Shown: positions 1 through 64,000 of the stretch, in pieces | Layout of the letters: every line of letters begins with the position of its first letter | Position numbering within the stretch: the stretch's first letter is position 1 | DNA from: an uncultured Lentisphaerota bacterium | GTDB lineage: Bacteria; Verrucomicrobiota; Lentisphaeria; Oligosphaerales; CAITYL01 | DNA length: 64,000 nucleotides | NCBI GenBank assembly: GCA_903921725.1 | Contig: CAIXRA010000040.1 | Location: forward strand, 1-64,000 | Direction: 5' to 3' | Position numbers and translations under genes: made by a program | The notes under the pieces: model-generated | Databases searched by the model: none | The model's input: only the letters and a program-made list of their open reading frames with translations | Told to the model about the DNA's origin: nothing

Positions 1-51
1 CAAGTCGCAGATTTGCTTCAGCACGGTAAATTGATGCCGGGTCGGTTTCAT
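1..51 (-). CDS. IS4-type transposase, N-terminal edge (runs off window)
   Basis: The minus strand from an ATG at 49-51 reads MKPTRHQFTVLKQICDL and runs off the left edge. The same start, with one residue changed, recurs at 38965. The pattern of a short lead-in followed by a FTxLxQIC segment resembles the N-terminal domain (DUF4372) of IS4-family transposases. A ribosome binding site (AGGAGG) lies about 7 bases upstream of the ATG. Whether this copy is intact cannot be seen here. Family assignment rests on recognition of a short segment, so it is moderate. Confidence 0.55.
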   Translation of the reverse strand, partial: MKPTRHQFTVLKQICDL

Positions 52-137
52 GGCAGTGCCTCCTTTTGTGGTAAAAAGAAAGTACGCCATGACCGGCCCT
101 TTTCTACTCAAAACTCAAAGCCCGTGGGATGACTGTG
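1..137. repeat. IS end, copy 1 of a long direct repeat
   Basis: Bases 1-118 match 38915-39032 with only four substitutions and no gaps. After a short divergent stretch both copies share a further GGATGACTGTG, ending at 137 and 39051. The repeat includes the 5' end of the transposase frame and about 85 bp of non-coding leader, so it is most simply one end of an insertion sequence present at least twice. The outer IS boundary probably lies near the shared GACTGTG. Confidence 0.75.
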
Positions 138-246
138 AAACGCAATCAAGAAGCACGCCGTCCAGATTCTCTGTACAAATTGTTGCGTAAAAATGTGAAG
201 AATATGGTTGCCTGGTTTTTATAAATTAATAAACAGGAGATTCCAA

Positions 247-1176
247 ATGAGTTTGATGTGCTTTTTCGGCCTACATGTGTGGCAAGGATGCAAATGTTTG
301 AAATGTGGGAAAAATCGTAATGAAGAACATGATTATTATTCAGGCTGTAAATGCCGTCACTGTGGGCTTCTTGATGTTAAGTCTATGAAACATGACTGGG
401 ATGACACGTTACATTGTAGTCAATGTGGATTAGAATGGGGGCGATGTCCAAATGGACACGGTCTACTTCGATCGTGGGAAGGACGTCTTCGATGCTGGAG
501 TTGTGGATGGCAGCAACCCGGATTCCCGCCTGCCAAGCCACAAAGGTGTGATTTTTGTGGAGAAACCAGTCATTGCGCTGTAGATTCTGAAGTGGCGATC
601 ATGCATGAAGATCAGGCTATGGCTGAGTTTGAATCTTGCATTGACAAAAAGCATTTGTTCCAGGCATCAATAAAGGATTCCAACGGAAAGGAATTGTATT
701 TTGCCTGTACGCAATGCGTTCACAAATACATGGAAACATCTTCCAGAAAAAAGGATATTTGCGGAGAGTATATTTCCATCCCATGTCAAAAAGATATGTT
801 GGAAAAACTAATAGATGATGCAAATTGTTTCTTTGCTAAATTTACTGGAACAAAAAAAACCAACTTTGATATTAGGTTCGATAATGATTTAACCGTTCTC
901 TCAACCGTTTCCGATCTGGAAAATCAAATTAGGAATGATGCAAAAACACTTTCAAGTATGGGGAAAAATCTGGACTTAATTGTAGCAGAATTGTATACCC
1001 TTACATGCGCCAACCAATCGAAGAACAGGGAGCGAATTAAAGATTTGGGGTCATTGTTGGGAAAAATTGGCGGCCGGTATCTTATGGGTGCTGTTGGTTA
1101 CAGATTAATGGCCAAGGGGTGTTCCGAATATTCTTTTAGTTTAGCTTGGGATGGCATATCTGGGTGGATGGCGTGA
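247..1176 (+). CDS. Cys-rich zinc-ribbon-like protein, hypothetical
   Basis: This encodes about 309 residues. The ATG at 247 is chosen over an upstream in-frame start at 208 because AGGAGA lies about 7 bases before it. The first 110 residues hold a succession of Cys-x-Cys-x-x-Cys and Cys-x-x-Cys pairs with His-Asp-Trp or His-Asp-Tyr spacers, suggesting several small zinc ribbons. The remainder is mixed alpha-helical with no motif I recognise. There is no signal peptide, so it is probably cytosolic. Base composition is strikingly AT-rich compared with everything that follows. It sits immediately beside an IS end, divergently oriented. Both points suggest recent horizontal acquisition. No function can be assigned. 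Confidence 0.75.
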   Translation: MSLMCFFGLHVWQGCKCLKCGKNRNEEHDYYSGCKCRHCGLLDVKSMKHDWDDTLHCSQCGLEWGRCPNGHGLLRSWEGRLRCWSCGWQQPGFPPAKPQRCDFCGETSHCAVDSEVAIMHEDQAMAEFESCIDKKHLFQASIKDSNGKELYFACTQCVHKYMETSSRKKDICGEYISIPCQKDMLEKLIDDANCFFAKFTGTKKTNFDIRFDNDLTVLSTVSDLENQIRNDAKTLSSMGKNLDLIVAELYTLTCANQSKNRERIKDLGSLLGKIGGRYLMGAVGYRLMAKGCSEYSFSLAWDGISGWMA

Positions 1177-1353
1177 AGATGTATTGTAATTGGGCGGCTC
1201 CGTCACGAACCTTAGGGACGGGTGCATGGTGACAGTTTGGCCGCAAGATGTTGTGAATCGTTAGTAATCAAATCGACCATTTTTGGCAATGAAAACCTGT
1301 TGATTTAATGCCCCATATAGTATCTTCTGATCCAAAATCTGTGCAATCTGTGG

Positions 1354-2553
1354 ATGATTCTACTTGTGACGAAAAGCTACGGTATTTTTTATAAGTGTGC
1401 GCGGCGGCTGTTCCTGGCGGCGGCGTTGCTTGCGCTGGCCGCAACGGTGGGGGCGGCCCCGGCCGTTCCAGGCACGTCGCCTGAAGGCGGGACTACAAGC
1501 AAAAACACGCCGGCTGAAGCCGGGGCGGCAAACCAAACGGCGGACGGATCCGATTTGCCGGAACCGGTGTCGGCGACGCAGAAGCGGCTGAAGCAGCTGT
1601 TCCCCGAAAGCTACGCGAAGGCGGCGGCCGAGTTCGGCTGGCGCCACTACGGTGACGGCGAGTGGCGCGCGCTGCCGGAACAGCTCCCGGAGCGGGTCGT
1701 AGTGCTGGTTCACGGGCTGGACGAACCGGGCAAGCTGTGGATGAACATCGGCCCGGCGGTGGCGGGCGCCGGGTACACGGTCTGCGAGTTCCGTTATCCG
1801 AACGACCAGGCGGTCCGCCCCTCCGCCGCCTACCTGCTGCATTCCCTCGCCGGCCTCCGGACACGCGGTGCCAGGGAGGCCATCATCGTAGCGCACAGCA
1901 TGGGCGGGCTGGTCAGCCGCGAGATGCTGACAAGCCCCGGAATCGGCTATGCGGCCGGGACGAAGGCCGGCGAACTGCCCGCCGTCAGGCACCTGATCAT
2001 GCTCTGCACGCCGAACCACGGTTCGCCGCTGGCCCACGCGCGGTTCGCCGTGGAGCTGCGGGACCAGTGCGTGCGGCTGTTCAACGGCAGCGGGCATCTG
2101 CTGTCCGGTTTCGCGGACGGCACCGGCGAGGCGGGCGCGGATCTCGCGCCGGGCAGCGCTTTCCTGAAGGAGCTGAACGCCCGGCCGAACCCGCCGGACG
2201 TGGCGTTTTCCATCATCGCCGGGGTGGCCAGTCCGGTGTCAAAGGAGAGCCTGGCAACGATGGCGAAGGCCGCCGGTGACGAGTCCGACGCGGCCAAGCG
2301 CGGGGCCATGGAGAAATTCCACCAGGAAATGGAGTCGCTGGCGGAGGGGGTGGGCGACGGCTGCGTGTCGGTCCGTTCCGCCAAGCTCGACGGCGTGGCC
2401 GATTTTGTCACGGTCCCCGGCACCCACCTTTCGGCCGTCCGCAACGTGCTGAAATCGAGCAAGGACGTCCCGCCAGCCCTGCCGCTGGTCCTGGAACGGC
2501 TCGCCAAAGAGTGGCCGCGCTCCCGTCCGGCCGACGTGAAAGTTGAGCGTTGA
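1354..2553 (+). CDS. Secreted alpha/beta hydrolase (lipase/esterase-like)
   Basis: This 399-residue protein has an N-terminal hydrophobic signal segment (about residues 18-35) and a low-complexity linker. The hydrolase domain that follows shows VLVHGLDEPG (oxyanion HG at 120-121) and the nucleophile elbow HSMGG (Ser182). His358 in PGTHLSAV is the likely catalytic histidine. The pattern fits the lipase/PGAP1-like or lecithin-acyltransferase-like branch of alpha/beta hydrolases acting on ester bonds outside the cytoplasm. The substrate is unknown. The start is uncertain: a GTG four codons downstream is an alternative. Composition is GC-rich, in sharp contrast to the preceding gene. Confidence 0.75.
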   Translation: MILLVTKSYGIFYKCARRLFLAAALLALAATVGAAPAVPGTSPEGGTTSKNTPAEAGAANQTADGSDLPEPVSATQKRLKQLFPESYAKAAAEFGWRHYGDGEWRALPEQLPERVVVLVHGLDEPGKLWMNIGPAVAGAGYTVCEFRYPNDQAVRPSAAYLLHSLAGLRTRGAREAIIVAHSMGGLVSREMLTSPGIGYAAGTKAGELPAVRHLIMLCTPNHGSPLAHARFAVELRDQCVRLFNGSGHLLSGFADGTGEAGADLAPGSAFLKELNARPNPPDVAFSIIAGVASPVSKESLATMAKAAGDESDAAKRGAMEKFHQEMESLAEGVGDGCVSVRSAKLDGVADFVTVPGTHLSAVRNVLKSSKDVPPALPLVLERLAKEWPRSRPADVKVER

Positions 2554-2570
2554 ACGTTCTTCTACTCTTT

Positions 2571-2593
2571 GCGCCTTCGCGCCTTTGCGTTTC
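2571..2593. repeat. Dispersed 23-bp repeat, copy 1
   Basis: A 23-base segment beginning GCGCCTTCGC and ending TTGCGTTTC lies just 3' of the hydrolase gene. It recurs with a single substitution at 40503-40525, also shortly after a stop codon. Each copy is followed within about 100 bp by a GGCAnGATG...CCTCC-type sequence. It looks like a dispersed intergenic repeat rather than a coding signal. Confidence 0.5.
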
Positions 2594-2740
2594 AATATCA
2601 TGCACCGGGCGGGACGCCCGGCGGAAGCGGGCAAGATGCCCACGCTCCCGTCCTGCCGCCCGCCCGTTTTGCGCGCCGGCGGCTGTTGAAAAATGACGGA
2701 GTGGCACCACATTGGCACCGGCCGACAGAAGGCGGCTCCC

Positions 2741-3268
2741 ATGAGCACCGACACCCAACCCGACCCGGCACCGGACAGAAACTGGATGGATCTGCGTGAC
2801 AACGCGGGCCGTTCGCATTTCCACCGGCATCCGAGCCGCCGCGAGCGCGACCGCGAGGAGACGCTCCGCGCCTGGTTCGGGGACAAACTGGCGACGGCGG
2901 AGATTTCGGCGCACCAACGCGGGCCGCGGGCCGCCGGTTCGGCCGTGGACGCCGTGCTGGCGAAGATCCGCGCCGCGGGCCCGGCGCCGCTGCTTGTGTC
3001 CATTCAAGCGGAATGGCCGAAGCTCGTGGGGCCGGACGCCGCGAAACGGAGCCGGCCCGCGGTCCTGCAAGGGACGCGGCTGCTGGTCGAGGTTGCCGAC
3101 TCCACCTGGCTCTATGCGCTGGAGCGGATGCACAAGCCGGCGATCCAGGAACGCATCCGCCTCTTCACGTCGGGCGCGGTGACGGAGATCCGCTTCCAGG
3201 CCGGCGGCAGCCGCCCGCCCCCCGCGGCGGACGGGCAAGCCGTTCCGCGCGCTGGCGGCGGCAAATAG
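2741..3268 (+). CDS. DUF721 (DciA-like) domain protein
   Basis: This predicts 175 residues. The ATG at 2741 follows a GGCGG-rich stretch, and an upstream in-frame start (2693) gives an unlikely N-terminus. The second half contains the DUF721 pattern: a helix followed by LVSIQAEWPKLVGPDAAKRS and then LLVEVADSTWLYALERM. This is the KH-like fold of the DUF721 group that includes the replicative-helicase loader DciA. The N-terminal 65 residues are charged and probably disordered. Many DUF721 proteins near dnaA or recF act at the replisome, but here the neighbours are a hydrolase and Prc, so a DciA role is inference. Confidence 0.7.
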   Translation: MSTDTQPDPAPDRNWMDLRDNAGRSHFHRHPSRRERDREETLRAWFGDKLATAEISAHQRGPRAAGSAVDAVLAKIRAAGPAPLLVSIQAEWPKLVGPDAAKRSRPAVLQGTRLLVEVADSTWLYALERMHKPAIQERIRLFTSGAVTEIRFQAGGSRPPPAADGQAVPRAGGGK

Positions 3269-3405
3269 CGCCATTATGTTGTCCCTTTCCGCACGCACGG
3301 TTATGCGCGGCAACCGGAGGCCGCGCGCCGTGTCAAACACACACCGGGCCGCACCGTTCACCCCGCCCCGCAAACAGGCACAACCCCCACGGAATCATCG
3401 CCAGC

Positions 3406-5649
3406 ATGAAGATTTCCATACCGTTCCTGCCGCACGCACTTTCCCGCGTGGCCGTCGCCCTGCTTCTGACCGTTTCCGGCGTGACCTGCGGCACCACGCC
3501 GCCGCCGAAGCCGGAGAAGCCCGCCGTGGCCGCCGCGCCGTGGAAGCCGCCAGCACCGGGGCTACTGGAAGGCGTCGTCACACGGCTCACCGCGATGATC
3601 ATGCCGCGCATGCATTACGAACGCCTGCCGCTCGACGAGCAGATGTCGGCGAAAATCTTCGATGCATATTTCGACCGGCTGGACCATGAGCGTTCCTTCT
3701 TCCTGACGTCGGACATCCAGGATTTTTCGGCGTACCGCGACCAGATGGGCGACCTTCTTGCCAAGGGCCGCTGCGAGGTCGCCTACCGCATCTATGCACG
3801 CTTCATCCAGCGGGTGCAGGAGCGCACGGCGTTCGTACACGAATTTCTGAAGGATAAGCCTGACTTTTCGACGGACGAGAAATTCCTGATCGACCGTTCC
3901 AAGTCCCCGTGGTGCGCAGACACCAGCGAGCTGGACAACGTGTGGCGTCTCCGCCTGAAAAACCAGCTCCTGATGTACTCGATGGCGGACAAGATGCAGG
4001 CGAAGAAGGAAGCCGAGGCGAAGAAGAAGGCCAAGAAGGATCCAGCCGCCGCGAAGAAGGAAATCGCCAGCAAGCTCTCCACCAAGACGCCCGCCGAGCG
4101 CACCGGCCTTTTCTACGACCGCCTGCTGGCGGCGCTCCAAGAAAACGAGAAGGTCGACGTGCTTGAGGTCTTCCTCAACGCGGTGACCCAGACGTACGAC
4201 CCGCACTCGGACTACATGGCGCCGGAGAGCGAGGAGGAGTTCAACATGATGATGAAGCTCTCCCTCAAGGGGATCGGCGCCGTGCTGCAGAGTGAGGACG
4301 GATACGTCAAGGTCTCCGAGGTCATGCCGGGCGGGCCGGCCGGGCTCGACGGGCGCATCCACGACGGCGACTGGATCGTGGCCGTCGGCAAGGAGGACGG
4401 GGAGCTGGTTGACATCGTGAACATCCCCCTGCGCAAGGTCGTCCGCATGATCCGCGGCGAGAAAGGGACGAAGGTTGTCCTGGGCATCATCGGCGCGGGC
4501 AAGAACCCGGGCGGCGTCCCGACGGTCATCACGCTCATCCGCGACGAGATCAAGCTCACGGAACAGGAAGCGAAGTGCGAGTACCGGGAAATCCCCGGGG
4601 CCGACGGCAAGCCGCTCAAGGTCGCCGTGCTGGCGCTCCCCGGCTTCTACGAGGATTTCGAGGGGCGCAAAAAGGATCCGGAGAACTACAAGAGCGCCTC
4701 GCGCGACGTGCGCCGCCTGCTGGAAAAGGCGAAGGCCGACGGCGTGGGCGGGCTCATCCTCGACCTCCGTTTCGACGGCGGTGGCAGCCTGGATGAGGCG
4801 ATCAAGATCACCGGCATGTTCGTCCCGGACGGCCCGGTCGTGCAGGTGCGCGACAACAACCGCGACGTCGCGGTGCGCGACAACAAGCTCGGCAAGGCGC
4901 TGTACGACGGCCCTCTCGCCGTGCTGGTCAACCGCATGAGCGCCTCCGCGTCCGAAATCGTGGCCGCCGCGCTCCAGGACTACCACCGCGCCGTCATCCT
5001 CGGGGACGCCTCGACCCACGGCAAGGGGACCGTCCAGACCGTGTTCAATCTGGAGAACGCCCTGCGCCAGACACCGTTCACGCCGCGGCAGGCTCCGGGC
5101 TCGATCAAGTTCACCATCGCCAAGTTCTACCGCATCAACGGCGGCTCGACACAGCTCAAGGGCGTCGTCCCGGACATCGTCTTCCCCTCGTTCACCGATC
5201 ACATGGAGCTCGGCGAGTCCAAGCTGCCGAACGCCCTGCCGTGGGACGAGATTGCCAACCTGGAACCGGAGCCGGTCCGGGACATCCAGCCGTTCCTGGC
5301 GCAAATCAAGGCCCTTTCCAGCAAGCGGGTGGCCGCCAGTCAGGAATTCCAGACGCTGTTCTCCACCGTCAAACACTTCGGCGAACTCCGCGGCATGAAG
5401 GAGCTCCCGCTCAACCGGAAAAAACGCGAGAAACTCATGGAGGATGAGGAGGCGTTCGCCAAGAACATCGACGACATGCTCGCCTCCGCCCGCAAGGCTT
5501 CCGGCCGGAAAGTGGGCGACGGCGGGGAGCCGCCGGCAAAGGATCTCGTGCTTGACGAAACCATCCGCGTCGTCGCCGACCTCGCCGCCACGGGGAAGCC
5601 CCCCGCACCGCCCGCGGTGGCGGCCACCGCCACCGTCTCCGTCCGTTGA
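3406..5649 (+). CDS. prc: Carboxy-terminal processing protease (S41, Tsp/Prc family)
   Basis: This 747-residue periplasmic protease cleaves proteins from their C-termini. The ATG at 3406 opens a hydrophobic signal peptide ending near a cysteine (SGVTCGT), which might make it a lipoprotein, although the lipobox is imperfect. An N-terminal Tsp-type helical domain (about 45-270) includes a Lys/Ala-rich stretch. A PDZ domain (about 285-380) follows, then the S41 core with NRMSASASEI (nucleophile Ser516) and HGKGTVQTV (general-base Lys540). The C-terminal extension is helical. The length matches the long Tsp/Prc form rather than short CtpA. The reading frame is open further upstream, but that part overlaps the DUF721 gene. 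aroE follows within 25 bp. Confidence 0.9.
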   Translation: MKISIPFLPHALSRVAVALLLTVSGVTCGTTPPPKPEKPAVAAAPWKPPAPGLLEGVVTRLTAMIMPRMHYERLPLDEQMSAKIFDAYFDRLDHERSFFLTSDIQDFSAYRDQMGDLLAKGRCEVAYRIYARFIQRVQERTAFVHEFLKDKPDFSTDEKFLIDRSKSPWCADTSELDNVWRLRLKNQLLMYSMADKMQAKKEAEAKKKAKKDPAAAKKEIASKLSTKTPAERTGLFYDRLLAALQENEKVDVLEVFLNAVTQTYDPHSDYMAPESEEEFNMMMKLSLKGIGAVLQSEDGYVKVSEVMPGGPAGLDGRIHDGDWIVAVGKEDGELVDIVNIPLRKVVRMIRGEKGTKVVLGIIGAGKNPGGVPTVITLIRDEIKLTEQEAKCEYREIPGADGKPLKVAVLALPGFYEDFEGRKKDPENYKSASRDVRRLLEKAKADGVGGLILDLRFDGGGSLDEAIKITGMFVPDGPVVQVRDNNRDVAVRDNKLGKALYDGPLAVLVNRMSASASEIVAAALQDYHRAVILGDASTHGKGTVQTVFNLENALRQTPFTPRQAPGSIKFTIAKFYRINGGSTQLKGVVPDIVFPSFTDHMELGESKLPNALPWDEIANLEPEPVRDIQPFLAQIKALSSKRVAASQEFQTLFSTVKHFGELRGMKELPLNRKKREKLMEDEEAFAKNIDDMLASARKASGRKVGDGGEPPAKDLVLDETIRVVADLAATGKPPAPPAVAATATVSVR

Positions 5650-5669
5650 ACGCCGCCGGAACCGCTTCC

Positions 5670-6518
5670 ATGACAGCACGCTACGCCATCGTCGGCCATC
5701 CGGTATCGCATTCACGATCCCCCGCCATGCAGGGCGCCGCCTTCGCCGCGCTCGGCATCGACGCCGTCTACGAGGCGGTGCCGGTTCCCCCCGGCGGGCT
5801 GCCGGATGCCTTCCGCCGACTGCGCGACGAAGGCTACTCCGGCTGGAACGTGACCGTCCCGCACAAGGAGGAGGCGACCCGGCTCGTGGACGAGGCGGAT
5901 GAAACCTCCCGCCTCTCCGGCAGCACGAACACGGTCGTGGTGCGCGGCGGCCGTCTTCTGGGATATTCTACGGACGGGTACGGACTGCTTGAGGCGCTGC
6001 ATGAGGCGTTCGGCCTCGGCATCAGCGGAAAAACCGCCGTCCTGATCGGTTGCGGCGGCGCGGCGCGCGCGGCGGCGTTCGCCCTGGCATCCGCCGGCGC
6101 GGCGCGGCTCGTGCTTGTCAACCGCACGGTGTCGCGGGCCGAGGCGCTGGCGCGCGATCTGGCCTCCGTCGGCCTCCGCATGGAAACCCGCTGCCATTCC
6201 CCCGCCGACACAGGCTTGGCGGACGCACTGGCCCACGCCGGCATCCTGGTGCAGGGGACATCGCTCGGCCTGCATGACACGGACCCGCTACCGCTTGCGC
6301 CGAAACTGATTCCGGCCGGTGTTCCGGTCATGGATATGATCTACCGCCCCACGCCGTTCCTGCGTGCCGCCGCCGCGCGAGGCTGCCCGGTGGCGGACGG
6401 CGCCGGCATGCTGCTGCACCAGGGCGCCCGAAGCTTCACGCTGTGGACCGGCCTCCCGGCGCCGCTCGACGCCATGCGCGCGGCGCTGGCACGGGCGCTG
6501 GAAGGGAGCCGCCGATGA
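5670..6518 (+). CDS. aroE: Shikimate dehydrogenase
   Basis: This reduces 3-dehydroshikimate to shikimate with NADPH in aromatic amino acid biosynthesis, in the cytosol. The 282-residue product shows the substrate-binding GHPVSHSRSP at the N-terminus, NVTVPHKE with the catalytic lysine at about 65, and the nucleotide-binding GCGGAARA and NRT motifs. The ATG at 5670 is preferred to an upstream TTG (5646) that overlaps the prc stop, because family members start just before YAIVGHP. The stop codon overlaps the start of the prepilin peptidase gene (ATGA), so the two are probably translationally coupled although functionally unrelated. Confidence 0.93.
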   Translation: MTARYAIVGHPVSHSRSPAMQGAAFAALGIDAVYEAVPVPPGGLPDAFRRLRDEGYSGWNVTVPHKEEATRLVDEADETSRLSGSTNTVVVRGGRLLGYSTDGYGLLEALHEAFGLGISGKTAVLIGCGGAARAAAFALASAGAARLVLVNRTVSRAEALARDLASVGLRMETRCHSPADTGLADALAHAGILVQGTSLGLHDTDPLPLAPKLIPAGVPVMDMIYRPTPFLRAAAARGCPVADGAGMLLHQGARSFTLWTGLPAPLDAMRAALARALEGSRR

Positions 6519-7747
6519 ACCCGCCGATTCCGCCGGAAGTCCTCCGCGAACTGGAGCTGCTCGTCACCGCTTTCGTCTTCATGATGGGCGCCTGCATCGG
6601 CAGCTTCCTGAACGTCGTCATCTGGCGCCTGCCACGCGGGGAATCCCTCTCGCACCCGGGGAGCCACTGTCCGAAGTGCAACCATCCGCTGGCGGTCTGG
6701 CAGAACGTGCCCATCCTGGGCTGGCTTGTGCTGCGGGGGCGCTGCTTCTACTGCAAAGCCCCGATCTCCGTCCGCTACCCGGTCGTCGAACTGTTCACCG
6801 CCCTGCTCTTCACCGCCGTCTGGGCAGGGATTGCGCACGCCGGGCTTCCGTGGGCGTCCACGGTGCGCTACCTGTTCATGGCCGGCGTGCTGCTGGCGGC
6901 GGCGGTCATCGACGCCGAGCACGGAATCATCCCCGACAAGCTCGTCGTCACCGGCCTGCTGGCCGCGCTGGCCATTCCCGCCGTGCTTCCCGGCTCGATC
7001 CATTTCCCCGGCTGCGCGGGGCACGGCGCGGAATGCCTGCACGACTCGATCCCCCTGCCGGCCTTTTCCTGGCTGCAGCCGGGCACCGCGGGTTTCGCGC
7101 TCCTGACCTCCCTGCTGGGCATGGCCGCAGGCGGGGCGTTCATGGCGTCGGCCCGCGTGCTTGGAACGGTGTTCTGGGGGCGGCGCGACGTGGCGCTTCC
7201 GGAGGCGGAATCCGCGGTTTCGTTCGGTCCCGGCGGACTCCGGATTGGCGGCGCGGCGTCCGTCGCGCTTGACGAGCTGATCGGCCCGCGCCACGAGGCG
7301 TGCGAACTGCGCATGGTGCGGGGACAACTGGAATGGCGGGGCGAGGACGGCGCCGTACGGAACCGCGACATCCGGAAAACCATCGTGCGTCTGGACGACG
7401 AGGGCGCCGAGGTCGGGGATCTCTTCGTGCCCGCGTCCGCAATCCTCTCGCTGGAGGGCACGGCTTCCCGTGCCTGGCGCTCCCGCGAGGTGCTCGGCCT
7501 CGGCGACGTGAAACTCACCGCGATGATCGGCGCGTTCCTAGGGCCTCTGGCCGTGCTCTGCGTGATCCTCTTCTCCTCGCTTGCCGCCATGGTGGCGGGA
7601 TGCCTGGCGCTGCCATTCCGGCGCGGGAGCGGCGGCAGCCTGCCCTACGGCCCCTATCTTTCGCTTGCGGCCATCTGCGTGTTTTTTTTCTGGAACGACT
7701 TGGTTTTGTGGATTGGTCACGTCATATTAGCCGCGTTTATGCATTAA
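6515..7747 (+). CDS. Prepilin peptidase (A24 family) with an internal insertion
   Basis: This is an inner-membrane aspartic protease that cleaves, and usually N-methylates, type IV prepilins and type II secretion pseudopilins. The N-terminal half has the GACIGSFLNVVIWRLPRG signature and two CxxC pairs (Cys52/55 and Cys77/80), typical of bifunctional enzymes. Catalytic Asp133 lies in VIDAEHGIIPD and Asp331 in GLGDVKL (GxGD). At 410 residues it is well over 100 longer than typical enzymes. The excess is a soluble, charged segment at about residues 175-320 between the membrane helices carrying the two aspartates. The start overlaps the aroE stop. No pilin genes are in the window. Confidence 0.9.
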   Translation: MNPPIPPEVLRELELLVTAFVFMMGACIGSFLNVVIWRLPRGESLSHPGSHCPKCNHPLAVWQNVPILGWLVLRGRCFYCKAPISVRYPVVELFTALLFTAVWAGIAHAGLPWASTVRYLFMAGVLLAAAVIDAEHGIIPDKLVVTGLLAALAIPAVLPGSIHFPGCAGHGAECLHDSIPLPAFSWLQPGTAGFALLTSLLGMAAGGAFMASARVLGTVFWGRRDVALPEAESAVSFGPGGLRIGGAASVALDELIGPRHEACELRMVRGQLEWRGEDGAVRNRDIRKTIVRLDDEGAEVGDLFVPASAILSLEGTASRAWRSREVLGLGDVKLTAMIGAFLGPLAVLCVILFSSLAAMVAGCLALPFRRGSGGSLPYGPYLSLAAICVFFFWNDLVLWIGHVILAAFMH

Positions 7748-7845
7748 TTCATTCCGCAAAGCATGGCGGAACGCCGATTTTGACAGCACCGTAATCCATC
7801 TCAAAAATCTTCGGACCAAATGATTGGCCAAGCGAGGAGGACAGC

Positions 7846-9138
7846 ATGAACAAGTCCGGTCGGATCCTGAGCGTTGTGATTCTGGTTTTTGCCATTGCCG
7901 CGACGGTGATGAGCTTTATCCTCGCCCAGCGCCGCAACGAATTCCGTGACCGGTCGGATAAGCTGGCCTCCACGACTGCCGCCATCTGCAAGACCATGGA
8001 CGAGAACAGCAGCACCAACCTGAAGGCCACCGCCACGTTCATCCCCGCCGACCCCGCCACCAAGACCCCCGACAGCGGCACCCTCAGCTGGCCCGAGTAC
8101 CACAAGGGCAAGGGACCGGACGGACAGAACGCCGCGTTCAACGACACGCTGGACAAGGCCAAGGCCATGGCCAAGGAACTCCAGCTCCAGCGCGACTACC
8201 TTGCCGACCAGCTGGCTGAAATCGGCAAAATCCTCAGCATGCCCGAGGATCAGATCAAGCTCACCGACCTCAAGAACCTCAAGGAACTCAAGCCCGCCGC
8301 CCGTTACAAGGAAGCCGGCCAGAGCATCGTCAGCTATGCCGCCAGCGTCCGAGCCCGCGATGACGCCATGATCCAGGGATACCTCAAGGCCGCCACAACC
8401 ATCGGCAACCCGCTGGAGGAAAAGGGGTTCCGTGAGCGTCAGGCCGACGCCGACGGGGCTGCCGCATTCGCCCATCAGGCGGCAATCGACGACTTCAACA
8501 CGAACGTCACGAACCTCTTCACCCGCTGCAACAAGTACGCCGACTCCATCGTCCAGGGCATCGAGAGCGTGACCAATTCGAACATGGCCTGGTCGACCAA
8601 CAAGGATATGATCAAGGATCCCAAGGAATACCAGGGCGCGCTCGACACGCTGGCCACCGACTACAAGAAAATCCAAGATCAGCTCGTGCTGTTCGATGCG
8701 GAGAAGGCCAAGCTTGAGAAGAAGACCCAGGAATATGAGGCCGTCGTCGTCGCCCTCGACAAGAAGACCAAGGATCTGCAGAAGGAAAAAGAGGCCAATA
8801 CCGAGCTTTCGGACAAGATTGCCAAGCTGGAAAAACAGATCAAGGATTCAGGATTGAACTCCGGCGAATTCCAGCCGAAGGCCAACCTCCACGGCAAGGT
8901 TCTGCAGATCAACAGCGAGTTCCAGTTTGTGGTTCTCAGCCTGGGACGTACGGAAATCCGTGAGCCGTGGGTTCTTCTCGTCAGCCGCGGTGAAGGCAAG
9001 AATGCCAAGCTGGTCGCCCGCATCCAGGTCAGCAAATCGTTCCAGAACCACAGCGTTGCCGAAATCCTGCCGGACATCCCGGTCAATGCGAAGAACCCGA
9101 TCCACGTCGGCGACGACGTCTACCTGATCAAGCCGTAA
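7846..9138 (+). CDS. Membrane-anchored coiled-coil protein, hypothetical
   Basis: This 430-residue protein starts at an ATG preceded by GAGGAGG. Residues 5-27 form one transmembrane helix. The rest is presumably extracytoplasmic: a helical region, a strongly charged coiled coil at about 275-345 (KLEKKTQEY, LDKKTKDLQKEKE) and a compact C-terminal beta-rich domain from about 350 (GKVLQINSEFQFVVLSLG, then VGDDVYLIKP). This layout, one helix, a coiled coil and a C-terminal barrel-like module, resembles uncharacterised envelope proteins I associate with PVC bacteria and recalls MreC. The function is unknown. Two tiny membrane or lipoprotein genes follow on the same strand and probably share its transcript. 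Confidence 0.75.
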   Translation: MNKSGRILSVVILVFAIAATVMSFILAQRRNEFRDRSDKLASTTAAICKTMDENSSTNLKATATFIPADPATKTPDSGTLSWPEYHKGKGPDGQNAAFNDTLDKAKAMAKELQLQRDYLADQLAEIGKILSMPEDQIKLTDLKNLKELKPAARYKEAGQSIVSYAASVRARDDAMIQGYLKAATTIGNPLEEKGFRERQADADGAAAFAHQAAIDDFNTNVTNLFTRCNKYADSIVQGIESVTNSNMAWSTNKDMIKDPKEYQGALDTLATDYKKIQDQLVLFDAEKAKLEKKTQEYEAVVVALDKKTKDLQKEKEANTELSDKIAKLEKQIKDSGLNSGEFQPKANLHGKVLQINSEFQFVVLSLGRTEIREPWVLLVSRGEGKNAKLVARIQVSKSFQNHSVAEILPDIPVNAKNPIHVGDDVYLIKP

Positions 9139-9154
9139 GAAAGGGGATGGATTC

Positions 9155-9253
9155 ATGAACTTCACGACCATCTCAAGCGTATTCAGCCTCCTTCTCCTTG
9201 TCGCGGCGCTGGTTCTCCAGTTCCTGGATCTCTTCACGCTGGGCGGATTCTGA
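9155..9253 (+). CDS. Putative 32-residue single-span membrane micropeptide
   Basis: An ATG at 9155, with AAGGGGATGG about 6 bases upstream, opens a 32-codon frame. Its middle is a run of Leu/Val/Ala (FSLLLLVAALVLQFLDLF) sufficient for one membrane span. It lies 16 bp after the coiled-coil gene and 31 bp before the small lipoprotein gene, on the same strand. Position, ribosome binding site and hydrophobicity support a real small protein, but there is no homology evidence. Confidence 0.5.
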   Translation: MNFTTISSVFSLLLLVAALVLQFLDLFTLGGF

Positions 9254-9284
9254 TCCGCCCCCGGGGGTGCAGGAGACACGACGA

Positions 9285-9449
9285 ATGAAGCGCATCCTGA
9301 TTGTCGCACTGCTGTTGCTGGCACTTCTGCCGCTGACCGGATGCCAGACGGAGACGGACGCCTTCACGCCTCCCGATGACCGGCGGATTGACCCGAAACC
9401 TTGGAATGCGCCCGCCGACTGGCAGTACAACTACGTGTCGCCCCGCTAA
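9285..9449 (+). CDS. Small lipoprotein, hypothetical
   Basis: This 54-residue product starts at an ATG preceded by AGGAG at a good distance. It has a classic lipoprotein signal: KR, then a Leu-rich core, then LTGC. After the lipidated cysteine only about 35 polar residues remain (QTETDAFTPP and a Trp/Pro-rich tail). It is third in a probable operon after the coiled-coil membrane protein and the micropeptide, so it may be an accessory envelope component. The function is unknown. Confidence 0.65.
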   Translation: MKRILIVALLLLALLPLTGCQTETDAFTPPDDRRIDPKPWNAPADWQYNYVSPR

Positions 9450-9507
9450 CACCGGGGCAGGCGCGGTTTTTTGTTTCTCCCCATCCACCCCATAGCAGGT
9501 GTTTTTT

Positions 9508-10551
<1,044 letters not shown>

Positions 10552-10586
10552 TTCCCTCAGCCGCCCCCCCCGATCCAGAAACGCCG

Positions 10587-10620
10587 GAACGCCTTGTGCG
10601 TCACCGGCGTTCTTCGTTTT
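10587..10620 (+). terminator. Probable intrinsic terminator after purM
   Basis: GAACGCC (10587-10593) pairs with GGCGTTC (10606-10612) across a 12-base loop. A U-rich run follows (TTCGTTTT). It lies 36 bp after the purM stop and before the GH16 gene, so it would separate the two units. Confidence 0.6.
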
Positions 10621-10670
10621 GCCGGGAACAGCCGGTCGTTCCTCCTGTCAAAACCAGCAAGGAGCCCCGC

Positions 10671-11549
10671 ATGAAAATCCGTTACGCCGCCATCACCGCT
10701 ATTTTCGCCGCCGCACTTCTGCCCGGGTTGACACACGCTGGTTGGAAACTCACATGGTCCGACGAATTCAACACGCCGGGGCGTCCCGACCCGAAGAAAT
10801 GGGGCTACGAGGTCGGCTTTGTCCGGAACAATGAATCCCAGTACTACACACTGGATCGCAGGGAAAACTCGCGCGTCGAGCAAGGCATGCTGGTCATCGA
10901 GGGTCGCCGGGAGTCATTCCCGAACCGCACCTACAAGGACGGCTCCAATGCGTGGCAGCAATCACAGAAAACCGCCGCCTACACCTCCGCCAGCCTGACA
11001 ACGGAGGGCAAGGCCGGCTGGACGTACGGCCGCTTGGAGATGCGCGCAAAACTCCCCAGGGGAAAAGGCGTGTGGCCGGCGTTCTGGACGCTGGGGGACA
11101 ACATACGCCAAATCGGCTGGCCTCGTTGCGGGGAGATCGACGTCATGGAATTTGTCGGCAAGGATCCGGACCGAATCTTTGGCACCATCCATTTCCCAGT
11201 AGCCGACGGCAAGCACCAGTCGAACGGTGGGATCATGAACACCAAAAAGCCGTCCGATGATTTCCACCTGTACGCCATTGAATGGCATCCCGACCGGATC
11301 GACTTCTTCTTCGACAAGCAGAAATACCACAGCGTCCCCCTGGACAAGGCCGGACCGGGCGGCGGGGAGAACCCCTTCCGCAAGCCGCATTACATCATCC
11401 TCAATCTGGCTCTCGGCGGCGAATGGGGCGGCCCGATTGACGACAAGGTTCTCCCCCAGAAATATCTGATTGACTACGTGCGGGTCTACCAGTGGGAGGA
11501 GCCGGCGGCAAAGGGAGCGCCGGGGAAAAAGGCGCCGTCAAGCCGCTGA
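10671..11549 (+). CDS. Secreted glycoside hydrolase family 16 (beta-glucanase-like)
   Basis: This 292-residue secreted enzyme has a cleavable signal peptide ending near THAG. The GH16 domain carries the catalytic signature EIDVMEF: nucleophile Glu155, assisting Asp157 and acid/base Glu160. Upstream are WSDEFN and GRLEMRAKLP, and downstream FHLYAIEWHPDRIDFF, all typical of the laminarinase / beta-1,3(4)-glucanase branch. The substrate is therefore probably a beta-glucan, though GH16 also includes agarases and carrageenases. A good ribosome binding site (AAGGAG) precedes the ATG. The gene converges on the next one with only about 15 bp between the stops. Confidence 0.88.
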   Translation: MKIRYAAITAIFAAALLPGLTHAGWKLTWSDEFNTPGRPDPKKWGYEVGFVRNNESQYYTLDRRENSRVEQGMLVIEGRRESFPNRTYKDGSNAWQQSQKTAAYTSASLTTEGKAGWTYGRLEMRAKLPRGKGVWPAFWTLGDNIRQIGWPRCGEIDVMEFVGKDPDRIFGTIHFPVADGKHQSNGGIMNTKKPSDDFHLYAIEWHPDRIDFFFDKQKYHSVPLDKAGPGGGENPFRKPHYIILNLALGGEWGGPIDDKVLPQKYLIDYVRVYQWEEPAAKGAPGKKAPSSR

Positions 11550-11564
11550 AGGATGGAGCGAAGC

Positions 11565-12470
11565 CTACTTCGCCTTGATGTCGGCGGCAAGTACGATGCC
11601 GATATCCTTGGGGTCCGCGCCGATGCGCACGCCCTGCAGTTCCGGGCGGAACTGCCATTCGAAGAACTTGCGCAACGGCAGTTCCTCGCGCAGGAGCTGC
11701 TGGCGGCTGGTGATTTGCCAGGCGCCGTCCGCCGTCCCCTTCGCCATCCAAACCACATCGAGGCTGTGGACGCACCCTTTGAGCACCGCCCCGCTCTCGG
11801 CCAGCGCCCGGCCGAGGCGCATCTGCTGGACAAGCACGGCTCCGCGCAGGCCGTCCGTCTCCACGCGTTCGCAGAGCTTGTTGTCGAAAAAGGCATCGAA
11901 TCCGCCGATGCGGCCGGTGGCCGGAGCCAGCGTGCATTTCATGTCGCCGGCCAAAGACGCGGCCAGCGCGGGATTGTCGTCCGCCAGCAGGTCCACGCCC
12001 TCGTAAACGGTGTCCGTGTCCAGGTCGACCACAATCAGGTCATAGAAATCTGGAGGAAGCCCGGGGAACCGCGCCGTGCGGCCGCCATCCTGCATTTCCG
12101 CACGGAACGGTTTCAGCAGTTCCCGCTGTTCATCGGTCGTATCCTCCCGTGAGAAACGGTCCTTGCGGGTTTTGCGGGCATAGGCGATGACCGTCCGCGT
12201 TCCCGGCGCGGGGAAATGCAGCGTCAGGCCACCGGCGGCCTTCACCGCATCCGGCTTGGCATACAGGCTTCCGCCGGCAACCGGCTTCGGCCTGCCTCCT
12301 CCAGGCAGCGCCGGCGGCATCGTCGGGTCATCGGGGTTCACGCCGCCCGGCGCGGGGGTCGGCTCTACTGCGGGCGTGCCGTCCTTTTTGGGTTTCGGCT
12401 TCGCCTCCACCGTCGCCGACAGGCCGCACGCCACGACCACCGCCGCCAAAATCATCCAAGCTCTGCGCAT
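11565..12470 (-). CDS. Secreted hypothetical protein
   Basis: This is about 301 residues from the ATG at 12470. A TTG two codons upstream is a weaker alternative. The N-terminus is a signal peptide (RRAWMILAAVVVACG), followed by a Lys/Pro/Gly-rich linker of about 50 residues and a globular domain. Parts read like a carboxypeptidase-regulatory-type beta-sandwich (PDFYDLIVVDLDTDTVYEG), but I do not recognise a family. It converges with the GH16 gene and lies downstream of maf and der on the minus strand. Confidence 0.6.
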   Translation of the reverse strand: MRRAWMILAAVVVACGLSATVEAKPKPKKDGTPAVEPTPAPGGVNPDDPTMPPALPGGGRPKPVAGGSLYAKPDAVKAAGGLTLHFPAPGTRTVIAYARKTRKDRFSREDTTDEQRELLKPFRAEMQDGGRTARFPGLPPDFYDLIVVDLDTDTVYEGVDLLADDNPALAASLAGDMKCTLAPATGRIGGFDAFFDNKLCERVETDGLRGAVLVQQMRLGRALAESGAVLKGCVHSLDVVWMAKGTADGAWQITSRQQLLREELPLRKFFEWQFRPELQGVRIGADPKDIGIVLAADIKAK

Positions 12471-12533
12471 TCCCAATACTCCCGTCCAGGATTTGACACA
12501 ATCCGTCTTGATGCCGCACGCCGCCGTTCCGAT

Positions 12534-13115
12534 TCAATACGCCGCCTGCAACCGCCTCACAACATCCTCCACCGGAAGGCCGACTACATTGCTGCGGAGT
12601 CCGCTGATGCCGGCCACAATCAGTTCGCCGCATTCCTGAATCGCATAGGCGCCGGCCTTGTCGAGAACATGCACGCGGCCGATGTAATGATCAATGTCCA
12701 CCGGCGACAGTTCGCGGAACGTCACCTCCGTCACGCAGCACCAAGTCTGCTCGTGCGGAGTCCGCAGGCGGAGGAGGCACACGCCTGTCATGACCTGGTG
12801 CATGCGACCGGAGAGCATACCGAGCATGCGCCGGGCGTCGTCCAGGTCGCGCGGCTTGCCGAGCGCCTGTCCGTCAAGAACGACCAGCGTGTCGGCGCCG
12901 AGTACAACCTCATGCGGGAATCGGCCGGCCACTGCGGCAGCCTTTGCCTTCGCTAGCCGCTGGACGGCCGCCGCAGGCTTCTCGCCGTGTAGCAGCAGCT
13001 CGTCCACGTCCGCCGGCTGGCAGACAAAGTGGATGCCCGCCGCATGCAGCAGTTCCCGTCGCCGCGGCGACGCCGACGCCAGTACGATGAAATGCGGTTT
13101 CCCGTCTTCAGTCAT
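12534..13115 (-). CDS. maf: Maf-family nucleoside triphosphate pyrophosphatase
   Basis: Maf proteins hydrolyse non-canonical or excess nucleotides (dTTP/UTP or m7GTP type) to monophosphates, in the cytosol. The 193-residue product has the N-terminal phosphate-binding LASASPRRREL, VLGADTLVVLDGQALGKP with the catalytic aspartate, and the late DKAGAYAIQ and SNVVGLPVEDV motifs. Length and motif order match the family. It lies between der and a secreted unknown on the same strand, about 140 bp downstream of der. Confidence 0.9.
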   Translation of the reverse strand: MTEDGKPHFIVLASASPRRRELLHAAGIHFVCQPADVDELLLHGEKPAAAVQRLAKAKAAAVAGRFPHEVVLGADTLVVLDGQALGKPRDLDDARRMLGMLSGRMHQVMTGVCLLRLRTPHEQTWCCVTEVTFRELSPVDIDHYIGRVHVLDKAGAYAIQECGELIVAGISGLRSNVVGLPVEDVVRRLQAAY

Positions 13116-13255
13116 GACTCTTCCCGCCGACCCAAGCCGTCACAAAGCGTGGGCATTCCGGTAGTATAATCTGAAAATTGCACAAGATGGGCGCACGGTG
13201 GGAATCGAGGCAAAAAACGAGGAGGTGCACGCCACCCAGCCTCGGTCAGGCGGTG

Positions 13256-14782
13256 TCACCGGCGGAACTGGCGGCGGGGGCGCTTCTTCCGGCCCTCGTC
13301 GGAGACGGCGCGGAGGCGCTGGCCGGGGGAAGCATTTGGATCCACCCGCTTGGCGGCCTTCGCGTCGCGTCCCGGCTCGGGAGTAGCCTCGCCTCGGGCG
13401 TTGCGGGCGCGGCCGCGGGTTTCGGGATCCATGCCCTTGCGGCCGCGCAATTCAATCTGCACCGGCATGCCGCCTTCGGGGAAAAACGCCGCCTGCACTT
13501 TCGATTCGAGAAAGCGGATGTAGGTGTCGGATCCAAGCTCTTCGTGATTGACAAACATGACCAGGCGCGGCGGAGGCGTGCTGATCATGGTGATGTACAT
13601 GAGCTTGAGGTGCCGCCCCTTGATGGCGGGGGGCGGCGTGCGCAGGGTAAGGTCGCGCAGGAACTGGTTCAGGATCGAAGTCGGAATCGTCGTCTGCATC
13701 TTCTCATACAGGCGTGCGATGCGGGCGCGGAGGCCGTCAATGTTCTTGCCGAACTTTGCGGAGACCGCAACAATCGGGGCATAACTCATGTGCGGCATCG
13801 CGTGGCGCATGGATTCTTCAAGAGCCTTCTGCTTGGTCTTTGGCGGCAGAAGATCAACCTTGTTGGCGACCATGATGCACGGTTTTCGGATTTCACCGAT
13901 AAGACTGGCAATGCGCCGGTCCTGCTGGGTCGGCGGCGAACTGGTGTCAATCATGAGCAGCACGATGTCGGCGCGCTTGATGGCATTTTCGGAGCGCATG
14001 ACGCTGAAGGTTTCGACGGCGTTGTCAATCTTGTGCGTCGGCCGCAGCCCGGCGGTATCGATGATGACCGCAGAAACTTCATTGCCATCGGGGCCGGGAA
14101 GCGTGAGCGGGATGTCCACCGCGTCGCGCGTCGTGCCGGGGATTTCGCTGACAATCATGCGCTTGTGCCCGAGGAGCGCGTTGACCAGCGAGGACTTGCC
14201 CGCATTGGGGCGCCCGACAACGGCAAGCTTGAGCGGCTCAGAAGAGCCCTCAGCCGGCGATGGCAGGGGGAAGAAATCCTTCGTCACGGTCATCGCCAGA
14301 TCGCTGATACCAAGCCCTTGGACGCTGGAAGTCGGCTCAATGTCTTCAAAGCCAAGCGACATGAAGGTGTTTTTGGCTTTGGGCATGCTCTCCGGCGTGT
14401 CCGCCTTGGTCGGGGCGAGCACGACACGGCGTCCGGTCTTCCGCAGGAACTGGGCAATCTCACGGTCCAGCGCCGTGATGCCGTCCTGGGAGTTGACCGT
14501 AAAAATGACGACCTCGGCCTCCTTGAGCACGGCCTCGACCTGCTCGCGAATCAGGGCGTCAAACAGCTCCACCCCTTTCTTCGCATCAAGAAATACGCCG
14601 AGTCCGCCGGTATCGACCAGCAGGAAATGCTTGCCAAAATATTCGGCGACGGCCGCCACGCGGTCGCGGGTCACCCCCGCCTGTTCGTGGACAATCGCCA
14701 CGCGCTTGCCGACCATGCGATTGAACAGCGCGGATTTGCCGACATTCGGCCGTCCGACAATGACCACAACGGGGAGATTCAT
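13256..14782 (-). CDS. der: Ribosome assembly GTPase Der (EngA)
   Basis: This essential double GTPase matures the 50S subunit. It has two tandem G domains. The first starts at residue 9 (GRPNVGKSALF, then DTGGLG). The second has GRPNAGKSSLV, DTAGLR and NKVDLL. A C-terminal KH-like domain follows (KFGKNIDGLRARI onward). A tail of about 60 Arg/Ala/Gly-rich residues makes the protein 508 residues, slightly long for the family. GAGGT lies about 9 bases before the ATG. On the minus strand it lies downstream of the phosphoesterase gene. Confidence 0.95.
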   Translation of the reverse strand: MNLPVVVIVGRPNVGKSALFNRMVGKRVAIVHEQAGVTRDRVAAVAEYFGKHFLLVDTGGLGVFLDAKKGVELFDALIREQVEAVLKEAEVVIFTVNSQDGITALDREIAQFLRKTGRRVVLAPTKADTPESMPKAKNTFMSLGFEDIEPTSSVQGLGISDLAMTVTKDFFPLPSPAEGSSEPLKLAVVGRPNAGKSSLVNALLGHKRMIVSEIPGTTRDAVDIPLTLPGPDGNEVSAVIIDTAGLRPTHKIDNAVETFSVMRSENAIKRADIVLLMIDTSSPPTQQDRRIASLIGEIRKPCIMVANKVDLLPPKTKQKALEESMRHAMPHMSYAPIVAVSAKFGKNIDGLRARIARLYEKMQTTIPTSILNQFLRDLTLRTPPPAIKGRHLKLMYITMISTPPPRLVMFVNHEELGSDTYIRFLESKVQAAFFPEGGMPVQIELRGRKGMDPETRGRARNARGEATPEPGRDAKAAKRVDPNASPGQRLRAVSDEGRKKRPRRQFRR

Positions 14783-14867
14783 GCGAAAAATACCTCACGG
14801 AGACATGCGCGGACGGAACCGGCGGGACCGCAGGCATCGCCCGCATGCGCAACGCGCTTAATGTAAT

Positions 14868-14893
14868 GCCGCATCGAGCAGGAACAATGCGGC
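14868..14893 (-). terminator. Hairpin between phosphoesterase and der
   Basis: GCCGCAT and ATGCGGC (14868-14874 and 14887-14893) form a perfect 7-bp stem with a 12-base loop, directly after the phosphoesterase stop on the minus strand. The downstream bases (ATTACATT) are only weakly U-rich, so it may be a weak terminator or an mRNA-processing hairpin. Confidence 0.4.
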
Positions 14894-14894
14894 G

Positions 14895-15794
14895 TCAGCG
14901 CCCGGGGACGGCAGGCGGAGTGCCGGATGGCGGCGGAAGCGGCAGGTTGCGGGAAGGAACCCGGCCAAAGCCGACGACAGAAAGGTGGTCGGAAAAGATG
15001 CGTACAAGGGCAAACGCGTTCTGATCCTTGGTTTCAACCATGCCCTGGATTGTGAGGTGGTGTACCCCGTTGCGCAGCACATAGCCGCCCAGATGGTCAT
15101 GGCCTGCAATCCAGGCGACAACACCGCCGGCCCGATCCAAGAGTTCAAGAATGGGTTCCGGCTTGGCCATGCGGTGATCTTGCGGCGACGCCTCCTTGAG
15201 GAGCGGAAAATGGCAGAAGCAGACGACGCGTTCGCCCTTGGCCTTCGCCGTGTCCAAAACCCCCTTGAGCCACGCCAGCTGTTCCTTGCCGATGATGCCG
15301 TAGCCGGCATCGTTTCCATCCAACACGACAAACCGCCACCCTTTGACACCCGGGACGCCGAAGTCATAATGGAGCCGCGTGAATCCAACCGCGGCGGCCA
15401 GCAACTTCCGGCCCGCACTGGCATCGTGGTTGCCGAGCACATAGTGCCAAGGAAGGGAGACGCGCTTCATGGCGGCGGCAACGGTCTCGACGTCCGCCTT
15501 TGCCTTTTTCACGTCGCCGTTTTGCCCGTCGGTAAAATCGCCAAGCCCAACAATGAACGCGGGCGGCGGCGTTTGCTTCTTCATCTCGGTGGCAAGGTGC
15601 GCAAGCTTGGTCGGCGACTCACGGTAGTTGCGCGTCCCCACCGTTTTTTTGTCCGCATACTGAATGTCTGCAACTGCGGCAAACGTCAGAACCGGCTTGG
15701 CCGATGCGGCCGCATCCCCCCCGGCGGCGCCCACCCCCAAGCCGGACAAAAAGAGCACACCAAAAACAAACGACACCAAAAGACGATTTACCAT
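14895..15794 (-). CDS. Secreted calcineurin-like metallophosphoesterase
   Basis: This 299-residue protein has a signal peptide (LLVSFVFGVLFLSGLGVGA). Its metallophosphoesterase core shows the ordered metal-binding motifs: VADIQY (DxQ form of DxH), GLGDFTDG, LGNHDAS, and the late CHFPLL and AGHDHLGGY. This pattern fits the exported branch related to Mn-dependent ADP-ribose/CDP-alcohol pyrophosphatases, so it probably cleaves a phosphodiester or pyrophosphate in the periplasm. The exact substrate cannot be told. GGAGG precedes the ATG. It sits between an MFS transporter and der on the same strand. Confidence 0.82.
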   Translation of the reverse strand: MVNRLLVSFVFGVLFLSGLGVGAAGGDAAASAKPVLTFAAVADIQYADKKTVGTRNYRESPTKLAHLATEMKKQTPPPAFIVGLGDFTDGQNGDVKKAKADVETVAAAMKRVSLPWHYVLGNHDASAGRKLLAAAVGFTRLHYDFGVPGVKGWRFVVLDGNDAGYGIIGKEQLAWLKGVLDTAKAKGERVVCFCHFPLLKEASPQDHRMAKPEPILELLDRAGGVVAWIAGHDHLGGYVLRNGVHHLTIQGMVETKDQNAFALVRIFSDHLSVVGFGRVPSRNLPLPPPSGTPPAVPGR

Positions 15795-15863
15795 AAATCC
15801 TCCAGCAAACGCCTCCGCGCCCCCAGCCTCTCCAGCCAGCCGGTGGCCGCTGATGGCGTTTCC

Positions 15864-17225
15864 TCAATTGCATTCCCGGTTGGCCGTGTCGTCGAATGTG
15901 GCCTCCTCGCCGCCGCTCATACCGTGGCTGAACGGAAAACGGCGGATGGAGCGGTTAAGCCAGATGATGGCGGAAAGCAGCGCGAGCACGCCAAACGCCA
16001 GCACGACCCAGCTCCGGCCAGTCAGCCACATCAGCCCGATGCCGATCGGCGGGGCCAGCAGGCCGCGGATACTGGTCATGTACACATGGATGGACTGGAA
16101 ATCCGTCACCTGATGCGGCTGGCAGAAATAGGCTGAGCCAATCCCCCACACGATCACAATCATGGCACAGAAGACACCTGAAGCCACAAAGGCCATGACC
16201 AGACTCCAACTGAGCGAGGTGCCGTGCATTTCCGTACGGAGAGGTGCGAAGCAGGCGAGACACAGCAGCAGCAGATGGCCCAAAAACACCCAGCATGTTG
16301 AGGCGAGAAACCGCCGGGGATCCATCCGGCTGATCCAAATGCCGGCAATCGGGTAAAAAACCATCGTCACCAGCCCCGCCAGCAGACGGTAAATGCTGTT
16401 TTCCGTGTAGGTGATTTTCAGTTCGTTGGCCAGCATGTTCGAGATGATGGCCGCCGTCCCGAGCATGGCAAACCCGTAGAGGACAAACCCAAACTCGAAG
16501 TCGCGGAACGCCTGGCTTTCCCGAAAGACGCGCTTCGTGGTGGCGATGGATTCCCGAAACAGCCGGAGCGGATGCCAGCCGCCAACCGGCACCTCGACGG
16601 TCGCCCCCGCATAGGGAATCTTGAGCAGGAGCAGCGAGGAAAGGATGCCCGCCAAGCCGACCATCGGATAGGCATAGCGGAAGGCAAACGGATCGGCGTC
16701 CATCAGGATTCCGCTCAAAAACGTGGTCAGCAACATGGCACCGGTGCGGACCGAGGTTGAAATGCTGACAAGAGTGCCGAAGTTTTCATGCGCATAGTTC
16801 TGCTTGAGCATGGCGTTGGTGGCGGGCCCCACCATCGTCCCCATGAATCCGGTAAAGATGAAGACGCAGACAAACAGATGCGCATGCCAGGCCATGACTC
16901 CATCCGCGGCAGACGGATAAAGAGGAAAAAGCAACAGCGGAATCCGGGCCAGAACCATCACCAAAACCAGAAACAGACGCTTGTCCTGGATTCGCTTCAG
17001 CACTTCGTTGTACACCATGACCAGCATGCAGGACATGGTGGAGACCTGGGTGATGAACGCCAGCATCTCCTTGGTCCCGTGCAGGCTTTTGAGGAAGACA
17101 AGCTCGTTCTGCGCCATCATGCCGTCGCCGAGGCCGCCCACGATGTTCATTGCCAGAAAAAGCATGAACACGCGGCGTTCACCTTCCCCGAGCCGGGGTA
17201 GCAGCGGCAGAAATCGGTTGACCAT
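15864..17225 (-). CDS. MFS transporter
   Basis: This encodes about 453 residues with some 12 hydrophobic segments arranged as two six-helix halves around a basic central loop (FRESIATTKRVFRESQAFRD). It is an integral inner-membrane protein of the major facilitator superfamily. The ATG at 17225 is preferred because GGGAG lies 8 bases upstream; a GTG at 17234 is also possible. It begins only about 26 bp after gltX on the same strand and is probably co-transcribed with it. No substrate-specific motif is recognisable. Confidence 0.75.
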   Translation of the reverse strand: MVNRFLPLLPRLGEGERRVFMLFLAMNIVGGLGDGMMAQNELVFLKSLHGTKEMLAFITQVSTMSCMLVMVYNEVLKRIQDKRLFLVLVMVLARIPLLLFPLYPSAADGVMAWHAHLFVCVFIFTGFMGTMVGPATNAMLKQNYAHENFGTLVSISTSVRTGAMLLTTFLSGILMDADPFAFRYAYPMVGLAGILSSLLLLKIPYAGATVEVPVGGWHPLRLFRESIATTKRVFRESQAFRDFEFGFVLYGFAMLGTAAIISNMLANELKITYTENSIYRLLAGLVTMVFYPIAGIWISRMDPRRFLASTCWVFLGHLLLLCLACFAPLRTEMHGTSLSWSLVMAFVASGVFCAMIVIVWGIGSAYFCQPHQVTDFQSIHVYMTSIRGLLAPPIGIGLMWLTGRSWVVLAFGVLALLSAIIWLNRSIRRFPFSHGMSGGEEATFDDTANRECN

Positions 17226-17251
17226 CGTGAGCACTCCCGAAGTCCTGCACG

Positions 17252-18856
17252 TCAGGCGTAGAACCGCTTCACGTGCGCCAGGCGGGCCAGGGTGCGGGCC
17301 TTGCCGAGAACCTCGACCGTCTCGTAGATGCCGGCGCCGACGGTGGTTCCCGTAACGGCGACGCGCAGCGGCTGGTTGAGCTTGCCCTGCTGGATGCCGC
17401 AGGCGGCGGTGATGCCTTGGATGATGGCCTCGACGGTGGCGGCCCGAAGTTCGTCCGCCGGCAGTTTTTCCACGTCCCCGACGAACATCTCCAGCGCGGC
17501 CTGCACCGGCTTGTCCCGGAGCAGTTTCTCGCAGGCTTTTTCATCGTACACCGGGATGTCGGTGAAGAAGAAGCCCCAGCCCTCGACGTCCGCAAAGGTT
17601 TTCGCGCGGATCTGCATGAGGCCGCAGACCCTGGAAAACTCCGCGGCGTCAAGGCGCGCACCCCATGGCTGGGCTTCGGCACGCCCACGGGCGGATGACG
17701 CGAACTCCGCGGGCGGCAGCCCGGCGATGTACTGGCCGTTGAGGTCGGTGAGTTTGCGGATGTCCATCTGCGCGGCGGAGCTTTTCACGCGGTCGAGGGA
17801 GAAGGCGGCGACCAGCTCCTCGCGCGTCATCTTCTCGCGGTCGTCGCCCGGCGACCAGCCGAGCAGCGCCAGGTAGTTGAACAGCGCGTGCGGCAGGAAC
17901 CCCTTGGTGCGGAAATCGCCGACATAGGCGTCGCCGTCGCGCTTGCTGTACGGCTTGCCCTGGGCGTTGACGATCATCGGCAGGTGCGCGTACTGCGGCA
18001 CCGCGGCGCCGAGCGCGTGGAACAGGAAGATGTGGCGGTAGGTGTTCTCCACATGGTCGTCGCCGCGCACGATGTGGGTGATCCCCTGCGTGACGTCGTC
18101 CACGACGTTGCCGAGATGGAAGACCGGCGAGCCGTCGGAGCGCACGATGACGAAGTCGGAGAGGCTGTTGAGCGGCTTGGTCAGCTCGCCCTTCACGAGA
18201 TCGCGGTAGGTGACAGTGCGCTGGGTGAAGCGGAACTTCGCCGCGCCGCCGATGATCTCGCGCCGCTTCCCGGCGAGCACGTCCGCGATGGCGTCATTGA
18301 GCCGGAACAACAGCGCGCCGTTCTCGTCGAGCACCTCCAGATCCTTGAAACCGGCTAGGCACTTCTTCTCGACGCGCCCCTGCCCCGTCTTCTCGCTGAC
18401 GCTGGCCGCCGAGGTGAATTCGACGCCGGTCTCGTCAACGGTGACCGTGCAGGCCGTGGCAAGGTTGACCTCCACCGTCCCGGCTACGGCGACCCCCGGC
18501 ACGGCTTCCGCATCCCACGGCAGACGGAACAGCACCGCCTCGCCGCCAGCGCCGCCCTTCGCGTGGCGGTATGCATCGCCTTGGGCGACAAGGCGTTCGG
18601 CCGCCTCCAGGTGTTTATCCTTCTGCGAGGTCTGGTACATCTCCGGCTCGTCATAGTTCAGGCCGAGCCACTCCATGACCTCCTTCAGCGTGCGGATCGC
18701 CTCCGGCGTCGAACGCTCCAGGTCGGTGTCCTCGATGCGCAGCAGGAACGTGCCGCCGCAGTGGCGCGCGTACAGCCAGTTGAAGATGGCGGCGCGGATG
18801 TTGCCGATGTGCACGTTGCCGGTCGGCGACGGCGCGAAACGAAGTCGGACGCTCAT
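17252..18856 (-). CDS. gltX: Glutamyl-tRNA synthetase with atypical insertion
   Basis: This charges tRNA-Glu with glutamate in the cytosol. The class I signatures are clear: FAPSPTGNVHIGNIRAA (HIGH) near the N-terminus, IEDTDLERS, VDDVTQGITHIVRGDDH, and KPYSKRDGD as the KMSKS loop. At 534 residues it is longer than the usual 470-490. The extra length lies mainly at residues 101-210, where the usual Cys-containing zinc-binding segment is replaced by a beta-rich stretch (VAVAGTVEVNLATACTVTVD and so on). A tRNA synthetase role is nonetheless secure because the catalytic motifs and anticodon-binding C-terminus are present. glnS lies immediately upstream, so glutaminyl-tRNA is made directly. Confidence 0.93.
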   Translation of the reverse strand: MSVRLRFAPSPTGNVHIGNIRAAIFNWLYARHCGGTFLLRIEDTDLERSTPEAIRTLKEVMEWLGLNYDEPEMYQTSQKDKHLEAAERLVAQGDAYRHAKGGAGGEAVLFRLPWDAEAVPGVAVAGTVEVNLATACTVTVDETGVEFTSAASVSEKTGQGRVEKKCLAGFKDLEVLDENGALLFRLNDAIADVLAGKRREIIGGAAKFRFTQRTVTYRDLVKGELTKPLNSLSDFVIVRSDGSPVFHLGNVVDDVTQGITHIVRGDDHVENTYRHIFLFHALGAAVPQYAHLPMIVNAQGKPYSKRDGDAYVGDFRTKGFLPHALFNYLALLGWSPGDDREKMTREELVAAFSLDRVKSSAAQMDIRKLTDLNGQYIAGLPPAEFASSARGRAEAQPWGARLDAAEFSRVCGLMQIRAKTFADVEGWGFFFTDIPVYDEKACEKLLRDKPVQAALEMFVGDVEKLPADELRAATVEAIIQGITAACGIQQGKLNQPLRVAVTGTTVGAGIYETVEVLGKARTLARLAHVKRFYA

Positions 18857-18933
18857 GGAAAAACCTCTTCAGGCCCGGTGGAATCCGGGCGACGAAAAAC
18901 CGTTTACTATAGTGCGGCGGTAGCGGCGGACGG

Positions 18934-20697
<1,764 letters not shown>

Positions 20698-20990
20698 GGT
20701 CGTATTCTCTCCTGGAGTTCCGCGTCCTCCGGACAACCTCTTTCCCTGTCTTGCCCGAAGTCGCAAATTTAGTTGCTCGGCGACGATTTGCGAGAATGCC
20801 TCGACATGTCGGCACGGAGTGTTAGTTTTTGGTTAGAAACAGCCGGGCCACCATGAAAATTCGGTTACCGGAAATATACTATCCCTCATACATCCGGCGC
20901 CTGTCCTGGAATGTCTAATCATCCATTCACCGCATGTTTTCGGCTTGCCGACCCGCCCAACGAACAGCACCCGGACCATAAGGGACAAAC

Positions 20991-21635
20991 ATGAAGTTCA
21001 ACCTGCTGGACATCCTCCTGCCCCGCGAGACCAAGTTCTTCACCTATTTCACCGAACAGGTGGATGTGTTCGTTGAGGGCAGCAAGCTCTTCAAAAAGTT
21101 GGTCACCAACCTCGACATGCTCAGCGAGGCGGAGATTCGGAACAGCCTTGCCGAGATCAAGGAATGCGAACTCCGCGGCGACGCCGTCGAGCAGAAGATC
21201 ATCACGGAGCTGCGCCAGACCTTCATCACGCCGATCGACCGCGAGGACATCCACACGATGGCCATCAACATCGACCGCTGCCTGGACATCCTCAACAGTG
21301 TTTCCCGCAAGATTGATATCTATTCAATCCGCAAGGTGCCCGCCAATGTCCGCCGCTTTGCGGACGTCATTGTTGAAATCGCCGAGGAGATGGGCCGGCT
21401 CGTCAAGGCACTCCGCAACCTCAAGGACGTCTCTGAAGTCTCCAAGAAGATGCATCTGCTGGAGAACAAGGCCGACGAGCTCTTCCACCAGAGCATGGCC
21501 GAGCTCTTCAAGGACAACATGGATCCCATTGATGTGATCCGGCTCAAGGAACTTTACGAACACTTGGAGTCGGTTGTGGACTGCGCCGACTATATCGGCA
21601 AGCTCGTCCGCGGCGTCGCCGTGAAACAGGGGTAA
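20991..21635 (+). CDS. DUF47 family (PhoU-like) phosphate transport accessory protein, copy 1
   Basis: This 214-residue cytosolic all-helical protein belongs to the DUF47/PhoU-like group, whose genes commonly sit beside PiT permeases and are thought to regulate phosphate uptake. The PhoU-like repeats carry acidic E-x-x-x-D stretches (KECELRGDAVEQKI and VDCADYIGKL). AAGGGA precedes the ATG. The PiT permease gene begins 5 bp after its stop, so they form one operon. The protein differs at only 8 of 214 positions from the copy at 22813. Confidence 0.88.
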   Translation: MKFNLLDILLPRETKFFTYFTEQVDVFVEGSKLFKKLVTNLDMLSEAEIRNSLAEIKECELRGDAVEQKIITELRQTFITPIDREDIHTMAINIDRCLDILNSVSRKIDIYSIRKVPANVRRFADVIVEIAEEMGRLVKALRNLKDVSEVSKKMHLLENKADELFHQSMAELFKDNMDPIDVIRLKELYEHLESVVDCADYIGKLVRGVAVKQG

Positions 21636-21640
21636 CCTCC

Positions 21641-22723
21641 ATGCCGGATCAACACATGCTGTTCCTTCTGCTGATCGTGGTCGTGGTCGTGGCGCTGGCC
21701 TTCGATTTCCTCAACGGCTTTCATGACGCAGCCAACGCCATCGCCACCATCGTGGTGACCCGAACGCTCACCCCGGGGCAGGCAGTCATCCTTGCCGGCG
21801 TCGCCAACTTTTTCGGCTATTGCACAATCACGCTTGGGTTTGGCACCGCGATCATGAAGACGGTCGGCAAGGGCGTGGTGGATCTCCAGCACCCGGGGAT
21901 TGCTGGCGCTCACGACCAGATGGTCATCCTGCTCGCCGCCCTGCTCGGTGCCGTGCTGTGGAACATTATCACCTGGCTGCTCGGCCTGCCCACATCCAGC
22001 AGCCACGCGCTCATCGGCGGACTGGCGGGTAGCATCATCGCCGCCGTCGGATTTGGCGGCTTGGGCATGGACAAACTCATCATCTTCGGGCATACGTTCC
22101 ACATGCTCGGCATCTTCAAGGTCATGCTCTTCATCATCATCGCCCCACTGCTGGGACTGCTGGGCGCCGCGCTGTTCACCGTTCTGGTGCTCTGGATCTG
22201 CAAACCGCTGCGGCCGGCCACGGCCAACGCGGCCTTCAAGAAACTCCAGATCGTCTCCGCCACTTGGTACAGCTTCGGCCACGGCATGAACGACGCGCAG
22301 AAGACGATGGCCATCATCATGATGGCGCTCATCGCCTACGACAAAACCAAATACTCACTCTCAACCCCCGAACATTGGGTGGTCCTTTCCTGCTACGCGG
22401 CCATCGGCCTCGGCACCATGTTCGGCGGCTGGCGCATCGTCAAGACCATGGGCACCAAAATCACCAAGATCCGGGCCATGGAAGGGTTCTGCGCGGAGTC
22501 CGCCGCCGGCCTGGTGCTCATGGGAACCGCGCACTGGGGCGTCCCGGTCAGCACCACCCACGTCATCGCCGGCTCCATCATGGGGGTCGGCACCATCGAA
22601 CAGGCCGCCAAGGTGCGCTGGGTCACCGCCCGCAACATCATCTGGGCTTGGATCCTGACCATCCCCCTCACCGCCGCTTTCACCGCGCTGGTGTATCTGG
22701 CCCTCCATGCGGCACTCGCATAA
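21641..22723 (+). CDS. PiT-family inorganic phosphate permease, copy 1
   Basis: This 360-residue inner-membrane transporter of the PiT (PF01384) family imports phosphate with a cation. The two inverted signature repeats are visible: the N-terminal FDFLNGFHDAANAIATIVVT and the central FGHGMNDAQKTM, plus PTSSSHALIGG and VSTTHVIAGSIMG. About ten hydrophobic segments are present. It is the downstream partner of the DUF47 gene 5 bp before it. The second PiT copy at 23454 is clearly related but much more diverged than the accessory proteins are. Confidence 0.92.
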   Translation: MPDQHMLFLLLIVVVVVALAFDFLNGFHDAANAIATIVVTRTLTPGQAVILAGVANFFGYCTITLGFGTAIMKTVGKGVVDLQHPGIAGAHDQMVILLAALLGAVLWNIITWLLGLPTSSSHALIGGLAGSIIAAVGFGGLGMDKLIIFGHTFHMLGIFKVMLFIIIAPLLGLLGAALFTVLVLWICKPLRPATANAAFKKLQIVSATWYSFGHGMNDAQKTMAIIMMALIAYDKTKYSLSTPEHWVVLSCYAAIGLGTMFGGWRIVKTMGTKITKIRAMEGFCAESAAGLVLMGTAHWGVPVSTTHVIAGSIMGVGTIEQAAKVRWVTARNIIWAWILTIPLTAAFTALVYLALHAALA

Positions 22724-22812
22724 ACCCGGCCGGCCCGACATGCAAAACCGGTTCGGCGGACTATCTTATGTCCGTCAAAACGCCGTCCGTTTTTGCCATA
22801 CAGAGGGCCCCC

Positions 22813-23457
22813 ATGAAGCTCAACCTGCTGGACATCCTCCTTCCCCGCGAGACCAAGTTTTTCACCTATTTCACCGAACAGGTGGATGTGTTCGTCGAGG
22901 GCAGCAAGCTCTTCAAAAAGCTGGTCACCAACCTTGACACGCTCAGCGAGGAGGAGATCCGGAACAGCCTTGCCGAGATCAAGGAATGCGAACTCCGCGG
23001 CGACGCCGTCGAGCAGAAGATCATCACGGAGCTGCACCAAACCTTCATCACGCCGATCGACCGCGAGGACATCCACACGATGGCCATCAACATCGACCGC
23101 TGTCTGGACATCCTCAACAGCGTCTCCCGCAAGATTGACATCTATTCAATCCGCAAGGTGCCCGCCAATGTCCGCCGCTTTGCGGACATCATCGTTGAAA
23201 TGGCCGAGGAGATGGGCCGGCTCGTCAAGGCACTCCGCAACCTCAAGGACGTCTCTGAAGTCTCCAAGAAGATGCACCTGCTGGAAAACAAGGCCGACGA
23301 ACTCTTCCACCAGAGCATGGCCGAGCTCTTCAAGGACAACGTGGATCCCATTGATGTGATCCGGCTCAAGGAACTTTACGAGCACTTGGAGTCGGTTGTG
23401 GACTGCTCCGACTATATCGGCAAGCTCGTTCGCGGCGTCGCCGTGAAGCAGGGATGA
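22813..23457 (+). CDS. DUF47 family (PhoU-like) accessory protein, copy 2
   Basis: This 214-residue near-duplicate of the product at 20991 has 8 substitutions, mostly conservative (F3L, I-to-M, V-to-I, M-to-V). The ATG at 22813 is placed by alignment with copy 1. Its stop overlaps the start of the second PiT gene (ATGA), so the pair is coupled. The near-identity contrasts with the divergence of the two permeases and suggests recent duplication or gene conversion of this gene alone. Confidence 0.88.
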   Translation: MKLNLLDILLPRETKFFTYFTEQVDVFVEGSKLFKKLVTNLDTLSEEEIRNSLAEIKECELRGDAVEQKIITELHQTFITPIDREDIHTMAINIDRCLDILNSVSRKIDIYSIRKVPANVRRFADIIVEMAEEMGRLVKALRNLKDVSEVSKKMHLLENKADELFHQSMAELFKDNVDPIDVIRLKELYEHLESVVDCSDYIGKLVRGVAVKQG

Positions 23458-24620
23458 TCCCAAACATGCCATTTGCCGCCATTCATGTTGACCAGCACAC
23501 GCTCTTGATTCTGGTTGTCACGGTCATCGTCATCGCCTTGATCTTCGACTTCCTCAACGGCTTCCACGATGCGGCGAATGCCATCGCCACCATCGTCATC
23601 ACCCGGACGCTGACCCCCGGCCAGGCGGTCATCATGGCGGGCGCGGCCGAATTCCTCGGCTACTTCATGGGCGGCGCCGCCGTCGCCAGGATGATCAGCT
23701 CGGGCATCGTCAACATTGACAAGCTCGCCGAGCCCGACGCCAAGCTCATCATGGTTTTGGCCGCCCTCCTCGGAGCCGTCACCTGGAACGTTCTCACCTG
23801 GCTTTGGGGGCTGCCCAGCTCCAGCAGCCACGCGCTCATCGGCGGGCTGATTGGCAGCATGCTCGCCGCCGTCGGCTACAACGGGCTGGCCCTCAGCGAC
23901 TCGATGGTGTTCTTCGACAAGTCCTGCCTCCAGTTCACCCTCCATCTCCCCTGGATGCTCCCCGCCAAACTGATCCTGATCTGCGCCTTCATTTTTATTG
24001 CGCCGCTGCTGGGCATGTTCTTCGCGGCCGTCGTCACGCTGGGCGTCATCTGGATCTTCCGGAAAACGCGGCCGGCCACCGCCGGCGCGATCTTCAAGAA
24101 GCTGCAGCTCATCTCCGCCGCCTGGTACTGCACCGGCCACGGGCGCAATGACGCGCAAAAGACCATGGGCGTCATCGCACTCGCCATGCTGGCCGGCGGC
24201 CTCACGACCGCCAAAGTCACCAAGGACAACCCCGTCCCCCTCGAAAACTGGGTCGTTCTCGCCTGCTACGTCGCCATTGCCCTCGGCACCATGTTTGGCG
24301 GCTGGCGCATCGTGAAAACCATGGGGACCAAGATCACAAAGATTCGCCCGATGGAAGGATTCTGTGCCGAAACATCCGCCGGCTTGGTGCTCATGGGCAC
24401 TGCCCACTTCGGCATGCCCTGCTCCACCACCCATGTCATCTCCGGCGCCATCATGGGCGTGGGCGCCGTCGAGCAGGCATCCAAGGTCCGCTGGAACACC
24501 GCACGCACCATCATCTGGGCTTGGATTCTGACCATTCCGCTGACCGCCGTCTACACGGCCATCGTCTACTGGGTCATCAATGCCATCTACGTGGCCATCC
24601 GCACACCCGCAGCAGGCTGA
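23454..24620 (+). CDS. PiT-family inorganic phosphate permease, copy 2
   Basis: This 388-residue membrane protein is homologous to copy 1 (21641), with the same signatures: FDFLNGFHDAANAIATIVIT, PSSSSHALIGG, TGHGRNDAQKTM and CSTTHVISGAIMG. In the central motif GMN becomes GRN. Compared with copy 1 it carries an extra hydrophobic/loop segment after the first half (SMVFFDKSCLQFTLHL) and a longer C-terminus. The ATG at 23454 overlaps the preceding stop; an ATG at 23466 is an alternative. Having two permease/accessory pairs may give different affinity or expression, which is inference. Confidence 0.9.
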   Translation: MIPNMPFAAIHVDQHTLLILVVTVIVIALIFDFLNGFHDAANAIATIVITRTLTPGQAVIMAGAAEFLGYFMGGAAVARMISSGIVNIDKLAEPDAKLIMVLAALLGAVTWNVLTWLWGLPSSSSHALIGGLIGSMLAAVGYNGLALSDSMVFFDKSCLQFTLHLPWMLPAKLILICAFIFIAPLLGMFFAAVVTLGVIWIFRKTRPATAGAIFKKLQLISAAWYCTGHGRNDAQKTMGVIALAMLAGGLTTAKVTKDNPVPLENWVVLACYVAIALGTMFGGWRIVKTMGTKITKIRPMEGFCAETSAGLVLMGTAHFGMPCSTTHVISGAIMGVGAVEQASKVRWNTARTIIWAWILTIPLTAVYTAIVYWVINAIYVAIRTPAAG

Positions 24621-24638
24621 CGCCCCCGTGCGACGGGC

Positions 24639-24674
24639 ACACTGCCACCCAACATCGGGGAGGCTGTGTTTTTT
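24639..24674 (+). terminator. Possible terminator after the PiT operon
   Basis: ACACTGCC (24639-24646) can pair with GGCTGTGT (24662-24669), with one T-T mismatch, followed by a run of T. It lies just after the second PiT gene. Confidence 0.4.
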
Positions 24675-24864
24675 CTTATAAACCGTGGTCCGCCCACTTG
24701 ACGGAACGCCATTCTTGTGGTAGTAGTGGGTAGAGCCAGACGGAAACCGTAAACGGGTGGCAACCCAAGGACGGGAAAACGTCCAACCAAAGTCAGCAGA
24801 CCGTGTGGCACCCGGACGCCTGGCTCTACTGTTCCCCCAGCACCCATCGCCCCCGGGGTTCGTC

Positions 24865-26205
24865 ATGACCAAGATCAGCTTCATGGGTGCGGGAAGCACA
24901 GTCTTCGCGAAAAATGTCCTCGGGGACTGCCTGCTGACGCCGGCGCTGCGCGACGCACACATCGCCCTCTACGACATCGACGCCAAGCGCCTCGGCGAGT
25001 CCAGGCAGATGCTGGACAACCTCAACACGAACCTGAACGGCGGCCGGGCCGTCATCACCGCCCACTGCGGGGTCCGCAGCCGCCGGGCGGCCCTTCGCGG
25101 GGCGCTCTTCGTGGTGAACGCCATCCAGGTCGGCGGCTACGAGCCCTCCACGGTCATCGACTTTGAAATCCCCAAAAAATATGGCCTGCGCCAGACCATC
25201 GCCGACACCATCGGCGTGGGCGGCATCTTCCGCGCCCTCCGCACCATCCCCGTGCTGGACGGCTTTGCGCGCGACATGGAAGCCGTCTGCCCCGGCGCCT
25301 GGTTCCTGAACTACACCAACCCGATGTCCATCCTGACCGGGCACATGCTGCGGCGCACCGGCGTTCGCACCGTCGGCCTCTGCCATTCCGTGCAGGATTG
25401 CGCCCGCCGCCTGCTGCGGGAGGTCGGCATGGAGGAAGCCTATCCGGGCTGCCGCTGGCTCATCGCGGGAATCAACCACATGGCCTGGCTGCTAAAGATT
25501 GAAAAGGACGCCCGCGACCTCTATCCGGAAATCAAACGCCGCGCCTTCCGGATGAACGATCGCGCGCGCGCCGGAAAAACCCCGAAGCACGGAGACATGG
25601 TGCGCTTCGAAATCATGCGCCATTTCGGCTTTTATAACACCGAATCCTCCGAGCACACCGCCGAGTACCACCCCTACTTCATCAAGCGCACGCACCCGGA
25701 ACTCATCGCCGAACTGAACATCCCGCTCGATGAATACCCGCGGCGCTGCGTCGCCCAGATTGCCGGCTGGGAAAAACGGCGGTGTGAGTTGCTGGACGCC
25801 AAGGCGCTCCGGCACGAACGGACGGATGAGTACGCGTCGCACATCATGGAGGCCATGCTCACCGGCGCCCCGTACGAAATCGGCGGCAACGTGCTGAACC
25901 GCGGCGGGCTGATTCCAAATCTCCCGCATGACGCCTGCGTTGAAATTCCCTGCATGGTCAACCGCAACGGCATCGAGGGCTGCAGGGTCGGTGCCCTGCC
26001 GGAACAGCTCGCGGCGCTGAACCGCACCCACATCAACGTGCATGAACTCGTGCTCGAAGCCGCCGCCACCCTGCGCCGGGATAAAATCTACCAGGCCGCC
26101 ATGCTCGACCCGCACACGCGCGCCGAACTGGACCTGGACGAAATCCGCTGCCTCTGCGACGACCTCATCGCCGCGCACGGCGCGATGCTCCCGGCGTTCC
26201 GCTGA
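24865..26205 (+). CDS. GH4 family alpha-galactosidase/glucosidase (NAD- and metal-dependent)
   Basis: This 446-residue cytosolic glycosidase uses the redox-elimination mechanism of GH4. Visible elements are the N-terminal Rossmann motif ISFMGAGSTVFAKNV, the NYTNPM loop at about 149-154, CHSVQ with the Mn-ligand Cys173, and the AGINHMAW histidine near 205. The motif set is nearest the MelA alpha-galactosidase / alpha-glucosidase branch. The ATG at 24865 is set by the Rossmann strand; the frame is open upstream without a ribosome site. A weak promoter-like TTGACG with TAGTAG 17 bp downstream lies at 24698-24726. It converges with the secreted glycosidase-like gene. Confidence 0.88.
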   Translation: MTKISFMGAGSTVFAKNVLGDCLLTPALRDAHIALYDIDAKRLGESRQMLDNLNTNLNGGRAVITAHCGVRSRRAALRGALFVVNAIQVGGYEPSTVIDFEIPKKYGLRQTIADTIGVGGIFRALRTIPVLDGFARDMEAVCPGAWFLNYTNPMSILTGHMLRRTGVRTVGLCHSVQDCARRLLREVGMEEAYPGCRWLIAGINHMAWLLKIEKDARDLYPEIKRRAFRMNDRARAGKTPKHGDMVRFEIMRHFGFYNTESSEHTAEYHPYFIKRTHPELIAELNIPLDEYPRRCVAQIAGWEKRRCELLDAKALRHERTDEYASHIMEAMLTGAPYEIGGNVLNRGGLIPNLPHDACVEIPCMVNRNGIEGCRVGALPEQLAALNRTHINVHELVLEAAATLRRDKIYQAAMLDPHTRAELDLDEIRCLCDDLIAAHGAMLPAFR

Positions 26206-26329
26206 CCGCCTCCGCGGCCATTCCGGTTGTGCAGAAAAACGGCGTTGGCGGCGGTCCGCACACCCAGGCCAGCCCTGCCGCGCCGTCGCGCACTCCGGTC
26301 GCAACGAACGAAATATTCTCTGCCTCAGC

Positions 26330-29053
26330 TCAAGGGCCGAGCCAAAACTGATCGGGTGCCATTTCGGACAGGCGGGTTCCCCCATACAGGGCCGCTGATG
26401 TAATCCACCCGATCCCCAGGGTAAGCTGGCTACCCCCCCGCCAGGATCCGGGTTGTCCGCCGACATAGGTGCAGTTCGTCTGGTTATAATGTTCGGCCTG
26501 AATGCCGGGAACCTTGCCGAACATGGCCCCCGGCCGCGAGATCGTCTGGGTGCAGGCCTCAAACATAACGCGGCCGATCTGCTTGTAACGGTCGTCACCG
26601 GTAAGCAGGCCCAATCGATAGTAGTCGGGGGCCATGTAATAACCAAAGCAATCGATCTCCTGGTTTTGCGTTGAAATGAACGTCCAGCCAATGGTGTTGA
26701 CGTGGTCGTGCAGGAGAGGGCTTTGCGGCCTGAAGTACAGGCCGACATCATGAAAGTACATCCAGGTCAGGGTCAGGTCTGCGGCGTCTTTGGCCATCTG
26801 GAGGAATTTCGGCTCGAGCGTGGCCGCATAGGTTTCCAATGCCGCCCCCATCATGCCCCAGGCGGCCTCCTTGTCCTCCGAACCGGCATCAAGCGTCGCC
26901 CCCCACGGCGGTGCCGCCAGTGTTTCGCCGAATTCGCGCCAATAGGCATCCATCGCCTCGGCCGCCGCTGCGCGATACCGGGCATCACCGGTCATGATCG
27001 CCAGCTTGGCGAGTGGGACGACACAAAAGGCGCCGGCGGCGGAAAGCGATGAGACTGGAGGCTCGCCGGCCGCCGGCCAGTCGGCCGCTTTGCCATCGAC
27101 GGTCCAGCCTTTGGGAAACAACCCCTTGTGCTTCGGCGAACGCAGCAGGAATTCGCCGCCCCTTTTCAGGGCCGCCAACCATTCGTCCGCTTCCGGAAGT
27201 TTCATCCGCTGGCCAAGCTCGGACAAGCTGGCTAAATGAGTGAGGTTTTCCGCGTATTGCCGGCTGGCAAGCCCGCCCCATTCACGGCTGTCGCCAGCGT
27301 ACTCGCCGTAGTAAAGGCCGTCGACACCCGCGTGGGCATTCCGGACAAAGAACTGAACCGCCGACACCGCTTCCTGTTTCGCGGTTTCATCGCCCGTGCG
27401 CTCCGCCTGGCACAGGGTGCCATAGGCGATTGCCAAGCCGCCGCCGATCCAGGCATAGCCAAAATGGTTGCTGCCCGGCAGCATCCCATATCCCGCCGCC
27501 CCGGAAGCGGGAATTTCCGCCGGCGGCAGCAAATGGGTGATCCGCGGTTCTTTCCCCATCAATCCCCACGGTCCGAAAAGCTTGCGGGTGAACTCGATTT
27601 TGCCGCCTTGCTCGGCCAGCCCGATCTTCTCTCCGGCCGCCCCGGGTACCTTGGCAAACAGCCGCATCCCCCACGATTCGCCGCCGGGGGCGAGAATCTT
27701 GCGACCTTCCGCGGTCACCGGCGATTCGTTGTTTTTGTTGATCGCGGCGATTACGCGGTCGACGGTCTTGGTGAACCAGGCGTCAGCATCGGCAATCTCA
27801 ATGCCGATCACCTTGCCGGCGGCCCCCTCGGGGGCGGAATACGAATCCGGCTTGCCGGTCGCATGAAACTTGTAGATATCCTTCTTCCCGTCCGGCCTGA
27901 CAATGATCACGGCGTCGCCATCGACGATCTGCACGTTCCCGAAACGGACAAAGCCTGCCGCGTGGCCAGGCTTCAGTACGCCCTCCGGCTTGACGTACCG
28001 GGTCCGGCCATGATTGGCAATTAGAGTCATCGCTTTGGCAAACGGCACGTGCGGCGTCTCAATCGGCCGGAAGACATCATAGCTTTTCCACAGCGTTTCA
28101 CGGAAGGCATAACCGGTCTTGATCCCGGCCCCCAAGTCGAGATAGAGCGTCTTCGTGAAAACGGCCGGCCCCTGTACATCCAGATAGGCGTCGTCATAAG
28201 GGTCGAAGCCATTCAGGTGCCCATAGACCTGGCTTTTCTTGCCATTGGTCGCCACCGGACCGGACAGACTCAGCAGATCGACACAGCCCTGGCCGTATTC
28301 CAACCCCAGACTCCACCAGTGATCGTCGCCCTTGTGGCCCTGCTGGAGCTTCGATGGCTTGGCAAGCAGCGACCCATAGGTCCGGAGGCCGTTTACCGCC
28401 GATTCGATGTTGACCATCGGAACCGGCAGGCGATGTTCTTCGTACAGCCCAAGACCGCCAGGCACCGTCGAAATTCGGGTCCCGACCGTCGTTGAATTGG
28501 GATTGTTGTTGTAGAGCACGCCGGGCATGAGCAGCCGTTGATCGGTTCCCAGGGGCAGGCGGATGCGGCTTTCCAGCGTGATCTTCGGCTGGGTGCCAGG
28601 ACCGGAGTGGGCAAACGAGCGATCAATCCGCACCATCCCATGCTCCATTGAATAGACATCGGCGAACCACCAGGGCTGCCCGGCAATGTCGGCCGAAGCC
28701 GAGGCACGCACGCGGCCATCAGACAGCGGTTCGATTTTCTGGGCCTTGACGTGGTGCGGGACGGCGTACCATGAATCAATCCAATCAGAATACACACTCC
28801 ATACCCGCCCCTCCGGGAAGGCGGCGGCCTGTTGCCAGGAACCGGCGCACGGAAGCTCGAAAACAACATCGTAACCGGCCTGTCGGCTGCCGACAAAATG
28901 AACCCGCGGCGCGTCCGCCCCGCTTCCGAATACAAACCCGTCGGCAACCTCTTTCACGGATGGACCGACGGGCGCGGCCGACGCCGCGGCCGCAAGCAGC
29001 TGTACCACCAGTACGGCAACCGTGCCCTTCAGGACCGTGGCTTTGCTCATCAT
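26330..29053 (-). CDS. Large secreted glycosidase-like protein
   Basis: This protein of about 907 residues has a signal peptide (GTVAVLVVQLLAAAASAAP). The first 500 residues look like beta-sandwich domains. The C-terminal 400 residues are helix-rich with regular Trp/Tyr/Gly motifs (YGYAWIGGG-like, HYNQTNCTYVGGQPGSWRGG), reminiscent of an alpha/alpha toroid glycosidase. I cannot name the family. Its start (TGATG) overlaps the stop of the upstream GH43 gene, so the two are translationally coupled and probably act on one polysaccharide. A fragment of a paralogue survives at 53940-54120. Confidence 0.7.
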   Translation of the reverse strand: MMSKATVLKGTVAVLVVQLLAAAASAAPVGPSVKEVADGFVFGSGADAPRVHFVGSRQAGYDVVFELPCAGSWQQAAAFPEGRVWSVYSDWIDSWYAVPHHVKAQKIEPLSDGRVRASASADIAGQPWWFADVYSMEHGMVRIDRSFAHSGPGTQPKITLESRIRLPLGTDQRLLMPGVLYNNNPNSTTVGTRISTVPGGLGLYEEHRLPVPMVNIESAVNGLRTYGSLLAKPSKLQQGHKGDDHWWSLGLEYGQGCVDLLSLSGPVATNGKKSQVYGHLNGFDPYDDAYLDVQGPAVFTKTLYLDLGAGIKTGYAFRETLWKSYDVFRPIETPHVPFAKAMTLIANHGRTRYVKPEGVLKPGHAAGFVRFGNVQIVDGDAVIIVRPDGKKDIYKFHATGKPDSYSAPEGAAGKVIGIEIADADAWFTKTVDRVIAAINKNNESPVTAEGRKILAPGGESWGMRLFAKVPGAAGEKIGLAEQGGKIEFTRKLFGPWGLMGKEPRITHLLPPAEIPASGAAGYGMLPGSNHFGYAWIGGGLAIAYGTLCQAERTGDETAKQEAVSAVQFFVRNAHAGVDGLYYGEYAGDSREWGGLASRQYAENLTHLASLSELGQRMKLPEADEWLAALKRGGEFLLRSPKHKGLFPKGWTVDGKAADWPAAGEPPVSSLSAAGAFCVVPLAKLAIMTGDARYRAAAAEAMDAYWREFGETLAAPPWGATLDAGSEDKEAAWGMMGAALETYAATLEPKFLQMAKDAADLTLTWMYFHDVGLYFRPQSPLLHDHVNTIGWTFISTQNQEIDCFGYYMAPDYYRLGLLTGDDRYKQIGRVMFEACTQTISRPGAMFGKVPGIQAEHYNQTNCTYVGGQPGSWRGGSQLTLGIGWITSAALYGGTRLSEMAPDQFWLGP

Positions 29054-30183
29054 CAAAACGCCTCCGACATCTGTTTTTTTGAACCGCCCTCAGGCTTGGG
29101 CGTTGCCTTGATTGTGCCGGCGGCGGCCTTGGTAGACGTCGGCTGGCGCTGTTGCGGATGGACGATGCCATCAGCGCCGATCTCGACCGGCAGGATGCCG
29201 GGGCGTTCGCGCCATGGGGCACCGCCATCGTGCCCGAAATAGGTGGCCCACCACTGCTTGTTCTTGTCCTGGAAGAAATTGTTGTGTCCGCAGTAGGGCA
29301 GCGCCTCGTAGCGGGCGCTGTAAGGTCCGTAAATGTTCCGGGAAGTGGCGATGGCACAACTGTAACGGCCTTCAAATTGTTCGGAAGCGCACCAATAATA
29401 AAGTCCGCCGGCCTTGAACATGGAAATGCCCTCATAGCCGGCATGGAACTGATCCTGGCAGACCGTCGGGCACGCGGGGCCGTGGTGTTTGGCATTTGTG
29501 TCGTCAACGCCGGTCTTCAGCCAGCGGCAGGGTTCGGCCAGTCCGCTCATGTCGGGCTTCATCTTCGCAATCTTGCTGTTGTGCCAGAGGAAATAAACCG
29601 TGCCGTCGTCGTCCTGAAACAGCGAGGCGTCAATCTCGTCGCCGAGCCGCTCGTCAGGCTGCACGTCCACATAGGGGCCTTCCGGTTTTCCCGTGCTGCT
29701 CTTGAGCAGACCGCATCCGCTGTTCTTGGGATTCCAGTGGTCCCAGCCGGGAAAACTGTAGGTGAGCCAGAACGTGCCGTTGATGAAATGGACCTCGGGC
29801 GCCCACAGCGGGCATTTCTCGGCCATGTAGGGCTTGTGCCACGGGCTGGCCCCGGGTTTCCAGACGATGCCGAGCGGCTCCCATGCAGCATGGTCACGGT
29901 CGCGCGACTTCCACAGCCGGATGCCGTCCGGAGGATTGCTCGTCCCCGTCATATACCATGTCCCATCGGGACCGCTACAGATTGAGGTGTCGCGCAGATA
30001 GGTGTCCGTCAGCCTGCGCAGACCGGGCGGCGCGCCGACCACAGCGGAAGGGAGTTTGCCTGCCGACGGCGGGCCGGCGGCGGGCATATCTGGGGCGGCC
30101 GGCGCCGCGGTTGCGGGCAGCACCCCCGCCATCCAGCAGAAAACGAAAGTCATCATCGTGCGGAGAACTCGCATGACACTCAT
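29053..30183 (-). CDS. Secreted glycoside hydrolase family 43-like protein
   Basis: This product of about 376 residues starts at the ATG at 30183, which follows a strong AGGAGGAGGG. It has a signal peptide (VLRTMMTFVFCWMAGVLPATA) and a five-bladed beta-propeller typical of GH43. Blade motifs include YLRDTSICSGPDGTWYMTGT (catalytic-base Asp region), CPLWAPEVHFINGTFWLTYS and GDEIDASLFQDDDGTVYFLW. The family mainly cleaves arabinans, xylans and galactans. The downstream glycosidase-like gene is coupled through TGATG. A promoter candidate lies at 30335-30362. Confidence 0.82.
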   Translation of the reverse strand: MSVMRVLRTMMTFVFCWMAGVLPATAAPAAPDMPAAGPPSAGKLPSAVVGAPPGLRRLTDTYLRDTSICSGPDGTWYMTGTSNPPDGIRLWKSRDRDHAAWEPLGIVWKPGASPWHKPYMAEKCPLWAPEVHFINGTFWLTYSFPGWDHWNPKNSGCGLLKSSTGKPEGPYVDVQPDERLGDEIDASLFQDDDGTVYFLWHNSKIAKMKPDMSGLAEPCRWLKTGVDDTNAKHHGPACPTVCQDQFHAGYEGISMFKAGGLYYWCASEQFEGRYSCAIATSRNIYGPYSARYEALPYCGHNNFFQDKNKQWWATYFGHDGGAPWRERPGILPVEIGADGIVHPQQRQPTSTKAAAGTIKATPKPEGGSKKQMSEAF

Positions 30184-30334
30184 CCCTCCTCCTCCTGCCG
30201 TCACCCCATCATCCGGTCACGCGCAATGCAGTCCAGAGGGTGGAGCGCAACGGCCGTTTCATTCATCTACCTACAAGCCCCACCCGCCGGAACAGCAGGA
30301 GAACGCGAGAGCCGTTGAATAAGCCTACGCTAAT

Positions 30335-30362
30335 AGCATATCGCAGACCCCGTGATTGTAAA
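30335..30362 (-). promoter_or_regulatory. Sigma70-type promoter candidate for the GH43 operon
   Basis: On the minus strand TTTACA (30362-30357) is separated by 16 bp from TATGCT (30340-30335). The predicted start site is about 145 nt upstream of the GH43 ATG. A hexanucleotide inverted repeat (CAAACC and GGTTTG, 30367-30372 and 30380-30385) and two direct copies of AAATGCTCAA (30360 and 30387) overlap or adjoin its -35 and could be operator sites. Confidence 0.45.
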
Positions 30363-30480
30363 TGCTCAAACCGTCAAAAGGTTTGCAAATGCTCAACGCA
30401 CTCAAGAAGATAACCGAATCACTCGTTGTTTCGCCATGCATCAAGAAGACCTATGCACATCATCATTACGGATATAGCCA

Positions 30481-31332
30481 TTGGCGGAAACGGCGTTGGG
30501 CGGCGCCTGGGCGGGTAGTGTACCGATCGTTCTGCAAAAAAATGATGCCGTGGTATTCCCTGGTTTCCTACCACAGAAACAGAATTGCGTGCTGGCGGCG
30601 GGCGACACGGCCTGCGGGTTCGGCAACACGGCGATGGTGCTGGCGGAAAAGAAGTACATCCCGCGGGTGTTTGCGGCGGTGGTCCGCGCCGTCAGCGCCG
30701 TCCGTTCGCTGGTCGCCTACGAATGCGGTGCGGTCGGCCCCGGCAAGGATTGCGGCTACGAGAACGTGTACCTCAAGGCGATCACCGGCTTCCCGATGGC
30801 GCTGGAGGGGAAGAGCGCGGCCTGCGCGCACCTGAGCCCCGTCGGCAACATCGCGGCGGCGGTCTGCGACACCTGGAGCAACGAGTCGGTGCAGAACATC
30901 AAGTTGCTGGCGGCAATGGCACCGACCTGCTACGTCGAGCAGCTCATCTACGACTGCCGCCTGATGAACCGCGCGTCGCAGGACGGCCGCAAAGGGGCTC
31001 TGCAGCTGCGTGACTGGCTCGTGGGCAGTGATGCCGGGCTCGACCCCCAGGCCTTCATTCTGTCGCCGGAGTCGGCCATGGAGATTGCGCGGACGATCGT
31101 GGCCGCCCCCAACCACTACCAAGCCGGCGTTGCCGTGGCGCGCACGGCAATCGGACTGTTGCGGAATGCACACGCACAGGGGCGCCTGGCCCTGCCTGCG
31201 CGGGAGGTCGAGTGGATGGACACCATGCAACGCGCGGTCGATGCGATGCCGACCACCGAGGACAAGTTCATCGAGGAAATGCTGGGGGTCGTCGACACCG
31301 GCAAGTTCGTCCTTTCCGAGTACGGACTGTAA
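30481..31332 (+). pseudogene. mtaB: 5'-truncated methanol:corrinoid methyltransferase (mtaB type)
   Basis: From about residue 35 of the open frame to its end (283 residues) the sequence matches the C-terminal part of MtaB, the zinc enzyme that moves the methanol methyl group to a corrinoid protein. Landmarks are AAGDTACGFGNTAM, VAYECGAVGPGKDCGYEN, ITGFPMALEGKSAACAH and DTWSNESVQ. The two cysteine zinc ligands (in GDTAC and GPGKDC) are present. Intact MtaB is about 460 residues, so roughly the first 200, including the glutamate zinc ligand and much of the TIM barrel, are missing. The upstream sequence does not encode them in any frame. I therefore call it a remnant. A functional short form is unlikely. 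Confidence 0.75.
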
Positions 31333-31474
31333 TCCGCGCGGATCCGGAACGCGACGATGTAGCCATTAGGGCGTCACCCATAGTGCGCGCCCAAGGCGCC
31401 AGCGGAACCCGGCGTGCGCCTCTGCGCCAATCCACCGCCACGCCGTCCGGGTGCAGCCGGCCGGCCCTTCCGCT

Positions 31475-32443
31475 TTAGGACGGTATCCGGTTTGCCCGCG
31501 CCATGTGCCGGTAGCGGGCGGGCGAGACGCCGTAGGCCTGGCGGAAGCACTTGTGGAAATGGGAAATGCTTCGGAAGCCGAGTCCGCCGGCGACGACCAG
31601 AATCTTGTCCGGACTCTCCACCAGCGTCTTGGCGGCGCGCCGGATGCGAATGGCGTTGACGTAATCGGTAGGGGTGGTGTTGAGGTGATGGCGGAAGCGC
31701 TTGCAGATGTAGGCGTGGCTCCGCCCGCTGAGTTTGGGCAGGGCCTGGATGATCCGGGAGAGGTCGGGCGCCGTGTCGATCGCGCGACAGAGGGAGGCCA
31801 GCCAACCCGGGGACGACGCGGTTGCGCCAACTCCGGAATTGCGCAGCGGCGGCTGGGCGACGGTCCAGATCCGGGACAGAAGCGCCACCATCATGACCCG
31901 GCTTTCCGCCGCGGCATGGGCGGGGAGCGTGACCTGCTGGCTGTCGAGCCGGAGAAGCTGCAGGGAAAGCTCGTCCGCATCCGTCCGCGGGATTTCCGCA
32001 TGCAGCGGGAGCCCCTTCCCCCCATAGCCGAGCCACTCGTCCCAGTCGTGGAAATCCAGGAAGCGGAGCGTGTCATGAAAAAGTTCCGCGGCAATGGACA
32101 AGTCCACCAGCTCCACCGTGCGTTCGCCGCCGCCTTGCGGCAGGCTGAAGTGATGCCGGTCCTGCGGCCGGACGAGCACAATCGACCCCGCCTCCAGCAA
32201 CTGCTCGCGGCCGTTGATCCCGTGGATCAGTTGCCCGCGCAGTACCAGCATGACCTCGAAGAATTCATGGCGGTGGTCGCCGCTGCGCAGGTCGTGGCCG
32301 AACGCATGGAAATGCACGTTTGCCGCCTGGGCCACGCTGGCCGAATCGGTCTGCCCGCTGCGCAGCACGTGGAATGAAATGCTGATGCCGGTCTTTGCGT
32401 TGAGGTGGTCGGCCGAGCGTAGCAGAAGAGGCGTGGATGCCAT
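31475..32443 (-). CDS. AraC-family transcriptional regulator
   Basis: This 322-residue regulator has an N-terminal cupin-like sensing domain (HEFFEVMLVLRGQL, LEAGSIVLVRPQDRHHF) and a C-terminal AraC/XylS double helix-turn-helix (ISHFHKCFRQAYGVSPARYR). The ATG at 32443 is chosen because a well-matched promoter lies at 32480-32507, and a longer frame to 32491 would overlap it. It lies between the truncated mtaB and the intact mtaC, divergent from mtaC with about 200 bp between starts, so it most likely controls the methyltransferase genes and possibly itself. The inducer is unknown. Confidence 0.85.
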   Translation of the reverse strand: MASTPLLLRSADHLNAKTGISISFHVLRSGQTDSASVAQAANVHFHAFGHDLRSGDHRHEFFEVMLVLRGQLIHGINGREQLLEAGSIVLVRPQDRHHFSLPQGGGERTVELVDLSIAAELFHDTLRFLDFHDWDEWLGYGGKGLPLHAEIPRTDADELSLQLLRLDSQQVTLPAHAAAESRVMMVALLSRIWTVAQPPLRNSGVGATASSPGWLASLCRAIDTAPDLSRIIQALPKLSGRSHAYICKRFRHHLNTTPTDYVNAIRIRRAAKTLVESPDKILVVAGGLGFRSISHFHKCFRQAYGVSPARYRHMARANRIPS

Positions 32444-32479
32444 GTCTTTATCCTTAGTTTCCGTTGAACATGCGAGGAA

Positions 32480-32507
32480 AATATAGAGCATGTTTTGTGA
32501 CAGTCAA
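32480..32507 (-). promoter_or_regulatory. Promoter of the AraC regulator gene
   Basis: On the minus strand TTGACT (32507-32502), 16 bp and TATATT (32485-32480) form a good sigma70-type promoter about 37 bp upstream of the regulator ATG. On the plus strand a TATAAT (32511-32516) that could serve mtaC begins 4 bp away but has no matching -35, which would suit activator-dependent transcription. Confidence 0.6.
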
Positions 32508-32649
32508 CAGTATAATATTCGCATCAAATCGGGCTGGATCCGGGTTGTCAAATGGAAAACAGAGCATAGTTTAATCCAGTACACTCATCGGCCGCATGTG
32601 TATTTTGACGATTCCAAACGAAAGCCGAAAACCACCAGGAGGAGAAGCC

Positions 32650-33285
32650 GTGGCGCAAATTGAAGAACTCTACAATGCCATCCTCAAGGGCAACCGCAAG
32701 ATTGTCCAGGAGCAGGTACAGGCGGCCGTTGCGGGCGGGATGTCGCCGCAGGAGATTCTGTTCGAGTCGATGGTTCCGGCCATACGCGAAATCGGCGACC
32801 GCTTCAGCCGCGGACAGGCGTTCGTTCCGGAAATGCTGATCGGGGCGCGGGCCATGCAGGCCGGCGTCCAGATCCTGCAGCCGCTGATGGACAAGGCCGG
32901 CATGAAGTCGCTGGGCAAGGTTGCGATTGGGACCGTGAAGGGCGATCTGCACGACATCGGCAAGAACCTGGTGGCCATGATGGTCAAGAGCGCCGGCTAC
33001 GAGGTGATCGACCTCGGCGTCGACGTGCCAGTGGAAAAATTCGAGGACTGCGTCAAGAACAGCAACGTTGACGTCCTGATGCTGTCCGCGCTGTTAACCA
33101 CGACCATGCCCTACATGAAAACCGTCGTCGACCACCTCAAGGGGCAGGGGCTCAAATGCCGGATATTGATCGGCGGCGCCCCCGTCACACAGGCCTACTG
33201 CAACCAGATTGGCGCCGACGGCTATTCACCCGACGCCAACCAGGCCCTCGGGCTGGTCGAGGGGTTTTTTCAAAAAGCCTCCTGA
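32650..33285 (+). CDS. mtaC: Corrinoid protein of a methyltransferase system (mtaC type)
   Basis: This 211-residue protein carries a cobalamin cofactor and shuttles methyl groups between methyltransferases. The N-terminal four-helix cap (about 5-85) precedes the B12-binding Rossmann domain, which has the base-off signature GDLHDIGKNLV. His101 is the lower cobalt ligand. SALLTTTM and GGAPV contact the corrin. The start is a GTG preceded by AGGAGGAG, and the frame upstream lacks a better site. The family includes MtaC, MtbC and related O-demethylase proteins. The mtaC assignment rests on the adjacent mtaB remnant and the mtaA-like gene, so substrate specificity is inferred. A reductive-activator gene follows 39 bp downstream. 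Confidence 0.88.
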   Translation: MAQIEELYNAILKGNRKIVQEQVQAAVAGGMSPQEILFESMVPAIREIGDRFSRGQAFVPEMLIGARAMQAGVQILQPLMDKAGMKSLGKVAIGTVKGDLHDIGKNLVAMMVKSAGYEVIDLGVDVPVEKFEDCVKNSNVDVLMLSALLTTTMPYMKTVVDHLKGQGLKCRILIGGAPVTQAYCNQIGADGYSPDANQALGLVEGFFQKAS

Positions 33286-33324
33286 GGCCGCGCGACGCAA
33301 GCAGAGAGGAAGGAGCAACCGCCG

Positions 33325-34944
33325 TTGCGGATACGCTTTCATATCGCCAGTCAAATTCTGGAGGCTGAAGCCGCACCCGGCGACGGCCTTCTGGAACTGG
33401 CCGGACGCGCGGGGTTCCAGATCAACCTGCCGTGCGGAAAAGCCGGCCGCTGCGGTTCCTGCCGCGTCAAGGTGAGCGGGGGGACCGTCCTGGAAGACGG
33501 CCGCCGGATCGTGGCGGAGACCCCGATGTGGGTTCGAAGCTGTCACACCTCGGTCGTTGAAGGCGACCTGCGGGTGGAGGTCCCCCTGTCGGCCGTCGTG
33601 CGGCCGAAGGACGGCGCGCCGGTGGAAGACGATGCGTCGAACCTGTTTCCCGACGGCCTGCCGATGACGGTTCCGATGGGCGTTCCGGCGGTGGGGGACC
33701 CGCCCAGCTTCGGAATCGCAGCCGATCTTGGCACGACCGGAGTGACAGTCGCCTTGCTCGACCTCCGCTCCGGAAAACTGCGGGGAACCGCCTCAGGCTG
33801 GAACCGACAGCTGGCGGTCGCGGACAATGTCCTCTCCAGAATCGCCTACACGGCCGGATCGCCGGAACGCGTGGCGGAGCTCCAGAAGATGGCCGTCGTC
33901 CAATCCATCAACCCGCTGACAGAACGGCTTTGCGCGACGCATGGCGTGGGACTCCGGCAAATCAAAGCGTGCGTCATCGCCGGCAACACCGTGATGGCGC
34001 ATCTGGCAGCCGGTGAAGCGGTCGGGGCGATCGGGCAATACCCGTTCACCCCGCCCTATCTGGAACTGCCGTCCCGGACCGCCGGCGAGCTCGGACTGGC
34101 GGCCTCGCCGGAGGCAGATGTTTGGTTTTGCCCCGCCATTTCAGGCTACCTCGGGGGGGACATCTCCGCCGGTTTTCTGGATTGCGCGCTGGACGAGGCG
34201 CACGGATGCATCCTGTTCATTGACGCCGGCACCAACGCCGAAATCCTGCTGAGGCTCCCTGATGGAACCATCCACGCCTGCTCGACTCCCGCAGGCCCGG
34301 CGCTGGAGGGGTGCGGCCTGCGCTGCGGATCCAGCGCCGTCGCCGGCGCCGTCAACCACCTCCTGCCGGGGCATGATGGCAGCCAGTGGGAACTCTCCGT
34401 CATCGGCGACGCGCCGCCCCAGTCGATCTGCGCGTCCGCCTACATCGAACTGATGGCCGAAATCCGCCGCCGCGGCTGGGTGGATTCGTTCGGACGGCTG
34501 CAGGCGGACCGCATTCCGCCCGGCGTCGGGTGCCACGGCGAAGCGGCGTCCGCGAACGGGATACGGGTTGGAGCCGACCTGCTGGTCGAGGAGGCGGACA
34601 TCGCGCTGATTCTCCAGGCAAAGGCCGCCGTCCAGGCCGGGATCGCCGTGTTGCTGGACGTTGCCGGCATCACCGCCGGGCAGATCGACGAAGTCCTTCT
34701 GGCCGGCGCCCTCGGCGAGCATCTCGACTTGGCGGCGGCGATCCGCATCGGGCTTTTCCCGGATCTTCCGGCCGCCCGATACCGCCGGGTCGGCAATGCC
34801 AGCCTGAAAGGGGCTGTCCGCTGCCTCCTCGATGCCCCGGCGGCACGGGGACTGCGCGAACGGGTCCGGCGGGTGAACGTGGTCGAGCTGAAGACACAGG
34901 ACTCCTTCAACGATCTCTACATCGACGGGCTTTCCCTGCCATGA
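33325..34944 (+). CDS. Ferredoxin-ASKHA corrinoid reductive activator (RACo-like)
   Basis: This 539-residue protein probably re-reduces inactive Co(II) corrinoid to Co(I) with ATP, as RACo-type activators do. An N-terminal plant-type 2Fe-2S domain has Cys37, Cys43, Cys46 and Cys73 (PCGKAGRCGSC and RSCHT). A linker leads into the DUF4445 / ASKHA ATPase fold (FGIAADLGTTGVTVALLDL, LFIDAGTNAEILL, LAGALGEHLDLAAAIRIGLF). The start is a TTG with AAGGAG about 11 bases upstream. The stop overlaps the next ATG (ATGA), indicating coupling. It lies downstream of mtaC in the same operon. Confidence 0.85.
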   Translation: MRIRFHIASQILEAEAAPGDGLLELAGRAGFQINLPCGKAGRCGSCRVKVSGGTVLEDGRRIVAETPMWVRSCHTSVVEGDLRVEVPLSAVVRPKDGAPVEDDASNLFPDGLPMTVPMGVPAVGDPPSFGIAADLGTTGVTVALLDLRSGKLRGTASGWNRQLAVADNVLSRIAYTAGSPERVAELQKMAVVQSINPLTERLCATHGVGLRQIKACVIAGNTVMAHLAAGEAVGAIGQYPFTPPYLELPSRTAGELGLAASPEADVWFCPAISGYLGGDISAGFLDCALDEAHGCILFIDAGTNAEILLRLPDGTIHACSTPAGPALEGCGLRCGSSAVAGAVNHLLPGHDGSQWELSVIGDAPPQSICASAYIELMAEIRRRGWVDSFGRLQADRIPPGVGCHGEAASANGIRVGADLLVEEADIALILQAKAAVQAGIAVLLDVAGITAGQIDEVLLAGALGEHLDLAAAIRIGLFPDLPAARYRRVGNASLKGAVRCLLDAPAARGLRERVRRVNVVELKTQDSFNDLYIDGLSLP

Positions 34945-35615
34945 AGATCCCGTCGCCCACGCCGGCCCAGGCCGAACAAATTTACAGCGACGCCCTCGAC
35001 CGGTTCTGGATGATCCGGCGCAAGAGGCATGAGACCGCGGAAAATTCCGGTTCCTTTGCCGAATTTGAAGAGGCTGTCCGCGAGGCGGAACCGGTGGTGC
35101 GCGCCGGCTTCAGGCCGACCTTTGCCGCCGCCGTCGTCTCGCCCGTCCATCTCCGGGAAACCACGCTCTCCCTGCCCAACGGACTGACCCTCCCCATCGC
35201 CGCGCGGGTCACCGCCGGCATCCGGGCGGGCGGAACGCCCCTGGTCGTCGCCTACGGCCTCACGACCGGCCTTTCCTCCGCCACGCTTCTCGCCGGTCTT
35301 GGAAACGACTACATCGCCCAGCAGTTCGCCCACCTGATTGCCGTCGATCTTGTCAGCGCCTGCGGCCGCCACCTCCACCGGTTGCTCCGGCACTCCTTTC
35401 CGGAAAAGGCCATGCTCCGCATCGCCGTTGCCACCGGCGGCGCCCCGGCCGGCCGCTCCGCCATGCATGCCGCGTGGAACCCACACGCGACGGCAGCCCT
35501 GCTCCCGCTTCTCCCGCCCGGCGCGCTGAAAATCACCGCCACCGAAGCGGGTGCCCTGCACCCCAACTATTCCGTCGTGGGACTGGCCGTCGGGCTGCCC
35601 GCTCCGCCCCCATGA
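34941..35615 (+). CDS. Small protein resembling the MetH reactivation domain
   Basis: This 224-residue cytosolic protein starts within the stop of the activator gene. The N-terminal 60 residues are helical (DRFWMIRRKRHET). The central part (PLVVAYGLTTGL, then DYIAQQFAHLIAVDLVSACGRHLHRLL) and the end (LLPLLPPGALKITATEAGALHPNYSVVGLAVG) follow the rhythm of the AdoMet-binding activation domain of B12-dependent methionine synthase, stand-alone versions of which occur in corrinoid methyltransferase clusters. The classic RxSPGYG loop is not clear, so the assignment is tentative. The context supports a role in corrinoid repair. A MITE-like element follows. Confidence 0.45.
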   Translation: MKIPSPTPAQAEQIYSDALDRFWMIRRKRHETAENSGSFAEFEEAVREAEPVVRAGFRPTFAAAVVSPVHLRETTLSLPNGLTLPIAARVTAGIRAGGTPLVVAYGLTTGLSSATLLAGLGNDYIAQQFAHLIAVDLVSACGRHLHRLLRHSFPEKAMLRIAVATGGAPAGRSAMHAAWNPHATAALLPLLPPGALKITATEAGALHPNYSVVGLAVGLPAPPP

Positions 35616-35625
35616 TCCGGACAAA

Positions 35626-35892
35626 GTGCTTATCCGCGAATTAAAAATACCGCCTGTCGCGGCGGAAACGGGCCAGTTGCAAGGCACGAGGATTGAGAAT
35701 ATCGGGATATGTGATTGACGAGTAACGCTGCAAATGGCCCGTTTCCGCCGCGACCCGGAGGGCTGCCGTCCTTTTGGGCCGCTTTTTCCAATGTTCAGTC
35801 GTTACATGTCCCGACATGCGCCTCCTTCACATCGAAAAAATCGACTCAAAATGATTGGCAGCAGACGCTATTTTTAATTCACGGATAAGCAC
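35626..35892. mobile_element. MITE-like element with nested inverted repeats
   Basis: The 24-base ends (35626-35649 and 35869-35892) are inverted repeats matching at 23 of 24 positions, starting GTGCTTATCCG. Inside, a 27-base pair of arms (35656-35682 and 35728-35754) matches inversely at 25 of 27. The 267-bp element has no coding capacity, and both ends abut a possible AAA target duplication. This is the architecture of a non-autonomous miniature inverted-repeat element. It occupies almost all of the 310-bp gap before the mtaA-like gene and could affect that gene's expression through its long hairpin. No parent transposase with these ends is in the window. Confidence 0.6.
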
Positions 35893-35925
35893 AAAATCAA
35901 AATAACAGAAACGAAGCTCTCACCA

Positions 35926-36978
35926 ATGGACAACGCCTTCTATCTGGATCTCGCCGGCAAGCATGGCGGCATGCCGGTCGGAACCGACCTGGTCCTGCAT
36001 GAACAGCCCGACCCCCAGGCCGTCAAGATGGACGGGGGCCGCCTCGGCGCCGTCATCGTCGAGGCAGCTTCCCGTTACCGGACCCCCGTTGCCATGCCGC
36101 TCATGGACCTCATGCTTGAAAAACGCCACATGCTGCGGCTGCTCGGCATCCCCGAGGATCAGATCCCGACCTGGCATTTTCCGGATGTCCCGACCGCCGG
36201 GGCGCGCGCCAGGATCCGCGAAGGGCTCACCGCCGCGCTGGATCCGCAGCTGCAGGCGCATGTGGACTCCATCTCCCATGTAGCCCGCACGACCAGCCTC
36301 CATGCGGTGGGCATGAGCATCGGCCCCTTCTCGCTTGCCACCAAGCTCCTCGGCGACCCCATCACCCCGGTCTATCTCAGCGGCATGGGGATGACTGCCA
36401 ACGACGAACCGGACGTCGCCCGGCTCGACGCCGTCCTCGAGCTCGCCTTCCAGACCGTCATGCGCTCACTGGAGGCCCAGATCGCCGCCGGGGCCCAGTC
36501 CATCTTCATCGCCGAACCCGCCGGCAACAAGGTGTTCTTCTCGCCCAACCAGCTCGAGGCCGGGGCCGACATCTTCGAGCGCTACGTCATCCAGTGGAAC
36601 CGCCGGATCGCCGAACGCCTCCGCGCCGCCGGCGTCCACCTTCTCTTCCATTGCTGCGGGGAACTGGTGGATCCGATGGTGCAGGCGTATGGCCGCCTCG
36701 GCGCCTCGCTCATCAGCCTCGGCAGCTCCCGCGACCTCGTCCACGATGCCGGACTGCTGCCCGAAAACATCGTGCTCTACGGCAATCTGCCATCAAAAAA
36801 ATTCTACTCCGACGAGCTTATTTCGGCCGATGAGGTCCGCCTCCAGTCCGCCGGGCTCCGCAGCCGTATGCGCGCATGCGGACACCCGTTCATCCTCGGC
36901 ACCGAGTGCGACGTCCTCAGCGTCCCCGGCTGCGAGGCCCAGCTCAAGGCCAAGCTGGAGGCCATCGTCAACACCTGA
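35926..36978 (+). CDS. Uroporphyrinogen-decarboxylase-family methyltransferase (mtaA type)
   Basis: This 350-residue TIM-barrel protein belongs to the URO-D superfamily, whose methyltransferase members (MtaA, MtbA, CmuA) move methyl groups from corrinoid proteins to a thiol or tetrahydrofolate acceptor. The zinc motif HxC...C is present: His242 and Cys244 in FHCCGEL and Cys328 in LGTECDVLSVPG. It lacks a decarboxylase-like N-terminus. Being downstream of mtaC and its activator, it most likely completes the methyl-transfer chain. Whether the acceptor is tetrahydrofolate or another molecule cannot be read from sequence. The ATG has no strong ribosome site, and the MITE-like element ends about 33 bp before it. 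Confidence 0.8.
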   Translation: MDNAFYLDLAGKHGGMPVGTDLVLHEQPDPQAVKMDGGRLGAVIVEAASRYRTPVAMPLMDLMLEKRHMLRLLGIPEDQIPTWHFPDVPTAGARARIREGLTAALDPQLQAHVDSISHVARTTSLHAVGMSIGPFSLATKLLGDPITPVYLSGMGMTANDEPDVARLDAVLELAFQTVMRSLEAQIAAGAQSIFIAEPAGNKVFFSPNQLEAGADIFERYVIQWNRRIAERLRAAGVHLLFHCCGELVDPMVQAYGRLGASLISLGSSRDLVHDAGLLPENIVLYGNLPSKKFYSDELISADEVRLQSAGLRSRMRACGHPFILGTECDVLSVPGCEAQLKAKLEAIVNT

Positions 36979-37184
36979 ACCGCACACGATGCGCCGACCT
37001 CTGCTACCGCACCGGCGGCAGCGTGTTCGGCCTGGTTCAGCAGGCGGCGGTGGGGTCGCCGCAGTAGATTATGGATTATTCATCCCGTTGGATACGGCTC
37101 TTCAAGCGCCATGCCTTGGAATCGAAAACGTCCGACGGAAATAGGCAACCAGGTAAAAACGCAACCATAGGGAAACAGACCGCC

Positions 37185-38426
37185 ATGAAGCTCCTTCCGT
37201 CCGGATTTGCCGCCGTGTTCCTTTTTGCTACCGCCGCCGTATGCGCGCCGCCGTCCACCCCGCCGGTTTCCGGGGATGCCGTGGTCGCGCCGCAGAAGAT
37301 GCCGCAGCCGACGGCGGAGCCGGCACCCGCCGCCGCGACCACCCTCTATTCAAGCGTCCGCTCGTTCGGCGCAACGGGCGACGGCATCGCCGACGACACG
37401 CCCGCCTTCACCCGGGCCGCCGAGGACGCGCTCAAGAACGGGCGTACGCTTTTCATCCCCTCCGGCGACTACAAGCTGACCGGCCGGATCGTCTGCCACC
37501 GCTGGACGAAAGAGTTCGGGCGCGGTAGCCTGACGGTGCTCGGGGAAAACGTGCGCTTCACCCGCCTGCACTTTTACCCGCAGGCCGCCAACGACGTCCT
37601 GTTCGAGCACACCGAATGGTTCGTGGTGAAGAACCTGACGGTGACCGCGGAGGTGCCGGACGACCAGCCGCACCGCGGCATCGCCTTTTCCACGCCGCTG
37701 AATGCGCAGAGCGCGTACAGCTCCTACGAGAACATCCAGATCTCCGGGAGGTTCAAGTACGCCTGGTTCAACCGTTTCACGATGCATGACCAGTGGCGGA
37801 ACGTCTCGTCCAAGGGCCCCCTCTGCCACTTCATGTTCGCGCATTCCGCCAGCCACGACACGCCGCTGGGCCCTTCCAAAACGGGCTGGAACAGCGGCTC
37901 GGAAGGCTGGTTCCACAACCTCGGCACGCTCGACGGCGTCGTCTGCAACGGCGGCGAAGTGGGGGTGGCCGGCGCGGTGATGCAGTTCAATTTTGTGCAG
38001 TTCACCGCGCAGGGGCAGACGACCGGCGGCGGCGCCGGAAACCGCATCCTGCCGAAGGGCGACCCCGGCACGGGGATCTATCTGGTGGGGCGCGACAACA
38101 CGGCGGGCGGCGCCCTGAGGGGCAACACCATCGGCGCCTATTACACGGAGGTGACCGAACGTCCGCTCTACGCACGCAACGGCGGCGTGATCCGGGGCTC
38201 GAGTGCGTTTTTCCAGGGGCGGGCGGCCTCTCCGTTCCCCGCCGCCATCGTGCTCGACAACACGCGCCTCGTCTTCGGCACCGTCACGGTGCGGATGCCG
38301 TTCACCAACCTCTTCGCCGGCGAAAACAAGGCGTCCTGCGGCGTCGAACTGCTCGACGCCCCGCATGCCAAGGCCAAGACCGACGCCACAAGCCGGCTGA
38401 AGGTCAACACCGCCATGGGGGAATGA
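37185..38426 (+). CDS. Secreted right-handed beta-helix protein (pectin-lyase fold)
   Basis: This 413-residue protein starts at the ATG at 37185; the signal peptide (SGFAAVFLFATAAVCA) fits this start, not an upstream one at 37071. After a Pro/Ala-rich linker comes the hallmark FGATGDGIADDTPAFTRAAEDA followed by TLFIPSGDYKLTG. These open the Pectate_lyase_3 / polygalacturonase-like beta-helix used by many polysaccharide-active enzymes and by phage tail spikes. No catalytic residues can be fixed. It lies downstream of the methyl-transfer genes, which is suggestive because pectin breakdown releases methanol. Confidence 0.72.
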   Translation: MKLLPSGFAAVFLFATAAVCAPPSTPPVSGDAVVAPQKMPQPTAEPAPAAATTLYSSVRSFGATGDGIADDTPAFTRAAEDALKNGRTLFIPSGDYKLTGRIVCHRWTKEFGRGSLTVLGENVRFTRLHFYPQAANDVLFEHTEWFVVKNLTVTAEVPDDQPHRGIAFSTPLNAQSAYSSYENIQISGRFKYAWFNRFTMHDQWRNVSSKGPLCHFMFAHSASHDTPLGPSKTGWNSGSEGWFHNLGTLDGVVCNGGEVGVAGAVMQFNFVQFTAQGQTTGGGAGNRILPKGDPGTGIYLVGRDNTAGGALRGNTIGAYYTEVTERPLYARNGGVIRGSSAFFQGRAASPFPAAIVLDNTRLVFGTVTVRMPFTNLFAGENKASCGVELLDAPHAKAKTDATSRLKVNTAMGE

Positions 38427-38818
38427 GGCGCGGCATTCCTCCGGCCGCGTCCGGGTTGGCGCAAGCAACGCGGCGACAGATTCGCGCATGTCCGGCTTGC
38501 CGCGCGGGCGGTTCCACCAGCTCGAATTTGCCGGAGAGCTAGGCGCCGCGCTGCTGCGGATCCAGGATATTGCCCTTCTTCTTGTCGCGCCGGAGTCACC
38601 GGGGTCATGTTGCGTCTTCCTTATACTTCCTCTTTCAGCCCGGACAGATGCAACAAAAACGGCCTTTTGTCGGCGGCTTGATTGTGAAGGTCGCAATTCC
38701 GGGCCCAACCTTACATGGCCAATGAAGCCTCCCCGATCCAAAGGTCGGGGTATGTCACCCCAATAGGAATTAAAACACTGGCGTGACGTGCTCAGCACAT
38801 GGGAAGCATGGGCGAACA
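38427..38818. other. Intergenic stretch, no gene recognised
   Basis: About 390 bp lie between the beta-helix gene and the transposase remnant. Open frames here are short and resemble no family I know. The right end may be decayed insertion-sequence DNA because it directly continues the truncated transposase frame. Confidence 0.4.
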
Positions 38819-38965
38819 TCAGTGACACCGTATGAATCCAGGGCGTAACCGAACGAGTTTCTCCTCCACGCCATGCTCCTCCACCGCCAATCTGGAAACC
38901 AAATGCGGCGGAACCAAGTCGCAGATTTGCTTCAGCACGGTAAATTGATGGCGGGTCGAATTCAT
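38819..38965 (-). pseudogene. Truncated IS4-type transposase
   Basis: From the ATG at 38965 the frame reads 48 codons and then stops. It begins MNSTRHQFTVLKQICDL, nearly identical to the transposase start at the left window edge, and continues with VPPHLVSRLAVEEHG, which resembles the N-terminal DUF4372 region of IS4-family transposases. The rest of a transposase (several hundred codons with the DDE core) is absent, so this is a remnant. AGGAGG remains about 7 bases before the ATG. Confidence 0.65.
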
Positions 38966-39051
38966 GGCCGTGCCTCCTTTTGTGGTAAAAAGAAAGTACG
39001 CCATGACCGGCCCTTTTCTACTCAAAACTCAATCCGCGCAGGATGACTGTG
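38915..39051. repeat. IS end, copy 2 of a long direct repeat
   Basis: This matches 1-137 in the same orientation: 114 of 118 bases identical over 38915-39032 without gaps, then a shared GGATGACTGTG ending at 39051. It covers the 5' end of the truncated transposase and its leader. Confidence 0.75.
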
Positions 39052-39114
39052 GATCAGAGCTTTTGGTGTGACAGCTTTTCTCCCGCAGAGGCGCGGAGAG
39101 GCGAAAGGGATAAC

Positions 39115-39555
39115 ATGTCCAAGCAAAAAAACTCAAAGAGCGGGATGGGCGGCCGGCCGGCAGCGGGCAAGGGCGGGGCGCGTGCGCCGGGCGGCTCCTC
39201 GATGGCCGATGAACTGGTCCGGATTGCGCAGCCGTATCTTGATGAACTGGATGAAAAGGCGGAAACCGGCGAGTATCAGCTCGTCATGGAGTTGGCCGTG
39301 CTTGCCTGGATGCACGCCGAACTTCCGGAAGGGGACGAAAACCGGAGCAATTGCTTCGGGCTGATGCCGGATCTGAAGAGCCAGCAGGAGTTGCCGCCGG
39401 AAGACCTCGAGGGGCTGGCGGAAGCCATCGGGGAGATGTCCAGCCTGAAAAGCGAGCTTTATCCGGACGACCATCGCACCCCCGGGAAGGTCAGTGTTGT
39501 TATGGACGCGGCCGGCTCATTTCAGGTCAAGTGCGCGAGCGTGGATGACGAGTAG
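39115..39555 (+). CDS. Hypothetical small acidic protein
   Basis: This 146-residue cytosolic protein has a basic Gly-rich N-terminal 30 residues and an acidic helical remainder (DELVRIAQPYLDELDEKAE, PPEDLEGLAEAIGEM). AAAGGG lies about 7 bases before the ATG. No family is recognised. It lies directly beside the truncated IS copy and upstream of an inositol-monophosphatase-family gene. Confidence 0.6.
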   Translation: MSKQKNSKSGMGGRPAAGKGGARAPGGSSMADELVRIAQPYLDELDEKAETGEYQLVMELAVLAWMHAELPEGDENRSNCFGLMPDLKSQQELPPEDLEGLAEAIGEMSSLKSELYPDDHRTPGKVSVVMDAAGSFQVKCASVDDE

Positions 39556-39635
39556 GCAAGGCTCGGCCTTCCCGTTGCATGTCGTGTCAGGTGTGATTCC
39601 GTGGCGGGATCCGGCTTCCGGAAGGGGAATGTGCG

Positions 39636-40442
39636 ATGCCCGCAATCGGCAGTAATCTTCAGCAGCAGATTCTGGACGCGGTGCGCGAGGCGGGGACGCT
39701 GTCGCTACGCTGGTTCGAGGGCGCGGAGCGGAACGAACTCTCGTTCAAGGGTGAAACCGACCTGGTGACCGTCGCTGACCGTGAAGTCGAGGCGTTCCTG
39801 TGCCGGCGTCTGCATGAGATCCTGCCGGACGCGGGGATGCTCGGCGAGGAGGGCACGGACACCCGCACGCCCGGTACCCGCCATTTTGTGGTGGATCCGA
39901 TCGACGGCACGACGAGCTTTTTCCACGGCCTGCCAAACTACGGCGTCTCGGTCGCGCTCAAGGATGGTGAAACAACCGTGTTCGGCGCGGTGTATGCCCC
40001 GGCGTTCGGCCACATGTACCATGCCGCGGCCGGCGCCGGCGCCTGGAAGAACGGACAGCCAATCCGGGTTTCGAGCGCGGAACGGCTGATCGATGCGCTG
40101 GCGGCGACAGGGTTTGGCTGCGTCCGGGCGCGGATGAAGCCGGACAACCTCCCGCTCTTCACCGAGGCGATCTACCGACTGCGGGGTATCCGCCGCCTTG
40201 GCGCCGCTGCGCTTGACCTTTGCCTGGTGGCGGAGGGGAAGCTGGACCTGTACTGGGAGATGTGCGTCCAGCCGTGGGACATCGCGGCGGGAATGCTGAT
40301 CCTGCGCGAGGCGGGCGGCCGCGCCACCGACCTTGCCGGCGGCGACGGGGCGGAAACATGCAAGCAAATCCTGGCCAGCAACGGCCTGCTGCATGATGAA
40401 TTCCTGGCAATCGTGCGCCGGGTGAACGGTACGCCGGGCTGA
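39636..40442 (+). CDS. Inositol monophosphatase family phosphatase
   Basis: This 268-residue Mg-dependent phosphatase has the family motifs in order: LGEEGTDT (metal-binding Glu), VVDPIDGTTSFFHGLP (Asp-Pro-Ile-Asp-Gly-Thr) and the C-terminal WDIAAGMLILREAGG. Members hydrolyse inositol-1-phosphate, fructose-1,6-bisphosphate, 3'-phosphoadenosine phosphates or histidinol phosphate. The sequence alone does not decide between SuhB-like and other roles. GGAAGGGG precedes the ATG. Confidence 0.88.
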   Translation: MPAIGSNLQQQILDAVREAGTLSLRWFEGAERNELSFKGETDLVTVADREVEAFLCRRLHEILPDAGMLGEEGTDTRTPGTRHFVVDPIDGTTSFFHGLPNYGVSVALKDGETTVFGAVYAPAFGHMYHAAAGAGAWKNGQPIRVSSAERLIDALAATGFGCVRARMKPDNLPLFTEAIYRLRGIRRLGAAALDLCLVAEGKLDLYWEMCVQPWDIAAGMLILREAGGRATDLAGGDGAETCKQILASNGLLHDEFLAIVRRVNGTPG

Positions 40443-40502
40443 GCCAGCCGTGCGCGCATCCGTTCTGACCCTTCGGCGTTTTATGTGGAGCTGGCGTTCC
40501 AT

Positions 40503-40525
40503 GCGCCTTCGTGCCTTTGCGTTTC
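40503..40525. repeat. Dispersed 23-bp repeat, copy 2
   Basis: This matches 2571-2593 with a single substitution and lies between two convergent gene ends. Confidence 0.5.
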
Positions 40526-40556
40526 GCCCTGTGCGCAGGGCAGGATGGCCGCCCTC

Positions 40557-42254
40557 CTATTCTGTACGGGCTTCCACTTTCTCCGCCGGAGCCGGGATGA
40601 ATTGCTTCAGCCTGGCGCTGGTTTGGAGCACGCCGTCGCGGTAGTCCTGATACTCGCTCCACCAATCGGCGTCCTTCGCCCAGACTTGGCGCAGGCGGGT
40701 CCTCCTGTCGGGCGTGTCGTGGCGGTATTCGTCAACCGGAATCGTTTCCAGAAGCAGAGTGCCGTCTGCGCGGAAGGCATGGCTGGAACGGACGGCATTT
40801 GTCTCCCCCGGCGGTGCACGGAGCACGCGGAGCCGGATGATTCCTATGGGAAAACCGTACGCCGCATTGGCTCCAGAATTATGCTGTTTTTCAATTTCCG
40901 CGTCTTCCGGCTGCCGGTTGGAAAAGCTCAAGGCGCAGTACCAGACGCCTATGTCGCGGACGTACACGTTCTCTGTATAAATCCGCCGCCGGAGCTGTTC
41001 CGGAGCACGCGGATCGGACGTGGTGAAGGTAAGGCTGAACACCGGGCCATAATCTCCCGGAACCTGCGCGGTTTTACCCTCCAGTTTTCCGGCGGCGTTG
41101 CGGACAAGCCGTCGCTTGTTTTCCTGGTAGACTTTGGTTGGCTGGGGAAGGGCATGGACCGCGACTTCCACATCGTACACCGCTTTGATTTTCGGGTTTG
41201 CCGCCGGCTTGGATTTGCCGTTGTCCGCTCCGGCTGCGGGGTTTGCCGCCGGCCGTTCGTAGATCGTGGTTTCCACGATCCACTTGTCGCCGTCGTGCCA
41301 TTTCGGACCGCCGCGGATCGGGGGAGCCTCCGCCGGCGGGGCTTGAATGGAACTGTCAGCCGAACAAAGCCGTTCCAGAAGCCAGTCATCCTCAGGATTC
41401 GACGGGTAATAATGCGGCGGAGGCACCTGCGCCCAAAATGCGCGCAACCGTTTCAGGCGTTCGGCCCGTCGTTCCTCCGCGTACCCGGGCAGATATTGAT
41501 TAAGCGCCGCATCCAGGTACAGGTAGGAATGACAGTCTGTCACCGTCCGGATATGGTTGGCGAGCCATTCCAGGAAGCGCAAACGGCATTCCTCCTCCGC
41601 CGGTGGCAGGGGACCCTTGCTCTCCATAGCGTAACCCCACCTCGTATCGTAGATGCCGGTGATGCATGAATACGCATTGGCCAGCAATTTATAGCCTGCG
41701 GACTTTTCCAGCATCCGCTCGACGGCCTCGAATTTTCGGCAGCCGGTGAGTTCTAGGTAACTGCGGGCGGCCAAGGCTCGCGGCCAGTCGCGGGTTTCCC
41801 TCTGCATGAGCATTTCCAGCGTCTTCTCGGTCTGCTGGTTGCCGTAGCTCCCGGCCAGCGGAATAAACCTGCCGAGCGCCATTTCATCACACTGATCATG
41901 GTGGGCCATGGCCAGATTCAGCGCCTGTATGACGGCGTCGTCCTTCGCCCTGGTCTTTTTTTTATAGGCACTTACAAGAAGTTCGGGGGGGGGATCCACA
42001 TCAGAGCACGGGGAAGGCGACAGTTCCGCGTAGATTGCCAAGGCGAGAGTGCTGGGGTGTATCATCCGGTTGCCGGATATCAACGTACACAGGTCGAATA
42101 CCTGCTTGTCCTGTATCCGGCTTGTCCAAGCGGCCATCTGATGACTTCGCTCTTGCTCCTCCGGTGTCGATGACATAAAAGACGCCTGCGCCGCCGTTGC
42201 GGCGGCAACAAGCAACGGCAGCACAAATTTGGCGGACAAATTTCGGACAGGCAT
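40557..42254 (-). CDS. Secreted hypothetical protein, third gene of the propeller operon
   Basis: This 565-residue protein has a signal peptide (LSAKFVLPLLVAAATAAQA). The first half is helical and may be repeat-like (YLELTGCRKFEAVERMLE). The second half contains beta-strands and a charged Pro/Ala linker (ERPAANPAAGADNGK). AGGAGG precedes the ATG. It begins 11 bp after the HExxH protein gene, so it is the last gene of a three-gene operon. I do not recognise the family. Confidence 0.65.
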   Translation of the reverse strand: MPVRNLSAKFVLPLLVAAATAAQASFMSSTPEEQERSHQMAAWTSRIQDKQVFDLCTLISGNRMIHPSTLALAIYAELSPSPCSDVDPPPELLVSAYKKKTRAKDDAVIQALNLAMAHHDQCDEMALGRFIPLAGSYGNQQTEKTLEMLMQRETRDWPRALAARSYLELTGCRKFEAVERMLEKSAGYKLLANAYSCITGIYDTRWGYAMESKGPLPPAEEECRLRFLEWLANHIRTVTDCHSYLYLDAALNQYLPGYAEERRAERLKRLRAFWAQVPPPHYYPSNPEDDWLLERLCSADSSIQAPPAEAPPIRGGPKWHDGDKWIVETTIYERPAANPAAGADNGKSKPAANPKIKAVYDVEVAVHALPQPTKVYQENKRRLVRNAAGKLEGKTAQVPGDYGPVFSLTFTTSDPRAPEQLRRRIYTENVYVRDIGVWYCALSFSNRQPEDAEIEKQHNSGANAAYGFPIGIIRLRVLRAPPGETNAVRSSHAFRADGTLLLETIPVDEYRHDTPDRRTRLRQVWAKDADWWSEYQDYRDGVLQTSARLKQFIPAPAEKVEARTE

Positions 42255-42265
42255 ATCCCATCCTC

Positions 42266-44020
42266 CTAATCTACGGGTTGGCGGATGATGTCCCCGGCGC
42301 GGGAGGTAAGTCCGACGCGGACGGTGACCGCCCCGGCGGCCTTGCTGCGCCCGAACACCTCGCCGGCGGGGATGTCGATCCCCATGCCGATGTTGTAGCC
42401 GTTCATCAGCAGGCGCTCCCTGAGTTGACCCAACCGCAGACTTCTGCTGTAATATCCTTGGGAGGCGGTGCCACCAGGCCAGTCGTTTGGAACGGTGCCA
42501 GCCGTGATTGTGTTGCTGTCGGAGCCCGAGTAGTCGTTGTAGATGTCCATCAGGTCGCAGGCATGCCCGAATTCATGTGCGATGGTGGTGGCGGGCAGCG
42601 CCTCACCCCCGTTCATGGCGACTGTGCTGCCGCAGTAGTCCATGCGGATTTGTGGCTCAGGCGAAGGCCAGTGTATTCCTCCGGTGATGTCATTGAAGTT
42701 TTTGATGATATAGAGTTCCAGGCCGCCCGTGTTACTCAAGTAGCGTTGCAGTATCTTGGATTGTGCCGACGGCAGGTCTTTCGAATAAAACTCGCGCTGT
42801 TTTTCCGACAATGGAGAATTGGGCAGCACCCGTTCCTGAATCTGTTGCGATGTTACAAGTTGCGGGGGGCCGTTCAGTACAAACTCCATGCCGGCCTGCT
42901 TGTAAATCATGTTGACCTTTGCCAGCACATCGTTGATTTTCGGGGCGACCGTTTCTGGCGCTCCCGGAACAGCACCATCCACGATGACCACCGTGACTTT
43001 GACCTGCTTGGGCTTGGACGCGATTAGGGAAAGCGTGATGGGCCCGTCCTTCAGCTTGTTGTCCGGAAAATCCCCCGTCAAGGAGATGTTGTACTCGAAA
43101 TCGCCGCTGGGAGCGCCGGCTTGGACCTTCACCGAATCGCCAACGTTGTTTCCGTTCACAAACGAGCAGCCGGCGGGCATGTAGCCGCCCAGCTTCCAGA
43201 CAAGCCCAGCAGCCGATGCCGGCGTTTTCGAAGTCTTCCGCATGCGGAACACGGCAACGCCCCCCCCTGCAATCCCTGCCGGATTGATGATGGCGTTGCC
43301 CTCGATGTCGGTGGTGATGGGATCACATTCCAGTTCCGGCACTTTGTAGGGACGTATAAGGATGGCGGTCGTCGGATACGGCGGCTGCGTACCTGATCCA
43401 ATGGGAGCCATATAGGTCTTGTTTTTGGTCAGCAACTCCTGCTTTTTTTTGTACCATTTGACCTGCAGCACGACGAGAAAGCATTTTTCCGGCGCACATT
43501 TGGTGAGGTTGATTGTGCAGGTCGCATCCTTCTTCCCCACGTCAGACCAGTAGATGTTGAGTGCGGGCGGTTCCTTCGGATCATATTCGCAGTCCGCGCG
43601 CAGGGATTGGTCCGTGAACTGGCTGCGTGTGCCGTTCTTGGAGTTGATCTTCATGCTCACGAGGGGCTGCAACGCCTGGCCGATTTCCGCCACCTGCCAG
43701 AAGGCGTCATACTCCACGCCGTCCTCGTTCCGCCATTCCTCGGGGCAGGTGTCGGAAAAATTGGCAGTCATCTTGATCTCCTTCGTGCAGTCGTCAAGGC
43801 GGACATCCACCGGACGCACATTTGCGATCACATATTCCTTGCCGTTTTCTTTGAAGGATTCGTTTGTGTACCATCCGGCGGACAGTTCAACGCCGTCCGG
43901 GGGCTCCGACAGGCTGATGGCCAGCTCCTGCGTTGATGCCAGCAGCGGCGCGGACGGGATCAGGAGCCATGCGGCGGCGGTGATGGCGGATTTTTTCAGG
44001 GACTTTGCTGTGGTTTTCAC
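42266..44020 (-). CDS. Secreted HExxH metallopeptidase-like protein
   Basis: This 584-residue protein is read from a GTG at 44020 that overlaps the upstream stop (GTGA). A Lys-rich signal peptide (SLKKSAITAAAWLLIPSAPLLA) fits that start. Most of the chain looks like beta-rich immunoglobulin-like domains. Near residue 482 it has ATTIAHEFGHACDLMD, a zinc-binding HExxH (His482, Glu483, His486) whose continuation resembles the metzincin HExxHxxGxxD, with the glycine replaced by aspartate. It is probably an extracellular zinc protease, but the replaced glycine leaves activity uncertain. Its partner genes are a propeller protein and an unknown. Confidence 0.65.
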   Translation of the reverse strand: MKTTAKSLKKSAITAAAWLLIPSAPLLASTQELAISLSEPPDGVELSAGWYTNESFKENGKEYVIANVRPVDVRLDDCTKEIKMTANFSDTCPEEWRNEDGVEYDAFWQVAEIGQALQPLVSMKINSKNGTRSQFTDQSLRADCEYDPKEPPALNIYWSDVGKKDATCTINLTKCAPEKCFLVVLQVKWYKKKQELLTKNKTYMAPIGSGTQPPYPTTAILIRPYKVPELECDPITTDIEGNAIINPAGIAGGGVAVFRMRKTSKTPASAAGLVWKLGGYMPAGCSFVNGNNVGDSVKVQAGAPSGDFEYNISLTGDFPDNKLKDGPITLSLIASKPKQVKVTVVIVDGAVPGAPETVAPKINDVLAKVNMIYKQAGMEFVLNGPPQLVTSQQIQERVLPNSPLSEKQREFYSKDLPSAQSKILQRYLSNTGGLELYIIKNFNDITGGIHWPSPEPQIRMDYCGSTVAMNGGEALPATTIAHEFGHACDLMDIYNDYSGSDSNTITAGTVPNDWPGGTASQGYYSRSLRLGQLRERLLMNGYNIGMGIDIPAGEVFGRSKAAGAVTVRVGLTSRAGDIIRQPVD

Positions 44021-46722
44021 TCGGTGAACTCCTTCATTTCCTCTTGTTTGCGGCGTAGTTCGGTCTTGGTTTTTCGTTGTTCGTCGGTTAGGACCCATTT
44101 GTCGTACAGTTCTTCCTGGCGCAACTGCTCGTGCATGGTTCTGAACTGCTCGTCCGTCATCCATTCCTTGCGTCCGAGACATTTGAACTCGTACTCCTTC
44201 CAACTGTCCGTGACGGTGCCGGGGCTGTAGCGCGCCCACTCGCGGGTTCTGAAGCGCGGATCCGCCTCCTGTACCGCCGCCCAAGCTTTGGCGGCCGCCT
44301 CGTCGAACTGTCGGCGTGCAACGTCGTCCCAGCGGCAGAGACGCCAGCGCCAGGCGGCGATAAGTTCCGGCGGTGGATTGCGGGCCAGCGCGGTGCGGTA
44401 GGCCAAGCGCTTCAACGGCCCGTACCAAGCCGCGCCGCCGACCTGTGCTGCGCAGCGGTCGGCTTGCGTCCACAGGGCCAGCGGCCCCGCCAGCGCCGGA
44501 TCTGTCGCCGGGGTGAAGGCGGTGGTGGGCGGCGGTGCGGAATCCCAATAGTAGTTGTCCTTGACATATCCGGCTTTTCGCGGCGGGATGAACCCTGTTT
44601 CGCCCAGCGAATCCACGAACACCGCCGAGCAGATGGCGTTCAGGCTGCCCATCCGCGCAATGCGGATGTGGAACGTCTCCGGGCCGCGCACCATGAAGCT
44701 TTTGTAGACGCCGCCCCAGAAATCCCGCACCCGCGTCCGGGCCAGCGGCAGCGCATTGCGCATGCCCGCCGGCGTGGAGTCGTCGTCCGCCCGCCGGAGT
44801 TCCACCAAATAATCCCGCATGCGGTTTGCGCCGTCATGCCCGTCCTTGTTGTAGAAATAGAGGCTGACGCGGTGCGCGCCAGCCGGCACGGCCACGCGGA
44901 TCCACAGGTCCGGGCCTTCGTGCGTCCGGGGATACGCCTCCCCGTGGTCGTCCCACTCCGCCTGGCGCCGGATACCGTATTGCGGCCAGTACAGCGTCCG
45001 GCGCTCCTTGGTCACCAGCCAGTGAATCCAATGGCGCAGGAAGTCGGAGCCGCTGTTGTGCGGGCCGATTCCGCCCTGCAGCGAAACCTGCCAGAATGGA
45101 CTGTAGGAGCGCAGTCCGCATTCCGAATCGCCGAGCTTTGCCTGCATGCCGCAGAGCAGGGCCCTCCGCCAGCCGTAGCGCCCGCACCAGTCGCCGCGCG
45201 TCGTCCAATCCTCGCCGAGAAACACGCCGTCTCTGGCCGGAATCGTTGCGGCCGCCTTTTGCGCGGAAAGCAGCAGCGCCGTCATCCGTCCGTCCGCCGC
45301 CGGCACCGCTGGGGCTGGATGCGGCGGAGCGGGAATGCGCGGGCCGGGCGGGAACACGGCTGGCCTGCCGTTTCTGCGGCCCCCTGCCATCTGTTGCAGA
45401 CCGCCGCCGTAGTTTCCGGCGAGCAACGCCCCTTCGGGCAGGAAAAGCAAGGATGTGACATAATTTCCGAATCGTGCATTCGTCCCGCACTTGCCTGGCG
45501 TAATCGCCGTGCGTGTTTTGTGGTCGAACACGGCGCATTCCCTCTCGCGAAACCCGAGCCAGAGCCGGCCGTCTTCATCTTCGGCGACGGCGGTCACGAA
45601 ATCCTCCGGCAGCAGCCGTGCCGCATCCTCCGGCACCGGCCTCTTCCAGCCCGGCGGCGGTCCCATCCAGAGTCCTTCAACCTTTGCGCTCCAGTCATTC
45701 CCGCGCAGATAATTCCATTTCCGCCCCTGATCCTTCGACCAAGCCAACCCAAGAGGTGTAGCGGCATAGACGGTTCCGTCCGAGGCGATGAAAATGCTGT
45801 TGATCAGATTCGACGGCAGCCCCAATCCGTCCGGATCCAGCGGGACCGGCCAGGATTTTCCCGCGAACTTGAAGTCGCCTGGTGCCGACACCGTCCGCCA
45901 GCGCATGCCACTCCCGGCGGCGTTCTTCCGTTCATCAGCAGGATTGCGGAGTCCGCGGACGGGCGAGCAGGCGGGGTTGGGGTGTTTGGGGCGCCCGTTA
46001 TCCCGTCCGCGGATTCCGCAATCCTGTGATGTGGAAGAAAAGGCCGGCAAACCGACCGCTGCGGGAACCGCCTCGGCCCGGCAGGGCGTCCCGATGGCGA
46101 TGCCGTCGCATTGCGTTCCCGCATAGAGTGTTCCGTCTTTTGAAATGGCGATGGATTGGATCTGGTCCGATGGCAGCCCGTCCAGCCGGGTGTATTCAGT
46201 CCACTCATCCGTCCCGTCGCGCCAGCGGGCGATGCCGCCGCTGGTCGCAACCCACACGTCGCCGTCTGCAGGCGACACCGCGATGGCGAACACGCGTTCC
46301 CCCGGCAATCCATCCTCCACGCTGTAAGAGCGCCACTTTTCACCGTTAAAGACGGCGACTCCGGCGGTGCCCGTGCCCGCCCATACGCGCCCCCGTGCGT
46401 CGATGGCGACGGCGTACACATTGTCGTCGCCCAAACCGTCTTTGGCCGTGAACGGACGGGCTGGCCCCCCATCGGCGGGCAGGCGGAACAGTCCCTGGTT
46501 CTCCGTGCCGACCCAGACCGTGCCGTCCGCATCCGCCGCCAGTGAGGTTATAAATTTCGCCGGACAACGGGGGAACGGCTGCACCAGAATCGGTGCCACC
46601 CCGGATTTTTCGGAACCCCGCTCCGTTTTGGCGGGGGAGGCCGCCGCCGCTGGCAACGCCGTGAGAGATGGAAGCAATCCCCCCATCAGCACGGCCGACA
46701 TGATATGCATGACGCGAACCAT
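44017..46722 (-). CDS. Secreted beta-propeller protein with C-terminal unknown domain
   Basis: This encodes about 901 residues. The ATG at 46722 follows GGAG at about 9 bases; an ATG five codons upstream is possible. After a signal peptide, repeated blades of the two-component-regulator propeller type are visible: DGTVWVGTENQGLFRLPADG, RGRVWAGTGTAGVAVFNG, GDVWVATSGGIARW and GTLYAGTQ, with linkers such as DGLPSDQIQSIA. No kinase domain follows. The second half is a different domain rich in Trp and Arg (LRHWIHWLV, VRGPETFHIRIARMG). A palindromic insertion interrupts it in frame at about 45941-46024. The stop overlaps the next gene (GTGA). Confidence 0.7.
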   Translation of the reverse strand: MVRVMHIMSAVLMGGLLPSLTALPAAAASPAKTERGSEKSGVAPILVQPFPRCPAKFITSLAADADGTVWVGTENQGLFRLPADGGPARPFTAKDGLGDDNVYAVAIDARGRVWAGTGTAGVAVFNGEKWRSYSVEDGLPGERVFAIAVSPADGDVWVATSGGIARWRDGTDEWTEYTRLDGLPSDQIQSIAISKDGTLYAGTQCDGIAIGTPCRAEAVPAAVGLPAFSSTSQDCGIRGRDNGRPKHPNPACSPVRGLRNPADERKNAAGSGMRWRTVSAPGDFKFAGKSWPVPLDPDGLGLPSNLINSIFIASDGTVYAATPLGLAWSKDQGRKWNYLRGNDWSAKVEGLWMGPPPGWKRPVPEDAARLLPEDFVTAVAEDEDGRLWLGFRERECAVFDHKTRTAITPGKCGTNARFGNYVTSLLFLPEGALLAGNYGGGLQQMAGGRRNGRPAVFPPGPRIPAPPHPAPAVPAADGRMTALLLSAQKAAATIPARDGVFLGEDWTTRGDWCGRYGWRRALLCGMQAKLGDSECGLRSYSPFWQVSLQGGIGPHNSGSDFLRHWIHWLVTKERRTLYWPQYGIRRQAEWDDHGEAYPRTHEGPDLWIRVAVPAGAHRVSLYFYNKDGHDGANRMRDYLVELRRADDDSTPAGMRNALPLARTRVRDFWGGVYKSFMVRGPETFHIRIARMGSLNAICSAVFVDSLGETGFIPPRKAGYVKDNYYWDSAPPPTTAFTPATDPALAGPLALWTQADRCAAQVGGAAWYGPLKRLAYRTALARNPPPELIAAWRWRLCRWDDVARRQFDEAAAKAWAAVQEADPRFRTREWARYSPGTVTDSWKEYEFKCLGRKEWMTDEQFRTMHEQLRQEELYDKWVLTDEQRKTKTELRRKQEEMKEFTE
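45941..46024. repeat. Palindromic element inserted in frame in the propeller gene
   Basis: Arms of 23 bases at 45941-45963 and 46002-46024 are inverted repeats with one mismatch (GGATTGCGGAGTCCGCGG and so on), around a 38-base loop. Pairing can extend outward with one bulge. The segment interrupts the propeller, where the translated sequence becomes Arg/Pro/Asn-rich and loses the blade pattern (DCGIRGRDNGRPKHPNPA). The frame stays open across it. It resembles mobile palindromic elements that insert within genes of other bacteria. Confidence 0.6.
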
Positions 46723-46805
46723 TGCAAAAGACTCCATTAACGTTCAGAACCAAACGTGCCATGGTGAATGGCTCAAAGTGCAACAAAGAATCTCTTAGTG
46801 CAATC

Positions 46806-46834
46806 ATAATATGACGCCAAAGCGCATACTTCAA
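46806..46834 (-). promoter_or_regulatory. Promoter of the propeller-metallopeptidase operon
   Basis: On the minus strand TTGAAG (46834-46829), 17 bp and TATTAT (46811-46806) form a good sigma70-type promoter about 80 bp upstream of the propeller gene ATG, in a locally AT-rich stretch. Confidence 0.55.
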
Positions 46835-47184
46835 GTGCTGATTCAAAAAATATTTTGCAGTTCAAAATGCGGATGGTCATGGTGGTTTCCGGTTCGTGTA
46901 TATCGTTTCCGTGACACGGATAATGGTGCATGTGCGGCCTGCATGGAAGTGCGGAAGAACATCTTGCGTGTTTGCCTACGAAACGCGCACGATCCGTTTC
47001 ATCAATGCTTTTTATTGTCATCGGAAGAATGAAGATACTTCACGGAAAATTTACCGGCTAAATGGCATGGCCCCAATAGGGTCAGCCTCCGGCTCTCCTC
47101 CGTGCTGGATAACATGGGGCCGTGGTGTTACATTCATCGTTAGGCATTTCCGCCAACGATGGAATCGCTAAAGGGAGCCGTGCG
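46835..47184. other. AT-rich divergent intergenic region
   Basis: This stretch separates the minus-strand propeller operon from the sensor kinase. No gene is recognised. An inverted repeat CATCGTT/AACGATG (47135-47141 and 47155-47161) sits in the presumed leader of the kinase gene and could be an operator or mRNA hairpin. Confidence 0.4.
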
Positions 47185-50100
47185 ATGAAAAGGCTGATAC
47201 TGGGCGTGACGGTTTTGTTGGTAGCCATGCTCGCCCCGCTGGCCGCCCTGGGACGCGTGCCGCCACCGGCCGACAGCGGCAAGACGCCGGCGAACGTATC
47301 CGGCGCCGCCTTCCGCTCCAGCTTGACAAAGGCGGAGCGCGACTGGCTGGACTGTCACGCGGAGGTGACGTTTTCCGACACGGAATGGCCGCCTCTTTCC
47401 CTGTTGGACGGGGTGCAGGGAACCGGCATTTTGGGTGACATTTACCGTGAACTTTCCGCCATCACCGGCCTGAGCTTCCGCTATGTCCCGGTTGGGACAT
47501 TTGACGAGGTCATCGCCGCGCTGAAGGCTGAGAAGATCGACCTGATTGACGGCACCGGGCGCACGCCGGAACGCGCCGGATACGCCCTTTTTGCCGGGCC
47601 GTTCATGAGTTTTCCGCTTGCCATCGCCAGCCGCACCGATTCCCCATTGGGCGGCATGGAATTTCTCGCCGGCCGGCGGGTGGCGGTCGCCGGCGGATAC
47701 ACGGCTCACCACGTCCTGCAGGAACGGTATCCCGCCATTCCGCTCAGCTTGGTCAAGGACAGCGCCGAAGCCCTGAGGCTGGTGGCCGCGGGCAAGGCGG
47801 ATGCCATGCTGGACATTTTGCCGGCCGTGGGTCATTCCATTGAAGCCCAGGGGCTTTCCAACGTGGCGGTTACCGGACTCTGCGACTATGAGTTCAAGCT
47901 TTACGCCATGGTCCGCAAGGGCGCCCCCGAGCTGGCCGGCATCCTTGACAAGGCGTTCCGGCAAATCCCCAAGCGGCGCATCTCCCAGATTTATCAGCAC
48001 TGGATTCCCACAACCCCGCCCCTGCGCTTTCCGGCGGGCAAAAAACTGGAGCTGAATGCGGAGGAGCGCGCGTGGCTGGCCGCGCATCCGGTTCTGAGGG
48101 TGGGCGTGCACCGGGATCTTGCCCCGCTTGAATGGGTGGACCGGCGGAACCGGCTGCAGGGTATTTCATCCGACCTGCTCGGAAAGCTGTCAACCCTGCT
48201 TGGCGTGCGCTTTGAAATCGTTGCCGACCGGTCGTGGCCTGAGCTTTGCGACATGACGCAGGCGGGGGATGTCGATTTTCTCTCCAGCGCGTTTGCAACC
48301 CCGGCCGACCAGGCGCACTTCCGCCTTACGGAACCCCATGTGGACGTCCGCACGGTCATGGTGGCCAAGGTCGGCGTGAAATATGTGCATGACATTGGCA
48401 GCCTCGCCGGCCGGCGCGTCGCCGTCCTTGCGGGCGGGGCGTCGGAAGATTACCTGCGCCGCACATGCCCCAAGGCGGTCCTGCATGCCGTGGAGACTCC
48501 GACGGCGGGGATGCGTGCCCTGCTGGACGATAAGGCGGATCTCTTCATGCTCAACGCGTTCTCGGCCCTGTATGAGCTTCATCGGCTGGATTCGACACGC
48601 CTGACAATCATCGGCGAAACGGATGCCCGCGCCTACCGCTCCATGGCGACGGGGCATGGAAACGCCATTTTGGCCGGGATTCTGGGCAAGGCGCTTGCCA
48701 GCATTCCGCAGACGGAAAAAAACGCGATTATCGACCACTGGCTCAACCTGCATGTAGACGTGGGGATGAACCCGGAACTGGTCCGCAAGTACTCTCTTCT
48801 GGCCGGCGCCGGATTCCTGTGCGTGCTCTTCTTCAGCATCGGCTACTGGAATTTCCGCCTGCGCCGGGCGGTGGCCCGCTGGCGCGCCAGCGAAAAAAAC
48901 CTGAATCTCACCCTGCATTCCATCGGGGACGGCGTCATCTCCACCGACCCCGCCGGACGAATTGTGCAAATGAATCCGGTTGCCGAGCGGCTGACCGGCT
49001 GGCCGCTGGGGGAGGCCGCCGGCCGCCCCTTGGCTGAAGTGTTCAAAATCGTCAACGCACATACCCGCCAGCCGGTTTCGGATCCGGTGCGCCTGGTGCT
49101 GGAACGGGGAGAGATTGTCGGTTTGGCCAATCACACCCTGCTCCTTGCCCGGGGCGGCGGGTGCTATCAGATTGCCGACAGTGCCGCTCCGATTCGTGAA
49201 GGGGCTGGCCCGCTCACCGGCGTTGTGCTGGTCTTTCATGATGTCACGGAGCAATATGAAATGCAGGAGGCCCTGCGGCAGAGCGGGGAACGGTTCAAGA
49301 TGCTGTTCAATCAGGCGCCGCTCGGCTACCAGTCGCTGGATGCGGACGGGCGGCTTGTCGAGGTGAACCAGACCTGGCTGGAAATGCTGGGCTATGCCCG
49401 CGGGGAAGTGGAGGGGCGATGTTTCGGCGATTTTCTGGCGCCGGAATTCACGTACTCTTTCCTCGCGCAGTTCCCCGTCCTCAAGACTGCCGGAAAACTG
49501 CATGCAGAATTTCAAATTCTGCATAAAGACGGCGGACGGCGCTTTATCGCATTTGACGGGCGCATCGGATGTGATGCGGCCGGTGTGTTCCAGCAGGCGC
49601 ACTGCCTCCTTTCCGACATCACCGCGCTCAAACGGGCGGAGGAGGAACGCGAAAAGCTGGAAGCCCAGTTTCGCCAGGCGCAGAAAATGGAATCGGTCGG
49701 ACGCCTGGCGGGCGGAGTCGCGCATGACTTCAACAACATGCTGGGCGTCATCATCGGGCAGGCCGAGATGGCGTTGATGACGCTGGGTCCGGTCCATCCG
49801 GCCCGGGAAAGCCTCCAGGAAATCATGAAGGCTGGCCAACGCTCCGCGGACCTCACCCGCCAGCTGCTCGCCTTCGCGCGAAAACAGACCATCTCGCCGA
49901 AGGTACTCGACCTCAATGACGTCATCGCGAGCATGCTCAAAATGCTTCAACGGCTGATCGGCGAGGATATCAACCTGGCCTGGCAGCCCGCCTCCGTTTC
50001 CTGCCCCGTGAAGATGGATCCCATGCAGATCGACCAGATCCTGGCGAATCTGACGGTCAACGCCCGTGACGCGATCAGTGGTGTCGGCAAGCTGAGCATC

Positions 50101-50811
50101 GGCACTGGCATCTTGGAGGTGGATGGCGGGTACTGCAAGACGCACCCCGACGCTCTTCCCGGAAAATATGTATGCCTGACGGTGGGGGACAATGGCTGCG
50201 GCATGAACCCGGAAACGGTGGCGCATCTTTTTGAGCCGTTTTTCACCACCAAGGGGGTTGGCAAGGGCACCGGCCTCGGCCTGGCCACGATATACGGCAT
50301 CGTGAAGCAGAACCATGGCTTCATCGAGGTGGACAGCCGGCAGGGGGGCGGGACGCTTTTCAGCCTGTTTTTCCCATGGCGGGCAGCGGAGCCCGGATCC
50401 GGTGATGATGCGGAAACAACCGGATCAAGGCCGACTGGAACGGAGACGGTGCTGCTGGTCGAGGACGAGGCCGCTTTTCTCATGCTCGGCCGGCGGTTGC
50501 TCGAACATCTTGGGTATACCGTGCTGGCCGCCGGATCCCCCGGCGAGGCGCTCCGGCTGGCCCGGGAATATGCCGGCGAAATCCACCTGCTGATGACCGA
50601 TGTTGTCATGCCGGAAATGAACGGGCACGACCTCCAGCAGCAGCTTTGCGCCCTGCGGCCCAATCTCAAGTGCCTGTTCATGTCCGGCTACGCCGCCGGC
50701 ACGGCCGTTCACCAGGCGATCGACGAGAAAAAACTTCAATTCCTGGCAAAACCGTTTACCTGCGACGAGCTGTCCGTCAAACTGAGGAACGCGCTGTCGG
50801 CACAACCGTGA
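47185..50811 (+). CDS. Hybrid sensor histidine kinase with two periplasmic binding domains
   Basis: This 1208-residue inner-membrane sensor has a signal or anchor helix at the N-terminus. Two tandem periplasmic SBP_bac_3-type solute-binding domains follow (about 50-285 and 290-525, each opening with LTKAERDWL or LNAEERAWL). Then come a transmembrane helix (about 535-560), two PAS domains (about 570-700 and 705-830), a HisKA domain with phospho-acceptor His847 in GGVAHDFNN, and a HATPase with DNGCGMNPE and GTGLGLATIYG. A C-terminal receiver has Asp1139 in MTDVVMPEMNG. It probably reads an amino-acid-like ligand and passes phosphate to a separate regulator, because no output domain follows. AAGGGAG precedes the ATG. 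Confidence 0.9.
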   Translation: MKRLILGVTVLLVAMLAPLAALGRVPPPADSGKTPANVSGAAFRSSLTKAERDWLDCHAEVTFSDTEWPPLSLLDGVQGTGILGDIYRELSAITGLSFRYVPVGTFDEVIAALKAEKIDLIDGTGRTPERAGYALFAGPFMSFPLAIASRTDSPLGGMEFLAGRRVAVAGGYTAHHVLQERYPAIPLSLVKDSAEALRLVAAGKADAMLDILPAVGHSIEAQGLSNVAVTGLCDYEFKLYAMVRKGAPELAGILDKAFRQIPKRRISQIYQHWIPTTPPLRFPAGKKLELNAEERAWLAAHPVLRVGVHRDLAPLEWVDRRNRLQGISSDLLGKLSTLLGVRFEIVADRSWPELCDMTQAGDVDFLSSAFATPADQAHFRLTEPHVDVRTVMVAKVGVKYVHDIGSLAGRRVAVLAGGASEDYLRRTCPKAVLHAVETPTAGMRALLDDKADLFMLNAFSALYELHRLDSTRLTIIGETDARAYRSMATGHGNAILAGILGKALASIPQTEKNAIIDHWLNLHVDVGMNPELVRKYSLLAGAGFLCVLFFSIGYWNFRLRRAVARWRASEKNLNLTLHSIGDGVISTDPAGRIVQMNPVAERLTGWPLGEAAGRPLAEVFKIVNAHTRQPVSDPVRLVLERGEIVGLANHTLLLARGGGCYQIADSAAPIREGAGPLTGVVLVFHDVTEQYEMQEALRQSGERFKMLFNQAPLGYQSLDADGRLVEVNQTWLEMLGYARGEVEGRCFGDFLAPEFTYSFLAQFPVLKTAGKLHAEFQILHKDGGRRFIAFDGRIGCDAAGVFQQAHCLLSDITALKRAEEEREKLEAQFRQAQKMESVGRLAGGVAHDFNNMLGVIIGQAEMALMTLGPVHPARESLQEIMKAGQRSADLTRQLLAFARKQTISPKVLDLNDVIASMLKMLQRLIGEDINLAWQPASVSCPVKMDPMQIDQILANLTVNARDAISGVGKLSIGTGILEVDGGYCKTHPDALPGKYVCLTVGDNGCGMNPETVAHLFEPFFTTKGVGKGTGLGLATIYGIVKQNHGFIEVDSRQGGGTLFSLFFPWRAAEPGSGDDAETTGSRPTGTETVLLVEDEAAFLMLGRRLLEHLGYTVLAAGSPGEALRLAREYAGEIHLLMTDVVMPEMNGHDLQQQLCALRPNLKCLFMSGYAAGTAVHQAIDEKKLQFLAKPFTCDELSVKLRNALSAQP

Positions 50812-50901
50812 GAATCGTACACGGGACGGGAGATGAAACCCCGAGCCTGCATCAAGGCATCCAGCGTCCAATCCGCCAACTGCCCGCCGGGTGGTGTCCG
50901 G

Positions 50902-51684
50902 TCAGAGACTGACGCTTCCCGGCGCAGCACCCGGCTTCTCGGCGACGGGGTTGGCCGTGAGGTGCAGGCCGCCGTCCACAAACAGGATTTGCCCGGTGAT
51001 GCCTGCCGCTCCCGCGAGAAACCAGCAGGCATCGGCGACATCTTCCGGCGCGGCGGCGCGTTTCATCGGGATGCCGGGGATGAATTTTTCCATCTTCTCC
51101 GGGGCGACGCCGGGCGGCGGCAGCACGAAACCGGGGGCGACGGCGTTGACACGGATTTCCGGGGCCCATTCAAGCGCGGCGGCCTCCGTGGCGTCGCGCA
51201 GCGCTTTTTTGGCCAGGCCGTAGGCGCCAGCACCGGGATCGACGGCCGCGACACGCTGGTCCAGCAGGTTTACGATGGAGCCGCGGCAGCAGACCCGGGC
51301 GAAGTCGCGCATCAGTTCAAACGGTGCGGTGAAGTTGACCTCGAAATCATCCCGGACCTGTTCCGGCGTCAGGCTGCGCAGGGAGCAGCGGCGGTAGGTG
51401 GAGGCGTTGTTCACCAGGCAGTCCGGAATGAAGCCGGCTTCGGCGAGGCCGGGAATCAGGCGGGCGCGGTCCTGCGGATTCAGCAGATCGGCGCGCACGG
51501 CCCGGTGCCCCGCGCCGGGGGCGAGCGCCTCCAGTTCCGCGAGCAGCGCGTGCGCCTCCGCCTGCGATCGGTTGAAGTGTACGGCAACCGCCGCGCCCCC
51601 GCGGGCGAAGCGCAGTGCGATGGCGCGTCCGATGCGGACTGCCGCGCCGGTGATGAGAATCCGTTGCGGGGAATGCGATTGCAC
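50902..51684 (-). CDS. Short-chain dehydrogenase/reductase (pteridine-reductase-like)
   Basis: This 260-residue NAD(P)H-dependent SDR has the glycine motif TGAAVRIGRA, the NNAS motif (VNNASTYRR), the catalytic Tyr-Lys in AYGLAKKAL and a terminal FVDGGLHL. The arginine-bearing TGAAVRIG cofactor loop and NLLDQRV are characteristic of pteridine reductases / dihydromonapterin reductases (FolM-like), so reduction of a pterin is plausible. The start is a GTG preceded by AGGAACC. It is convergent with the sensor kinase gene. Confidence 0.82.
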   Translation of the reverse strand: MQSHSPQRILITGAAVRIGRAIALRFARGGAAVAVHFNRSQAEAHALLAELEALAPGAGHRAVRADLLNPQDRARLIPGLAEAGFIPDCLVNNASTYRRCSLRSLTPEQVRDDFEVNFTAPFELMRDFARVCCRGSIVNLLDQRVAAVDPGAGAYGLAKKALRDATEAAALEWAPEIRVNAVAPGFVLPPPGVAPEKMEKFIPGIPMKRAAAPEDVADACWFLAGAAGITGQILFVDGGLHLTANPVAEKPGAAPGSVSL

Positions 51685-51969
51685 GTCGGAGGTTCCTTGC
51701 TGCTGGCCGGAGCCTGTTCCGCCGGGGTGTGGCCGGACGGCGCTTTTTCCGTGCCGCTACTATACCGAACCGGACGCGTCTGCGCCACATGAATGAGAGG
51801 ATTCGTTCCCGGCTTCCGACGCTTCGGCGGCAAGGGGTGTCGCAAACCGGCCAGCAACCAGACCGTCACGGCCTTTTGCCTGGCATCATTGATTTGGGCT
51901 TCTCTTCCATCGTCATTCACGATTCGGAATGAGCTGCGGCCGACAGGTTTTTCATTTACGGATCATCCA

Positions 51970-53586
51970 TTAGTCTTCGACGGTGGTGATGTCGGTCTGC
52001 GGCTTTTTATAGTTCTTTTGGGCGATGTAAGCCTTGGTGTCATCGACCATCTGCCGGGTGATTTTATACTTGTACGTCCCGTAATCGCCAATGGTGATGT
52101 CGCCCACCCAGAAGAACCCCCATTTTTCAAAGAAGTCGGTCAGATCCAGCTTGGTCACGTCGCAGCAGATCTTGATGAATTCGAACTGGCTCTTGATTGA
52201 ATCATTGCCGCTCCCGGTATCGGGACGGCGGCGCATCTGCTCCATCACGTCGGCATAAAAATCGGGCCGGCCGTTCCGAGTGAAATAGAGATGCAGTTGC
52301 CAGAACGGGACCAGGCGGTTGAAGACGCCGGGATCGGCCAGATACGATTTCTTGGGATCCGCCTCGATGATGCTCTTGCGGGCGGCCGCATAACACTTCC
52401 CCTCCGTGAGCCGGCTTGGGTTCCCCATTTTTCCGCCAGTATAAAGGGAGAAAAGGTTGTTGCTCACCTCGCCCAGGCCGCCCCAGGTGGTTTGGGGGTG
52501 CATTTGCATGACATGGCCGACCTCATGGCAGAACCCCCAGCAGGGATCGCCGGAAATGACGACACGGGGGTCGGCCACCATCCGCATGGTGCCGCGATTG
52601 CCCAGGTACGCCACGCCGTCGCCGTCGCGGAACATGTAGTAGTTGAAGTTCACCCGGGCCAGGATGCGGTTCTTGGGAACCTTGTTGTATTTCACCAGCC
52701 CCAGCAGCGTGTAATGATGATGCAGCATCGTGTCGTAATTGCGGATGAGTTCGACCCCTTTGCCGCTGGTGTAGGTCTTGAACCAGCTCACCGGATAGGC
52801 AACCTGGATGTGCTTGCCGCGGGCATCCATGACCGGGCTGACCGCATGGTCCAGAAGGCGGTCCCAATCCGCATCCGTCTGCCGCGCGGCATCAAAATAG
52901 CCGTTCACCTTGCCTGTCGGAAAGTGGACGGTGATCTTCGGTGCTTTTTCGGCATGGTCATCGAAGTAGCTGACGTAGACATTGCTGCTTTTCTTGACCT
53001 GAATGATGTTGACCCCCTCATGAAGCGGTATCTCCTGCTTGTGCAGCCCCCAGCCGTTGGGATCTTTGGTCGGAACGATGCCCGGTGCCGGCTGGCGCAT
53101 CCAGTCAGGGATCAGCAGCGACAGTTTCTTGCCTTCGGTTTTCCCGACGAAGACGATCTGCTCGCCTGTTTCCAAATAGATGCCGGTCATATTTTCGTAG
53201 CGGCTGAAGCCGTTGCCCAGTTTCAGCGTCTTGCCGAGGGCGCTGGGCGTTGCATAGGCCTCGTAGCGGGCCGCCCGGTAGGTCGTGTCATATTTTCCGG
53301 CCAGCAGATCAGCGGCGACGCCCTTCAGCAGAAGGCTTTGAAACTCAGCCAGCTTCTTCGTGCCGATGCTCCACTTCAGCCTGCTGCAACTGGCATCGGT
53401 GAAGAATTGCAGGTCGTGGGTCAGCGCCTCGATCCCGTTGGTCAGGACGACAGTGGGCGTTCCGGGAACCGGTTGCGGTTCATGCATGGTGGCCGGACAG
53501 GTGTGGCTGCATCCCGACAACATCGCGGCGGTGATGAGCCCGGCCAGCAGGCGGACGGTGTGCTTGGGGAACGTTTGGATTTGCAC
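51970..53586 (-). CDS. M60-like (PF13402) lipoprotein metallopeptidase
   Basis: This 538-residue lipoprotein (signal LITAAMLSGC) starts at a GTG preceded by AGGAG. An N-terminal beta-sandwich leads into the M60/enhancin-like domain, with zinc motif CHEVGHVMQMHPQTTWGG (His354, Glu355, His358) and a downstream Glu in LGEVSNNLFSLY. The spacing HExxH...GE is that of gluzincins of this family, whose characterised members degrade mucins and other O-glycoproteins. It is probably surface- or periplasm-anchored. Its presence is the strongest hint of a mucosal host habitat. No partner genes are adjacent. Confidence 0.85.
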   Translation of the reverse strand: MQIQTFPKHTVRLLAGLITAAMLSGCSHTCPATMHEPQPVPGTPTVVLTNGIEALTHDLQFFTDASCSRLKWSIGTKKLAEFQSLLLKGVAADLLAGKYDTTYRAARYEAYATPSALGKTLKLGNGFSRYENMTGIYLETGEQIVFVGKTEGKKLSLLIPDWMRQPAPGIVPTKDPNGWGLHKQEIPLHEGVNIIQVKKSSNVYVSYFDDHAEKAPKITVHFPTGKVNGYFDAARQTDADWDRLLDHAVSPVMDARGKHIQVAYPVSWFKTYTSGKGVELIRNYDTMLHHHYTLLGLVKYNKVPKNRILARVNFNYYMFRDGDGVAYLGNRGTMRMVADPRVVISGDPCWGFCHEVGHVMQMHPQTTWGGLGEVSNNLFSLYTGGKMGNPSRLTEGKCYAAARKSIIEADPKKSYLADPGVFNRLVPFWQLHLYFTRNGRPDFYADVMEQMRRRPDTGSGNDSIKSQFEFIKICCDVTKLDLTDFFEKWGFFWVGDITIGDYGTYKYKITRQMVDDTKAYIAQKNYKKPQTDITTVED

Positions 53587-53939
53587 GGGTGTACTCCTGG
53601 TCGAATGGTTGAGGGACTGGTCAAATGGTTGGAGGCTCTTCCTGATGCATCGTCATCCGGTGTGGCATGCAAACGAATCATGACGTTGGACAACGGATGC
53701 CGCGAATGTGCCTGAGAACGAAACCTGTGCCGGCTTTCATTAAAGGTCCATGCAAGCTAAGACCCCGGTTTCCCCCGTCGGTTTCGGGATGGCGGCGGAT
53801 TTTTTAATCGAAAAACATGCATGCTTCGCCACACTGGGCGAATCTGCACTCTGTACGGAGCTGGAATGGCGGCAGCCGGCGCGGAACTTTATGCGCCAGC
53901 TGTCGCTGATGGAGGCGGAGGTAAGGCCCGGCGGTGTCC
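53587..53939. other. Intergenic stretch upstream of the M60 gene
   Basis: This stretch holds the leader of the M60 gene and then a short open frame (53750 onward, beginning MQAKTPVSPVG) of no recognised family. The frame runs towards the glycosidase remnant and may be part of the same decayed locus. Confidence 0.35.
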
Positions 53940-54120
53940 AGCCTGTTCGGCAGTGGAGGGGGGGGGGGCGATTGGTAAGGTGATCGGCATTGAGATAGCC
54001 GACACGGATGCGTGGTTTACCAAGACCGTAGATCGGGTAATCGCCGCCATCAACCAAAATGCCGAATTTCCGGTACCCGCAGAAAATCGCAGGATTCTCG
54101 CGCCAGTCGGCGAATCGTGG
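53940..54120 (+). pseudogene. Remnant of a paralogue of the 26-29 kb glycosidase-like gene
   Basis: In one frame this encodes GKVIGIEIADTDAWFTKTVD, then RVIAAIN, and ends at ILAPVGESW. It matches the central part of the large secreted protein at 26330-29053 almost residue for residue for about 50 positions (DTDAWF versus DADAWF). Sequence to either side does not continue the match. A run of ten G (about 53956-53965) lies at its 5' boundary. It is therefore an internal fragment of a second, otherwise lost copy, in the opposite strand orientation. Confidence 0.7.
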
Positions 54121-54296
54121 CCAAGGAAGTCGAGCGCGTTGCCGTAGGTGGATGGATCTATTTGGCTTTTCCCGCCGACCGCATTGTTGTTCGCCGAGAA
54201 CCGGCGGCGATGGCATCGCCCGAATAATTCACACGCCCAAGCACCGCCAGCCGGCAGTCCGGCGGGGCTTTTTATGACTAGGGCGCGGCCCGGCGG

Positions 54297-54563
54297 TCAC
54301 TTTGCCGGCTGCGGCTGTTTCTGCTTGTCGTAGGTTGCGTGGCCGATCACGCCGCCCGCCGCGGCACCCAGCACGCCGCCAATGGCCGCGCCTTCGTTCT
54401 TGTGCCCCTTGCCGGCTACGGCGGAACCAGCCGCAACGCCGGCAACGCCGCCAAGCACGGCACCCAAGCCGGCACCTTCATTTCCCTGCATGGATTCGCA
54501 GCCGGTCACATAGGCGATGGTGACGGCGCAGATGAGGCAGGCGGTCAAACGGCGGAGATTCAT
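54297..54563 (-). CDS. Glycine-zipper lipoprotein
   Basis: This 88-residue lipoprotein has the signal LICAVTIAYVTGC. The mature part is made of Gly/Ala-rich zipper helices (GAGLGAVLGGVAGVAAGSAV and GAAIGGVLGAAAGGVIG), as in the Gly-zipper / YMGG outer-membrane proteins, and ends with a Lys/Gln/Pro tail. It is probably inserted in or anchored to the outer membrane. The precise role is unknown. GGAAGG precedes the ATG. Confidence 0.8.
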   Translation of the reverse strand: MNLRRLTACLICAVTIAYVTGCESMQGNEGAGLGAVLGGVAGVAAGSAVAGKGHKNEGAAIGGVLGAAAGGVIGHATYDKQKQPQPAK

Positions 54564-54839
54564 GGCAGGATTCCTTCCGGGTGAGAGGTGATGTACTTTG
54601 GGAATATGCCTTTGATCCGCGGGAACGTCAACCGCAACCGAGCCAATCCACCGTGGAGTGATTGTAGCTGGAATTTTGCACCGTATTTTTCAAGTGACCG
54701 GCATGAATGCCGCTCAAACAGGGCGTGTTTGTTATGGGGTTGTTATTCGCGTCGGAATGTGGGTAAAACGGGGGGAACAGGGGAAACCAACATGTCGGCA
54801 TTATCTGCCATAACATGCTTATTTGGTTTGATTTAAGAG

Positions 54840-54924
54840 TGCCCTGGGGGGGAGTCGAACCCCCATGAGTGTCTCCACTCAACGGATTTTAAGTCCGGTG
54901 CGTCTGCCATTCCGCCACCAGGGC
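54840..54924 (-). tRNA. tRNA-Leu (UAA anticodon)
   Basis: On the minus strand the gene runs from GCCCTGG at 54924 to CCAGGGC at 54841 plus discriminator A. The anticodon arm is CCGGA-CTTAAAA-TCCGT, giving anticodon UAA. A long variable arm (GAGTGGAGACACTC) marks the class II leucine type, and GGTTCGACTCC forms the T loop. CCA is not encoded. It lies between the glycine-zipper gene and a HAD hydrolase gene. Confidence 0.95.
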
Positions 54925-54945
54925 ATGTCAAAGAGATAGAGATTC

Positions 54946-55686
54946 CTATAACGGCACGGCGGGCGGCTCCTGCACGACAGCCGGAAGCTCCGCCAGGTAG
55001 CGGATCTGCCGGTGCGGCGCATCCGGGGCCGGGCAGGCCGCGCCCGATGCGTTGAGCCATACGGCCCGCATGCCGGCGGAGGAGGCGCCGCAGACGTCGT
55101 CATGCCACGAATCGCCGACGTGCAGCATCTCGTCCGGACGAACCCCGAGCGCCGTCCATGCTTTGCGGAAGAGGGCGGCGTCCGGCTTCTCCAGGCCATG
55201 CTCGGCGGAGACGATGACGGCGTCGAACTCGTTGAATATCCCGAGTGTCCGCAGGATTTCGCCGAGGCGGATGTCCCAGTTGCTGACGGTGCCAAGGCGG
55301 ATTCCACGGCGGCGCAATCCATCGCGCACCTCCGGCCAGGCGGGGTTGACGCGCCAGACATCCGGCCGGCCGAACCATTCGTACAGCACGTCCGTCAGCC
55401 GGGCGATGCGCTCCTCCGCAAGCCCGAACTCCGCCATGGCAAGCTCCAGGACCATGCGCCAGAAACGTTTGCCGCTCTCGTTGTCGGTGCCAAACACCAG
55501 CCCGCGGTGCGTTTTCTGCGCCGCGAACCAGGCATCCAGGAACAGCGCCTCCGCACGCACGGGATCCACCTGCACGCCGACGTCGGCGGCGGCGCGGGCG
55601 CACCCCTCGCCGACGGACTCGCGCGGAAAGAGCAGCGTGTACCCGATGTCGAAGGTCACCGCCCGGATTCCGGAAGTTTCAGCCAT
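54946..55686 (-). CDS. HAD-superfamily hydrolase
   Basis: This 246-residue cytosolic phosphatase-like protein is read from the ATG at 55686. HAD motif I is FDIGYTL, with the usual second aspartate of DxDxT replaced by glycine. Motif II is GTVSNWD, motif III includes EKPDAALFRKA, and motif IV is VGDSWHDDVCGA. Replacement of the second Asp is also seen in haloacid dehalogenase and in some HDHD3/REG-2-like members, so it may act on a small phosphorylated or halogenated compound. The tRNA-Leu gene lies just downstream on the same strand. Confidence 0.8.
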   Translation of the reverse strand: MAETSGIRAVTFDIGYTLLFPRESVGEGCARAAADVGVQVDPVRAEALFLDAWFAAQKTHRGLVFGTDNESGKRFWRMVLELAMAEFGLAEERIARLTDVLYEWFGRPDVWRVNPAWPEVRDGLRRRGIRLGTVSNWDIRLGEILRTLGIFNEFDAVIVSAEHGLEKPDAALFRKAWTALGVRPDEMLHVGDSWHDDVCGASSAGMRAVWLNASGAACPAPDAPHRQIRYLAELPAVVQEPPAVPL

Positions 55687-55766
55687 GCCGTTTCGTTTCC
55701 CCTTCCGTGTGCTATGTTTGCACACTTTCGACGTCTGACCATAATCCGTCTTATCCGAGGTGCAAG

Positions 55767-56591
55767 ATGCCGTCCCACCTTCTTGAACTGATTCATGCCG
55801 CCGTCCTTGGCATCGTCGAAGGAATCACGGAATTCCTTCCCATTTCCAGCACCGGACACCTGATCCTGACCGCGGACTGGCTGGGTGCCACCGGGGAGAA
55901 ATGGAAGGTCTTTGAGGTTTTCATACAGCTCGGTGCCATCCTGGCCGTCTGCTGGGCCTACCGCCTCCGCCTGTGGCGCAGCGTCGAGGGGCTGTTCCGT
56001 GGAAGCGGAAGCGCCTGGCGCTTCTGGATCAACTTGGGCATCGCCTTTCTGCCGGCCGCGGTGGTCGGCCTGCTCTGCCACAAAGCCATCAAGGCCCACC
56101 TGTTCAACCCGCTCACCGTCTGCACCACCTGCGTACTCGGCGCGCTAGTGATTTTCTGGGTGGAGCGCCGTCAGAAGCATGTGCAGCCGTCCATGGAGAC
56201 CGTGGAGGCCATCACCCCGCTCACCGCGCTGAAGGTCGGGCTGGCGCAACTGTTCGCCCTCATCCCCGGCACCTCGCGCTCCGGCGCCACCATCATGGGA
56301 GGCATGATCTTCGGGCTGTCCCGCACGGCAGCCACCGAGTTCTCCTTCTTCCTGGCCATTCCCGTGATGTTCGCCGCCTCGCTCTACGACCTTTACAAGG
56401 GACGCGACGCGCTCCACGCCTCGGACGCCGCGCCTTTCGCCCTCGGCTTCATCGTCTCCTTCCTGTTCGCCCTAGTGGCCGTAAAATGGCTTCTGCGGTT
56501 CGTTTCCACGCACGACTTCCGCCCCTTTGCCTGGTACCGGCTGGCGCTGGGCGCCGTCGTCATCCTCAACTGGTGGCTCACCGCCGGATGA
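55767..56591 (+). CDS. uppP: Undecaprenyl-diphosphatase
   Basis: This 274-residue inner-membrane enzyme (BacA/UppP family) dephosphorylates C55-PP to recycle the lipid carrier for peptidoglycan. The signatures are VEGITEFLPISSTGHL near the N-terminus and PGTSRSGATIMGGM in the second half. Six to eight membrane spans are visible. GAGG lies about 7 bases before the ATG at 55767, and the frame upstream lacks such a site. It is divergent from the HAD gene. Confidence 0.93.
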   Translation: MPSHLLELIHAAVLGIVEGITEFLPISSTGHLILTADWLGATGEKWKVFEVFIQLGAILAVCWAYRLRLWRSVEGLFRGSGSAWRFWINLGIAFLPAAVVGLLCHKAIKAHLFNPLTVCTTCVLGALVIFWVERRQKHVQPSMETVEAITPLTALKVGLAQLFALIPGTSRSGATIMGGMIFGLSRTAATEFSFFLAIPVMFAASLYDLYKGRDALHASDAAPFALGFIVSFLFALVAVKWLLRFVSTHDFRPFAWYRLALGAVVILNWWLTAG

Positions 56592-56612
56592 CCCACACTC
56601 CCGCAGGCGGCA

Positions 56613-56641
56613 TGGACAACCGGCCGCGCGAGGAGTATAAT
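56613..56641 (+). promoter_or_regulatory. Promoter upstream of the proline-rich membrane protein gene
   Basis: TGGACA (56613-56618), a 17-bp spacer and a perfect TATAAT (56636-56641) lie about 53 bp before the ATG at 56695. Confidence 0.7.
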
Positions 56642-56694
56642 TTAGCGTCGTGCGATGCGATTCCCCCCGCCGGCAACACGCGAAGGCAGCATTC

Positions 56695-58308
56695 ATGTCC
56701 GACACACCCGCCAACTCCGACCCGAACAGGCCGCCGGCTGCGCCGCAAGCCCCGTCGGCCACCGGTGGATTCCGCAAACCGATCACCCCCGCCGTCGATG
56801 AACACCGTGCGCCTACGGATCCCGGAGCGACGTGGGCCAACATCCGGATCGTCCGCCCCCCCGGCCCCCGGCCGCCCACCCCGGGCACGCCGCCGGAACC
56901 CGTCACCCAGCCGCCGCCGACCGTTGCGGCAAGGTTGCAGCTCCGCCCCATGCGTTCATATGACCAAACCGCCGAAAGCACGCCGCCGCAGGGACAGCCG
57001 CAGGCGGAACAGATGCAGCAGGCGGCGCCGGTCATTCCGCTGAAACCGTTGCCGCCCCAGCAGCAGCCGCTGGAGCCCGCCGCCGCAAGGCCGGAAAACT
57101 CCTTCCGATCCGCCCCCACACTCCGACAGGCGCCGACCGCCCCGCAGCAGCGGCAGCCCCCCCCGCAGGCGGAACAGCGGCAGCCGACGATGGCGGACGC
57201 TGGATTCCAATCGCGCTCCGGACGTGCCATGACCCTGAAAAGGGAGGAAGTCTTAATCCCGCCTGAAATCGCCACGCCGCCGCCGCAGATCCGCAGGGAG
57301 GTGGCTCCGGCCATCCTCGCCGACATCAGCCGGCGTGTCACCGCGATAGTCCTTGCGCTGGCCGCCATGGCACTCCTCACTGCCGGCCCCATTCTCGCTC
57401 AGTGGCCCAAGGACCGCGCGCTGGCCACCCAGGAGATTACGATGACCGGCGCCACCGCGCTCATCATCGCCCTTCTCCTGCTTTTGCGCAAACCGGCGGC
57501 AACGGCGTTTGCGGCCATGATCATCTCCTACCACATCATCTACTCGCTCCTGATCGCCGTCGCACCGCAGGTCGTCTTAGACATCCTACCGACCCGGATC
57601 CCTTGGATGACCGCCACCGGGACGGCGCTTGGCGCAGCCATGCTTTTCGGTGGCGCCTTCCTGCTTTCGACCGGTCGTGGCCCCGTCATCTGGGCGTTCG
57701 CCGCCCTGGCCGCCATGGGCGGCGCCGCCCTCCCCTTCCTGCCCGTGTCCGAATTCCTCACCAAGGATCTCGGGCTCACCCTTGCATCCCCGTCCGCCAC
57801 CAAGCCTAAAGCCGCGGCGTCCGCCGAACCCGCGGCACCGGCGGCCGGCGCAACCGCGGCGGTGATACCGCCCGGCACCAGGCAGGGGCGGGCCGTCATT
57901 TCCACCTCCGCGTTCTCCGTCATCGTCCCCGAAGGCTGGCAGCAGAGGAACGCCCCCACCGCCAGCCGCTCCGGCGATCTTTGCATGATCGGCCCTGACA
58001 AGACCCCGGGGCTGACCGTGCTCATCACGCGGTCGGTGGCGACAGCACCGGATCCGGCCGAACTCGCGAAACGCCACATGACCTCCCTGGCCGCCGCCAC
58101 CCCCGGCGCCATCGGCATCCTCAACGGCATCCCGGGCTGCACGGATCGCTCCCGCATCTACATGCCGTCCGGGGCGAACGTCCAGGACATCCTCGTCGTC
58201 GTCAAAGGCGGCATCATGTTCATGCTGAGCTGCCAGGCACCACGGGAGCTTTGGCTTGCGCACCGCGCTGAGCTTGACATGATCTACAGGGAGTTCCAGC
58301 CGCGCTGA
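56695..58308 (+). CDS. Proline-rich membrane protein with PsbP/DcrB-like tail, hypothetical
   Basis: This encodes 537 residues. The first 185 are Pro/Gln/Ala-rich and probably disordered in the cytosol. About five hydrophobic helices (about 220-375) follow. The last 140 residues form a soluble domain (SAFSVIVPEGWQQRNAP, then LMIYREF-like helix DMIYREFQPR). Its pattern of a PEGW strand, a central sheet and a final helix resembles DcrB/PsbP-like domains. The function is unknown. It has its own strong promoter, and AAGG precedes the ATG. Confidence 0.7.
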   Translation: MSDTPANSDPNRPPAAPQAPSATGGFRKPITPAVDEHRAPTDPGATWANIRIVRPPGPRPPTPGTPPEPVTQPPPTVAARLQLRPMRSYDQTAESTPPQGQPQAEQMQQAAPVIPLKPLPPQQQPLEPAAARPENSFRSAPTLRQAPTAPQQRQPPPQAEQRQPTMADAGFQSRSGRAMTLKREEVLIPPEIATPPPQIRREVAPAILADISRRVTAIVLALAAMALLTAGPILAQWPKDRALATQEITMTGATALIIALLLLLRKPAATAFAAMIISYHIIYSLLIAVAPQVVLDILPTRIPWMTATGTALGAAMLFGGAFLLSTGRGPVIWAFAALAAMGGAALPFLPVSEFLTKDLGLTLASPSATKPKAAASAEPAAPAAGATAAVIPPGTRQGRAVISTSAFSVIVPEGWQQRNAPTASRSGDLCMIGPDKTPGLTVLITRSVATAPDPAELAKRHMTSLAAATPGAIGILNGIPGCTDRSRIYMPSGANVQDILVVVKGGIMFMLSCQAPRELWLAHRAELDMIYREFQPR

Positions 58309-58523
58309 GCGGCGATGCCGGCGTCCAGCCCCGTGCGGCTCGCGATGTGCAGGACGGAATCATGGGTGCGACGGCATAACCCCGCGCTGCCGGGGTGCGG
58401 CACGACATGCACCCTCGGCGCGTCGGCTTTTTTTCCGCGAAATCGGGTGTACGGTTCCTCTGCCGGTTCCGCGCAGATTCTCGTTCCGGCTGTTCCCAGA
58501 ATGAAGGACCGCACAGGGCACGC

Positions 58524-59399
58524 ATGAAATCCTCCGATTTTGACAGTCTGAATCTCACCGGCTGGTTCCCCGGCCACATGCTCAAGGCCGGGCGCGAAAT
58601 GCGGGCACGGCTCGACCTCATCGACGTGGTCGTGGAGATGCTCGACGCGCGGGTTCCGCGCACCTCCCTGCATCCTTCGCTCCAGGAGGAGCTGGGGCGC
58701 AAGCCGCACCTGCTGGCGTTCAACAAGACCGACCTGGCCGACCCCGCCTCGACGCGCGCCTGGGAGGAGTCGTTCCGCCAGGCCGGCCAGCTCTCCATCT
58801 TCCTCGACGGCCGCACCGGTTCCGGCCTGAAACAGCTCCTGCCCGCCGTCCACCGCGTCTGGAAGACGGAGCGCGAGCGGCGCGGCGCCACGCGCCCCAT
58901 GCTGCGCCCGCTGCGGATCATGATCGCCGGCATCCCGAACGTCGGCAAGTCCACCATCATCAACCGCCTCGCCAAGGCCGCCAAAACCGCCGTCGGCCCG
59001 AAGCCGGGCGTCACCCGCGGCCAGCAGTGGGTCGTGCTCCAGAACGACACGGAACTGCTGGACACGCCGGGCGTGCTCTGGCCGCGCATCGAGAACAAGC
59101 AGACCGAACTGCTGCTCGGCATCGTCGGCACCATCAAGGACACCGTCATCGGCGAGGAGCTGCTCGCGGAATACCTCTGCTTCCGTCTCCACGATAGGCC
59201 CGGCATCCGCTGGGACCACTACGGCCTGAAAGCGCCCCCCCGTGGGGTGGAGGAGCTGCTGGACGCCGTCGCGCTCCGCCGCGGACTGCTCCAGCCCGGA
59301 GGCGTGCCCGACCACCACCGCGCCGCCGTCGCGCTGCTGCTCGACTTCCGCAGCGGCAGCCTCGGCCGCGTCACGTTCGACCTGCCCCAGGACAACTGA
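58524..59399 (+). CDS. rbgA: Ribosome biogenesis GTPase (YlqF/RbgA)
   Basis: This 291-residue circularly permuted GTPase acts in late 50S assembly. The permuted motif order is visible: G4 NKTD (67-70), then G5-like LDGRTGSG, then G1 GIPNVGKST (136-144), G2 and G3 DTPGVLWP. WFPGHM near the N-terminus is the family hallmark. The ATG at 58524 is set by that N-terminus. Der, encoded earlier in the window, acts in the same subunit assembly process. Confidence 0.92.
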   Translation: MKSSDFDSLNLTGWFPGHMLKAGREMRARLDLIDVVVEMLDARVPRTSLHPSLQEELGRKPHLLAFNKTDLADPASTRAWEESFRQAGQLSIFLDGRTGSGLKQLLPAVHRVWKTERERRGATRPMLRPLRIMIAGIPNVGKSTIINRLAKAAKTAVGPKPGVTRGQQWVVLQNDTELLDTPGVLWPRIENKQTELLLGIVGTIKDTVIGEELLAEYLCFRLHDRPGIRWDHYGLKAPPRGVEELLDAVALRRGLLQPGGVPDHHRAAVALLLDFRSGSLGRVTFDLPQDN

Positions 59400-59454
59400 C
59401 GCCTGGTTTCCACCGCCGCCCGCCGCCCCCTCCGCACATCCTCCCGCGCGGGAG

Positions 59455-59484
59455 TTGCGGACCCGGCGGGCCACGGGGTATAGT
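59455..59484 (+). promoter_or_regulatory. Promoter candidate for the debranching enzyme gene
   Basis: TTGCGG (59455-59460), an 18-bp spacer and TATAGT (59479-59484) lie about 60 bp before the ATG at 59548. Confidence 0.5.
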
Positions 59485-59547
59485 ACGTCACTCTCAACGA
59501 CACACCACCATCCGCACACGGCCATGCGGAAACCGGGGCACCACGAC

Positions 59548-61542
59548 ATGAATATCCAGCTCGACTCCACCACCACCGCCGCCTTCCGTGAATCCCTCGC
59601 CCGCGAATGGCTGGAAACCAACGGCATCGGCGGCTACGCCTCCGGCACCATCGCCAACTGCCACACCCGCAAATACCACGGCCTGCTCGTCCCCGCCCTG
59701 GCCAAACCAGCCGGCACCTTTGTCCTGCTCTCGCGCCTGGAGGACACGGTCGAGACCGGCGGCCAGATTTACCCGCTCTCCACCAGCCAGTATGGCGAAA
59801 CCTTCGCCCCCGACGGGCACACGCGCCAGACCCGCTTCGAGCAGGAGCTGTGCCCCGCGTTCACCTACCAGTGCGGCGGGCTCACCGTCACCCGGCGCGT
59901 CATGATGCTCCAGGGGCAGGACACCGTGCTGGTCCGCTACGAGGCCGGGGGTGACGATGACGCTGAGGCCGTGCTCCGCATCCGTCCGCTGCTCGCCTTC
60001 CGCAGCATTCATACGGTCACCCGCTCCAACAGCGATCTGAAACCCGCCTCCGAAACCATTCCCGGCGGCTTCAGCATCCGGCCGTACGACGGGATGCCGG
60101 CGCTCAGCCTCCAAGCCACACCCAAGCCCGCATTCGCGCCGGACGCCTGCTGGTACTACAACTTCAAGTACGCGGTCGACGCCGAGCGCGGCTTCGAGCA
60201 CACCGAGGACCAGTTCTCGCCCGGCCTCCTGACGATTGCACTGAAGCCCGGAAAGCCCGTCACCGTCGCCGCCTCCACCGAACCGCTCGCCCCCGCCTCC
60301 ATCAGCCGCGCTTGGCAGCAGGAGGAGACGCGCCGCCGCAAGCTCGCCGAGCAGGATGCGGCCGCCGTGAAGCCGGAATGGGACGAGACGCGCCGGGAGC
60401 TGTACCTCTCCCTCCGCCGCGCCGGGCGCCAGTTCGAGATTGAAACCCCGGCGGAAGGCCCCGCCATCCACGCCGGCTACCACTGGTTCGGCCCGTGGGG
60501 ACGCGACACGCTCATCGCGCTGCCCGGCCTCACCTTCTGCCAGCCCGGCGCCGACCTCGCACGCGGCGTGAAGATCCTCAAGGCGTTCGTCAAGTACGAA
60601 CGGCGCGGACTCCTGCCCAACTTCATCAACCCCGACGGCACCGGCGTCTACACCGCCGCCGACACCCCGCTGTGGTTCTTCTGGGCCGTCCAGCAGTACC
60701 TCGCCGCCGGCGGCGACCACGAGACCGTCCGCCGCTTCTTCTGGCCCACCATGCTCTCCATCGTCCGCAACCTCATGGCCGGCACGGAAAACGGCATCGT
60801 GGTGGACGGCGACGGTCTGCTCCGCGCCGGCACCCCCGCCACCGCCGTGACCTGGATGGACGCCCAGGTCGGCGGCCGCCCCATCATCCCGCGCTGGGGC
60901 TACATGGTCGAGCTCAACGCGCTCTGGTACAACGCCGTGAGCTTCACCGTGGAGCTGGCGAAGAAGAAGTTCCGCGAGAGCATCGAGGGACTCGACAGCG
61001 ACTACCCCACCCGCGTACGCTTCGCCTTCGTCCGCAAGTTCTGGGACGCCAACGAGAAGAGACTGCTCGACACCGTCAACGAATTCACCTCCGACCCGTC
61101 CGTCCGCCCAAACGCCATCTTCGCCGTCTCCCTGCCGTTCTCCCCGCTCTCCGCGGAGCAGCAGAAAACCGTCGTCCGGACGATCAAGGCCGAGCTGTTC
61201 ACGCCGTGCGGCCTGCGCAGCCTCTCCCCCAACGACATCCGCTACCGCGGCGTCTGCCAGGGCGAGAACTGGGTCCGCGAACTGGCGTACCACCAGGGCA
61301 GCGTCTGGCCGTGGTTCCTCGCACACTTCGCCGAGGCGCTGCTCAAGACCGACCCGAAGTCCCGGGACACCGCCGCCGCCTTCAAGGCCGTCGTCGCCGC
61401 CTTCGCCTCGCACATGGGCGAATGCGGCGTCGGCTCGGTCTCCGAGGTATTCGACGGCGATGCGCCGCACACCCCGCGCGGCTCCATCGCCCAAGCCTGG
61501 AACGTCGCCGAACTCCTCCGCTTCCTCCAGATCACGGGGTGA
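59548..61542 (+). CDS. Glycogen debranching enzyme-type amylo-alpha-1,6-glucosidase
   Basis: This is about 664 residues (an ATG eight codons earlier is possible). The N-terminal beta-sandwich domain opens with REWLETNGIGGYASGTIANC and RKYHGLLVPA, the GDE_N_bis-type signature. The C-terminal alpha/alpha-barrel has HWFGPWGRDTLIALPGL, GLLPNFINPDG, YTAADTPLWFFWAVQQY and QGSVWPWFLAHF, with acidic residues in the positions expected for a GH133 amylo-alpha-1,6-glucosidase. It probably trims branch points during cytosolic glycogen breakdown. There is no signal peptide. No other glycogen gene is adjacent. Confidence 0.9.
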   Translation: MNIQLDSTTTAAFRESLAREWLETNGIGGYASGTIANCHTRKYHGLLVPALAKPAGTFVLLSRLEDTVETGGQIYPLSTSQYGETFAPDGHTRQTRFEQELCPAFTYQCGGLTVTRRVMMLQGQDTVLVRYEAGGDDDAEAVLRIRPLLAFRSIHTVTRSNSDLKPASETIPGGFSIRPYDGMPALSLQATPKPAFAPDACWYYNFKYAVDAERGFEHTEDQFSPGLLTIALKPGKPVTVAASTEPLAPASISRAWQQEETRRRKLAEQDAAAVKPEWDETRRELYLSLRRAGRQFEIETPAEGPAIHAGYHWFGPWGRDTLIALPGLTFCQPGADLARGVKILKAFVKYERRGLLPNFINPDGTGVYTAADTPLWFFWAVQQYLAAGGDHETVRRFFWPTMLSIVRNLMAGTENGIVVDGDGLLRAGTPATAVTWMDAQVGGRPIIPRWGYMVELNALWYNAVSFTVELAKKKFRESIEGLDSDYPTRVRFAFVRKFWDANEKRLLDTVNEFTSDPSVRPNAIFAVSLPFSPLSAEQQKTVVRTIKAELFTPCGLRSLSPNDIRYRGVCQGENWVRELAYHQGSVWPWFLAHFAEALLKTDPKSRDTAAAFKAVVAAFASHMGECGVGSVSEVFDGDAPHTPRGSIAQAWNVAELLRFLQITG

Positions 61543-61637
61543 GGCGGATATCCGGTTCCGCATGAGGAACACCGACATCCGGATGAGCGGATGCCGTGGC
61601 TCTGTGCCTGGAATGGCTGCCGCATGCGGCTGCACGG

Positions 61638-61669
61638 GAACGGAAGGACGGAAAGACGGAAGAACGGAA
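61638..61669. repeat. Four octamers of the ACGGAA orientation
   Basis: Four contiguous octamers NNACGGAA (GAACGGAA, GGACGGAA, AGACGGAA, GAACGGAA) form the reverse complement of the array at 61929-62080. Confidence 0.75.
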
Positions 61670-61750
61670 CCACGCGCCTCCCAGCACATGCTCGACAATC
61701 CAGTCGTCGGCCACGTCGAAGACGGAAGAACGGAACCACGCGCCTCCCAG
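61654..61750. repeat. 31-bp direct repeat, two copies
   Basis: A 31-base segment (61654-61684) starting AGACGGAAGAACGG and ending CCTCCCAG recurs exactly at 61720-61750. A third, degenerate version of its end (CGCCTCGCAGGGGAAGA) follows near 61780. Confidence 0.7.
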
Positions 61751-61928
61751 GGGAAGAGAACGGGAACACGGAACCGCACGCCTCGCAGGGGAAGATAGAG
61801 CTGGAGAACAGTTCAGACGAATTAGCCCAAGCGGTGACAGGCTGTGCCGACGCCCCGCCCGAACAAAATGGATTGAAAGATATAGACCTATTGATACATT
61901 ACACCCGCCAGCAGCCAGTCTGTCTTCC

Positions 61929-62080
61929 TTCCGTCCTTCCGTTCTTCCGTTCTTCCGTCCTTCCGTCCTTCCGTCCTTCCGTCCTTCCGTCCTTCCGTCC
62001 TTCCGTCCTTCCGTCCTTCCGTCCTTCCGTCCTTCCGTCCTTCCGTTCTTCCGTTCTTCCGTACTTCCGTTCTTCCGTAC
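61929..62080. repeat. Tandem octamer array, 19 units of TTCCGTNC
   Basis: Nineteen uninterrupted octamers fill 152 bp: a central block of 11 identical TTCCGTCC units (61953-62040), flanked by variants with T or A at position 7. The array ends 35 bp before the S23 gene. It could expand or contract by slippage. The open frame through it, with an 8-residue repeat, is a by-product of the 8-bp period. Confidence 0.9.
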
Positions 62081-62115
62081 ATTCCGCCTCCCCTGCACCT
62101 CAAAGGAGATTCGCC

Positions 62116-62610
62116 ATGCCCGGCAGCAAAACGTTTGAGGAACTCCCCGTGTGGCAGGCCGCCCGCGAACTTGTCCGGCGCATTTATGCACTCACCCGCC
62201 AGACGGCTTCCGCCCGTGACCGCGGCTTCTGCGACCAGATTCAGCGCGCCGCAATTTCCGTCACCAACAACATTGCAGAAGGGCACGAGCGAGGCACCAC
62301 CGTCGAGCTGGTCGTCTTCCTTTTCTATGCCAAGGGCAGCGCTGGCGAAGTCCGATCCATGCTTTGGAACGCGGAGGATCTCGGTTATCTTCTGGCGGTG
62401 GATGCAGAAGGCCTGCGCGGCCTCGCCCGTAATGTCAGCCACCAGCTCCGCGGTTGGATTGCCTCCATGCAGACCCCCGACTTCAATCCCGGCCCCAAAT
62501 ATCACAAGGAGCCGCCGGCCGGCCTTCGCCGATGGGAGCTCTACCTGGAACAGCAGGGACTCGTCCGTCTGCCCAACGGCCGTTACATTCAGGAATCCGG
62601 AACGGAATAA
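62116..62610 (+). CDS. Four-helix-bundle protein (S23 / 23S intervening-sequence family)
   Basis: This 164-residue protein has AAAGGAG about 7 bases before the ATG. It follows the S23 pattern: FEELPVWQAARELVRRIY, then FCDQIQRAAISVTNNIAEGHERG, then FYAKGSAGEVRSMLWNAEDLGYL and a final helix. A C-terminal tail of about 35 residues (KYHKEPPAGLRRWELYLEQQG) is extra. Family members bind nucleic acid or partner proteins (the Avd accessory protein is related), but no retroelement or rRNA is nearby. The stop codon lies within a downstream octamer array, and a longer array precedes the gene. Confidence 0.85.
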   Translation: MPGSKTFEELPVWQAARELVRRIYALTRQTASARDRGFCDQIQRAAISVTNNIAEGHERGTTVELVVFLFYAKGSAGEVRSMLWNAEDLGYLLAVDAEGLRGLARNVSHQLRGWIASMQTPDFNPGPKYHKEPPAGLRRWELYLEQQGLVRLPNGRYIQESGTE

Positions 62611-62631
62611 CGGAAAAACGGAACAACGGAA
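62600..62631. repeat. Four octamers NAACGGAA overlapping the S23 stop
   Basis: GAACGGAA, TAACGGAA, AAACGGAA and CAACGGAA lie end to end. The TAA stop of the S23 gene (62608-62610) is the start of the second unit. Orientation is opposite to the upstream array, so the gene is bracketed by inverted octamer arrays. Confidence 0.8.
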
Positions 62632-62641
62632 TAACCATCCC

Positions 62642-62695
62642 GTCCACCGTATTCAACCAACCCACCCCGTCCACCGTATTCAACCAACCCACCCC
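62642..62695. repeat. 27-bp tandem duplication
   Basis: A 27-base unit starting GTCCACCGTATTCAACC occurs twice in exact tandem (62642-62668 and 62669-62695), followed by a partial third start (ATCCACC). Confidence 0.8.
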
Positions 62696-62867
62696 ATCCA
62701 CCTTAATTTGACCGTTTTACTCCACCAAGCCGTCCATCACTGCAATGCATTTCGCTTGCCCATCCTCCCCGCCCCTACTTCCATCCGGCCGGTCTTCCGT
62801 CCTTCCCGCCTCCCACTTTTCCATTATCCCGTCCTTCCGCTTCTCCATTGCTTCCGTTATTCTGCGT

Positions 62868-62899
62868 TTCCGTTCTTCCGTTCTTCCGTTCTTCCGTTT
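62868..62899. repeat. Third octamer array, TTCCGTTC units
   Basis: Three and a partial fourth TTCCGTTC unit lie in the TTCCGT orientation about 120 bp before ribH, with scattered single TTCCG motifs on either side. The 407-bp gap between S23 and ribH holds this, the 27-bp duplication and no recognisable gene. Confidence 0.7.
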
Positions 62900-63017
62900 G
62901 CATCCCCCGCCGGCCGACCGCCCTCTTCCGGCCTCCCGCCCGGCGCAACCTCCTTTGACGGTTTATAGTATGGCGATTTCCGGCGGGCACGCATCCGCTT
63001 CAAACGGAGGATTCACC

Positions 63018-63509
63018 ATGGCAAGCGCAAACATCAAGACCTACGAGGGCAAGCTGACGGCCGAAGGGCTGCGCGTCGGCATTGTCTGCGGCCGCTTCAA
63101 CGAATTTTTCACCGGCAAGCTGCTCGACGGCGCCATCGACTGCCTGGTCCGCCACGGCGTCGACCCGAAGGCGATCGAAGCCGCCTGGGTTCCGGGCTCC
63201 TTCGAGATCCCGCTGGTCGCCCAGAAGCTCGCCGCCAGCGGCCGCTACGATGCCGTGATCGCGCTCGGCGTGGTCATCCAGGGCGCCACCAGCCACGCGC
63301 AGCAGCTCAACGCCGAAGTCTCCAAGGGGCTCGCCCAGATCTCCCTGCAGTACGGACTGCCGGTCATCTACGGCGTCGTCACCACCGAAAACCTCGAACA
63401 GGCCATCGAACGCAGCGGCACCAAGGCGGGCAACCGCGGTGCCACCGCCGCCCAGGCCGCCATCGAGATGGCCAACCTCATGCGCACCCTCCCGGCCGCC
63501 AAGAAATGA
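63018..63509 (+). CDS. ribH: 6,7-dimethyl-8-ribityllumazine synthase
   Basis: This penultimate riboflavin enzyme condenses the ribityl pyrimidine with dihydroxybutanone phosphate. The 163-residue protein shows [35 protein letters not shown] and [15 protein letters not shown] with the catalytic His, then [25 protein letters not shown] precedes the ATG. Its stop overlaps the nusB start (ATGA). The ribH-nusB pairing is common in bacteria and supports both calls. Confidence 0.94.
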
Positions 63510-64000
63510 CCATGACACCCGCCAACAACAACAGGAAGGCCGACGCCCCCGTGGCCTTCCTGCGCCGCCGCCGTTTTGCCCGCGCCGCCGCCCTGCGCTA
63601 CCTCTATCAGGCCGACTGCAACAACGAATGGCTCCTGGACACCGAGCGCGAGCAGCGGTTCTGGGACCAGGCCGCGCAGGAGGATGACCAGCCGGTCGAT
63701 GCCGACTTCGACTGCGGCCGCGAATTCGCCACCCGCCTCATCCGCGGCGTGATCGAGAAGCGCGAGACGCTCGACAAGCGCATCACCGAGTGCGCCAACA
63801 ACTGGACCCTCCCCCGCATGGGCGCCGTGGACCGCAACATCCTGCGCCTCGCCGCCTACGAGATCCTGTTCAACAAGGACGAGGTCCCGCCGCTGGCCGC
63901 GCTCGATGAAGCGATTGAACTGGCCAAGGAATTCGGCGACAAGGACTCCTCCCGCTTCATCAACGGCCTCCTCGACCGCCTGGTGAACGAAAAGCCGTAA
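63506..64000 (+). CDS. nusB: Transcription antitermination factor NusB
   Basis: NusB binds NusE (S10) and boxA RNA in rRNA antitermination. The 164-residue all-helical protein has the family's ending: [20 protein letters not shown], then [20 protein letters not shown] and NGLLDRL. An N-terminal extension of about 20 residues precedes [18 protein letters not shown]. The ATG at 63506 overlaps the ribH stop; a second ATG lies two codons later. The gene is complete, its stop ending exactly at the window edge. Confidence 0.93.

Follow-up and report, generated by a model that had tools for sequence, protein, structure and literature searches.

Here, we report a locus for corrinoid methyl transfer, of the MtaB/MtaC/URO-D type, in which mtaB has probably become a 5′-truncated pseudogene in recent times, a reading to which we give a probability of about 0.72. 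The locus lies within a stretch of 64,000 nucleotides (the window, i.e., the whole stretch of DNA that was analysed) from an uncultured Lentisphaerota bacterium, the assembly of which has 3.18 Mb in 82 contigs and is 94.65% complete. Most likely, a fresh mtaB pseudogene stands here beside an orphaned system, and the URO-D enzyme of that system may serve another donor. The features of the locus, in window coordinates, are the following:

30453–30515, plus strand: MHIIITDIAIGGNGVGRRLGG followed by a stop, probably the relict start of a gene of rumA/rlmD type
30481–31332, plus strand: truncated mtaB open reading frame, 283 aa, TTG start, no stop codon within
30481–30579, plus strand: leader of the truncated frame, 33 codons without MtaB likeness, outside the PF12176 match that begins at frame residue 33
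30580–31332, plus strand: 3′ part of mtaB, residues ~207–460 (PF12176, E 9e-93; 2i2x_A, E 5e-50)
31475–32491, minus strand: AraC-type regulator with a cupin sensor domain (PF12833, PF00165, PF02311, PF07883)
32650–33285, plus strand: mtaC-like corrinoid protein (PF02607, PF02310), GTG start behind AGGAGG
33325–34944, plus strand: RACo-type corrinoid reductive activator with an N-terminal 2Fe-2S domain (PF14574, PF17651, PF00111)
34941–35615, plus strand: 224-aa protein, possibly MetH-activation-domain-like, with a colinear 27% match to the genome's own MetH
35624–35892, no strand assigned: MITE-like repeat with 31-nt inverted ends (arms 35626–35656 and 35862–35892), between the 224-aa and URO-D genes
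35926–36978, plus strand: URO-D-superfamily methyltransferase (PF01208) with His242, Cys244, and Cys328

An earlier note on this DNA had described an mtaB without about its first 200 residues, including the Glu zinc ligand, and the alignment of the frame to full-length MtaB confirms it: only the C-terminal half (residues ~207–460) aligns. The Pfam match covers profile positions 207–460 of 460, and MtaB of Methanosarcina barkeri (PDB ID: 2i2x) is aligned over residues 208–444 of its chain A. Counted along this latter alignment, Cys220 and Cys269 are kept in the fragment, whereas Glu164 falls in the missing part, nothing being kept before residue ~207; these three residues are zinc ligands of the M. 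barkeri enzyme in its known structure. Judged from the solved MtaB structure, the fragment would not be expected to act as a methanol methyltransferase, as it has neither Glu164 nor the initial part of the TIM barrel. No recognisable mtaB promoter or mtaB start is left at the truncated frame.

The frames of the corrinoid protein, the RACo-type activator, and the URO-D methyltransferase are open, as had been stated; the placing of mtaB in one operon with them, however, does not hold. The minus-strand araC gene stands between mtaB and mtaC, convergent with the former and divergent from the latter, and therefore mtaB was a separate transcription unit. MtaC carries the corrinoid motif DxHxxG as GDLHDIG, and the NCBIfam models nearest to it are of the MtgC/pyl-corrinoid type, all below cut-off. 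The nearest mtaC (60% identical) is that of L050, directly behind an mtaB that is intact and belongs to the clade of the fragment. Activator, MtaC, and URO-D are all somewhat diverged from their MtaB-linked homologues, the activator differing at 27 of the 112 positions conserved among the RACo genes of MtaB loci (the others differ at 4 at most); this divergence of the activator gene casts some doubt on the operon as a set of partners purely for MtaB.

The 224-aa protein had been called MetH-reactivation-like. Its frame is open and it matches the activation domain of the genome's MetH colinearly over 148 aa (27%, E 7.5e-4, a value computed against this single MetH sequence), but no Pfam match at E ≤ 5 (PF02965 included), no NCBIfam match, and no credible PDB match was obtained, and on its sequence the protein is only weakly MetH-activation-like. 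Its single-sequence structure model (pLDDT 39) was unusable. One weak match was found in 388 Verrucomicrobiota genomes, with no counterpart gene in the MtaB loci of relatives. The MITE-like repeat that follows has inner inverted arms too; the genome has about 15 more copies, full or partial, the best of them 96% identical, and several are located at contig ends.

For the URO-D protein of the locus, the MtbA and MtaA/CmuA models outscore HemE. His242, Cys244, and Cys328 are invariant in 14 aligned relatives, and by motif they may be assigned as zinc ligands; such a His-Cys-Cys site would suit an S- or Se-methyl substrate. The predicted model (pLDDT 92) points, in a fold search, to the URO-D/MtaA fold (HemE- and MtaA-like), and the PDB profile search with this protein gave a weak HemE match only. 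The soluble coenzyme M methyltransferase MtaA (PDB ID: 4ay7, 4ay8) resembles the modeled enzyme in its fold (TM 0.61–0.67) and in the HxC…C motif, but the window URO-D is only ~14–15% identical to it, and coenzyme M would not be expected as its acceptor.

The donor-specific subunit was the one lost, beside intact partners, as the earlier note had it. That these partners belong with MtaB is borne out by a set of 80 MtaB loci from GTDB genomes, in which the cassette mtaC-urod-mtaB recurs. A window-type URO-D gene accompanies mtaB in 14 of the 80, often in this very order; 49 loci have mtaC and 25 have an activator. Bacterial MtaB-MtaC-URO-D(-RACo) loci of Verrucomicrobiota and others (L028, L032, L036, L045, L049, L058, L064, L099, and L100) share the gene families of the window locus, and their URO-D proteins are ~48–53% identical to that of the window; unlike in the window, mtaB is intact there, usually on the same strand and adjoining mtaC, no 224-aa gene was found, and the window activator falls in a different subgroup. 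Wherever a locus is not cut by a contig end, mtaB is full length, typically ~460–480 aa, with the exception of L081, the only short one among such loci, which looks broken. The N-terminal half is at least partly found in 78 of the 80 loci, and the remaining two (L070 and L087) both run off the contig end.

Two other Lentisphaerota genomes have a broken mtaB. In L081 (2953–3876), the gene is 5′-truncated with the break at about residue 151 and adjoins a divergent gyrA, no mtaC being found on that contig; in L006 (1483–1947, G006:C49), an internally deleted remnant is located downstream of cysS, and this genome also has an intact mtaB (L004). So breakage of mtaB recurs in the phylum. Nothing on truncation was found in the literature on MtaB in Verrucomicrobiota or Lentisphaerota. 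The same-family genomes G001 and G002 have no MtaB and have kept the URO-D gene (54–58%), which adjoins a divergent PocR-AraC regulator of a type that also adjoins many MtaB operons. The URO-D gene can thus persist without mtaB. At L122 (9539–10594) and L123 (9795–10856), a URO-D gene of window type stands with a PocR-AraC regulator divergent from it, and mtaB is absent; in L123, a BadF/BcrA-type ATPase gene comes after the URO-D gene.

It had also been proposed that an mtaB elsewhere might serve the operon. The genome search lends this no support: neither a second MtaB nor an orphan MtaB N-terminal half was found on any contig of the assembly, the best matches to the latter being noise (E 0.14 and 0.19). 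An intact mtaB could be in the ~5% of the genome missing from the assembly. MTTB was considered as a replacement for MtaB and rejected, as it is absent from the assembly, and with neither an intact MtaB nor MTTB there, no intact donor-specific MtxB of a three-component system was found, a role that a URO-D protein may fill. Only two B12-binding_2 proteins are encoded in the genome, MetH and the locus MtaC. Pterin-binding (PF00809) proteins are likewise two, MetH and a 379-aa open frame taken as FolP; therefore, the assembly holds no methyl-corrinoid:H4folate methyltransferase of the MtrH or AcsE type. URO-D proteins are two as well, one at the locus and one on contig C5 (L124 4065–5135, G000:C5). 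The MtaA/CmuA models score best for this second URO-D, whose relatives (38–42%) include the URO-D genes that lie close to mtaB in L039, L065, and L104. No separate HemE was seen, the URO-D family search of the genome giving no copy beyond these two.

What the remaining genes do is a further matter. The suggestion that the operon has been repurposed for a different methyl donor is possible, albeit somewhat doubtful to us: the URO-D enzyme would be the donor-side methyltransferase, MtaC the carrier, the donor an S-, Se-, or O-methyl compound, and mtaB dispensable. This is compatible with mtaB being a pseudogene. The invariant His242, Cys244, and Cys328 argue for it, His-Cys-Cys being described as an S-methyltransferase signature (Kountz and Balskus, PMC10418091), and so do the open frames, the divergence of activator, MtaC, and URO-D, and the two same-family genomes that keep URO-D beside a PocR-AraC regulator. 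The mlp clusters of the same study have in common with the window locus a corrinoid protein, a Ram/RACE-type activator, a His-Cys-Cys URO-D, and the absence of an H4folate methylase, and clusters composed in this way are described as having S/Se-methyl roles (PMC10418091). In a type 1 mlp cluster, however, the URO-D proteins number two or more, Mlp2 and Mlp3 being the minimum (PMC10418091), and the window locus has one URO-D gene. Furthermore, URO-D is coupled to mtaB in relatives and may be an acceptor-side enzyme only; open frames prove nothing if the mtaB loss is very recent; and no substrate gene or activity is known to go with it. Going one step further, one may speculate that a Lentisphaerota lineage sheds the methanol-specific MtaB and keeps MtaC, the activator, and the His-Cys-Cys URO-D for folate-independent S-/Se-methyl transfer, which we consider improbable; if true, the cassette would change its donor through subunit loss.

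With respect to the date of the truncation, the fragment is unchanged at all 80 positions that are conserved in ≥98% of the intact MtaB homologues compared (n = 77). A Poisson estimate, which assumes that 73% of changes alter a residue and that these 80 conserved codons have drifted neutrally since the truncation, gives an upper bound of ~0.017 neutral changes/site. Together with the absence of a stop codon, the unchanged positions therefore indicate either a recent truncation (roughly <2% neutral change) or an artefact. In the tree, the fragment is placed within a mostly Lentisphaerota MtaB clade (97/88), with an end branch of 0.35 that is within the range of its neighbours.

The junction itself bears on the cause. 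The piece MHIIITDIAIGGNGVGRRLGG is, within the 5 kb around it, the best tblastn match to RumA (L109) of this same genome, starting from Met1 (62% over 21 aa, E 7e-5), with an alignment score of 73 vs ≤42 in 2000 shuffles. Please note that this piece, initially spotted by eye, is 21 residues only; it has no Pfam match, and rumA was not found adjoining mtaB in relatives. We consider 30453–30515 likely to be what is left of the start of a rumA-type gene; a deletion that fused such a gene with mtaB would fit this. Repeat recombination as the cause was rejected, since the DNA at the junction occurs only once in the genome and is not spanned by any repeat. Tetranucleotide composition is equal to the left and right of the junction, and a chimeric origin from two organisms was rejected on this ground.

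Given the good preservation of the fragment, a very recent deletion is difficult to tell apart from an error in assembly or binning at the junction. If the contig were misjoined near 30,575, or strains were mixed, a real full-length mtaB would exist here; the fragment is conserved like working genes, the genome is a draft, and the junction stretch has a lower G+C (0.43–0.62 vs ~0.67) and no counterpart elsewhere in the genome, all of which would be in line with such an error. We nevertheless regard it as unlikely, since the flanks share their composition, a 137-nt repeat has a copy on either side, the two being 93% identical (window 1–137 and 38915–39051), a misjoin within the genome should have left an orphan MtaB N-terminus on another contig, where none was found, and two further Lentisphaerota genomes also have a broken mtaB. 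A function of the 283-aa protein, be it as a short MtaB or as a remnant in regulation or scaffolding, is very improbable: its open frame, its retention of every tested conserved residue, and a codon-position G+C resembling that of the neighbouring genes speak for it, but recent truncation accounts for the conservation, Glu164 and the first barrel part are missing, the TTG start lies in an unrelated stretch with no mtaB promoter or start left, and a functional short MtaB family, which the earlier note had named among the findings that would overturn its reading, was rejected, as essentially every relative is full length and no intact short homologue occurs in the 80 loci.

Our preferred reading, a recent 5′ truncation of mtaB, would then run as follows. 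Ancestrally, methanol or a similar compound would have been the donor from which MtaB methylated Co(I)-MtaC; the part of the URO-D enzyme would have been to hand on the methyl group or to bring in a second donor. A deletion, we infer, took the promoter, the start, and the first ~207 codons of mtaB, the remainder of which was probably fused to the relict start of the rumA-like gene. The genes mtaC, activator, and urod, still open, remain behind their own AraC regulator, with URO-D as the sole methyltransferase left at the locus.

The locus is flanked by GH43 and rhamnogalacturonase/pectate-lyase-like genes (29053–30204 and 37071–38426). Methanol is released by pectin breakdown, and a link of these flanking genes to the former mtaB through pectin methanol is possible. 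Elsewhere in the window, 8-nt tandem repeat arrays of the TTCCGTCC type are found at 61886–62117 and 62752–62936, and long direct repeats (75–96% identical, ~1.8 kb apart) at 20990–24537, suggesting tandemly duplicated genes.

Gene decay is well illustrated by this locus, which is otherwise ordinary biology. The gene mtaB has been proposed earlier as a marker for anaerobic methanol use; as the window locus, L006, and L081 indicate, a partial mtaB match in a draft genome need not signal such use. Loss of the donor subunit is repeated within one phylum, and whether a methyl-transfer module switches its donor may be tested on those related genomes that have retained a window-type URO-D and no mtaB.
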